Virus record (IMG/VR): IMGVR_UViG_3300041955_000615 | Location: 1 to 38,308 of that record | DNA: 38,308 nucleotides | Direction: 5' to 3' (one strand) | From: a virus | Shown: piece by piece, positions 1-38,308 of the stretch | Numbering within the stretch: position 1 is the stretch's first letter | Layout: the number at the start of each line of letters is the position of its first letter | Notes under the pieces: model-generated | What the model was told of the DNA's origin: nothing | Databases searched by the model: none | What the model saw: the letters and a program-made list of their open reading frames with translations, nothing else | Position numbers and translations under genes: made by a program

Positions 1-2
1 CC

Positions 3-164
3 AGCGGCACCACGACCGGATCGACGAACTACTACGATCAGCCGATAGGGACGGGGTACTACTACGACTATGCAGCCGGCCGCTACTACGAGACGTTCTG
101 GCTCGGCGCGTTCGACATGGATGCTTACGTCTACGATTTGTCCGTTACGAAGGTTTGTCCATAA
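3..164 (+). CDS. C-terminal fragment of an unidentified Tyr/Gly-rich protein
   Basis: An open frame enters from the left edge and ends with TAA at 162-164, leaving 53 residues. It is rich in Tyr, Gly and Asp, and its last strand-like stretch (FWLGAFDMD, then AYVYDLSV) resembles the closing beta strands of secreted jelly-roll or LamG-like domains. That resemblance is a weak impression. The upstream part is outside the window, so length and function cannot be judged. The next gene starts 26 bases later with its own ribosome site. Confidence 0.55.
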   Translation, partial: SGTTTGSTNYYDQPIGTGYYYDYAAGRYYETFWLGAFDMDAYVYDLSVTKVCP

Positions 165-190
165 ACACGCAACTTGAAAGGAGCCGTGCA

Positions 191-379
191 ATGGCAAAGA
201 AGTGGATTGCTGGGGCGATTCAACACCCCGGCGCATTGACCGCGAAGGCGAAGGCGGCCGGCAAGTCGCTGGCGGCCTTCGAGGCGCACCCGCCCAAGGG
301 AGTTTCAGCCAAGACCAAGCGGGAGATCAACCTGGCGAAGACCCTGGCCACGTTCCACCACAAGGGTCGGTCCAAATAG
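191..379 (+). CDS. Small basic conserved phage-type protein (62 aa)
   Basis: This 62-residue protein starts MAKKWIAGAI at an ATG 7 bases after an AAAGGAG ribosome site, which is why this start is preferred to the upstream in-frame one at 155. It is rich in Lys and Ala, has no membrane segment, and contains an AKTKREINLAKTL stretch. From memory, short proteins beginning MAKKWIAGAI with a similar Lys-rich INLAKTL tail are common in phage and prophage genomes with unknown function. That similarity is recalled, not searched. A strong terminator follows directly, so it probably closes the transcript containing the gene before it. Confidence 0.7.
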   Translation: MAKKWIAGAIQHPGALTAKAKAAGKSLAAFEAHPPKGVSAKTKREINLAKTLATFHHKGRSK

Positions 380-405
380 GCAAGTGCGGCAAGTGCGTCT
401 GTACA

Positions 406-449
406 AAATGCCCAGGTGGTCTCCACCACCTGGGCATTTGTCTTTCTTG
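406..449 (+). terminator. Rho-independent terminator
   Basis: A perfect 15-bp inverted repeat (406-420 with 425-439, loop CTCC) is followed by a T-rich tail, GTCTTTCTT. It separates the 62-residue gene from the band-7 gene, whose strong AAGGAGGTGA ribosome site begins right after the tail. Confidence 0.85.
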
Positions 450-462
450 AAGGAGGTGAACG

Positions 463-1038
463 ATGGAAAGCGCGTTTGCTTGGCTCGGCCAACTCTTCGA
501 GACGTTCTACAAGTTCATTCCGCACATCCTCATCATCCGCGCCACGCATGGTGGGGTAAAATGGGTGCGCGGGAAGCACATCCGCCTGCTCGCCCCCGGC
601 TTGCACCTTTGGTGGCCGCTCACCACCGAGGTGGAAGTGATCGTGACGGCCCGCCAGACCCTCGCCATCCCGGACCAGGTGATGGTTACGAAGGACGGCA
701 AGAAGGTGGTGGTCAAGACGCTGGTGGTCTACAAGATTCCCGACCCCGTGCGTGCCATCGGCAAGTTGAATTGGGATTGCGACACCACGATCAACGACTT
801 GACGCAATCGGCCGTGGTCCGCGTGGTCGCCACGCACGACTACGATGAGATCATGGCGGGGATCAGGGACGAGAGCCTGACGAAGACGCTCACCAAAGAG
901 ACGCGCCGGGAGTTGCGGCAATTCGGCGTCCACGTCACCCGCTGCAAGCTGGTGGACTTCGCGGATTGCAAGGTCTTTAAGCTGCTCACGTCCCAGGCGG
1001 ATCGCCAAGGGATGTCCTCGCACCAGTTCTACCAGTAG
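463..1038 (+). CDS. SPFH/band-7 domain protein (191 aa)
   Basis: The product resembles the stomatin/prohibitin (SPFH, band 7) family. Visible features are a conserved GLHLWWPL turn around residues 45-53, the DQVMVTKDG strand pair near 70-80, a VVYKIPDP segment, and a C-terminal part with ETRRELRQFGVHVTRCKLVDF, typical of the band-7 core end. No clear transmembrane helix precedes the domain and the coiled-coil tail of long family members is missing, so this is a short form. The start at 463 is fixed by an excellent AAGGAGGTGA site 3 bases upstream. Family members scaffold membrane microdomains or regulate proteases; the role here is unknown. It is the last plus-strand gene before the minus-strand defence operon. 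Confidence 0.8.
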   Translation: MESAFAWLGQLFETFYKFIPHILIIRATHGGVKWVRGKHIRLLAPGLHLWWPLTTEVEVIVTARQTLAIPDQVMVTKDGKKVVVKTLVVYKIPDPVRAIGKLNWDCDTTINDLTQSAVVRVVATHDYDEIMAGIRDESLTKTLTKETRRELRQFGVHVTRCKLVDFADCKVFKLLTSQADRQGMSSHQFYQ

Positions 1039-1140
1039 CCCCGGCGTGTTCGACCGTGAAGTCACCTTGGAAATCTCTTCGGAACCCCTGCATCTTGACG
1101 GCTAATTAAGTGTGCGTCGAAACCTTCTCGATTCGACATT

Positions 1141-1163
1141 CACGGAAGCCCATCGGCTCCGTG
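1141..1163. other. Small hairpin between convergent genes
   Basis: The 185 bases between the band-7 gene and the convergent vsr gene hold a 6-bp inverted repeat (CACGGA 1141-1146, TCCGTG 1158-1163). There is no T run on either side, so a terminator role is only a guess. Nothing else was recognised in this gap. Confidence 0.25.
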
Positions 1164-1223
1164 CCGAAGGGCCTTGTGGTCTTAGGAATCGGATGGGCAG
1201 ACGCCTCACCCGTGGGCCAATGG

Positions 1224-1634
1224 CTAACCCATAAGAAATGCCAGCAGCCGGCGCTCAAGCAGATTAGGAGTGCGCGTCCAGCACTCCCAGACAGTGAAAA
1301 CCGACCAGCCATGACGGCGCAGGCTTCTGACATTCTGGCGATCGCGCACCCTGTTCTTTAGTAGCTTCTCCGCCCAATAATGCTGGTTCGATTTGGGCAC
1401 TACGCGCCCCATGCGACATCGGTGCGAGTGCCAAAAGCAGCCGTGTACGAATACCACTTTCCGATGTCGGGGCAAGACTATATCCGGGCATCCGGGCAGT
1501 TCACGACAATGCAGTCGGAACCGAAAACCTAAACGGTGGATCAGTCGCCGCACGGTCATTTCGGGCGACGTGTCCCTGCCGCGGATACGGGACATGCAAT
1601 AACTGCGCTGCTCGGCAGAAAGATTATCGACCAC
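1224..1634 (-). CDS. vsr: Very short patch repair endonuclease Vsr
   Basis: Vsr nicks DNA 5' of the T in T:G mismatches that arise when 5-methylcytosine deaminates, starting short-patch repair. The signature blocks are all present: MSRIRGRDTSPE near the N-terminus, the PDIV strand with the metal-binding Asp, the FVHGCFWHSHRC block with conserved Cys and His residues, the YWAEKLLKN.RDR helix and the WSVFTVWECW strand. Several GTG codons are possible starts. GTG at 1634 gives a 136-residue protein of family length and has an AGG 6 bases upstream, while GTG at 1673 would overlap thyX. It is the last gene of the minus operon begun by the cytosine methyltransferase. Vsr normally sits next to its methyltransferase, but here four genes separate them. 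Confidence 0.9.
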   Translation of the reverse strand: MVDNLSAEQRSYCMSRIRGRDTSPEMTVRRLIHRLGFRFRLHCRELPGCPDIVLPRHRKVVFVHGCFWHSHRCRMGRVVPKSNQHYWAEKLLKNRVRDRQNVRSLRRHGWSVFTVWECWTRTPNLLERRLLAFLMG

Positions 1635-1651
1635 CGAAACCTGCACGGCTA

Positions 1652-2590
1652 TTAGGAATGAGGTTCGTCCCACGGAACTGGCAGGCCAAGATCAACCAGT
1701 TTCATCCGAAATTCTTCCCGTTCGCGGCTATGTTTCAGCCCTTCCGGGCCAGCGCCAAGCCATCCGTAGCTCTCAGCGAGTTGCCTGGCAGATGAAACAC
1801 GATTCCCGCTGATCTCCCGGAGGATTGCCATTTCAAGGCGCGAAAATGCTTGAGACTGAAGACCGTAATCGAGGAACGCCTCCCAGGCGACGGGACACCA
1901 CTTGCTGACAATATCGTACCCAATCACCCTGGCATAGCTCCGAATTTCAACCTGCGCGTGGTCGTCCAGCCGCAACGAGAGAAAATGCAGAAGGTTGTGC
2001 AGGTCAATTTTCCAATATGCCTCGGTGTAAGTCGAAAGGGGAAGGTCTTTTCTGGCCTGCTCCCGCGCTACTCCCATTTCCAGACGCTTCTCGTAGACTC
2101 GCCTTGCCTGCGATTGAAGCTCCTCCTCGTCCTGGGAGAGGATGGCTCCCGCCTTGGCGTCGATAAACGCCCCGCTGCCCTGTCGGTTCGACGCGGACTG
2201 CTCGCGCCACTCGCCGGGCGGCGTCCTTTGCGCCGCGTCGATGGCTTCCGAGTAGCGTGTTGAATACTCGTTCACGTTCGCAGTCCGGTGGCGTATCCAC
2301 TGTCTCCAGCAGTCCATCGGAACGCGGACGTGCAGCTTGATCTCGCACATCTCGAAGGGAGTCGTGTGCCGATGCCGCATAAGATAGCGGATCAGCCCCC
2401 GGTCCTCGCTGACCAGCTTGGTCCCTGCCCCATACGAAATCCTTGCCGCCTGGACAATCGCCTCGTCCGAGCCCATGTAATCGACAACGCGCACAAAACC
2501 ATCATCGAGCACTTGGAGTCGCTCGCCCAGAAGGGCATCCAGCGCCGGAACCGTGATTCGCGAGTGCTGTAGTGTCTTGGTCTCGTCCAT
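1652..2590 (-). CDS. thyX: Flavin-dependent thymidylate synthase ThyX
   Basis: ThyX makes dTMP from dUMP using methylenetetrahydrofolate, FAD and NADPH. The defining RHR-x7-S motif is intact (RHRTANVNEYS, residues 100-110), followed by TRYSE. An earlier RHRHTTPFE block (72-80) is the usual FAD/dUMP-binding helix. At 312 residues it is longer than the classical 210-250-residue form because of a C-terminal extension after about residue 250. Its ATG shares one base with the stop of the preceding gene (TAATG at 2592-2588), so it is translationally coupled inside the defence-type operon rather than a stray housekeeping gene. It may protect or replenish thymidylate when the operon acts, or be a captured phage nucleotide gene. 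Identity is firm; the role in this setting is inference. Confidence 0.92.
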   Translation of the reverse strand: MDETKTLQHSRITVPALDALLGERLQVLDDGFVRVVDYMGSDEAIVQAARISYGAGTKLVSEDRGLIRYLMRHRHTTPFEMCEIKLHVRVPMDCWRQWIRHRTANVNEYSTRYSEAIDAAQRTPPGEWREQSASNRQGSGAFIDAKAGAILSQDEEELQSQARRVYEKRLEMGVAREQARKDLPLSTYTEAYWKIDLHNLLHFLSLRLDDHAQVEIRSYARVIGYDIVSKWCPVAWEAFLDYGLQSQAFSRLEMAILREISGNRVSSARQLAESYGWLGAGPEGLKHSREREEFRMKLVDLGLPVPWDEPHS

Positions 2591-3561
2591 TATGGGAATG
2601 CGGGCAATTGGAAAAGGTAGTAGTCATCGTCGGGTGCGGAGTAGTTCGGGAAGTTGTAGGTGTTGGGCTGCGCGTAGCAGAGTTGAATCGCTGCATCCCG
2701 CAGAGCAAGACTAGCCGCTCCCACCGTGGAGATTTTGGTGTTCATGGGGGCAATGATCGTGTTGAGGTCCGGTGCCTTTGCAATCTGCTCTTGCAAAATG
2801 CCAGCCGTTGCCTCGGCATCGTATCCCTTGAACTGAAACTCTTCCACTCTGTCAAGAATGCTCTTCAGACGAGAGAACCGAGCGACATTTGTTGCCTGGT
2901 GCGGTTGAGTTGCCGGCTCAGTTTCATCGGCCAGACCAAGCGACACACGGAATGGCTCGCATTGCCGGATCAAACTTAGAGCGCGCTCGTCCTCGAACCC
3001 CACCAACAGAATCAGATGAGTCCTTCGGGACGGACGTAGCTCCCCAGGAAAGCCCAAGACGGAACGCACGTCCCGTATCCCTCTTGACAGCCATTTGTCT
3101 CTGGTAGGGTCTCCTACGGAGTACTCCTTGGCTCGGTTGTAGACGAACTCGACTGTGCTCCCGGCCGCTACGTTGGACTGTAGGAATCGCATGAGCATAA
3201 GCAGCGACTCCCTCGTCAGAGTCGTTATATCCACAAGAATGCGCTGCGCGGAATCAACCCTGAGCAGACCGCCAATTACCTCGGCCATGTGGTCGGCCGA
3301 CCGTATCGGATTGTCGCTGCTGAGGTGGAGTCGCTTGCACTTGTCGGAAAACAGGCCGCACAATTGCATGAATTGTGATTGCATCGCCTCGCGGTAGCTG
3401 TCGTTCATCGCCACCACCGCAGCCGCCACCGAAGATCGGTCGATGCTCGACGCCACAGAGATGCAGCGAGACTCGTAGCTTGCCGAGCAGATGAAGACAT
3501 CAATTGGCTTGCCAGCCAATTTGTCTTTAATTTCAGTATGATTTCCGTGCCACGCGGTCAT
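2590..3561 (-). CDS. Unrecognised two-lobed Rossmann-like protein (323 aa)
   Basis: I do not recognise this family. The N-terminal half alternates strands and helices: DVFICSASYESRC (about 20-32), AAAVVAMND, RLHLSSDNP and ILVDITTLTRESLLMLMRFL (about 108-127), then TVEFVYNRAKEY. A hydrophobic strand ending D-I-T-T before a helix is reminiscent of the ligand loop of CARF-like Rossmann sensors. The second half opens with LILLVGFEDERALSLI (near 183), which echoes the first strand-helix (strand, small residue, E-x-R, helix) and suggests an internal duplication. No nuclease motif or membrane segment is visible. It lies 15 bases after the AAA ATPase gene and overlaps thyX by one base. A sensor or signal-binding role in a three-protein defence unit is a guess. 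Confidence 0.75.
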   Translation of the reverse strand: MTAWHGNHTEIKDKLAGKPIDVFICSASYESRCISVASSIDRSSVAAAVVAMNDSYREAMQSQFMQLCGLFSDKCKRLHLSSDNPIRSADHMAEVIGGLLRVDSAQRILVDITTLTRESLLMLMRFLQSNVAAGSTVEFVYNRAKEYSVGDPTRDKWLSRGIRDVRSVLGFPGELRPSRRTHLILLVGFEDERALSLIRQCEPFRVSLGLADETEPATQPHQATNVARFSRLKSILDRVEEFQFKGYDAEATAGILQEQIAKAPDLNTIIAPMNTKISTVGAASLALRDAAIQLCYAQPNTYNFPNYSAPDDDYYLFQLPAFP

Positions 3562-3576
3562 TGTAAGTACCTGGAA

Positions 3577-5424
3577 TCAATCAAACAGCGCCTTTTGCGA
3601 GGGCTCAAGCAGTCCTGACACGCCGGCCTTTTTCATCTTCCGCAGAAGCCGGTCGGGGTTGGCCATGCCCTCAAGCAGCACCTCGTTCGTCACCCACAAA
3701 TAGCCGGCGAAGCTCGAAGGATCAAGGTTGAAATGCGGCGCGAGACGCCTAGTCAGTACGTACAGCCTCGTCCGTCCGGTGCCGTCTTTGTTGCCGATGG
3801 AAGACCGATGAAAATACCCGTAACGAACACCCAACTCGAACACCTCGACGACTTCGGGATCGGGCATACCCGAAATCGCAACTGAAAAGACACGCCGCTC
3901 TGAATCGTCGGAAACGAGCTTTTGATAGAACGTGTTTCCCAGGGTCCGCACCAGATTCCGCAGCTTCTCAATGGGCCGCTTATTTTCGGCGGTATCAGCA
4001 GGCGCTTCGGGCGACTGCCCCTCTTCCTCATTGACAGCCAACTGCTCCTCGCCCTCCTTGGCGATTTTGTCGAACTCGGTGAAAATCAGATTCTCCGCCT
4101 CTCGCCGGATGATGTCGTCCTGGATGCTTGGGCGAATGCTCCCAGGGGCGCTACCGCCGTTGGCCAGGATCTCCTCGTCGAACATCTGCGCGGCCGGCTC
4201 AAGGAAGTACCTGACAAGGCCGGAGGAAATGTGGACAAGCTGGTCGAAGCCGGCATAGTTGTATTTGCTGGTTTGCTTCGCCGAGCCGCCCAGCCGCTTG
4301 ATGTACTCCGGCCTCGCGTACCGTGTCACATCGTCATCTGCGCGGAACCCTCGCCCTGACTGCGGCCAGTTGTTGCGTATCTCGTCTCCAATCTGCCGTA
4401 TTGCCTCCTCCTGGCCGTCGTCTGGACGGAAGAAATCACGCGGGCTGACCGCGATTCCTGCCTTTATCAGCCGCTTGGCAACGATCTGTTCAATTCTTTC
4501 TGGATACTTGCTGCGCCGCGACGTGTATATGTCAGCGATGCTGATCTCCTGGTAGTCATGGGGCGTCTGAATAGGCATACCAGCCACCGTTGAGAACGTC
4601 TTGTAGGACAATTGCGTCGAGATTTTGATACTTACGTCCTGTTGCGTGCGGGTGGCCACCCATGAATTGAGGATTCTGGTCTGCGTGTGGCTCAAGTAGT
4701 CGGCATCATCAATGAGAAGGTAGACCGGCCCGCTCGGCATGAAAGAAAGTCGGCGAAGATCGTTGAGAAGCGGATAAAGAAACCCCAGGTAATCACAGAG
4801 CGGCCCTTCGTATGCCGAAGCACTTCGGCCTGGAAAGGACAGGCTCTTCGCGTAGATGTTGACACTGCGGTACATCGTATCGCAGACTTCACGGCAGTTG
4901 TCAAAGACCGCCTGCGCCGATGTTTCGGGAGTGACGGGTTCAGAACCGGCCCACCCACAGTATTTCAGGCGGGGCACAAAGGATTCCCGCACAAAAGTCG
5001 CGGCTTGTTGCGCCTGACCTGGCTCTTGGGTGGGCGCAGAAAGGGCGAGCCAGCGAAACACGTTCGACGCGACAAACACAGTGAGTATATGTTCGTTGAG
5101 GATGAGTTTCGCCTGAGCATCATCGAGCCGATGGAACTCGGTCAAGTTCGGACTGGTGTTCTTGATGGAGACAAGCGCTGCAAAGAAAGGCAGCTTGTCC
5201 AGCGTCACCCCGAGTTGCAGGCATTGACAATCGGGCAGGAGATGCCGGAAGATCATGCTCTTGCCGGAGCCGCGCGGACCATGCAGCATCGTGTGGCCAG
5301 GGTCTTTTATCTTGTTAAAGTCGGGTACAGGAACGAACAAGTCGTTCGTGTCGGCCGCGCTCATTCCCTCCGGGGTGAACACCTTGAAAGGATTTCCACC
5401 GGGACTAGGCATTGCTGTAGGCAC
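3577..5424 (-). CDS. ORC/CDC6-like AAA ATPase (615 aa)
   Basis: This is a P-loop ATPase of the ORC/CDC6-like type seen in bacterial conflict systems. Walker A is GPRGSGKS (residues 49-56), Walker B is YLLIDDADYL (about 235-244), and IKISTQLS (about 268) sits where sensor 1 is expected. The C-terminal third, after an acidic linker (about 470-490), resembles winged-helix material with the conserved YGYFHRS turn. The GTG start at 5424 follows GGGGGA by 5 bases; ATG at 5412 is an alternative. The gene begins 2 bases after the HD gene stop. Such ATPases usually switch on a partner effector after sensing foreign DNA; here the candidate partners are the flanking HD and Rossmann-like proteins. The family assignment is by motif and recollection. 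Confidence 0.78.
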   Translation of the reverse strand: MPTAMPSPGGNPFKVFTPEGMSAADTNDLFVPVPDFNKIKDPGHTMLHGPRGSGKSMIFRHLLPDCQCLQLGVTLDKLPFFAALVSIKNTSPNLTEFHRLDDAQAKLILNEHILTVFVASNVFRWLALSAPTQEPGQAQQAATFVRESFVPRLKYCGWAGSEPVTPETSAQAVFDNCREVCDTMYRSVNIYAKSLSFPGRSASAYEGPLCDYLGFLYPLLNDLRRLSFMPSGPVYLLIDDADYLSHTQTRILNSWVATRTQQDVSIKISTQLSYKTFSTVAGMPIQTPHDYQEISIADIYTSRRSKYPERIEQIVAKRLIKAGIAVSPRDFFRPDDGQEEAIRQIGDEIRNNWPQSGRGFRADDDVTRYARPEYIKRLGGSAKQTSKYNYAGFDQLVHISSGLVRYFLEPAAQMFDEEILANGGSAPGSIRPSIQDDIIRREAENLIFTEFDKIAKEGEEQLAVNEEEGQSPEAPADTAENKRPIEKLRNLVRTLGNTFYQKLVSDDSERRVFSVAISGMPDPEVVEVFELGVRYGYFHRSSIGNKDGTGRTRLYVLTRRLAPHFNLDPSSFAGYLWVTNEVLLEGMANPDRLLRKMKKAGVSGLLEPSQKALFD

Positions 5425-5426
5425 GT

Positions 5427-6620
5427 TTATCCCCCAATGAATCTACCAAAGAATGCAGCGAGTCCCGACCGTCTTGCACCAGGATCGCGGGTGGGTTCGA
5501 TAGGGGACGTGCCTGTCCGCAACAATGACAAGAGATCGCGCGGCTCGCCGTAGCCGTCAGGAACCGGAGGCGGGCTTAAGTCGGCAACTTGGGCTCTCAG
5601 CCAATCTCCATTAACGCCGGCCAGGACCGGACACACTAACCGTATATCGGCTGGAATAGAGGGATACCCGTCCTGCGCCATGATGTATTCCAGCTTTCCC
5701 AAGACCTGCGAGTAGTCGCCAGAGCAAACGTCGATTACTACGTGGATTTGTTCCAATAGGACATACGGTATCATAAAGCGAGAACAATAGAGGCATTCCT
5801 GATAGACCTTGAAAGTCCTTGAGAACACCTCGTCGATGAACTCCACGCCGTCGTCATGCTTTCCGTGCGTCCGTGATATTACTTCCGGGTTGACCTCAAA
5901 GTGCAGGCGAATAGTCCGCGAATCGAGGTCCACCTCGACCCGGCGAAGCCGATCTGCGTAGATGTGGTATACCTCGCTGCCGGGCTGTAGCTCTGCAACT
6001 GCCGCTTGAACGAATCGGTTGGTTCGAGTGTGATCGTCGGCCAATTCGTCGGCGAATCGGAGGATGGCAGCAAGGGTCTTTACCCTGACGCTACCCCGAC
6101 CAAGGTGCCGCGGCCGGTCGTATTTGAGTTTCCCAATAGTGTCCTTGTCCTCACGAGCAAGATCGGCGTAACCGCCGTGTGCTTGTGCAATATGGCCCAC
6201 CATGCGCCTCTCGGCGGCGTCTGGCCCTAGCAACGCTACAACTTCAGGCACAAATAGCTGCTCCAGTATTCTTCGCTCGTGCTCGTCCCGGCCAAAGATA
6301 TTGCCAACATCGTGAAAATGAATGGCCAGAAGGAGAATGTACGCTTCGTATGGAGTCAGCGCGCACCCAGGAGAAAACAGAAGATCAGATGCTCGGTCGA
6401 TCACATGGGCAACGTGGTTTGGGCCGTGGTCTGTGAGCCAAATCGGTTCTCTCGCACCTGGGCCGACATTCGCGGCCGGATGCACTTTGTCGTTGAGAAA
6501 CTCGTTGATTGCCACGAACCGCGTGAAATAGTCTTGGTGTTGGTCGGGAAAGCTGTCGTGGCCCGCGTGTTGCGCCAAATACTGAGCGAGTCGGCTCTTC
6601 GGATTCTTCGTGTTAGGCAT
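5427..6620 (-). CDS. HD-domain phosphohydrolase-like protein (397 aa)
   Basis: An HD-superfamily metal site is visible: H65 in DHGPNH, the HFHD pair at 101-104 followed by VGNIFGRDEHE, and a later Asp in LRFADELADDH. HD proteins hydrolyse phosphate esters such as dNTPs, cyclic nucleotides or single-stranded nucleic acid ends; nothing here fixes the substrate. The C-terminal 170 residues (about 225 onwards) are an uncharacterised alpha/beta region. ATG at 6620 is preferred over the upstream in-frame codon at 6671 because it overlaps the dcm stop by 8 bases, the usual sign of coupled translation. It is second in the dcm operon, immediately before the AAA ATPase. Nucleotide depletion during infection is one possible role, by analogy with dGTPase-type defence. 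Confidence 0.8.
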   Translation of the reverse strand: MPNTKNPKSRLAQYLAQHAGHDSFPDQHQDYFTRFVAINEFLNDKVHPAANVGPGAREPIWLTDHGPNHVAHVIDRASDLLFSPGCALTPYEAYILLLAIHFHDVGNIFGRDEHERRILEQLFVPEVVALLGPDAAERRMVGHIAQAHGGYADLAREDKDTIGKLKYDRPRHLGRGSVRVKTLAAILRFADELADDHTRTNRFVQAAVAELQPGSEVYHIYADRLRRVEVDLDSRTIRLHFEVNPEVISRTHGKHDDGVEFIDEVFSRTFKVYQECLYCSRFMIPYVLLEQIHVVIDVCSGDYSQVLGKLEYIMAQDGYPSIPADIRLVCPVLAGVNGDWLRAQVADLSPPPVPDGYGEPRDLLSLLRTGTSPIEPTRDPGARRSGLAAFFGRFIGG

Positions 6621-7695
6621 TGCGAGCGCCCTGGTGTTGATCGAGCACAGCCTTGAAAACCGCTCGCGCAAGTAGTGGTGGTACAGCGTTTCCCACCTGC
6701 TGCTGCTGAAAGCCGATGGAGCCTTGGAACTCGTAAGAGTCGGGAAAGGACTGGATGCGGGCGGCTTCGCGCACCGAGAGCCCGCGATCTTGCTCGGGAT
6801 GAATGAGCATATTCTTTCGGAAATTGCCGATGACGACCGAAGGCGCGTCGAAACACAGCCGGTGGTAGATTCCCGTGTGACATCGAGAGCGATCCGCGTA
6901 GTTCCGCATCATTCTCGCCGGAATGTCTTCCCAGTTGCCTCCTTGGGGAACGTGGGAATACCGTTTGACGATGTTGTCGGCATTCCTGGTCACAAGATGG
7001 TTGGGCGACCGTTCTTGGCGGCCCCGCATTCCGCGAGCGTAGTGCGATGCGGGGGGAGTCCGATATGGCATCCATGAAAGCGCTGCACCGTTTGACAGCT
7101 TCGGAAGATCGCCTATTGCTTCGCGGACAGTCACCGGCTCCGACCGGGACGACCGCGGCATACGGAATCGAATTCCGTTGCGGGAGCCGATCAGAAAGAA
7201 GCGAGCGCGGTTTTGCGGAACCCCGTGGTGCATTGCGTTCAATAGTCCATACGACAGCGTGTAGTGCGGCGAGAGGCGGTCAATCACTTCCTTCACGAAT
7301 AAGCCCCCGGCGGTGTTCACGATTCCGCAGACGTTCTCAAAGACGACCCATTCTGGTGAAAGTGCTTCGACCACTCGAAGGAATTCAAGGTAGAGCCAAT
7401 TCTCGGGGTTTTCGGATGATCGAGTACGAACATTCGAGTAGGAAAACCCCTGGCATGGGGGGCCACCAAACACCACTGTCTTGCGACCTTTCGGAATACT
7501 TTTCAGCCTCCGCGACGACAGCGATCGAATGTCCTCCTCGTAAATCTCGGTATCCGGGTGATTTGTATGGTACGTCCGCGCTGCCCAAGGGTCCAATTCG
7601 ACGGCCAACACTACTTCGATTCCGGCCAGCACCGCGCCGAGGCTCATGCCGCCCGCGCCGGCGAACAAGTCGATTCCAACCAATGATTCTGCCAT
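6613..7695 (-). CDS. dcm: DNA C5-cytosine methyltransferase (Dcm type)
   Basis: All core motifs of the m5C methyltransferase family are present in order: motif I FAGAGGMSLG (11-20), the catalytic PCQ motif in GGPPCQGFS with Cys81, motif VI ENV (about 121), motif VIII QNRARFFLIG (about 161), a variable target-recognition region (about 190-290), motif IX REAARIQSFPDSYEF and motif X QVGNAVPP. The length of 360 residues is normal. It transfers a methyl group from SAM to C5 of cytosine; the recognition site cannot be read from sequence. It leads the minus-strand operon and has GGTGA just before its ATG. Vsr at the far end of the same operon fits m5C chemistry. No companion restriction endonuclease of a familiar type is adjacent. 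Confidence 0.95.
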   Translation of the reverse strand: MAESLVGIDLFAGAGGMSLGAVLAGIEVVLAVELDPWAARTYHTNHPDTEIYEEDIRSLSSRRLKSIPKGRKTVVFGGPPCQGFSYSNVRTRSSENPENWLYLEFLRVVEALSPEWVVFENVCGIVNTAGGLFVKEVIDRLSPHYTLSYGLLNAMHHGVPQNRARFFLIGSRNGIRFRMPRSSRSEPVTVREAIGDLPKLSNGAALSWMPYRTPPASHYARGMRGRQERSPNHLVTRNADNIVKRYSHVPQGGNWEDIPARMMRNYADRSRCHTGIYHRLCFDAPSVVIGNFRKNMLIHPEQDRGLSVREAARIQSFPDSYEFQGSIGFQQQQVGNAVPPLLARAVFKAVLDQHQGARNA

Positions 7696-7721
7696 AAATC
7701 ACCGACGGCGAATACCGGCGC

Positions 7722-7740
7722 GGGAAGGGCCTGCCTTCCC
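7722..7740. promoter_or_regulatory. 7-bp hairpin in the dcm leader
   Basis: GGGAAGG (7722-7728) pairs with CCTTCCC (7734-7740) across a 5-base loop, ending 27 bases before the dcm ATG. It could be an operator for autoregulation, as cytosine methyltransferases often bind their own leader, or an mRNA stem. There is no direct support for either. Confidence 0.35.
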
Positions 7741-7865
7741 ACCTTAAAGAATGGATGCCACTTATGATGGGAGTAATTGCACACGATCGGGCGGTATGAC
7801 GACCTGCCGCAGGTCGAATCCCCGCCTGGAACGACAATGCTCCGAATCTGGTATCGGCCAGCTAG

Positions 7866-7978
7866 CTACTCCGGCAAGACCTCGCGGGCTTCCCGGCTTG
7901 CGCCGGGGGCCGGTCGAGCCGACGTATCTGGAATTGTCGGAGTAGGTTCACCTTCTTGATTCACCTACTCCCAATTCC
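7866..7978. promoter_or_regulatory. Mutually exclusive stem-loops (possible attenuator or structured RNA)
   Basis: Three related segments can pair in two ways. The arm at 7866-7877 (CTACTCCGGCAA) pairs with 7934-7945 (one mismatch in 12). Segment 7939-7947 (GGAGTAGGT) instead pairs perfectly with 7963-7971 (ACCTACTCC), and this second stem extends outward through GGAATT (7930-7935) and AATTCC (7973-7978). Both stems need 7939-7945, so only one can form. Another stem, CCCGGC-TTGC-GCCGGG, lies inside the first. Such competition is the layout of attenuators and riboswitches, but no T run or known RNA family was recognised, and the reading strand is undecided. Confidence 0.4.
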
Positions 7979-8068
7979 CTAACGAGCGTCGTGTGGCATC
8001 CAAGCCGAAACCGTCGTGTTTCCACCAGCGTACAGTTCGCTATAGAAGAAGTCAATGAACCTCCTGGC

Positions 8069-8096
8069 TTGTACTTTCGCAGAACGATGGTATGCT
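8069..8096 (+). promoter_or_regulatory. Possible sigma70-type promoter for the BREX operon
   Basis: TTGTAC (8069-8074) and TATGCT (8091-8096) are separated by 16 bases and point toward the XRE gene, leaving a leader of about 205 bases. The match is only fair and no transcript data support it. Confidence 0.25.
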
Positions 8097-8308
8097 GGGG
8101 GGGCGCTTGATGGCTCGCCTTTGTCGGCAATATCCTGCTCCGGCTACCCAACCAAACGCCATTCGAGTAAGTTGCTGTAGTATAACGGTTTACGAGTCAG
8201 GGACTATGGGGCAAATAGGCAAAAATGTCCGCCGGGCATGTTTCGCAGGCGGTCACGACGGTGTCGTGGTTTTTGTCTCGCACGCGCGTTCAAGCAGAGG
8301 GTAATCCG

Positions 8309-8713
8309 ATGCCGCCCGTTGGGGAACGAATCAGGAAACGGCGCAACGAACTCGGCTGGACCCAGGATGTGCTCGCCCAGAAGGCCGGGATCAGCAAGAG
8401 CTTCTTGTCCGACCTGGAGAACGGGAAACGGAATGTCGGGGCGGATACACTCTATGACATCGCCCGCGCTTTGAGCCTCAGCCTTGACTACTTGATGACG
8501 GGCAAGGAGGGCGAGATCGAGCCTCCGAGCGAAGTGCAGGTTCCCGCTGCGCTGGCGGCGTTCGCCGCCCAGGCAGGCATCTCGTTCCGACAGGCGTTGA
8601 CGTTGCTCGAAATGCAGCAGCAGATCATCGCCCGTCGTAGCAGCACTAAGAAAGAAAGCTTGGATAACGTGGATTGGCAGAAGTTCTATGAGGCCGTCAA
8701 GGGGTTTCTGTAA
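8309..8713 (+). CDS. XRE-family transcriptional regulator (134 aa)
   Basis: Residues 5-65 form a Cro/C1-type helix-turn-helix: RIRKRRNELGWTQ, then VLAQKAGISKSFLSDLENGKRNV and the DTLYDIARAL helix with SLDYL. The C-terminal half (about 70-134) is helical and may form a dimerisation or partner-binding part. ATG at 8309 has AGAGGG 7 bases upstream; the in-frame start at 8225 would add 28 residues unlike the family. It heads the BREX operon and its stop overlaps the next ORF (TAATG). It is the natural candidate for the operon's own repressor, taking the place that WYL-domain BrxR holds in some BREX loci, and may also control the divergent dcm operon. Confidence 0.85.
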   Translation: MPPVGERIRKRRNELGWTQDVLAQKAGISKSFLSDLENGKRNVGADTLYDIARALSLSLDYLMTGKEGEIEPPSEVQVPAALAAFAAQAGISFRQALTLLEMQQQIIARRSSTKKESLDNVDWQKFYEAVKGFL

Positions 8714-8841
8714 TGGGCCGACTGAATCACGAATACGTGGCGGTTCTCTTGGCTGCGAAGTCTGGGTGGGGGCGTGGACGCGGGTTGCGACTGAGGGCGA
8801 AAGCCATTGAAACTGGTCTATTGGCTGGAAGTACGAAATGA
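8713..8841 (+). CDS. Small arginine-rich ORF coupled to BREX (42 aa)
   Basis: A 42-codon frame starts MGRLNHEYVAVLLAAKSG and carries a GRGRGLRLRAK stretch. Its ATG shares a base with the regulator stop (TAATG, 8711-8715) and its TGA overlaps the BrxA-like ATG (ATGA, 8838-8841). Overlap at both ends argues for translation, either as a real small protein or as a coupling cistron. No homologue is recognised and no ribosome site of its own is visible. It could be chance, but both junctions have the spacing of real operon genes. Confidence 0.55.
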   Translation: MGRLNHEYVAVLLAAKSGWGRGRGLRLRAKAIETGLLAGSTK

Positions 8842-9626
8842 GGACGCCGACTACATTCCCTGAATCCCTCGGCTTTCGGTCTGGTGCGGCCAGTGCCCAC
8901 ACCAGCCGCACTATGATGCTCCAGGAACTCGTGCTCGTGCTGAATCACGTCACGGCCGATGCCTCAGCGGCCACCTACCCGCAAGCGATCATTGACGACA
9001 ACGTACTGGGCAAGCCTACGCGAACGACGCGAGAGCGCTCCGCCAAGCGGTTGGCCGAACTCTACGCCCTCGATCCCGGCTGTACGCTCTTTCGTCTGCT
9101 GCGCCACTTCTGGCCTGCCGATCCTTCCAGCCAGCCCATGCTCGCTTTCCTCCTGGCGTCGGCCCGCGATGCCCTGTTGCGGGAGGCGACACCGTTCGTC
9201 ATGGGCATTAAGCCGAATGAGATCGTCACGGCTGATGCGATAGGCGAACATCTGGCTCGGCAGTACCCGAGCCGGTTTCGGCCGACGACGCTCCACTCCA
9301 CGGCCCAGAACCTCGCCTCTTCCTGGACGCAAGCCGGCTACCTTCGCGGCAAGGTAAAGAAGATCCGCGTTAAGCCGAATGTCACCCCGGTTGTCCTCAG
9401 TTATGCCGCCTTGCTTGGGCAGCTTTGCGGCCTCCGGGGCAAGCTGCTACTGGATTCCCCTTGGAGTCGTCTCTTGGATCGTTCCCCGGCCGAAATCACC
9501 GAGTTGACCCACGAGGCGTCCAAGCAGGGTTGGTTGCGGTACAAGGGTGTTGGCAGCGTGGTAGAAATTGCTTTTCCAGGTTTGCTGAAACCGCACGAGG
9601 AGAAGGCCGCCTATGAGCCGGATTGA
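8838..9626 (+). CDS. brxA: BrxA-like (DUF1819-type) BREX protein (262 aa)
   Basis: The gene occupies the first structural position of a type 1 BREX operon, directly before brxB. A central part (about residues 55-160) matches the general pattern of BrxA: a T-T-R-E-R-S-x-K-R-L helix, an LFRLLRHFW helix, a long helix ending ALLREATPFVM, and later a winged-helix-like segment with SWTQAGYL. At 262 residues it is longer than typical BrxA (about 200) and only loosely similar, so position supports the call more than sequence. The start at 8838 overlaps the previous stop; ATG at 8913 is another option. BrxA proteins bind DNA and are needed for some BREX activity. The 3' end overlaps brxB by 14 bases. 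Confidence 0.65.
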   Translation: MRTPTTFPESLGFRSGAASAHTSRTMMLQELVLVLNHVTADASAATYPQAIIDDNVLGKPTRTTRERSAKRLAELYALDPGCTLFRLLRHFWPADPSSQPMLAFLLASARDALLREATPFVMGIKPNEIVTADAIGEHLARQYPSRFRPTTLHSTAQNLASSWTQAGYLRGKVKKIRVKPNVTPVVLSYAALLGQLCGLRGKLLLDSPWSRLLDRSPAEITELTHEASKQGWLRYKGVGSVVEIAFPGLLKPHEEKAAYEPD

Positions 9627-10185
9627 CCAACTCCGAAAGAACTACCAACGCATCTGCGGCCTGCCGTGGGACCGCAATGTCGCCGGGGCGCAGCGCGTCT
9701 GGCTGGCGGTTTACGACAAGGAAGACGAGCGGAAGCTCCGGCTACGTCTTGGACTCTTCAAGGAAGCCACCGAACACGTCGGCCGCCACTGGCACGTCGT
9801 CGATTTCACCAACGCCTTCGCCGATTGGTTGTGCAGTCCGCCGTATTCGGATTACGCCGAAAGCTACTTCGAGTCCCCAACTCGTTTCGGAACCGCCCCG
9901 ATGGCGGCGCTCAAGAAGGCGGTTGCCGGCCAACTGACTCACACGCTCCAGACCGTCCAGCCCGCTGATGACACGGTGGTTGCCGTCTACGGCGTGGCTT
10001 CGCTGTTTGGTTTTCTCCGCATTTCCGAAATCCTGCCCATGTGCGAAAATGCCATCCGGGGCAGGCTCCTGGTGTTCTTTCCAGGGGTCTACGAACAAGA
10101 CAACTACCGCCTGCTCGACGCGCGCGACGGCTGGAACTACCACGCAGTCCCGATCACTGCCAGTGAAGGAGAGATTCGCAAATGA
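9613..10185 (+). CDS. brxB: BREX protein BrxB (DUF1788)
   Basis: The 190-residue length, the VWLAVYDKEDERKLRLRL opening, the DFTNAFADWL segment and the central VYGVASLFGFLRISEIL strand-helix followed by GRLLVFFPG and YRLLDARDGWNYHAVPI are characteristic of BrxB (DUF1788). It has no known enzymatic activity and is thought to work in complex with other BREX proteins. It starts inside the end of brxA and its TGA overlaps the brxC ATG (ATGA), so the three are translated in a coupled chain. Confidence 0.92.
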   Translation: MSRIDQLRKNYQRICGLPWDRNVAGAQRVWLAVYDKEDERKLRLRLGLFKEATEHVGRHWHVVDFTNAFADWLCSPPYSDYAESYFESPTRFGTAPMAALKKAVAGQLTHTLQTVQPADDTVVAVYGVASLFGFLRISEILPMCENAIRGRLLVFFPGVYEQDNYRLLDARDGWNYHAVPITASEGEIRK

Positions 10186-13100
10186 ACAACCGCGAAGTCT
10201 ACAACGAAGACCCTCGCACGAACACCCTGTTGAACCAGGGTGTCGCCAAGGTCAATACCCCGGAAGCCGATCCCGAGGGAAAAGCCCGCTGGCTCGAAAC
10301 GCTTCGCTTCGAGCTAACCAAGTTCGTTTGCGACGGACAATACGCCGAAGGGTTGGTCAGGATTCTCAGCACCTACCTGGGACAATTAGGCAAGTCGGAG
10401 CAACCGGGGGTCTGGGTCAGCGGCTTCTTCGGTTCCGGCAAGAGCCATCTGGTCAAGATGCTGCAACATCTGTGGATCGACTTTGAGTTCCCCGACGGTG
10501 CCAAAGCACGCGGCCTCGCCAAGTTGCCCACCGCCGTCCGCGATTTGTTCAAGGAATTGTCCACCCATGCCAAGCGCCAGGGCGGGCTTCATGCCGCTGC
10601 GGGAACGCTGGGTGCCGGGGCCGGAAACAACGTTCGCCTGGAAGTGCTCGGCATCATCTTTCGGTCGGTAGGGCTGCCGGACGACTACGCCCGTGCCAGC
10701 TTCGTCATCTGGCTGCGGCATGAGGGATTGGAAGACCCGGTGCGGAAGCATATCTCCGCCGCGAAACGCGACTTCGACTTTGAGCTTGCAAACCTCTACG
10801 TCTCCGACTCGATGGCGAAGGCCATCCTGGCGGCCCGCCCCGACTTTGCCGGCAAGCCTGCCGAGGTGAAGCTGCTGCTGGAAAAGCAGTTCCCCGAGAA
10901 GACCGACATCTCGATCGAGGAGATGGTCGCTAAGGCCCGGCAAGCCCTCCTGCGCAATGGCAAAATGCCTTGCACACTGATCGTGCTTGACGAAGTGCAG
11001 CAGTACATCGGCGAGAGCGTGGAGCGGGCCTTCGAGATCGACCTGCTCCAACGCCAGTTCACGTCGCAGCTTGGCGCGCCGGTCATCGTCGTCGCGACGG
11101 GCCAGGATGCTTTGACCGGAATGCCGCTTCTCCAGAAGCTCCAAGGCGACTTTCCCGTCACCGTCGAATTGCAGGACACCGACGTTGAGCAGGTCACTCG
11201 CGAAGTGGTTCTCAAGAAGAAGCCGTCCGCCGAAGCGGCGATCAAGAAAATGCTGGAGGATCACAGCGGGGAAATTGAACGGCAGTTGTCGAGCACGAAG
11301 ATCGCCTTCACCACGCGCGACCGTCAGTTGCTCGTGCAGGACTACCCGATCTTGCCCGTTCGGCGTCGTTTCTGGGAGCGCGTGCTGCGCGCGGTGGACA
11401 AGGCCGGTACGGGTGCTCAGCTTCGCACCCAACTTTGGATCGTCTTCGATGCCATGCAGAAGACTGCGGACCTGCCGCTCGGAAATGTTGTCGGCGGTGC
11501 CTTCCTGTTCGAGCACATCAATCCGCGCGTGCTCCAGTCGGGCGTTCTGCTTCAAGAAATCTCCGAAACGATTGCCCGTCAAAAGAAGGAAGACGACGGC
11601 GAACTTCGCTACCAGCTTTGCGCCCTGATCTTCCTGATCGGCCAACTGCCGCACAAGGGAGAGCCTGCTGACGCCGGTATTCGGGCCAACGCCGAGACGC
11701 TGGCCGACCTGCTCGTCACCGATCTCAATTCCACCAGTGCCGACCTGCGCAAGCAGGTGCCGGAATTGCTGGCGAAGCTGGTCGCTTCCGGGGCAATCAT
11801 GCCGGTTGGCGAAGAGTACCTGATGCAGACGCGGGAAGGGGCCGAGTGGAACCAGGCGTTTCAAGAGGCGCGCAACAAGCTCCTGGCAGAAGCGGGCAAA
11901 CTGGCCAGCGAGCGGTCGCAACTCCTCAACACGCATTGCAGCGAGGTTCTCAAGAAGTCGAAGCTCACTCACGGTGCCAGCAAGGAAGCGCGCCGATTCG
12001 CTTTGCACTTCGGGCCAGATGCCCCTTCGTCAGACGGCAGTGAGATTCCCGTCTGGATTCGCGACGGATGGGAAGTCGAAGAGAAGACAGTGCTCAACGA
12101 TGCTCGAACGGCTGGCGACTCCGCGGCGGTCGTCTACGGCTTCATACCACGGAACCACGCTGAAGAGATCAAACAGGCGATTGCCACCTACTACGCGGCC
12201 GAAAAGACCCTGGAAACCAAGGGAACACCAAGCAGCAACGAAGGAATCGACGCGAAGAAGTCGATGGATACCCGCCTGACCCAGGCCCAACAACTCCGCG
12301 ACAGTCTGATTTTTGACTTGCTTGACGAAACCTCGATCTACCTGGCGGGCGGGGAGTTGGTCAACGGCATGTTGCTCACCTCCAAGGTCGAAGACGCCGC
12401 CAAGGCGTGCCTCGACCGGCTTTACCGCCAATTCCATCTGGCCGATTCGCCGGAATGGCCCAAGGTCATCAAGCGGGCGGAAAAGGGCGATGGCGATGCG
12501 ATGGCTGCGGTCGGCCACAAAGGCGACCCCGAAACCCATCCCGTGTGCAAGGCGATCCTCGATTTCGTCGGTTCCGGGAAGAAAGGGACCGAAATCCGCA
12601 AGAACTTCGGCATTCCGCCGTATGGCTGGCCCCAAGACGCCATCGACGCAGCGCTAATCGTGCTCCACACCGGCGGCCAAGTGCAGGCCCGTAGCAGCGG
12701 CGAGATGATCGCCAAGGGAAAACTCGACCAGAAGAACATCACCACGATCGAGTTCCGCGTCGAGACGATCACGCTTACCAAGGTCCAATTGATCGCGTTG
12801 CGCGGGCTGTTCAAGAAGGTGGGCTTGAACACATCTCCGAATCAAGAGTCGGTCGATGCCCCGAAGTTCCTTGACAGGTTATCAAAACTCGCTGGAGAGG
12901 CCGGGGGCGATGCCCCGCTTCCCAAGCCGCCCGCCACGACCCATCTGACCGACTTGGCCAATCGCGTCGGCAACGACCAGTTGAAGGCGATCCACGAGCA
13001 GAAGGCCCGGCTGGAAAAGGAAATTGCTGACTGGCAGAAGCAGGCGGAAAGCATTGCTCAGCGACAACCCCGGTGGAAGCAACTCACGGCGCTAATCGAC

Positions 13101-13634
13101 CATGCGGTCGATTTGCCGGTTGCTGCCGAGGTCCAACCCGAAGTAACGGCCATCGAACAGAACCGTTGTTTGCTGTCCGCCCCCGATCCGGTGCCGGGCC
13201 TCGTGGAGAAGTTGGCTGCTGCCCTGCGGGAAGCCATCAACCAGGCCCACGCCGCCTGCGTGACCAGTCACGAAAACGGGCTCAGCAGTCTCGATGCTTC
13301 GACCACCTGGCAGAGGCTAACCCCGGAGCAGCGTTACGAGTTGCTCTCTGAATACAGCGTTCGCCAAGTGCCCGTGATTTCCGTGGGCACGCCGGAGGAG
13401 ATTCTCAATACTCTCCGGCAAACCAAGCTGAGCGAACTCAGGGCACTCAGCGATGCGTTGCCAACTCGCTTCGGCAAGGCCCTAAATGCCGCGGCGAAGC
13501 TGTTGGAGCCGAAGGCTCAGCCAGTCACGTTGCCGGGTGCCACGATCAAGAATGACGATGACCTCAAGGCGTGGCTGACTTCGGCGGAAGGGAAAATCCG
13601 TGAGAAGCTGAAAGACGGCCCAGTTATTGTGTAG
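10182..13634 (+). CDS. brxC: BREX P-loop ATPase BrxC
   Basis: This 1150-residue protein begins with the BrxC-typical region MNNREVYNEDPRTNTLLNQG. It has Walker A GFFGSGKS (81-88) and Walker B LIVLDEVQQYIGES (about 266-279). The large C-terminal half includes a long helical, probably coiled-coil, part around 925-960 (KAIHEQKARLEKEIADWQKQ). Length and motifs are normal for type 1 BREX. BrxC is an essential cytoplasmic ATPase of the system, probably assembling with BrxB, PglX and PglZ. Only 9 bases separate it from pglX. Confidence 0.95.
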   Translation: MNNREVYNEDPRTNTLLNQGVAKVNTPEADPEGKARWLETLRFELTKFVCDGQYAEGLVRILSTYLGQLGKSEQPGVWVSGFFGSGKSHLVKMLQHLWIDFEFPDGAKARGLAKLPTAVRDLFKELSTHAKRQGGLHAAAGTLGAGAGNNVRLEVLGIIFRSVGLPDDYARASFVIWLRHEGLEDPVRKHISAAKRDFDFELANLYVSDSMAKAILAARPDFAGKPAEVKLLLEKQFPEKTDISIEEMVAKARQALLRNGKMPCTLIVLDEVQQYIGESVERAFEIDLLQRQFTSQLGAPVIVVATGQDALTGMPLLQKLQGDFPVTVELQDTDVEQVTREVVLKKKPSAEAAIKKMLEDHSGEIERQLSSTKIAFTTRDRQLLVQDYPILPVRRRFWERVLRAVDKAGTGAQLRTQLWIVFDAMQKTADLPLGNVVGGAFLFEHINPRVLQSGVLLQEISETIARQKKEDDGELRYQLCALIFLIGQLPHKGEPADAGIRANAETLADLLVTDLNSTSADLRKQVPELLAKLVASGAIMPVGEEYLMQTREGAEWNQAFQEARNKLLAEAGKLASERSQLLNTHCSEVLKKSKLTHGASKEARRFALHFGPDAPSSDGSEIPVWIRDGWEVEEKTVLNDARTAGDSAAVVYGFIPRNHAEEIKQAIATYYAAEKTLETKGTPSSNEGIDAKKSMDTRLTQAQQLRDSLIFDLLDETSIYLAGGELVNGMLLTSKVEDAAKACLDRLYRQFHLADSPEWPKVIKRAEKGDGDAMAAVGHKGDPETHPVCKAILDFVGSGKKGTEIRKNFGIPPYGWPQDAIDAALIVLHTGGQVQARSSGEMIAKGKLDQKNITTIEFRVETITLTKVQLIALRGLFKKVGLNTSPNQESVDAPKFLDRLSKLAGEAGGDAPLPKPPATTHLTDLANRVGNDQLKAIHEQKARLEKEIADWQKQAESIAQRQPRWKQLTALIDHAVDLPVAAEVQPEVTAIEQNRCLLSAPDPVPGLVEKLAAALREAINQAHAACVTSHENGLSSLDASTTWQRLTPEQRYELLSEYSVRQVPVISVGTPEEILNTLRQTKLSELRALSDALPTRFGKALNAAAKLLEPKAQPVTLPGATIKNDDDLKAWLTSAEGKIREKLKDGPVIV

Positions 13635-13643
13635 AGGCAAGGC

Positions 13644-16600
13644 ATGTCCGCACTCGACTCCAAATTGCGATCCCAACTCGACTGCGTTTGCCAGAAGGCC
13701 CGCGAGAAGGCTGAAGAAGCGGCGCGGTCGGCCTTGCAGAAGCGGGCCGTCGATGCCGCCGAGCCGCACCCACATTTTACGGCCGTGGAAAGGGCACTAC
13801 GGAACCGATTACGAGCCCGCGGTCGCCAGGCCGGCGATGTTCGACAGGCCAATAAGACCCAGGGCATCGAGCAACTGAGCCAGGAACTTGCTTACGAATA
13901 CTGGCACCGAATGCTGTTTGCCCGCTTCCTGGCCGAGAACCAATTGCTCATGCACCCGAACGGCGTGGCCGTCAGCTTGGAGGAATGCGAGGAACTGGCC
14001 AAGTCGGAAGAGGCGACCGATGGCTTTGCGCTGGCGGCCCGCTACGCCAGCACGATGTTGCCGCAGGTCTTCCGTACCGATGACGTGCTGTTGGAGATCG
14101 AGTTTGCACCCGAGCATCGCCTGGCTTTGGAGAAGCTTCTCGCAGCGCTGCCTAGAGAAACCTTCTTGGCCGACGACAGCCTGGGCTGGGTCTACCAGTT
14201 CTGGCAAAGCAAGAAGAAGAAACAGGTAAACGACAGCGGCCAGGCGATCGACGGGCGGACACTGCCCGCGGTGACGCAGCTATTCACCGAAGACTACATG
14301 GTGCAGTTCCTCTTGCACAATACCATCGGGGCCTGGTGGTGTGCCCGGCATGAAATCAAAGGGCCTTCCGGTGGAGCAGGCATTCCCGCCGACAAGGCCC
14401 CGGTTGAGGTGCCCTATTTGCGATGGCGGGACGACGGTACGCTGGCCGCGGGCACCTTCGACGGCTGGCCGAAGACGCTTAACGAGTTCAGATTGCTAGA
14501 CCCCTGCTGCGGCAGCGGGCATTTCCTGGTGGCGGCCTTCAATCTGTTGGTGCCGTTGCGGATGCGCGACGACGGACTGACGGCACGGGGAGCCTGCGAT
14601 GCGGTGCTGCGCGAGAATCTCTTTGGCCTCGAACTCGATCCCCGCTGTACGCAGATTGCGGCATTTGCCCTAGCCGTGGCGGCATGGAAGTATCCCGCCG
14701 AGGACGGCCAGCCGCTTGGCTACCGCGAATTGCCGTCGCTGAACATCGCCTGCGCGGGTATTGGCCCGCAAGCTACTGAGGACGAATGGCTGAGGTTGGC
14801 TGAGCAATCGGGCAAGCCTATGTCGGTGCTGTCGCGCGAGCCGATCCTGAACGGTCTGCGGAATTTGCACGCTCTGTTCTCTGACGCCCCGACGCTTGGA
14901 TCACTCATTGATCCGAACCAATTGTCAGCCGACCTAATCAGCGCTGATTACGAGACGTTGCAGCCCTATTTAGCCGCCGCGCTGACGGCTGAGTACACTG
15001 ATGACGATGCGCACGAGCGAGCCGTTGCCGCCGCCGGCATGGTCAAGGCGGCCGAACTGCTCGCTGGGGAATACACGCTGGTTGTTACCAACGTGCCGTA
15101 TTTGGGGCGCGGCAAGCAAGGCCAGACCTTAAAGGATTACAGCAAGCGTCTATACTCTCATTCGATGTGGGACTTGGCAACGGTGTTCCTGGAACGCTGC
15201 CTCGCTCTAACAGCAACCGGAGGAAGTGCGGCGATTGTGAGTCCCAGCGGTTGGCTTTCCTTGAAAACGTATGAAAAACTTCGTCTAAGTTTGGTTGCAT
15301 CACGGCAATGGATGTTGGTGGCAAGGCTTGGACCGCGTGCTTTTGAGACAATCTCGGGCGAAGTGGTCAACGTCACCCTGGTCGTTCTCTGTAATGCTAG
15401 GCCGGACGACCGGCATACCGTGGGTGCCGTCGATGTATCTGACGCTATAGACGCACAGGAGAAGGCCAATCAAGTGCGGAGGATTCCACTGCAAATCGCT
15501 CCGCAAGGCAACATACGAAAGAATCCTTCTGCCCGCTTTGTGTTCTCCGAGTATGAGCATGATCTTCCACGACTGGGCACTTACTGTTCGATTCTCCAGG
15601 GTTCATCCACCGGGGATGATCCGAAGTTCGTGCGATGCTTCTGGGAAGTCAGTGACTTCGAGAATCAATGGAAGTTGCTCTTGTCTGCGCCGGACAACGG
15701 AATTGCCAGTGGTCGGGAATACGTATGGCGATGGCCGGACGAGGATTGCGAACTTGCGCATTTTCCAGAGGCTCGTATCAGAGGCAAATCCAGTTGGGGA
15801 CGCGAGGGTTTTGTTGTCGCTGGCTCATCTACGGTTACCGCGACCGTCTATCGCGGTGAGTTCTTCAACAAGCTCTTGGTCACCATCATACCGAACGACT
15901 GGAAGACGGCAGGTGCCGTGTGGAAGTACATTTGCGCTCAAGAGTTTTCGGATAACGTCCGTAAGCTCGATACGAAGAACCTGATAACGCCAGGGGTCTT
16001 TGCCAGCGTTCCGTTTGACCTGGAAAGATGGACAGCCCTCGCTAAAGGCGATGAACTTCCAACGGTGCTACAATCGAACGACCCGACTCAATGGCTGTTC
16101 AATGGCTGTATCCCGAGCAGCACCGCTCCACTGCAAGTCGTAATCGCGAGATTGCTTGGCTACTGCTGGCCGCCAGAGGAGGAACGCCCTCATCTTGGCC
16201 CTCTTCCAGAGGGAAATGAGATGGGAGGAATGAGCCTCAGCACGCGGACGAGAAAAGTAGTCAGCCGATCTGACGAACTACTTAGGTTTGCCGACGACGA
16301 TGGCATTGTCTGCATCCCGGCCGTTCGGGCTGAATCTCCCGCCGCCGAACGGGTACTTGATGTCTTGCACGCGGCATACGGCCTGAAATGGTCGAACTCG
16401 CTTCTGCACGACCTGCTGACCGACGCCGACTGCAAGCCGGGCACAACACTTGACGAATGGCTTCGCAACGATTTCTTCGAGCAGCACTGGAAACGCTTCA
16501 ACCAGCGCCCATTCGTCTGGCAAATCTGGGACGGCCGCAAGGACGGCTTTTCGTGCCTGGTGAACTATCACAAGCTTAACTACAAGACGCTCGACAACCT

Positions 16601-17024
16601 GACGCACTCGTACCTTGAGGGTTGGATTAAGAAGCAGGCGGGCGATGCAAAGACCGGCAAGGCCGGTGCCGACTTGCGGCTTGCCGCCGCCCAGACGTTG
16701 CAACAGAAACTCAAGCTGATCCTTACCGGAGAGCCGCCCTACGACATTTTCGTCCGCTGGAAGCCGCTCCATGAGCAACCCATTGGCTGGAACCCCGACC
16801 TGAATGACGGCGTGCGAATGAACATCCGCCCGTTTGTGAAAGCGGGCATTCTGCGGAAGAACCCGAACATCAACTGGACGAAGGACCGCGGCAAGGAACC
16901 GGAGCGGGACAAGGACGACTACCCGTGGTTCTGGAAAGGCAAGGAATTTACTGGTGAGCGCGTCAACGACGTTCACCTAACCAACGCTGAAAAGCAGGCG
17001 GCACGAAGCAGGAAAGGCGGGTAG
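13644..17024 (+). CDS. pglX: BREX-1 adenine-specific DNA methyltransferase PglX
   Basis: PglX adds N6-methyl groups to adenine in the BREX recognition site, marking host DNA and taking part in phage exclusion. Motif I (LLDPCCGSGHFLVAAF, from about residue 283) precedes motif IV (TNVPYLGRG, about 480), the gamma-class order. NVPY replaces the usual NPPY, a tolerated variant. The N-terminal helical region (1-280) and C-terminal target-recognition part (about 640-1126) give the normal length of 1126 residues. One oddity is a short palindromic insertion near residues 847-863, described separately. The final C-terminal block EFTGERVNDVHLTNAEKQ is typical of the family. Confidence 0.95.
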   Translation: MSALDSKLRSQLDCVCQKAREKAEEAARSALQKRAVDAAEPHPHFTAVERALRNRLRARGRQAGDVRQANKTQGIEQLSQELAYEYWHRMLFARFLAENQLLMHPNGVAVSLEECEELAKSEEATDGFALAARYASTMLPQVFRTDDVLLEIEFAPEHRLALEKLLAALPRETFLADDSLGWVYQFWQSKKKKQVNDSGQAIDGRTLPAVTQLFTEDYMVQFLLHNTIGAWWCARHEIKGPSGGAGIPADKAPVEVPYLRWRDDGTLAAGTFDGWPKTLNEFRLLDPCCGSGHFLVAAFNLLVPLRMRDDGLTARGACDAVLRENLFGLELDPRCTQIAAFALAVAAWKYPAEDGQPLGYRELPSLNIACAGIGPQATEDEWLRLAEQSGKPMSVLSREPILNGLRNLHALFSDAPTLGSLIDPNQLSADLISADYETLQPYLAAALTAEYTDDDAHERAVAAAGMVKAAELLAGEYTLVVTNVPYLGRGKQGQTLKDYSKRLYSHSMWDLATVFLERCLALTATGGSAAIVSPSGWLSLKTYEKLRLSLVASRQWMLVARLGPRAFETISGEVVNVTLVVLCNARPDDRHTVGAVDVSDAIDAQEKANQVRRIPLQIAPQGNIRKNPSARFVFSEYEHDLPRLGTYCSILQGSSTGDDPKFVRCFWEVSDFENQWKLLLSAPDNGIASGREYVWRWPDEDCELAHFPEARIRGKSSWGREGFVVAGSSTVTATVYRGEFFNKLLVTIIPNDWKTAGAVWKYICAQEFSDNVRKLDTKNLITPGVFASVPFDLERWTALAKGDELPTVLQSNDPTQWLFNGCIPSSTAPLQVVIARLLGYCWPPEEERPHLGPLPEGNEMGGMSLSTRTRKVVSRSDELLRFADDDGIVCIPAVRAESPAAERVLDVLHAAYGLKWSNSLLHDLLTDADCKPGTTLDEWLRNDFFEQHWKRFNQRPFVWQIWDGRKDGFSCLVNYHKLNYKTLDNLTHSYLEGWIKKQAGDAKTGKAGADLRLAAAQTLQQKLKLILTGEPPYDIFVRWKPLHEQPIGWNPDLNDGVRMNIRPFVKAGILRKNPNINWTKDRGKEPERDKDDYPWFWKGKEFTGERVNDVHLTNAEKQAARSRKGG
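16187..16228 (+). repeat. REP-like palindrome inserted in frame within pglX
   Basis: A nested hairpin has an inner perfect stem CCCTCT/AGAGGG (16199-16204 with 16208-16213, loop TCC) and an outer CTCAT/ATGAG pair (16189-16193 with 16216-16220). It encodes the peptide RPHLGPLPEGNEMGG. Peptides of the form PHxGPLPEGE are, from memory, the usual translation of a palindromic repeat scattered through many bacterial genomes. The frame stays open, so the protein has gained a short loop. No second copy was noticed in this window. Confidence 0.55.
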
Positions 17025-17026
17025 GC

Positions 17027-17716
17027 ATGGCCCGTAAGCGGTCGCAAGGCATCTGTGGTCTGTGCGGAGATCGCTCGGAAGTCACGCGAGAGCACTTTGT
17101 TCCGCGCTGTCTTTGGTCCGGGCCGCTGCCAGTTCGCACAGAGACGGTTCCTGCTTGCGACCGATGCAACGCCGGATCGAATCTTGACGACGAGTATTTC
17201 CGAAACGCGCTTGTGATGACGTTCGACTTTGACAACCCACAGAAGGAGCAGATTTTTCAGGGGCCTGTCTTGCGGAGTCTCAAAAGGCATCCTGGTTGGG
17301 TCGCCGATGCGCTTCGGCAAATGAAGATTCGGCCGCTACTGACTCCTGCCGGATTGTGGCTTGGCGATTACCCGGCGTTGCCACTCGATGGCGAGCGGTA
17401 CTGCCGCAGCCTTGTGAAAATCATAAAGGGCCTTTACTTCTTGATCCGTAAGCACCCTTTTCCTGCTGATGGTCAAATTGTGAACTGTGCCCACCTGTGT
17501 GCCGAGACGTTGCCACTCATCAACCTGATCGAAGAAAACCTCTCGCCCACATTCGATTTCGGGGACGATGTTTTCGAGTGGCGATTTGGGCAAAACAAAG
17601 AAGGCGTTACTATGTGGAAACTCAGCTTTTACCGAAGTGTCGTCTACTACGCAATCGGCTTTGACAAAATGGTGGACTGGCAGGCTGAAATAGAATCACG
17701 CAAGGCCCCGCAATGA
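17027..17716 (+). CDS. HNH-type endonuclease inside the BREX operon (229 aa)
   Basis: The first 60 residues have the zinc-finger HNH layout: C10-x2-C13, then R21-E22-H23-F-V-P, then C44-x2-C47-N48 and a Gly/Ser-Asn stretch, as in HNH nucleases with structural zinc. The remaining 170 residues are an unrecognised, partly hydrophobic alpha/beta region. It starts 2 bases after pglX and its TGA overlaps the pglZ ATG (ATGA at 17713-17716), so it is fully built into the operon. Accessory genes between pglX and pglZ are known in BREX loci, but this one is not part of the standard six. It may cut unmodified or modified phage DNA. Catalysis is inferred from the motif only. Confidence 0.8.
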   Translation: MARKRSQGICGLCGDRSEVTREHFVPRCLWSGPLPVRTETVPACDRCNAGSNLDDEYFRNALVMTFDFDNPQKEQIFQGPVLRSLKRHPGWVADALRQMKIRPLLTPAGLWLGDYPALPLDGERYCRSLVKIIKGLYFLIRKHPFPADGQIVNCAHLCAETLPLINLIEENLSPTFDFGDDVFEWRFGQNKEGVTMWKLSFYRSVVYYAIGFDKMVDWQAEIESRKAPQ

Positions 17717-20106
17717 ACAGCAATCTGGCAAGTGGCACGGTCTTCGACGCGATCCTGGCATCGCTCCAGGCCGCCGCCGTCTATCACAAGGACGACGTGG
17801 TTCAGCCGGCCGCGATCCTCTGGACCGACGAAAGGCGGGAGTGGGAACGACTGATCCCCCGGCTGCGAATGATGCTGCCGTATTTCTTGGTATTCGGTCC
17901 CTACGACAAGGCGAACAGGACTGGCCCGGCCATTTGGCTGCGATGTGTCATAGCCGAGAGAATCCCAGAGACCTGCATCCCGTCCGGCTCCGTTCCCATA
18001 ATTTATCTGCCCGGAGTCAGTCGGGCAACAATTCGCGCGACCGAAGAGTGCCCCCAAGAACTCAAGCCGCTTGCCGAGCTTCAGTACCGAGGGGTATTTT
18101 GGTCTCAGGTGAACGGCAAGGACTGGACCGTCACCGCATTCCTCCAGACCAACCACGGGGGCCTGCAACTGAAGATCGCCAGGGACAACGCGACGACGGC
18201 CTCGATTCGCCGGTCCCTGGAAAAGTTGGTCGATGTGCCGGTCGCGGAACTTCAAGCCAAGGCGGTCAGCGGCGAACTGGGCAGCAGTTATTTCGATTCG
18301 TTGGTGAGCGACGACTTGGTGGACGACCTGCTCTCGTGGCTTGGCGATCCAAAAGGCACACGCGACCGCTGGGAGCCGAGCCGCTGGGAAATCCTGTGCA
18401 GCCGGTGTATCGCTGACTATGGCTTCGACCCGGCCCGTGATGGCGAACTGGTTGGAGCCGAAAAGCTTGGCCTGCAAGAGAAGCCGATCTGGAAGACCGC
18501 CTGGAAACGGTTCGCCACGGTCCCACTTCGGTACGCGGGCCTTCTGGAACTCTTGCGAAAGGCCAAGCCGACGCCGACGCCGGGCGACTTGTTCGCGTCG
18601 CAACGAGTAGAGTCCTGGCCGCAGGACAACGAGACGGAGGAAGCGGCGTTACGACAAGCCCTGGCGAAGGTTGCGGCATCCTCGGTGGCGGAAGCCCGCA
18701 AGAAGCTGATCGAGTTGGAAAAGGCTCATTACCAACGGCGGCAATGGGTCTGGGCTAAGATCAATCGCTCACCGCTTGCCCATGCGGCCGAGCACCTCGC
18801 AACTTTGGCCGAAGTCACCCAAACTTCGCTGACCGGCGCGACCACGACAGAAATGGTGAAGGCGTACACGGAGGGAGGCTGGCGAGCCGATGCGGCGGTC
18901 TTGGACGCTCTGGCCGCCGTGGCGCAGCCGCCGGATCGGGAAGCGGTCCTGGGGGCCGTCAAGCATGTCTATGCTCCCTGGCTGCGAGATGCCGCAGAAT
19001 TGTTTCAAGAGCGAGTCAAACAGCAGCCCTTGCCAGGCCGAAAAGTGCCTCGTCTGGCCGACGTGCCGGCCGGCACTTGCGTGCTTTTCGCCGATGGCCT
19101 GCGGTTCGATGTGGCCCAAAAACTCCGCGCCGCGCTGGAAGTGAAGATTGGGAAGGTCCAGAGTCAGCACCAATTCGTCGCTCTGCCTTCGGTTACGCCA
19201 ACTGCCAAGCCTGCGGTTTCTCCGGTCGCTGGCAAGATCACAGGGTCCGACGCGGGCGAGGAGTTTCGGCCCTGCGTCGATGCGGGCAGCAAAGACCTGA
19301 CGCCCGACCGATTCCGAAAGCTGCTGGAGGATGAAGGCTATCAGGTCTTGGCGGCAGCCGAGACGGGCAACCCCGCCGGCCGCGCCTGGACCGAGTTCGG
19401 CAATTTGGACTCGACCGGCCACCAGGAGGGTAGCGGGCTGGCCCAGCGGATTCCCGAACTGATCGTCAGCCTGGTGTACCGTGTTGAATCGTTACTGGCC
19501 GCGGGTTGGCGGGAAGTGAGGATTGTCACCGACCACGGCTGGCTGCTCCTGCCGGGCGGCCTGCCGAAGACGGACCTGCCGAAATACCTGACCGAAACGC
19601 GCTGGCGACGATGCGCCGTGGTCAAGGAGTCGGCCAGCGTCGAACTGCCATGCTTCTCGTGGTTTTGGGCCGAGAAGGTGCGGATCGCCTGTCCGCCAGG
19701 AATCGACTGCTTCATGGCCGGCGAAGAGTACAGCCACGGCGGTCTCAGCTTGCAGGAATGCTTGGTTCCGCAGCTTTCGGTCGTCGCGGGCGCGCAACCG
19801 GCGGTTACGGCGAAAATCGAGAGCGTGAAGTGGGCCGGGCTGCGATGCCGGGTCAAAGTGAGCGGGCAGTTCGACGGATGCAAAGCCGACCTGCGGGACA
19901 AGGCAGCAGACCCATCCACTTCGTTGTTGTGTGATCCGGCTGTCGAATCGTCCCCCTCGAAAATATGGGCCAAGACTGTGGGCCAGGACGGTAATGTCGC
20001 CCTGATTGTGCAGGACGATACGCGGGAAGGGAGTGCAACGACGTTGGTATTGCTCGATGCGGCAGGCAGTGTGATCGACAAGAACCTGGTTACGGTTGGA
20101 GGTTAG
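17713..20106 (+). CDS. pglZ: BREX-1 phosphatase-superfamily protein PglZ
   Basis: PglZ is the hallmark BREX protein with an alkaline-phosphatase-type core. Metal-site motifs are visible at VLFADGLRFDVAQKL (about 456-470), VTDHGWLLLPGGLP (about 604-617) and the HGGLSLQECLVPQ block (about 676-688). The N-terminal 400 residues (strand-rich start, then WLGDPKGTRDRW and helical stretches) match the BREX type 1 form, and the length of 797 is normal. Its biochemical role in BREX is not settled; phosphodiesterase/nuclease activity has been reported for homologues. It is coupled to the HNH gene by ATGA overlap and followed by brxL 6 bases later. Confidence 0.95.
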   Translation: MNSNLASGTVFDAILASLQAAAVYHKDDVVQPAAILWTDERREWERLIPRLRMMLPYFLVFGPYDKANRTGPAIWLRCVIAERIPETCIPSGSVPIIYLPGVSRATIRATEECPQELKPLAELQYRGVFWSQVNGKDWTVTAFLQTNHGGLQLKIARDNATTASIRRSLEKLVDVPVAELQAKAVSGELGSSYFDSLVSDDLVDDLLSWLGDPKGTRDRWEPSRWEILCSRCIADYGFDPARDGELVGAEKLGLQEKPIWKTAWKRFATVPLRYAGLLELLRKAKPTPTPGDLFASQRVESWPQDNETEEAALRQALAKVAASSVAEARKKLIELEKAHYQRRQWVWAKINRSPLAHAAEHLATLAEVTQTSLTGATTTEMVKAYTEGGWRADAAVLDALAAVAQPPDREAVLGAVKHVYAPWLRDAAELFQERVKQQPLPGRKVPRLADVPAGTCVLFADGLRFDVAQKLRAALEVKIGKVQSQHQFVALPSVTPTAKPAVSPVAGKITGSDAGEEFRPCVDAGSKDLTPDRFRKLLEDEGYQVLAAAETGNPAGRAWTEFGNLDSTGHQEGSGLAQRIPELIVSLVYRVESLLAAGWREVRIVTDHGWLLLPGGLPKTDLPKYLTETRWRRCAVVKESASVELPCFSWFWAEKVRIACPPGIDCFMAGEEYSHGGLSLQECLVPQLSVVAGAQPAVTAKIESVKWAGLRCRVKVSGQFDGCKADLRDKAADPSTSLLCDPAVESSPSKIWAKTVGQDGNVALIVQDDTREGSATTLVLLDAAGSVIDKNLVTVGG

Positions 20107-20112
20107 GCCGCA

Positions 20113-22158
20113 ATGGAACTGGATCATCTTGATAAGATCGCAGCCGAAGGGTTCGACGGCTACATCGTCCGTAAAGACCTTGTGCGGAAGTTCGCCCGGC
20201 AGTACCCGGTGCCCACTTACGTCTGCGAGTTCCTGCTGGGTCGCTACTGTGCCAGCGTCCACGAGGAGGAAATCCAAGAAGGGCTGAGCATCGTTGAGCG
20301 GCAGCTTCGCGACCGGGCCGTTCGCAGTGGCGAGGAAGAACTGTTCAAAGCCCGCGCCCGTGAAACGGGCACCGTGAAGATCATCGACATCATCTCGGCG
20401 CGCCTCGACGCGAAGACTGACTGCTATCTGGCGACCCTGCCCAGCCTGCAACTGAAGGATGTGAGTATTCCCGACAAGTTGGTCCGGGACAACGAGCGGA
20501 TGTTGACGGGCGGGTTCTATGCGGAGATCGACCTGACCTACGACGCTTTGGTTGCCCAGGAGAAGAATGGCAGACCGTTCGCCATCGCGGCCCTTCGGCC
20601 GATCCAGTTGAGCAAGCGCGACGTTTTGGATGACCTCTATAGCGGGCGGAAGCGATTCAACACCGCCGACTGGAAACGTTTTCTTCTGCGCAGCGTGGGC
20701 CTTGAGCCCGAGGCTATGGCCGAACGGAACATGGACGTTCTAATCCTGCGAATGGTGCCGTTCGTAGAGAACAACTACAACATGGTCGAGCTTGGCCCGC
20801 GTGGCACCGGCAAGAGCCACCTCTTCCAACAAATCTCCCCCTACGCCCATCTGGTCAGCGGCGGCAAGGCGACCGTCGCCCGGATGTTCGTCAATATGTC
20901 GAACGGGCAGCGCGGACTGGTTTGCCAGTACGACGTGGTGTGCTTCGACGAAGTTTCGGGCGTGTCCTTCGACCAGAAGGACGGCGTGAACATTATGAAG
21001 GGCTACATGGAGTCGGGGGAGTTCAGCCGTGGGAAGGAAAGCATCCGGGCCTACGGCGGGATCGTCATGGTGGGCAATTTCGAGGTAGATGTCCAGCACC
21101 AACAGCGGATTGGCCATCTATTCGGCCCGATGCCGCCGGAAATGCGCAACGACACCGCGCTGATGGACCGTATCCACTGCTATCTCCCCGGCTGGGACGT
21201 GCCGAAGATTGCGGAGCCACTGAAGACGGACCATTTTGGTTTGGTCAGCGATTTCCTCAGCGAGTGCTGGAGCCGGCTGCGAAGCCACAGCCGGTCATCG
21301 GCCCTTCAGGGGCGGGTCGTGTTCGGCGGTGCCCTCAGTGGCCGCGATCAGAACGCCGTGCGCAAGACGGTCAGCGGCCTGCTGAAGCTCATCTATCCCT
21401 GCCCGGATGCTCCAATCGCCGAAGAAGACTTGGAATGGGCAGTTCGGCTGGCGATGGAATCTCGTCGCCGTGTCAAGGAACAACAGAAGCGAATCGGGAC
21501 TGCCGAGTTCCGCAACACGCAATTCAGCTATACGATTGGCAACGATGGGGTTGAGAAGTTTGTCGTCACCCCGGAATTGCAGAGCGAAGACCATATCGGG
21601 CGCGACCCCCTGCCCCCAGGCCAAGCCTGGGCGATCAGTCCCGGCGGGCAGGACGAGGGCTCAGGGCTCTACCGGATTGAAGTTACGGAAGGCCCAGGCA
21701 GCAGCGTGCGTATCCTGAACCGGCCAGCACCGCAGGCATTTTCGGAATCGGTGAAGTACGCTGAGGCCAATCTCTGTTCGCGGGCCGGGGAGTTGGTTGG
21801 CGACCGCAATCCTCGGGAGCATGAATTCTCGATCCAGCTTCGGGCCTACGACGCGAGCAAGACCGGCCGTGGCTTGGGCATGGCAGCCCTGCTGGCGATG
21901 TGCAGCGCCCTCATTAACAAAAGCCTTCGCGGTGGCCTGGTCGCTGTCGGTGGCCTGAACCTGGGCGGCTCAATCGACCCGCTCTACAACGCCATCGACA
22001 TCGTGGAAGTGGCCGTCGAGAAGGGGGCGTCGGTTGTGCTGATGCCCGTCTCGTCGAGGAAGCAATTGTTCGAGCTTTCGGACGACCTGGCGACGAAGGT
22101 GACTATAGTGTTCTACAACGACGCCCGCGAGGCATTGATAAAGGCGATTGCGGAATAG
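20113..22158 (+). CDS. brxL: BREX-1 Lon-like AAA+ protein BrxL
   Basis: The N-terminal part (1-200) holds the BrxL-specific DNA-binding region (YIVRKDLVRKFARQYPVPTY). The AAA+ core has Walker A GPRGTGKS (229-236) and Walker B VVCFDEVSG. The C-terminal 140 residues have the Lon-protease fold pattern: EFSIQLRAYDASKTG, GMAALLAMCSALI, VGGLNLGGSIDPLYNAIDIVEVAVEKGA and VVLMPVSSRKQ. At the place of the Lon catalytic serine (usual G-P-S-A-G) the sequence is T-G-R-G-L-G-M-A, with no serine, so proteolysis looks unlikely. Length 681 is normal. It completes the standard type 1 gene set; two further genes follow after 59 bases. Confidence 0.95.
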   Translation: MELDHLDKIAAEGFDGYIVRKDLVRKFARQYPVPTYVCEFLLGRYCASVHEEEIQEGLSIVERQLRDRAVRSGEEELFKARARETGTVKIIDIISARLDAKTDCYLATLPSLQLKDVSIPDKLVRDNERMLTGGFYAEIDLTYDALVAQEKNGRPFAIAALRPIQLSKRDVLDDLYSGRKRFNTADWKRFLLRSVGLEPEAMAERNMDVLILRMVPFVENNYNMVELGPRGTGKSHLFQQISPYAHLVSGGKATVARMFVNMSNGQRGLVCQYDVVCFDEVSGVSFDQKDGVNIMKGYMESGEFSRGKESIRAYGGIVMVGNFEVDVQHQQRIGHLFGPMPPEMRNDTALMDRIHCYLPGWDVPKIAEPLKTDHFGLVSDFLSECWSRLRSHSRSSALQGRVVFGGALSGRDQNAVRKTVSGLLKLIYPCPDAPIAEEDLEWAVRLAMESRRRVKEQQKRIGTAEFRNTQFSYTIGNDGVEKFVVTPELQSEDHIGRDPLPPGQAWAISPGGQDEGSGLYRIEVTEGPGSSVRILNRPAPQAFSESVKYAEANLCSRAGELVGDRNPREHEFSIQLRAYDASKTGRGLGMAALLAMCSALINKSLRGGLVAVGGLNLGGSIDPLYNAIDIVEVAVEKGASVVLMPVSSRKQLFELSDDLATKVTIVFYNDAREALIKAIAE

Positions 22159-22217
22159 GCTCGGCAAGGCAGGCCAGCAACCGTTCGGAAGCAAGAGGTG
22201 GTTCAGGAGAGCAAGTT

Positions 22218-25040
22218 GTGGCAAAATCGGTATCGTTCAAGCTGGAACCGCATGATTTCGGTGAGTTCACACGCGATCGCGTTGCCGGAATTCTGAAGAA
22301 GGCAGTCGGTATCCAATCGCCAGTCTTCGCCCCGATCGCCGCCACTCTATTGGCTAGTGTCGATCCCCAGGGGCCAAGTCCAGGTCACGATCTTATCGCC
22401 ACGGCATCCGATGTACTCGCGAGCAGTAGCGCAGCTATTGCTCACGGCTTGCTCTGGCAAGCAGCCGAACACGCGCGAAATGCACGTATCCGGGTCGAAG
22501 CAATTCGGCGGAGCGGTCCAATCGCGACGCCGGAGCGATCAGTCTTGCTGCGTACATGGGCCACAGAAGGCTTTCAGCCCATCGTGAATTTCCAATGCGA
22601 TCAAATCGACATTAACTCGATCAAGGAAGCTGCGATCAACGCACTCGGCACAATCAAGAATCCGAGCGGCGATGACATCGCGACAATAATGGCGGCGCTA
22701 ACGCCGCCCCCAAAGCAGGCGGAGTTCTCACAAACTGTGTTCAACGCGGCGTGTGAGGCTTACTGGTCGGCGGGTGACGTGGCGTCTCTTCCAAAGCTCG
22801 CAGCCTTGCTATCACAACGTTGGCGCGGCGATGCTGGGGCGAGCCTTATGGCGTTGGCAGCAAAATACTCCGCGAGAGAATTGAAGCCTCACGCAGAGGA
22901 GCTTCGGAAAGCGTTTCTCGAATCCGCCGGGGACTGGCCGAATGATAATGTTCGGGCCGAGCGGTTGCTAGCGCTCGCCGAGACACTTCGCACCCCGGAA
23001 TTCCTACAGGACTGGGCATCTCGCTACGGTAACGACGGGCTGGAGCATGGACGCGGCCGGGTTACTGCCAAGTTGCTTGAAGGTTCCGCCCAACTCACCG
23101 AAGGTGTCGCCAAGGGGCTTCTGATTCTTGCCCGCTGGCCTCGCAATCTCTCGGCAGACGGTCCCGTTGTGAAGGGGCTAACGGCATGTGTTGCTGCTGG
23201 CCACGGGCAACTTGTTGCCGGAGCTATTGTTCCGCAGGGGAACGATGGCCATCGGCAGCTTGTTGAATCCGGCGACGTGTTCGCCCTGTACGATTCGGTG
23301 GATGCGGCTCTGGGACACATCTGCGAAGTGCTCTCCAATAATCGGAACGAGCACGAGCGACAACGCATAGCGGCAGCAGTTGCTTCCGGCGCGCTGACTT
23401 ATGCCAGTGCCGACGAAGACCCTGGGCCGAGTACCAAAACGATGCCGGCAAGAGGCCAAGGCCAAAACGCCAAGGAAGATCAGGAGACGCTCAGCCGACG
23501 AGTAATGGTGATTGAGAAGCTGGATTCTTCACAGAATCCTGTCGTGGTGGCAGCTCGGCCCATTTCCCCGCCCACATCATCATCGGGCGCAATGGCTGTC
23601 GCCGAGAACTGGCTCACGCGGGGAGAGTCGCTCGCTCAATACGTGATGCAAGTGATAATACGCGAAGCCGGACGAGCCGGTGCGCTGGGCCAAGAAGTCC
23701 CGATGCTCACACGGTTTGAGCAGTTTGCGATGCAGCCATCCCAATCGCAACGACCGCCCATGAGAGCGCCGCTTGAATCGGCTTTGCATCGCGAGGTGGT
23801 AGTTGACGGTCGAGTGAATCGCTATGCCCTGGACCTGATGCAGCGAGCGAAACTGTCGTTTGAGAAGGGGGCCGACGGTGCCTTGAACGGGATCGAGACA
23901 AAGGATGACGCACAGTTCGTGCTGGATCGCCTGTACGCCGCGGGCGCTATAGATGTCCTAACAAAGAGCACCCGGTTCCATCGCCACGGGCAAGAGGCGC
24001 TGACCAAGCATGTCCAAGCAACGGCCATCTCGCTGGTCACAGAGTTGTTGAAGCAGACTAACGATAGAAAGCGACTTGACGCCTTCGCAGGTCAACTCCA
24101 TGAACGATTCCAAGATTTGCCGGTCGTGCGTGAATCGGCATATCGTGCCTGCGGTGAGCTGGGCAGTTTCCTCAGCATTAGACCGTTGCGGGAACGACTG
24201 CCCAAGGAGACCGCTTCCTCTGCAAAGACGATCATTCAGCGAGCCATAAATGACCTTCGCAAGCGACTTATTGAAGAGAAACCACAGCAGGGGACGGCCG
24301 ACGCAATAAGGCAATGGCTGGGATTTGTTGCGGACCTTGGCGACGCTACGCTCGTGCCACTCGTCACCGGCTACCTGGACCCTCCCCATACCGACCATGC
24401 GGTGCGCCACTCCGCGCTGAATGCTATTGAACACATGCCAAGCCCCGAATCGCTGGGGGTAGTCAAGAAGTTCATAAGCGACACAGCGCCCGAGGGCCAG
24501 ACGCTTACGGTGGCCCGCCATGCCCGTCTTATTCTTGAGGAACGGAGCGACTCGGACTTGTTTGATGTTCTCAGCAATTTCTATGAGGCTGAGGAAGAAC
24601 TGCTGGACCCTGCCATAAATTACGTGGCCCTGTTGGAAGCTTCGCTCGTCAGCGTAACCAAAGGCTTGAAGAAATCACTGGAGCTTCTTAACGACGGGCA
24701 TTGGGATGAATTCGTGACCCGTATCAGCGGTGTGATGGAAGGCGTCACTCGCCATGTCTTTCGCCGCCGATTCGATGTCTTAGGCGTAGACGAGGACAAG
24801 GCCAAGTTGCTCGCTGGCGGCTCTTACCGGAACCTGCTCAATTTCGCAGCCTTTCGCAACGCCTTTGGGAAACTCCAGACGCACTGTGACACCATCTATG
24901 CCTATCGAGGTGAATCACCTACCGCTCATGCGACGCACACTGACGGCAGCACGAAGGCTGAGGCGACGAGCGATGATGCGGAATACATTCGAGACGAGTT
25001 CAAGTTGGCATTTGTTGAAGCCGTTAAGGCGCTGCGCTGA
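22218..25040 (+). CDS. Large helical-repeat protein with HEPN-like C-terminus (940 aa)
   Basis: I do not recognise the family. Most of the protein is Ala/Leu-rich helix pairs (for example 60-260 and 640-800), consistent with HEAT/ARM-type repeats; a low-complexity Pro/Ser/Gln linker lies around 400-470. The C-terminal 130 residues are helical and contain Y-R-G-E-S-P-T-A-H (Arg897, His904), fitting the R-x4-6-H active-site pattern of HEPN ribonucleases between two helices. The GTG start at 22218 has AGGAG 9 bases upstream. It follows brxL by 59 bases and is followed 24 bases later by a DNA glycosylase gene, so it probably belongs to the BREX transcript. A scaffold plus toxin (RNase) role is a hypothesis. 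Confidence 0.75.
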   Translation: MAKSVSFKLEPHDFGEFTRDRVAGILKKAVGIQSPVFAPIAATLLASVDPQGPSPGHDLIATASDVLASSSAAIAHGLLWQAAEHARNARIRVEAIRRSGPIATPERSVLLRTWATEGFQPIVNFQCDQIDINSIKEAAINALGTIKNPSGDDIATIMAALTPPPKQAEFSQTVFNAACEAYWSAGDVASLPKLAALLSQRWRGDAGASLMALAAKYSARELKPHAEELRKAFLESAGDWPNDNVRAERLLALAETLRTPEFLQDWASRYGNDGLEHGRGRVTAKLLEGSAQLTEGVAKGLLILARWPRNLSADGPVVKGLTACVAAGHGQLVAGAIVPQGNDGHRQLVESGDVFALYDSVDAALGHICEVLSNNRNEHERQRIAAAVASGALTYASADEDPGPSTKTMPARGQGQNAKEDQETLSRRVMVIEKLDSSQNPVVVAARPISPPTSSSGAMAVAENWLTRGESLAQYVMQVIIREAGRAGALGQEVPMLTRFEQFAMQPSQSQRPPMRAPLESALHREVVVDGRVNRYALDLMQRAKLSFEKGADGALNGIETKDDAQFVLDRLYAAGAIDVLTKSTRFHRHGQEALTKHVQATAISLVTELLKQTNDRKRLDAFAGQLHERFQDLPVVRESAYRACGELGSFLSIRPLRERLPKETASSAKTIIQRAINDLRKRLIEEKPQQGTADAIRQWLGFVADLGDATLVPLVTGYLDPPHTDHAVRHSALNAIEHMPSPESLGVVKKFISDTAPEGQTLTVARHARLILEERSDSDLFDVLSNFYEAEEELLDPAINYVALLEASLVSVTKGLKKSLELLNDGHWDEFVTRISGVMEGVTRHVFRRRFDVLGVDEDKAKLLAGGSYRNLLNFAAFRNAFGKLQTHCDTIYAYRGESPTAHATHTDGSTKAEATSDDAEYIRDEFKLAFVEAVKALR

Positions 25041-25064
25041 CAAGACTGATCTGGGTCAACAACA

Positions 25065-25823
25065 ATGAGATTTGCCTGGCAGATCGAGCCCGAGGACACC
25101 GCAAAGGTGCAGGCTTTCGTGAATCTGCACTGCAACGATGCCTTCGTCAGGCAGCGGATCGCCAAGAATCTCAGCAAGCAGAAGCCTCCCGTTGCGGAGG
25201 AGGATTTCTGGGAATGCCTGGTGGCCTGTCTCTTGACGACCCAGCAGAAGTCTGGCCCCAAGAGCAGAGTGACCCAATTCATCGCAACGCGGCCATTTCC
25301 GCTGCGATACGACGTGTGCATGTCCCACCAGGACGAACTGCTCAACTTCGCGCACAAACTGCTCGCTGAGTTTGGCGGTCTTCGGTGGCCACGGCAGATT
25401 GCCGCAGGCATCGCGGCCAACTTGGCGACATTGGAAGGAAAATGGGGTTGGCAAAAAGTATTCCAGATGCTCGACCGGCTTCGCGAAGTCCAGACCCAGG
25501 AGGTTGAGCGTACAGTCGCCCGTTTCATTGACGAGCGGCTGTGCGGCTTCGGCCCCAAGCAATCCCGAAACCTATTGCAGGCTCTCGGGCTTACCAAGTA
25601 CGAAATCCCCATCGACAGCCGAGTGACGAAATGGCTCAATGACTTCGGGTTTCCGTTCAAACTATCGGCCAACGCCCTGGCCGACCTGAACTACTACGAG
25701 TTCGTCTTGGATGCGGTCCAGCAGCTATGCCATGAAGCCGATGTGATGCCTTGCGTGCTGGACGCCGCCATTTTCTCCAGCTTTGACGGAGGCGGATGGG
25801 CCGGCGTTGCGACCATTTGGTAG
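25065..25823 (+). CDS. OGG-type helix-hairpin-helix DNA glycosylase/AP lyase (252 aa)
   Basis: The central block LCGFGPKQSRNLLQALGL (159-176) is a helix-hairpin-helix whose Lys165 sits where the Schiff-base lysine of 8-oxoguanine glycosylases lies, and IPIDSRV places Asp184 exactly 19 residues later, the same Lys249-Asp268 spacing as human OGG1. An upstream LLTTQQKSG (57-64) matches the usual HhH-GPD helix start. No iron-sulphur cysteines are seen. It should excise a damaged or modified base and nick the abasic site. It is the last gene of the BREX transcript, next to the HEPN-like protein. In this setting it may target modified bases in phage DNA; ordinary oxidised guanine is equally possible. 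Confidence 0.8.
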   Translation: MRFAWQIEPEDTAKVQAFVNLHCNDAFVRQRIAKNLSKQKPPVAEEDFWECLVACLLTTQQKSGPKSRVTQFIATRPFPLRYDVCMSHQDELLNFAHKLLAEFGGLRWPRQIAAGIAANLATLEGKWGWQKVFQMLDRLREVQTQEVERTVARFIDERLCGFGPKQSRNLLQALGLTKYEIPIDSRVTKWLNDFGFPFKLSANALADLNYYEFVLDAVQQLCHEADVMPCVLDAAIFSSFDGGGWAGVATIW

Positions 25824-25948
25824 CCGGTGAAGGGACGGCGGGTGGTATACTTGGGGTCTTGAACTCGCAGATCGGCGATTTCAACTATTCCTACGACCAA
25901 GTGGTACTGGGACAATTTGAGGCGTAGCCTATAAGGCCGGTGCTTACC

Positions 25949-26431
25949 ATGAAGCTCTTCCGCTATCGTCGCCCATCCTTGAACACCCTCCTTGGCATCA
26001 CTAAGGCCAAGAAGCAGATGAAGAAGGAGTTGGGCATCACCGACGCCATGAAGCCGTTCCGGTGGTGGACGAACACGAAGCGTCGATTCAAACGGAAAAT
26101 CGGCTATGAATCGGAGGGGGGACGACTGATCCGCAACGGATTGCCGAGACCTGGAGGGTGCTTGGTGATGGTAGTCGTGTTGGCGACGCTGGTCGCGGCG
26201 ACTGTGGCAGTCCTTGCCGGGGATGCCATTGATGTCCTACGCAGAAAATCGGGAGCGGTTATGGACGGGTCTGGTTATGAGCGGGCAGGACAGCTTTGGC
26301 AGAGGTCCGGCGCGACATCAAGGCTGAATGGCCCCGCTGCCGGATTGCCGCAAATGCCCGCGATGCAGAGCACTCCGCCCACGACTTGGACTCGCAACAT
26401 TCGCAGTGGACAAGGCGGCCAGGCGGGGTAG
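25949..26431 (+). CDS. Basic N-terminus plus one membrane helix, unknown function (160 aa)
   Basis: Residues 1-70 are strongly basic with Trp and Phe (KPFRWW, KRRFKRKIGYE), followed by a single hydrophobic helix at 71-90. The first 105 residues look like a real protein, possibly DNA-linked at the inner membrane; from memory, similar short proteins occur in planctomycete phage-like regions. From about residue 108 the frame runs antisense to the minus-strand gene at 26275-26662 and has shadow-like composition, so the original stop was probably lost or the true end lies earlier. It converges with the minus operon. No ribosome site is clear at ATG 25949. Confidence 0.5.
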   Translation: MKLFRYRRPSLNTLLGITKAKKQMKKELGITDAMKPFRWWTNTKRRFKRKIGYESEGGRLIRNGLPRPGGCLVMVVVLATLVAATVAVLAGDAIDVLRRKSGAVMDGSGYERAGQLWQRSGATSRLNGPAAGLPQMPAMQSTPPTTWTRNIRSGQGGQAG

Positions 26432-26662
26432 AGGCGAGAGCCTTCCGGCCGGTAGCCAGGGATGGCGGGCGGGGGGTCCGGGGAATTCCAGCGAGCCGTC
26501 CGCGTGGACCGTAGGCCGCCCGTGGGCCATCTCCACATCCGGGATGGCGTGTTCCACCAGGCGATAGAGGTTCGACACCGGGCCACCGGAGTGTACCAGG
26601 TAGGCGCAGCCGCTTTGCGGGAGGGGTGGAGCGATCTTGTCGTCGGGACAGTTGCAGGGCAT
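26275..26662 (-). pseudogene. Small conserved gene with a +1 frameshift
   Basis: Reading starts at ATG 26662 (MPCNCPDDKI) 5 bases after the preceding gene, with GGTGAG upstream. It makes sense to about HADGSLEFPGPP. Beyond a run of six C (minus strand, 26476-26471) the plausible sequence continues in another frame: PAIPGYRPEG, LYPAWPPCPLRMLRV, GGVLCIAGICGN and DLCQSCPARS, ending at 26275. Dropping one C joins both halves into about 128 residues with paired cysteines. Without the shift the first frame runs to 26318 as a Ser/Arg-rich tail. Either a sequencing or assembly indel in the homopolymer, a mutation, or programmed frameshifting could explain it. Function unknown. Confidence 0.55.
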
Positions 26663-26667
26663 GGGTC

Positions 26668-27135
26668 TCACCACAGGTCTCGGGGACAGTTTTCGGTGGC
26701 CATCTTGATCTTGTTCTGGACGGCATAGCCGCCTTCGGCCACCCGGCAGCCGCAGCCGCGACAAATCTGCTTGTCGGGGTCGAACCAGTCGCAGGTCTTG
26801 CAGAACTGGTGGAATATCCGCTCGACTTCCTTGTCCGATCGTTCCGGCCGACCGGCAGCCGTCCACTGGGCCAGTGCCCCGGCATAGGATGCTGCCCGCC
26901 GCATGAGGCCGGGCGGCTCGGGAGGCGACGGCGCGTTGGCGGCAACGGTTGGTTCGGCCTCGGCCTCCGGCTTAATGGGAAGTCCCGCGAGGCACCTCTG
27001 GCAATCCGCCGGCTGGACGATTTGCCTGAACTGGTCCTTGGCGGCGTCCGCGCAGAGAGCGTGCTTGAGTACGCCCTTGACCGTGGCGTGGAGGCGTGTC
27101 GGGCACGCCGGATACAACGGATCTTCTGTTGCCAT
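26668..27135 (-). CDS. Cys-cluster (zinc-ribbon-like) protein, unknown function (155 aa)
   Basis: An N-terminal Cys-containing part (Cys11, Cys28, Cys45, Cys48) and a C-terminal cluster C112-x2-C115, C125-x2-C128, C130 and C150 flank a Pro/Ala-rich linker (60-76). The motif FCKTCDW, then CRGCGCRV and NKIKMATENCP is typical of small phage-encoded metal-binding proteins of unknown role. ATG 27135 is chosen because GAGGAG, overlapping the exonuclease stop, lies 6 bases upstream. It is fifth in the minus-strand replication operon. Confidence 0.7.
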   Translation of the reverse strand: MATEDPLYPACPTRLHATVKGVLKHALCADAAKDQFRQIVQPADCQRCLAGLPIKPEAEAEPTVAANAPSPPEPPGLMRRAASYAGALAQWTAAGRPERSDKEVERIFHQFCKTCDWFDPDKQICRGCGCRVAEGGYAVQNKIKMATENCPRDLW

Positions 27136-27145
27136 TGCCGTCTCC

Positions 27146-27766
27146 TCAAAACATCCGCAGCAAAGTGTGGTACACCTCGGCCTCGGCCAGGCAATCGGCC
27201 AGGGCGTCGTGCGGATTCGTGTTGACGATGCCCAGCTTCGCGCACATGGGGCCGAGGCCAACCCGTGGGAACGGGGCCGGCTCGCCCGCGAAAGCGGCCT
27301 TGTCGTTCAGCGAGATCGCGTAGAGCATCCCGTCGCGGGCGTGGCTATGGAAGATCAGGTCGGTTTGCTCGACGCCCAGCCATGCCTTGAGGAAACTCGA
27401 CTCGAAGGCCCAGTTGTGCGCGAGCGGGATCAGGCATTTCTTGAACGGCAGCTTCAGGGTCACGAACCAGTCAAACAGCCAGTCGGCCACGCGGTTGGCC
27501 TCCGGGGCGTGCAACAAGAGTTCCGACATAGGAATCTTGTGTTTCTGTTTGGCGGCCTCGCTCTCCCGCTCCGGGTGCTCCGGCTTGACGAGCGTGTAGA
27601 ACGGCCGCACGTTGGGGAGGGGCTTGAAGTCGGAATCCAAGGGCACCACGGCGATCTGGATAATTTCATGGTGGCCGGGCCGCGTGCCGGTCGTCTCCAG
27701 GTCCACGGCCGCCATCAGGCAGCCGTTGAGGTGGACCAGGCCGGGGTAAACAATCGAATCAACCAC
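27146..27766 (-). CDS. DnaQ-like 3'-5' exonuclease, DEDDh type (206 aa)
   Basis: Exo I is AAVDLETTG (Asp22, Glu24). Exo II is LAHNWAFESSFL, where Glu replaces the more common Asp after Phe. Exo III is NPHDALADC, with His and Asp of the DEDDh subclass. Such enzymes remove nucleotides from 3' ends, either as proofreaders or in recombination and repair. The GTG start at 27766 follows GGAGGA by 6 bases and overlaps the DUF5664 stop by 8 bases; ATG at 27715, just before the motif, is less likely. It sits in an operon with a primase-helicase, which points to replication of this replicon. Confidence 0.88.
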   Translation of the reverse strand: MVDSIVYPGLVHLNGCLMAAVDLETTGTRPGHHEIIQIAVVPLDSDFKPLPNVRPFYTLVKPEHPERESEAAKQKHKIPMSELLLHAPEANRVADWLFDWFVTLKLPFKKCLIPLAHNWAFESSFLKAWLGVEQTDLIFHSHARDGMLYAISLNDKAAFAGEPAPFPRVGLGPMCAKLGIVNTNPHDALADCLAEAEVYHTLLRMF

Positions 27767-28199
27767 GGCGCTTCCTCCGAATCGTTGCGCGGGTTTTCTT
27801 GGCGGGCTTGCGGGCTTTCTTCGTCTTCGCGACCGACTGGTAGCTGGGCATGTCATTGAGTCCGGCCGGCAGACGCCCGCGTTCGATCATCTCCTCGTAG
27901 TGGATCAAGGCCATCGCGTTGAACATGATCGCCGCCAGGTGGTCCTCGTCCCGCTTGCCTTGCTGGTACTTCATTACGTGCCGCCTGAGCGAGGCCACGC
28001 AGCGGGAGAACGGCATCCCGTTTTCCCAGTTGCGTTCGGCGTACTTGGCTGCGCCCATGCGGAGCCAGTGGCCCTGCCGTTCCTCGGCGAACGGCGAGAT
28101 CAGGTCGGGCCGGGGCTTGTCGTCGGCCGTGTCGCGGATCGCCATGCCCTTGCCGAAGGATTGGCGTTTGCCGCTGTCGGTCATGCCGTACTTGCTCAT
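27759..28199 (-). CDS. DUF5664/MazG-like phage protein (146 aa)
   Basis: The core (residues 10-110) matches the phage family labelled dATP/dGTP diphosphohydrolase N-terminal domain (DUF5664): GMAIRDTADDKPRPDLISPFAE, then RMGAAKYAERNWENGMPF, SLRRHVMKYQQGKRDEDHLAA and MALIHYEEM. The conserved Glu/His pattern suggests a MazG-like nucleotide pyrophosphatase. The family name is recalled and its activity is not firmly established. The tail (120-146) is Lys/Arg-rich. ATG 28199 overlaps the previous stop (ATGA). Confidence 0.78.
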   Translation of the reverse strand: MSKYGMTDSGKRQSFGKGMAIRDTADDKPRPDLISPFAEERQGHWLRMGAAKYAERNWENGMPFSRCVASLRRHVMKYQQGKRDEDHLAAIMFNAMALIHYEEMIERGRLPAGLNDMPSYQSVAKTKKARKPAKKTRATIRRKRRG

Positions 28200-28369
28200 G
28201 GATCTTCTCCAGGGTTCGTAGGTGCTACTTCGATGATGTCGCCGCCATAGTCGTCCGCGAAGGCCACTTCGTCTTCCGGCCACTGGTCGGTCTCGACTTC
28301 GGCGATCAATTCGGCCCGCACTATCGAGCGTGAAAGGAAGCCGGTGGAGCGGTAGATGCGAAGCGTCAT
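28196..28369 (-). CDS. Small acidic protein, unknown function (57 aa)
   Basis: This 57-residue protein starts MTLRIYRSTGFLS and is acidic and strand-rich, with no recognised motif. It overlaps the primase-helicase stop and the DUF5664 start by ATGA junctions on both sides, which supports translation. Upstream in-frame starts would only add antisense-like sequence. Confidence 0.65.
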   Translation of the reverse strand: MTLRIYRSTGFLSRSIVRAELIAEVETDQWPEDEVAFADDYGGDIIEVAPTNPGEDP

Positions 28370-31020
28370 GGCTTCTCCTTTTCCGCCGGCTTGAGGGTCA
28401 GATGCGGAACAAACTTCGCGTGATCTGTGCCGGAAATGGTTTTGTGCCGCACGGGCAGTTCTCTGCCGACGCGGTTCTTCGACCAGGCGTGTTTCTCGGA
28501 CGCACCGAGCCATTGCTGGAAGCGGTCATAAAACTCTGCGAATGCGGTGTGTTTGCCCGGCGTCTGCGTGCAGCGTTGCGCGATGAAGTCCTCCACGACT
28601 GTCTGATTATCCTCCTGAGCCTCCCTCTTGCTGGCCGTCGTTACCACCGGTAGCCGCAGTCGGTCGATCATGGGCGGCAATTCCAAGTGCATGAGCGTGT
28701 AAAGGAAGTGCGGGGCTTCCTGGTCGAGAAGTGGCTCCAGCTTCGGCTTGGCGATCTTCTGCTCTTCGAGTAGATCGCCGACAGAGATCGCCGTGATGCG
28801 GGTGTCGCCGGGGAAGACGGGGCAGTTCTCACGTTTATTGGCCGTCTGGACCCAGTGGGTCGCGTTGGGCTGCGCGAAGCAGTCGTGCCGCATCTTGCGG
28901 ATCAGGATGGTTCGCCCGGTGCTATACTCCTTGATCTTGGCATGGGCACCGGGGGCCTTGGAGATGTCCGTTTCCTCCACCGCACAAATGATCGCGCCGG
29001 ATAGTTCGCCGTTGAATTCACTGGTGAGCGATCGTTCGGCCTTGACCACGCCCTTCGTTACCAGCCGTTGCAAGGACTCGTAGAAAATGCTCTTCCCGCT
29101 GTCCTCCGGGCCGAAGAAGAAAAGGTACGGGAGGGGCTGGAAGGGGTCGCGGAAGGCACAGGCGACCCAACTCCGCAGATAGGCGGCCCCCGTCTTGATG
29201 TTCGCCTCGATGGCCCAGGGCAGTTCCCGCAGCACAGGCGTTAGCTCGTGGCCGATGTGCTCGAAGATCAAGTCCCAATGCGGATGGCAGGGAACTTCGT
29301 CGTCCGCCAACTCGGCCGGCTTGTACTTGAACTGCGCGGCGTCGAGATTCCATTGCCGGCCGCCGGGGTACTCCTCGCGGAAGGGCAGATTGACCAGTCG
29401 CCAGCCCCGCGCTGCGGCTGCGCCCATGATGGCCTCAGCCTCATTCTTTGCATGGCCCAGGCTTTGCAGCAACATCTTGACGTTCGAGGCGGGGTGCCGG
29501 ACCCATTCCTTCTGCTTCTTCATTACCCAACCGGCGTGCTCGACGGCAGCCGTCTCTACCGCGCGAATGACGCCATCAAACTCGTTGAAATCGAGTTCGT
29601 CGTCTTCCTTCGGGTCCGTCTTGACCGTGAAAATCTTGACGTACTTTCCCTTCTTGTCGTCCCAGCCCTCTATTGGCCCCTCCTCTTTCTTCCGTTCGAC
29701 TTCCACGACCAGCCGGCCGTCCTTGTGGGCCTTGAGCGTCACCTTGCGGTCGCCGATGTTGTCCGGCAGTGTTAGGTCTTCGCCCAGAGTCTTGGCGGCT
29801 TGGATGGCGGCGGTGGCCGAGGCGAAGACGTAGCCACCTTGTTCCCGCTCCACGCCACCCAATCGCGTACAAGCGGTGGCCAAGTCCGGGTAACGATTGA
29901 AATAGCAGGTGGTCCATCCCTGGCCGTCCTGGGTCCAAGTGTCGGCCTCATTGATGCCGGGCGAGAAACGATAGACCCGCCATGCCCCATTGGGCAGGGG
30001 AAAGAGGAAGCAGTTGGGCGTGCCGGGGTCGCGTCCCTCGGAGATCGTCTTGAAGATGCCCACCAGCTTCAGGGCCTTGTCCTCGGGGCCTTCCAACAGA
30101 TCGCGGAGGGCCGTGGTATGGGTCTGCAACAGATGATGGTCGGCGACCCAGAGGGTAGTTGCCCCGGAGCGCATCAACGCTTCGATCTGGGCCTTATGGC
30201 TCTCATCCAGTGGGATGATCTTCCGGCTGGATGCCAGGGCCTCGAAGGGGTCCACGTCGTTTTCGGCCACTTCATTGATGCGGACCTTCGTGCGGCGGCC
30301 CTTGACCACCTCGATGTGATCGCGCCAGTTGGCCGGCAGGTCGGCTACGCCGAGCCGCTTGGTGGCCGGCTTGATAATCTCCAGCCCGTGGTTCTCGGCC
30401 GACATCTTCCTGTGCCATATCCACATGACGTGGCCGCAGGCGTCGATTGCGCTGGCGAAGTCGAAGCCCACATCAGCCGACATCATTCCCAGGATGCAGC
30501 GGGCCAGCGCGGCGTGCTCAGTGTGGTTCGCGGTCGGGACGCCCGCCTCGTCGAGGTAGACGTAGAGGTGGATGCCGCCGCCGCCCGTGCTGCGGCGGAC
30601 TTCGACGTAGGGAAGGGCGCAAGCCGCCTGCTTGACCTTCTCCAACTTCCTTTCGTCAATGCCGATGCCCTGGGCGTGGCCGGTCAAGGCGTCGAAGTCA
30701 TAACCGAAGTGCCGCGAGCGGCGGGCCTCCCAATCGAACCCCGTCATGCCAATGCCTTCGGCGTAGAGATCGAAGGGATAGCCGATCTTGTAGTCGTCCC
30801 ACGTCGGGTCGCTGGCGGCATTCTTAGGAATACGGATGCTGTGCCAGGTATCGCTCCCGTTGGACCAAGTGGACTTCTTCCCGGCCACAGGCTCGCCGTC
30901 GCCGGCAATTACGTTTACCTGGGTCTCCATCGCAACAGACCACCGATCCACGAGATCGACGTTGGCCGGCGTCTTACGGGCCTGGAGGAAGTTATAGAGG
31001 GCTTCGCTGACTAGGGGCAT
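28366..31020 (-). CDS. Phage/plasmid-type primase-helicase (884 aa)
   Basis: The N-terminal 250 residues look like an archaeo-eukaryotic-type primase: acidic MTGFDWE and FGYDFDA segments and a STGGGGIHLYVYLD strand pair, as in primase-polymerase cores. The middle part (250-550) is unassigned. The C-terminal part is a helicase-type ATPase of the DUF5906/SF3 kind: Walker A FFGPEDSGKSIFYESL (about 636-651), acidic strand IICAVEETDISK, and HWVQTANKRENCPVFPGDTRI, as in D5-like helicases. ATG 31020 is preferred because a GAGAGAGAT purine tract precedes it and the longer frame adds unlikely sequence. It should prime and unwind DNA for this element's replication and heads the minus-strand operon. Confidence 0.85.
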   Translation of the reverse strand: MPLVSEALYNFLQARKTPANVDLVDRWSVAMETQVNVIAGDGEPVAGKKSTWSNGSDTWHSIRIPKNAASDPTWDDYKIGYPFDLYAEGIGMTGFDWEARRSRHFGYDFDALTGHAQGIGIDERKLEKVKQAACALPYVEVRRSTGGGGIHLYVYLDEAGVPTANHTEHAALARCILGMMSADVGFDFASAIDACGHVMWIWHRKMSAENHGLEIIKPATKRLGVADLPANWRDHIEVVKGRRTKVRINEVAENDVDPFEALASSRKIIPLDESHKAQIEALMRSGATTLWVADHHLLQTHTTALRDLLEGPEDKALKLVGIFKTISEGRDPGTPNCFLFPLPNGAWRVYRFSPGINEADTWTQDGQGWTTCYFNRYPDLATACTRLGGVEREQGGYVFASATAAIQAAKTLGEDLTLPDNIGDRKVTLKAHKDGRLVVEVERKKEEGPIEGWDDKKGKYVKIFTVKTDPKEDDELDFNEFDGVIRAVETAAVEHAGWVMKKQKEWVRHPASNVKMLLQSLGHAKNEAEAIMGAAAARGWRLVNLPFREEYPGGRQWNLDAAQFKYKPAELADDEVPCHPHWDLIFEHIGHELTPVLRELPWAIEANIKTGAAYLRSWVACAFRDPFQPLPYLFFFGPEDSGKSIFYESLQRLVTKGVVKAERSLTSEFNGELSGAIICAVEETDISKAPGAHAKIKEYSTGRTILIRKMRHDCFAQPNATHWVQTANKRENCPVFPGDTRITAISVGDLLEEQKIAKPKLEPLLDQEAPHFLYTLMHLELPPMIDRLRLPVVTTASKREAQEDNQTVVEDFIAQRCTQTPGKHTAFAEFYDRFQQWLGASEKHAWSKNRVGRELPVRHKTISGTDHAKFVPHLTLKPAEKEKP

Positions 31021-31205
31021 TGATCTCTCTCTATGCAATGTGCTTCCAGGTTCGACGATTGACGCTGCACGAGACGATGCCGGGTAATACACCCAATGCC
31101 GCGTCGTTCCACCTTGGACAAGCAACCGTCGATCGCTTCAGGCATCAGGATGGGGATCGGTTTTGTCTCGGGCATCGGCGATTTTGGCAGAGCGTATAAA
31201 CGCAT
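31011..31205 (-). CDS. Possible small leader protein before the primase gene (64 aa)
   Basis: A 64-codon frame (MRLYALPKSPMPETK at its start) ends 10 bases into the primase gene. Its composition is protein-like (balanced acidic and basic residues) and the overlap is operon-like, but no ribosome site is seen at ATG 31205 or at the inner ATG 31175. It may be real or a chance frame in the leader. Confidence 0.3.
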   Translation of the reverse strand: MRLYALPKSPMPETKPIPILMPEAIDGCLSKVERRGIGCITRHRLVQRQSSNLEAHCIERDQCP

Positions 31206-31239
31206 CGCGCGCGGAGCCTCGAAACTGGTCCGCGTAGAT

Positions 31240-31318
31240 ACCTACACATAACTCCCAAACGGCCGTGATTTTTCAGGAGGTCTGAAAAAAAACGCGGATT
31301 TGGGAGTTATGTGTAGGT
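31240..31318. repeat. Perfect 20-bp inverted repeat with nested 8-bp repeat
   Basis: Arm 31240-31259 is the exact reverse complement of 31299-31318. Within the 39-base centre, TTTTTCAG (31269-31276) and CTGAAAAA (31282-31289) form a second perfect repeat around GAGGT. The element lies between the divergent replication operon and the ParB-like gene, whose GTG start (31317) and GGGAG ribosome site (31302-31306) are inside the right arm. It could be an operator for both operons, a partition or origin site, or an mRNA stem that hides the ParB start. No classical parS sequence is present. Confidence 0.85.
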
Positions 31319-32306
31319 GTCGAACTATGGCGCGGATGCACCGATGCCCGAGCAACCTGACGAATTCCGCCTGATTCCCTTGGACCAGATCATCGAGCCG
31401 TGGGTCGTCCTGCGGGTCGTGGATCGGGAGTCCGTCGAGTACCTGGAACTGCGTGACTCCATTGCCCACCAGGGCCTCCTCAACTCGATCTGCGTGCGGC
31501 CATCGCCGCGGACGCCGGGCAAGATGGAAGTCGTGGACGGCCTTTACCGCCGGGCGGCATGTTGCGAACTGCGGCGGCCGGCAATGCCCTGCATCGTCAA
31601 GCACAACCTTACGGACGAAGACGTGCTGGCGATCCAGATTCAGGCCAATGCCTTGCGACCCGAGACGACCGTGATCGAGTATGCCCGCCAGATCAGGCGG
31701 ATCATGGATGCCATCCTGGCTCGGCAGGGAAGGGATGCCACGCTGGCCGATGTGAGTAACCTGGTCCACAAGACCCCGGAGTGGGTCCGGCAGCAACTTG
31801 ATCTGCTCAGCTTGCGGGCGGACATCCAGAAGGCCGTGGAACGCGGCGAGATACCGCTTGGCTCGGCATACGTGCTCGCCAAGTTGCCGCGATTTCACCA
31901 AGCCCAACTCTTGGACTTGGCAACAACCGCCGCGGCGCGGGAGTTCGTTCCCGTGGCAGCCCGGCTGGTCAAGCAGATTCAAGAGGCGGCCCGCCAAGGG
32001 AAGCTGCACGATTACTGCAAGGACTTCGAGCCAGTGCCTTACTTGCGCTTTGTGAAGGAAGTGCTTGCCGAGTACCGCGAGCATCGCCTGGGCGGCTTGG
32101 CCATTGTGAAGGCCGAGTGCAAGACGCCGGTGGACGGCTGGTATCTGGCCCTGCAATGGGCGCTGAATCTGGACGAGGAAAGCATCCGTGAACAACGAGA
32201 GAAATTCCTGGCGCGAACCCGCGCGACTGTACTGGAACGGAGGATAGAGCCATGTGACCACACTGAGACGAGCACCCTGAACGACAACCTGAACGACAAC
32301 GAGTAA
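31317..32306 (+). CDS. ParB/Spo0J-like nuclease-domain or partition protein (329 aa)
   Basis: The N-terminal half has the ParB fold pattern: IPLDQIIEP near the start, YLELRDSIAHQGLLNSICVRP, an EVVDGLYRRAACCEL block in place of the usual G-E-R-R box, and DEDVLAIQIQANALRPETTVIEYA. A helix-turn-helix follows (ATLADVSNLVHKTPEWVRQQLDLLSL), then a helical C-terminus ending in a tandem LNDN repeat (12-bp duplication at 32277-32300). GTG 31317 has GGGAG 10 bases upstream; ATG 31344 is an alternative. ParB proteins bind centromere sites or regulate transcription. No ParA is visible in the window. The adjacent inverted repeat is a candidate target. Confidence 0.82.
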   Translation: MSNYGADAPMPEQPDEFRLIPLDQIIEPWVVLRVVDRESVEYLELRDSIAHQGLLNSICVRPSPRTPGKMEVVDGLYRRAACCELRRPAMPCIVKHNLTDEDVLAIQIQANALRPETTVIEYARQIRRIMDAILARQGRDATLADVSNLVHKTPEWVRQQLDLLSLRADIQKAVERGEIPLGSAYVLAKLPRFHQAQLLDLATTAAAREFVPVAARLVKQIQEAARQGKLHDYCKDFEPVPYLRFVKEVLAEYREHRLGGLAIVKAECKTPVDGWYLALQWALNLDEESIREQREKFLARTRATVLERRIEPCDHTETSTLNDNLNDNE

Positions 32307-32353
32307 CGCACCTTCTTGAGACCTGAATCCTGAACCCCAACGAGAAAACCACA

Positions 32354-33094
32354 ATGTCCAACAACACTGCGATGGTCCCCGTCAATCTCGACCAGCTTCC
32401 GTCCACCCAGATCGGCACCGACGATCAGTTCGCCGAATTGGCGAAGGGCGGCGACTACATTGGCCGGATGCAGCTCTTTACCAAGAGCAAAGCCAACATG
32501 AAGGGCTTGATCCCCTCGGGCCACTACGGCATCCCCGAGTCCGACGAGGAGATCATCGACCTGGGGCCTACCGTGGACCTGCTCCCGCTGGCCCGCCGGC
32601 CCAAGGCCATCGACATGACCGACATGGAAGCCCTGGTCATTTCCTACGACATGGAATCGGAAGAGTTCAAGCGGATCGCCGCCAAGTCCACCGAGTCCGA
32701 TTCCCACTGCCAGTACGGCCCCAGCTTCCTCGTCTTCGAGCGGAGCACCAAGCGCTTCCTGGAGTTCTTCTGTGGCAACAAGTCGAGCCGCATCGAGGCC
32801 AAGAAGCTCTTCCCCTTCCTGCCGCTCAGCCAGGCGGACATCGACGCCAAGGCGGAAAACGGCAACGCGGTCGGCGACCTGAAGCCGCATGGCCCGATCC
32901 CCGTCACGCTGAAGACCAAGGTGGCCGAGAACCGCAAGGGCACCTGGCATGTCCCCGTCGTGGTGATGTGCGCCTCACCGTTTACCACGTTGCCCTCCGA
33001 CGACGTAATTCGACGGGAGATCACGAAGTTCCTGACCGTCAAGGACAACGGCGTCGAGAAGGTCCAGGACACCCGCCCGACTCGCGCCCGTTAG
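32354..33094 (+). CDS. Unrecognised phage-core protein (246 aa)
   Basis: I do not recognise this family. The protein is soluble, has a flexible N-terminus, and its centre (50-200) alternates short strands, such as GLIPSGHYGIP, ALVISYDME, FLVFERSTKRFLEFFCG and WHVPVVVMCASPF, compatible with an OB-like or other beta fold. Its position between a ParB-like gene and DNA-processing genes makes a single-strand-binding role conceivable, but no motif proves it. A strong terminator follows its stop by 13 bases. ATG 32354 has only a weak purine tract upstream. Confidence 0.7.
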   Translation: MSNNTAMVPVNLDQLPSTQIGTDDQFAELAKGGDYIGRMQLFTKSKANMKGLIPSGHYGIPESDEEIIDLGPTVDLLPLARRPKAIDMTDMEALVISYDMESEEFKRIAAKSTESDSHCQYGPSFLVFERSTKRFLEFFCGNKSSRIEAKKLFPFLPLSQADIDAKAENGNAVGDLKPHGPIPVTLKTKVAENRKGTWHVPVVVMCASPFTTLPSDDVIRREITKFLTVKDNGVEKVQDTRPTRAR

Positions 33095-33107
33095 TAGCGC
33101 GCCTTCT

Positions 33108-33155
33108 GAGCCAAGGGCGGCCCCAGCGACCGCCCTTGGCTCTCTTTCTCTTTTC
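33108..33155 (+). terminator. Rho-independent terminator
   Basis: A perfect 13-bp stem (33108-33120 with 33130-33142, 9-base loop) is followed by TCTTTCTCTTTT. It ends the ParB transcript, so the genes from 33269 onwards need their own promoter in the remaining 113 bases, which hold only GC-rich repeats (CCGCGGCCT twice near 33160-33185). Confidence 0.88.
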
Positions 33156-33268
33156 CGTTTTGGCCGCGGCCTTACCGCGGCCTGACCGTGGGAAGCCGCA
33201 ACAGGTGTGCCCCGGCCTCAACCGGATTGTCCGTGAAAGGGATTCCAGTAAGCGGAGTCTAGCGAAAC

Positions 33269-33796
33269 GTGATGCCCGACGCTGTGCTCATTCAAGTTCC
33301 GTCCATCGACTTTCGCACCTTCGTTGGCCTCAGCCATAAGGTGCTCGGCCGCTCGCCGGCTGCGCCGTCGGATGCCTGCCGGCGGGAACTGTCGGATGCC
33401 GAGCGGTTCCTGAGTTGCCTGGCGGCGATGCGAGACGAAGGGGCACCCGTGGGCTTGTCGCCCCATCTGCTCCAGCATGTTTCGTTTAGCGCCTTCATCG
33501 GGGCCGACGAGCGGGACATGCTGGAAATCCTCCAACTCTGCGCAGGGATGCCCTTCGTAGTGGCGGAGACGATCGTGCGGGGCGTGCAGGCAGCGGTCGT
33601 CACCGGCACGCTCTCCCAATGGAAGGATGCCGTGGTGTCGGGGTGTGCCAAGGGAGTGCCCACGCCAGTGCGGCATTGCTTCAACAAATTGCACGGCCTG
33701 TTCACGGCTTCCGGCTTGAACGTCTGGCGGGACTACACGCCCCGCAGCACGCCGGATCAGACGTTCTTGCTTCTTGAAGATAAAAGGGGCCGCTGA
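33269..33796 (+). CDS. Unrecognised helical protein (175 aa)
   Basis: No family is recognised. The product is largely helical, with LSDAERFLSCLAAMRDEG, LQHVSFSAFIGADERDMLEILQLC and QWKDAVVSGCAKG, and no membrane segment or signal peptide. It starts at GTG 33269 or the adjacent ATG 33272, with GGAG about 11 bases upstream. It is the first gene after the terminator, 72 bases before the DNA methyltransferase. Confidence 0.65.
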   Translation: MMPDAVLIQVPSIDFRTFVGLSHKVLGRSPAAPSDACRRELSDAERFLSCLAAMRDEGAPVGLSPHLLQHVSFSAFIGADERDMLEILQLCAGMPFVVAETIVRGVQAAVVTGTLSQWKDAVVSGCAKGVPTPVRHCFNKLHGLFTASGLNVWRDYTPRSTPDQTFLLLEDKRGR

Positions 33797-33868
33797 CCGT
33801 CTAATTTCGCGCCCGTTCTTCGGCGTATTTAGTAGCACGCTATCACACCTTCTGTCCGAATCGTCACC

Positions 33869-35065
33869 ATGCAGCCCTTCTTCGAGCAAGACAAGCTGGC
33901 TCTGTACTGCGGCGATCTGCGCCAAGTCCTGCCGACGCTGCCGACCAGTAGCGTGGACTTCGTGGTGACGGACCCGCCCTACGGCCTGGGTTTCATGGAG
34001 AAGGACTGGGACCACGATGTTCCTGGACCTGAGTATTGGCGTGCGATCGCACGGGTGTGCAAGCCTGGTACGTTGCTGCTGGCCTTCGGCGGCACACGGA
34101 CCTATCACCGGCTGATCTGCGCGATCGAAGACGCCGGCTGGGAGATTCGGGACTGCCTCATGTGGCTCTATGGCCAAGGTTTCCCCAAGGCTGCCGACGT
34201 AGGCAAGATGATCGACAAAGCGAAAGGTGCCGTGCGCGAGATCGTAGGCACGAAACTCGGGCAGCGGGGCTACTCGCTGGCCGACAACGGCCGCACGAAC
34301 GAAATCTATGGCGACCTGCACAACCCGGAGGCCGAGTGCGCCATCACCGCCCCGGCCACTCCCGAGGCCGCGAAGTGGACCGGCTGGGCGGCGGCCCTGA
34401 AGCCGGCGTGGGAGCCCATCATCTTGGCAATGAAGCCGATGGGCGGCACGCAGGTCCACAATGCCCTGACCTGGGGCGTGGCGGGCATGAACATCGACGC
34501 CGCGCGCATCGGCGAGAACCCCGGCTACAAGTACAACGCCGATCGCAACGGGACGACTTTCCACGGCAAACAGGGCGAACGAATCCAGCAGTCGGCCGCA
34601 AAGAAGGGCAGCCAGTTCATCGAATCGACCAAAGGCCGCTGGCCGGCGAACCTGTTGCTCGACGAGGACGCCGCCGCCCAGTTGGACGAGCAGACCGGTA
34701 CGCTCACCAGCGGCAACAACAACGTCCGCACGAAGCCCGGCGACGGCTACCACGGCGGCATGGGCAGGGCGGGCGATGCCCAGGTGAGCTACGGCGACAG
34801 CGGCGGGGCCAGCCGCTTCTTTTACTGCGGTAAGGCCACGAAACGAGAGCGCGGGCCGGGCAACGACCATCCCACCGTCAAGCCCCTGGACTTGATGAAG
34901 TATCTGCTCACGCTGCTCTCGACCCCGGATGGCGGGGTGATTCTGGACCCCTTCGCCGGCAGCGGCACCACGCTGTTGGCCGCCCAGCAACTCGGCCGGC
35001 GCTCAATCGGTGTGGAGTTGATCGAACACAACTGCGAAATCGCCAAGTCCCGCCTTCAGGCTTGA
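33869..35065 (+). CDS. Beta-class DNA methyltransferase (398 aa)
   Basis: Motif IV DPPYGLGF (35-42) precedes motif I LDPFAGSGTT (near residue 367), the order of the beta class, which methylates N6 of adenine or N4 of cytosine. The NDHPTVKPLDLMKYLL block just before motif I is typical of phage and orphan members. A Gly-rich, partly disordered insert (about 200-320, with QGERIQQS and GYHGGMGR) forms the target-recognition region. No restriction enzyme is adjacent, so it is probably an orphan protective methyltransferase of the replicon. No ribosome site is evident at the ATG. Confidence 0.92.
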   Translation: MQPFFEQDKLALYCGDLRQVLPTLPTSSVDFVVTDPPYGLGFMEKDWDHDVPGPEYWRAIARVCKPGTLLLAFGGTRTYHRLICAIEDAGWEIRDCLMWLYGQGFPKAADVGKMIDKAKGAVREIVGTKLGQRGYSLADNGRTNEIYGDLHNPEAECAITAPATPEAAKWTGWAAALKPAWEPIILAMKPMGGTQVHNALTWGVAGMNIDAARIGENPGYKYNADRNGTTFHGKQGERIQQSAAKKGSQFIESTKGRWPANLLLDEDAAAQLDEQTGTLTSGNNNVRTKPGDGYHGGMGRAGDAQVSYGDSGGASRFFYCGKATKRERGPGNDHPTVKPLDLMKYLLTLLSTPDGGVILDPFAGSGTTLLAAQQLGRRSIGVELIEHNCEIAKSRLQA

Positions 35066-35075
35066 GGGAGATTGC

Positions 35076-37112
35076 ATGTCGGTTGAATTGGTGAAGATCG
35101 AAGCCACGACATCCAGCGGTACGCGGATTCGCTTGCCAGTTGTGCTGGAGAGAAAAGATGGCCGCATCTACTTCTGGGACGGCAAGGTCGGCACGAAGAC
35201 CCGCTATGGCCTGTCGTCGGAAGTCAAGGCCATGCGTGGCTCGCACTTCCACGGCTACGACGACGAGGGCGAATACGCCAAGAAGATGGTCTGGTCGGTG
35301 GACGACTGCCAGCGCAACCGCTTCCAGATCGCCTATCTCTGTGGCGAGGATGTTTACGCCTGGTTCGACCGGCCACTCGTGCGCCACCAGTACCGACCCC
35401 TGACGCGCGGTGGCGTGCCGCAGACCTTCATGCCGCACCAGGCGGACATGGCGGATGCCGGTCTGACGTACCACTACCAGATATTCGGTGCCGAAATGGG
35501 CACGGGCAAGACCCTAGCCGCCCAGATGGTGATTGAGAAGTCAGGCGTCAACTTGGTGTGGTGGGCAGGGCCGAAGACCAGCATCCCGAACATCAAGCGC
35601 GAGTTCAAGCTGTGGGGCTTCCCCTTCGATCACGTCCAAGTTGAGTTCTTCACCTACGAAGGTCTCGTGCGCGTGATGGACGAGTGGGACGGCTCGCAGA
35701 CGTTGCCCCGGTTCTTCGTGGCGGATGAGTCGAGCCGGTGCAAAAACGACACGTCTCAGCGCTCCAAAGCCTGCCAGAAGCTCGCGGACCTGATCCGCGA
35801 CCAGTACGGCTACGAGGGCTACGCGATCGAAATGTCCGGCACGCCGTCGCCCAAGACGCCCTGCGACTGGTGGAGCCAGTGCGAGATCGCCTGGCCGGGC
35901 TACGTCAAGGAAGGCAGCCGCCGGGCGATGGAAGAGCGGCTGGCTTTCATGGTCGAGCAGCAATTCGATGCTGGCAAGTTCAAGAAACGCATCGGCTGGA
36001 AAGACGACGAGCGAAAGTGTGCCGAGTGCGGCGACACCTTCGAGGAAGGGCCGCACGAATTGGACGGCGTGACAGACCCCGCCGACTACCACGAGTTTGT
36101 CCCCAGCACGAATGAAGTCGCCTATCTCTACCAGCGGCTCAAGGGGCTGGTAATCGTCAAGCACAAGAAGGACTGCCTGCACCTGCCCGAGAAGCGATAC
36201 CGCAAGATCGTTTGCAAGCCTACAGCCAGTGTCTTGCGCGTGGCGGAGTCCATCGTCCATACGGCCCCCAACGCCGTGACGGGCATGACCTTGTTGCGGG
36301 AACTGAGCGATGGTTTCCAGTACCGGGAAGTCCAGGATGGCATGACGCCTTGCACGCATTGCGCGGATGGTACGGTCGCCGAGTGGCTGGACCCGGACGA
36401 ACCCGAGGCCCGCTACCAGGCCATCGACATGCTGGACCCCGATCTGGTGGACCGCCTGGTCAAGGAGACGGTTCCCTGCCCGCTGTGCAATGGTAAGCGG
36501 GAAGTCCCCAGGATGGTGCGAATCACGCGGGAAGTGCCCTGCCCGAAGGCTGCCGCCCTGAAGATGCTGCTGGACGAGAACGAGGAAGTCAGGCGGCTCG
36601 TGGTTTTCGCCGGCTTCACCGGCTCCGTGGATCGCATCGTCAAGCTGTGCCTCAAGGAAAAGTGGGACGTGGTGCGCTGCGACCAGGGCACCTTCCAAAT
36701 CTTTACGGCCAAGAGCGACAGCCCGGAAGGTGCCTTGACCACCGGTGAAGAGCCGCTGGATTACTGGGCCAACATGGAGGGGCACGGCAAGGTTGCCTTC
36801 GTGGCCAATCCCGAGTCGGGCGGCATGAGCCTGACCTTGGTGGAGGCTCGCATGGCGGTGTACTGGTCCAACAGTTGGAAACCGGAGTACCGCGTGCAGA
36901 GTGAGGATCGCATCCACCGCAAGGGCATGGACGAGAACCTGGGATGCACCATCGTGGACCTGATCCATCTGCCCAGCGACAACCGCGTGCTGGATGTGAT
37001 TCGTGCCAACCGCACGCTGGAGCTAATGACGATGGGCGAAATCCTCCACGGAGTCGATTGGAAGGATGCCGGCGAAGAAGGCGAAATGCGAGTGGAGGAA
37101 GTGACGCTGTGA
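35076..37112 (+). CDS. SNF2-type DNA helicase/translocase with zinc ribbons (678 aa)
   Basis: Helicase motifs occur in order: MPHQADMADA (Q-motif region, 119-128), Walker A GAEMGTGKT (138-146), motif II VADESS (about 216), motif III MSGTPSPK, and motifs V-VI with ESGGMSLTLVEA and QSEDRIHRKG. Three Cys pairs (CAECGD near 313, CTHCADG near 428, CPLCNGKR near 469) suggest zinc ribbons inserted between the RecA lobes. It is an SF2/SNF2-family ATP-driven translocase, common in phages. AGGGAG 6 bases before the ATG supports the start, 10 bases after the methyltransferase. A role in replication, recombination or remodelling is inferred. Confidence 0.88.
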   Translation: MSVELVKIEATTSSGTRIRLPVVLERKDGRIYFWDGKVGTKTRYGLSSEVKAMRGSHFHGYDDEGEYAKKMVWSVDDCQRNRFQIAYLCGEDVYAWFDRPLVRHQYRPLTRGGVPQTFMPHQADMADAGLTYHYQIFGAEMGTGKTLAAQMVIEKSGVNLVWWAGPKTSIPNIKREFKLWGFPFDHVQVEFFTYEGLVRVMDEWDGSQTLPRFFVADESSRCKNDTSQRSKACQKLADLIRDQYGYEGYAIEMSGTPSPKTPCDWWSQCEIAWPGYVKEGSRRAMEERLAFMVEQQFDAGKFKKRIGWKDDERKCAECGDTFEEGPHELDGVTDPADYHEFVPSTNEVAYLYQRLKGLVIVKHKKDCLHLPEKRYRKIVCKPTASVLRVAESIVHTAPNAVTGMTLLRELSDGFQYREVQDGMTPCTHCADGTVAEWLDPDEPEARYQAIDMLDPDLVDRLVKETVPCPLCNGKREVPRMVRITREVPCPKAAALKMLLDENEEVRRLVVFAGFTGSVDRIVKLCLKEKWDVVRCDQGTFQIFTAKSDSPEGALTTGEEPLDYWANMEGHGKVAFVANPESGGMSLTLVEARMAVYWSNSWKPEYRVQSEDRIHRKGMDENLGCTIVDLIHLPSDNRVLDVIRANRTLELMTMGEILHGVDWKDAGEEGEMRVEEVTL

Positions 37113-37387
37113 CCCATGTTGTGTGCGAGATCGTCTTCTCCAAGGGTCGGTGGAGCTACTGCCCGAATCGTTCGCGGGTGCGACGAACGTTGCGACGGGT
37201 CTTCGCGGATTCGCTGCTCGCCGTGACCTTTCACGACCCTGACGACGATAACGCGGTCGAAGTGGAGATCGGCGTGGATGGCGATGAAGACAGTTGCGAT
37301 TGGGTTTGCGACACCATCTTCAAGACGTTCCTGGAATGGAAGCCCGAGTACGAGAGCATGATCGAAGTTTCCCTAGCTGTTGACTGA
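37109..37387 (+). CDS. Small acidic protein, unknown function (92 aa)
   Basis: The GTG start at 37109 overlaps the helicase stop (GTGA), and GGAGGA lies 9 bases upstream, which fixes the start against the longer frame beginning at 36944. The product runs VTHVVCEIVFSKG and carries an acidic HDPDDDNAVEVEIGVDGDED centre. No family is recognised. Strand-helix alternation suggests a compact fold. Confidence 0.7.
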   Translation: MTHVVCEIVFSKGRWSYCPNRSRVRRTLRRVFADSLLAVTFHDPDDDNAVEVEIGVDGDEDSCDWVCDTIFKTFLEWKPEYESMIEVSLAVD

Positions 37388-37418
37388 CACCTTTTTCCTA
37401 ACCTGTGGAGATGAAACC

Positions 37419-38308
37419 ATGAAGTACGTGCTGTTGGTCCTGACCCTGATCGCCCTGGCCGCCGGCCCGGCGATCGCCAGCGTTCCCGACGATTTGCAGC
37501 GTGTGAGCGTCACCATCAAGGCCGGCAATGCCCAAGGCTCCGGTACTCTCGTGACCCGCCAGATCGGCGACGATACCGTGACTTTCATCTGGACGGCCGC
37601 CCACGTCGTCGATGGCCTGCGCACCACGCGCACGGTCGTCACGCCGCAAGGCACGCCCCGGATTGTCGTCGAATACCGGGATGCCGAGATCGTCCAGGAG
37701 CGGCAGCAAGGTGGCCGCCGGGTGGGCGAGGTCAAGTACGACTGCAAGGTCGTCAAGGTGAGTGACGCCGACTACGGCGAAGACCTCGCCGTTTTGATGG
37801 TCCGCTGCAAAGGCGCTTACCCGCTGAACGTCTGTGCGAAGTTCCATAAGGACATCCATTACCTCCCGCCCATCGGCATCGAGTTGAGCCACTGTGGCAG
37901 TCTCCTCGGCCAGTTTGGGGCCAACAGCTACACGACGGGCGTTCTCAGCCAGACGGGGCGCACGCTTGCCATGAAGGGTGCCAACGTCAAGGTCTTCGAC
38001 CAGGTGACGGCAGTTGCCTTTCCCGGCTCGTCGGGCGGCGGCATGTTCCTCAAAGAGAATGGCGAGTACATCGGGATGCTCACCCAGGGCGTGATGAAGC
38101 TGCAAGGCTTCAACTTCATCGTTCCTGTGCGGCGCATCCACGCCTGGTCGAAGGATGCCAAGATCGAGTGGGCCATCAACCCGAATGCCGAGATGCCGAC
38201 CTTGAAGGAAATTGACGCGATCCCCGTGGAAGACGCCGGCCAGTCTCCGGGCGGCTACCCGCAGCACAATCCGGCCGGCGGCATCGACGAAGGCGGTGCG
38301 CCGTGCTT
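37419..38308 (+). CDS. Secreted trypsin-like serine protease (partial, C-terminus outside window)
   Basis: A Sec signal peptide is clear (MKYVLLVLTLIALAAG, cleavage likely after AIA at residue 20). The catalytic triad is visible: His62 in TAAHVVD, Asp122 in EDLAVLMV and Ser205 in PGSSGGGMF, followed by GEYIGMLTQG. This is the chymotrypsin/Deg-like fold; no PDZ domain is seen in the 296 residues present. The tail after about residue 255 is Pro/Gly-rich and continues past the window. GGAG lies 8 bases upstream of the ATG. It would act outside the cytoplasm, an unusual cargo next to a helicase gene. Confidence 0.88.
   Translation, partial: MKYVLLVLTLIALAAGPAIASVPDDLQRVSVTIKAGNAQGSGTLVTRQIGDDTVTFIWTAAHVVDGLRTTRTVVTPQGTPRIVVEYRDAEIVQERQQGGRRVGEVKYDCKVVKVSDADYGEDLAVLMVRCKGAYPLNVCAKFHKDIHYLPPIGIELSHCGSLLGQFGANSYTTGVLSQTGRTLAMKGANVKVFDQVTAVAFPGSSGGGMFLKENGEYIGMLTQGVMKLQGFNFIVPVRRIHAWSKDAKIEWAINPNAEMPTLKEIDAIPVEDAGQSPGGYPQHNPAGGIDEGGAPC

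Follow-up and report, generated by a model that had tools for sequence, protein, structure and literature searches.

A perfect inverted repeat between the divergent replication operons of an uncultivated phage as a predicted back-to-back pair of phage promoters

Introduction

What function is served by a long and perfect inverted repeat placed between the two divergent replication operons of a phage? This question is raised by a virus contig of 38,308 bases from IMG/VR, referred to here as the window (i.e., the whole stretch of DNA that was analyzed), which carries no end repeats and is probably a fragment. The repeat lies between its primase operon and its ParB operon, and could in principle act on DNA, as an origin, a protein-binding site or a set of promoters, or as a folded strand. 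Phage-encoded sigma factors that act on few, conserved promoters are known from phiEco32 and Salmonella phage 7-11, and homology between these two phages served to corroborate their promoters (PMC4331800).

The lineage is distant from characterized phages: the nearest named phages of its TerL are ~26% identical, the primase had no match among named phages, and scans of 84,980 prokaryote genomes with ParB and TerL, performed as a host search, gave no match. The same contig carries, together with the phage replication genes, a full BREX set and a nearby DNA cytosine methyltransferase gene (Table 1), which represent either a phage-borne BREX system or host DNA beside a provirus.

Results

The inverted repeat and the genes around it

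A first-pass annotation had described nested perfect repeats, 20 bp around 8 bp, and these are present at 31240-31318 as described (Table 1). The arms are identical over 20 bp and extend to 23 bp with one T.G wobble; in random sequence of the length and composition of the window, ~7e-6 perfect 20-bp repeats with a gap of at most 100 are expected. The predicted fold of the repeat amounts to -52 kcal/mol, Rfam has no family for it (only a chance match to a plant miRNA was returned), and neither iterons near the repeat nor a GC skew switch at it were found.

Table 1. Features of the window, with promoter elements and transcription starts given as predictions
Feature	Coordinates	Strand	Description
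DNA cytosine methyltransferase	6613-7695		near BREX genes
BREX set	8838-22158	+	BrxA, BrxB, BrxC, PglX, PglZ, BrxL (PADLOC)
DUF5906 primase	28366..31020	-	Pfam PF19263; ATG at 31020 behind GAGAGAG ribosome site
64-aa ORF	31011-31205	-	MPETKPIPILMPEAIDGCLSKVERRG...; no Pfam match
Palindrome GCGTATAAACGC / GCGTRTAAACGC	31192..31203		in primase leader; kept at same place in most relatives
Hairpin-like stretch	31204-31239		CGCGGAgcctcgaaactggTCCGCG
Arms, 20 bp, ACCTACACATAACTCCCAAA	31240-31259 / 31299-31318	+ / -	perfect, identical
Arms, 23 bp	31237-31259 / 31299-31321		one T.G wobble
Inner 8-bp repeat TTTTTCAG / CTGAAAAA	31269-31276 / 31282-31289		
Leftward promoter element (primase operon)	31240..31278	-	predicted; A-tract CTGAAAAA, spacer, core TTTGGGAGTTATGTGTA (31243-31259), GGT; PWM 45.4
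Rightward promoter element (ParB operon)	31280..31318	+	predicted; GTCTGAAAAAAAACGCGGA, core TTTGGGAGTTATGTGTA (31299-31315), GGT; PWM 50.1
Putative transcription start, primase operon	31241..31242	-	mirror image of right element
Putative transcription start, ParB operon	31316..31317	+	GG after TGTA; by reference to solo copies
ParB-like gene	31344..32306	+	ParB_N and HTH_ParB domains; likely ATG start

On the left side, the homologue of the primase in the relative G003 is a PHROG DNA primase, with homology beginning at 31020. On the right side, the ribosome site and GTG start that had been assigned to ParB within the right arm are present as sequences (GGGAG and GTG 31317), but the GTG does not serve generally as a start codon, since L011 and L018 (the same sequence; G003) contain an in-frame TGA between its equivalent and the conserved ATG (31344). 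ParB probably starts at this ATG, a start that the first-pass annotation had itself named as evidence against its proposal.

Some further features of this region are recorded as observations in their own right. The flanks of the palindrome in the primase leader lengthen it in the relatives G001-G030, each genome has a further 1-4 copies at other places, in some cases inside conserved genes, and a search of 30 records gave 38 matches to its pattern and 0 to the reversed one. The second small hairpin-like stretch, which separates the palindrome from the left promoter element, shows apparent compensatory changes in relatives and would fall in the primase mRNA leader. The 64-aa ORF resembles by eye the start of an HNH endonuclease and, as an insertion that separates primase from promoter, is confined to some relatives (W, L006, L014, L016). 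Finally, a second ParB-like protein, also with ParB_N and HTH_ParB domains, is encoded ~9 kb from the first in most close relatives (L081:16688-17524 on the minus strand, G003).

Relatives keep the repeat in place while its arms vary

Relatives were gathered through the ParB-like protein, amounting to 13 and then to 43 viral loci (33-97% identity), and 42 relatives with upstream DNA were examined. A long inverted repeat with arms of 15-60 bp is found slightly upstream of ParB in ~38 of these 42; one or other scan showed L060 (33% identity) to be an exception, as was L056 when the repeat was taken in its ungapped form, and the inverted repeats of L050 and L052 are weak. The sequence of the arms varies from phage to phage and their complementarity is kept: in a 12-sequence alignment, 98.9% of the stem cells are paired and 10 pairs are changed on both sides, both far above shuffles. 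Mismatches in the stems comprise 43 G.T against 19 A.C, an excess that stems largely from few left/right differences common to related genomes. Arm distance does not follow genome-wide protein distance among the close genomes (rho 0.01). In the most distant relatives (L048, L050, L051, L056-L058), resemblance between the arms often extends over 40-60 bp, compared with 23 bp in the close group.

A solo copy of the arm heads the packaging operon

Elsewhere in the window, no further copy of the arm was found within 3 mismatches. In relatives, whole contigs revealed a third copy of the arm, without an inverted partner, upstream of another gene. In G003, this gene encodes a 183-aa Cys-rich protein and is the first of a packaging/structural operon that continues on the same strand with a gpA-type terminase, portal, major head protein and tape measure (a search for the PF04466 terminase was negative, the phages carrying the gpA type). 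The solo ~39-bp copy lies just upstream of the first gene of this operon in all 8 contigs that reach the gene; contigs without it either lack TerL or end within ~3.5 kb of it, and G017 and G018, from distant relatives, showed no terminase and thus offer no site at which a third copy could be checked.

Over 18 bp, each of the 8 solo copies differs from the arm of its own genome at 0 or 1 position, and they resemble these arms rather than those of relatives; of the 40,320 ways of assigning solo copies to arms, the true one ranks alone at the top, with a sum of 4 mismatches where the runner-up has 8. The solo copies stand 20-30 nt ahead of the start codon with a ribosome site right behind TRTA-GG, and no local hairpin was present in the two solo loci checked. 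One exception is G001 (103 kb), which has two packaging-operon head genes, at 3476-4054 (+) and 77172-77732 (-), as well as two portal matches; one head-gene promoter is of its own variant and the other of a foreign variant near the G009/G008 type, the off-type variant being that of the copy adjoining the terminase. This duplicate reflects either recombination or a chimeric contig.

Each arm belongs to an asymmetric promoter-like unit

The left and right arms share one register with the solo copies along the direction of transcription, consisting (at approximate positions) of an A-tract TGRAAAAAA (-33 to -25), 6-8 variable bases, TTTTGG as a T-tract followed by G's (-18 to -13), a stretch specific to each genome (-14 to -5), TRTA (-4 to -1) and then GGT. 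A 39-column weight matrix (PWM) was applied to both strands of 17 contigs (~1.2 million bases). Built from the same copies that it finds, apart from the fourth site of G001, the matrix scored them at 27-56 bits, and nothing else exceeded 13.7 bits; the fourth G001 site was recovered independently at 44.9 bits. There are thus 2-3 copies per genome (4 in G001), each oriented with transcription at the head of the primase, ParB or packaging operon, and the two units of the window, which together take up exactly the interval marked by the first-pass annotation, stand one base apart. Since the solo copies match the arms of their own genome and the scan finds only these copies, each arm would represent one promoter.

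The position of the transcription start is suggested by the solo copies, where the ribosome site lies within few nt of TRTA-GG and transcription should therefore begin at about that point; a start further downstream would delete the ribosome site. With this start, TRTA would be too near for a sigma-70 -10 box, the variable stretch would occupy the -10/extended -10 place and the A-tract the -35 place, with ~17 bases between them. GTG 31317 would fall at +2 of the putative ParB transcript. The proposal that the ParB start is hidden in a 20-bp stem is not supported with these starts, because it needs a read-through transcript and transcription would begin at the outer edges of the repeat, with ParB likely starting at ATG 31344.

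A phage sigma factor is the candidate reader

A protein family of ~225 aa common to the contigs displays sigma-70 region 2 and region 4 features. All 18 members (18/18) correspond to PHROG_351 'RNA polymerase sigma factor', the family matches solved PDB sigma factors at 1e-14 and sigma factors in Foldseek with probability 1.00, its Pfam Sigma70_r2/r4 matches are weak, and an AlphaFold model shows a loose domain arrangement (pTM 0.51). Of 31 records, 21 carry the gene, among them the closest relative of the window; the other records, including the window, are fragments, and a sigma factor for the 38-kb window fragment, from which the gene is absent, is predicted by reference to G023.

Covariation between proteins and promoter core was tested on 12 close genomes only, since every protein reaches ~0.5 with the arms when distant genomes are included. 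Sigma columns 121-160, which by analogy would comprise the end of region 2.4 plus region 3.0, covary with the core (rho 0.52, p 0.0005), a p value that is not free of selection, as functional grounds led to the choice of the sigma factor and a scan then located the sub-region. The best correlation of this segment is with core positions -16 to -10 (rho 0.55); the half at -9..-3 showed no significant covariation with it in the close set (0.14, p 0.16), and region 4 gave 0.02 against the core. Among the controls in the same genomes, ParB gave rho 0.01 (best window 0.10), primase -0.02, PolA -0.11, SSB 0.01 and helicase 0.18; the second ParB-like protein did not covary with the core (non-helicase controls span 0.01 to -0.14), and the top 25-column window in any control reached 0.31.

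By eye, PPRS accompanies GGCAG, PHTS/PRTS accompanies GGGAG/GGGGG/GGGAC, and PHES..RLA accompanies TTGGGG. G023, whose arms equal those of the window and which was outside the fit, is nearest in region 3.0 to G005 (84%), the arm of which is tied nearest with 1 mismatch; G026 also has an arm 1 mismatch from that of the window, yet its sigma factor is only 48% alike in region 3.0, and G007, 78% alike in the sigma segment, has an arm that is near in -16..-10 and not in -9..-3. When 60 shared families were screened, whole-length sigma took only fourth place (partial correlation 0.29; plain Mantel p 0.08), outranked among others by a CPIGCNQC-type Cys-rich protein (about 0.57-0.58, p 0.004, n=10) and a DNA methyltransferase (about 0.53-0.55, p 0.014, n=11), both of which were set aside as readers because nothing suggests promoter reading. 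That promoter specificity follows the sigma factor is thus suggested by correlation only, in a segment found by scanning.

Discussion

Our results suggest that each arm is probably one asymmetric phage promoter of ~39 bp, with the pair of the window standing back to back between two divergent replication operons, and that the reader is most likely a phage protein of the sigma-70 family. According to this model, the protein would reprogram the host RNA polymerase, its region 2.4/3.0 would read the variable extended -10 stretch, and the constant A-tract would be read by the host polymerase and/or by region 4; the third, single copy would drive the packaging/structural operon, and one sigma factor may bind all three sites and set their timing. 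The arms would be complementary across phages because both promoters must suit the same sigma factor, and not because of base pairing.

Folding of the repeat itself, as a hairpin of the ParB leader RNA or of ssDNA (e.g., a priming site), would make the compensatory changes real, and is favored by the paired stem cells and double-sided changes far above shuffles, the G.T excess and the stable predicted fold. An RNA hairpin was in fact the first leading idea, owing to the strong covariation and this excess, and was dropped once the genome-matched solo copies appeared: in 8 genomes a partnerless unit still covaries with the arms of its own genome, and neither solo locus checked has a local hairpin. 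As, in addition, the putative transcripts leave at the outer edges without the stem, and the G.T excess is largely due to few left/right differences of related genomes, we consider folding improbable. Somewhat less so, though still unlikely, is that a phage immunity regulator, either repressor or activator, acts on each arm as an operator overlapping a host-polymerase promoter, operator and regulator co-diverging as in the cluster A stoperators. Here, no covarying repressor family was found among the 60 shared families, the localized covariation belongs to the sigma factor, and a variable stretch at the -10 place means that host sigma would lose its own contacts. An operator would suit sites that are asymmetric, orientation-dependent, low-copy, placed before key operons and different between relatives, and G003 encodes a resolvase-type recombinase; cluster A repressors likewise bind asymmetric sites as monomers (PMC9283540), but the stoperators of the L5 clade track genome distance (PMC6550527) and the arms studied here do not.

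The three functions offered by the first-pass annotation fared differently. Its bidirectional operator came closest, in that the element is predicted to act divergently, as a pair of promoters for the primase and ParB operons. That the repeat is an ideal site for the ParB-like protein, analogous to parS, or a replication origin is suggested by its location between primase and a ParB_N/HTH_ParB gene, and appears very improbable to us: the unit is long and asymmetric, its third copy heads the packaging operon, the ParB protein does not covary with the arms, and for an origin, the unit recurs elsewhere and the site lacks a skew switch.

The predicted promoters can be compared with three known systems. 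Promoters of T7-type single-subunit RNA polymerases span ~20 bp, with a constant TATA-GG at the start and a variable upstream block matched to the polymerase. The units described here share the TATA-GG-like start and the variable upstream block, and differ in having an upstream A-tract and a sigma factor; PF00940 was found in 0 of 31 records, in a search where no control genome matched as a positive control. As in phiEco32 and 7-11, a phage sigma-70-family factor is accompanied by few, well conserved, low-copy promoters, which in those phages stand before middle and late operons (PMC4331800); in contrast, each genome here has three predicted promoters, of which two abut back to back, and the core sequence varies among close relatives along with sigma region 2.4/3.0. 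Cluster A stoperators (L5, Bxb1) are also asymmetric and direction-locked, with a consensus that shifts per genome with the reader protein (PMC6550527, PMC9283540), but these repressor sites measure 13 bp, number 20-30 and diverge along with genome distance, whereas the present units are predicted ~39-bp promoters in three copies, unlinked to genome distance, and the covarying protein is a sigma factor. The abutting back-to-back pair, the three-promoter regulon and the turnover of specificity between close relatives independently of the remaining genome distinguish this system from those known.

These findings provide an uncultivated phage lineage with a predicted three-promoter transcription program and a named candidate reader, testable in vitro. 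They also constitute a warning that perfect 'compensatory' covariation of an inverted repeat may arise, without base pairing, where a site that co-evolves with its protein is present in two divergent copies. As a tentative idea, which we hold to be possible rather than probable, the promoter-reading segment of the sigma factor and its three promoters may switch specificity jointly and at a much higher pace than the remaining genome, perhaps because phages of the lineage that infect the same cell could otherwise use or block one another's promoters. If so, the lineage would represent a natural library tying region 3.0 residues (PPRS, PHTS, PHES..RLA) to extended -10 sequences (GGCAG, GGGAG/GGGGG, TTGGGG), and its sigma-promoter pairs would form a readable set of matched specificities, of use for understanding how sigma region 3.0 selects the extended -10 and for obtaining orthogonal promoters.
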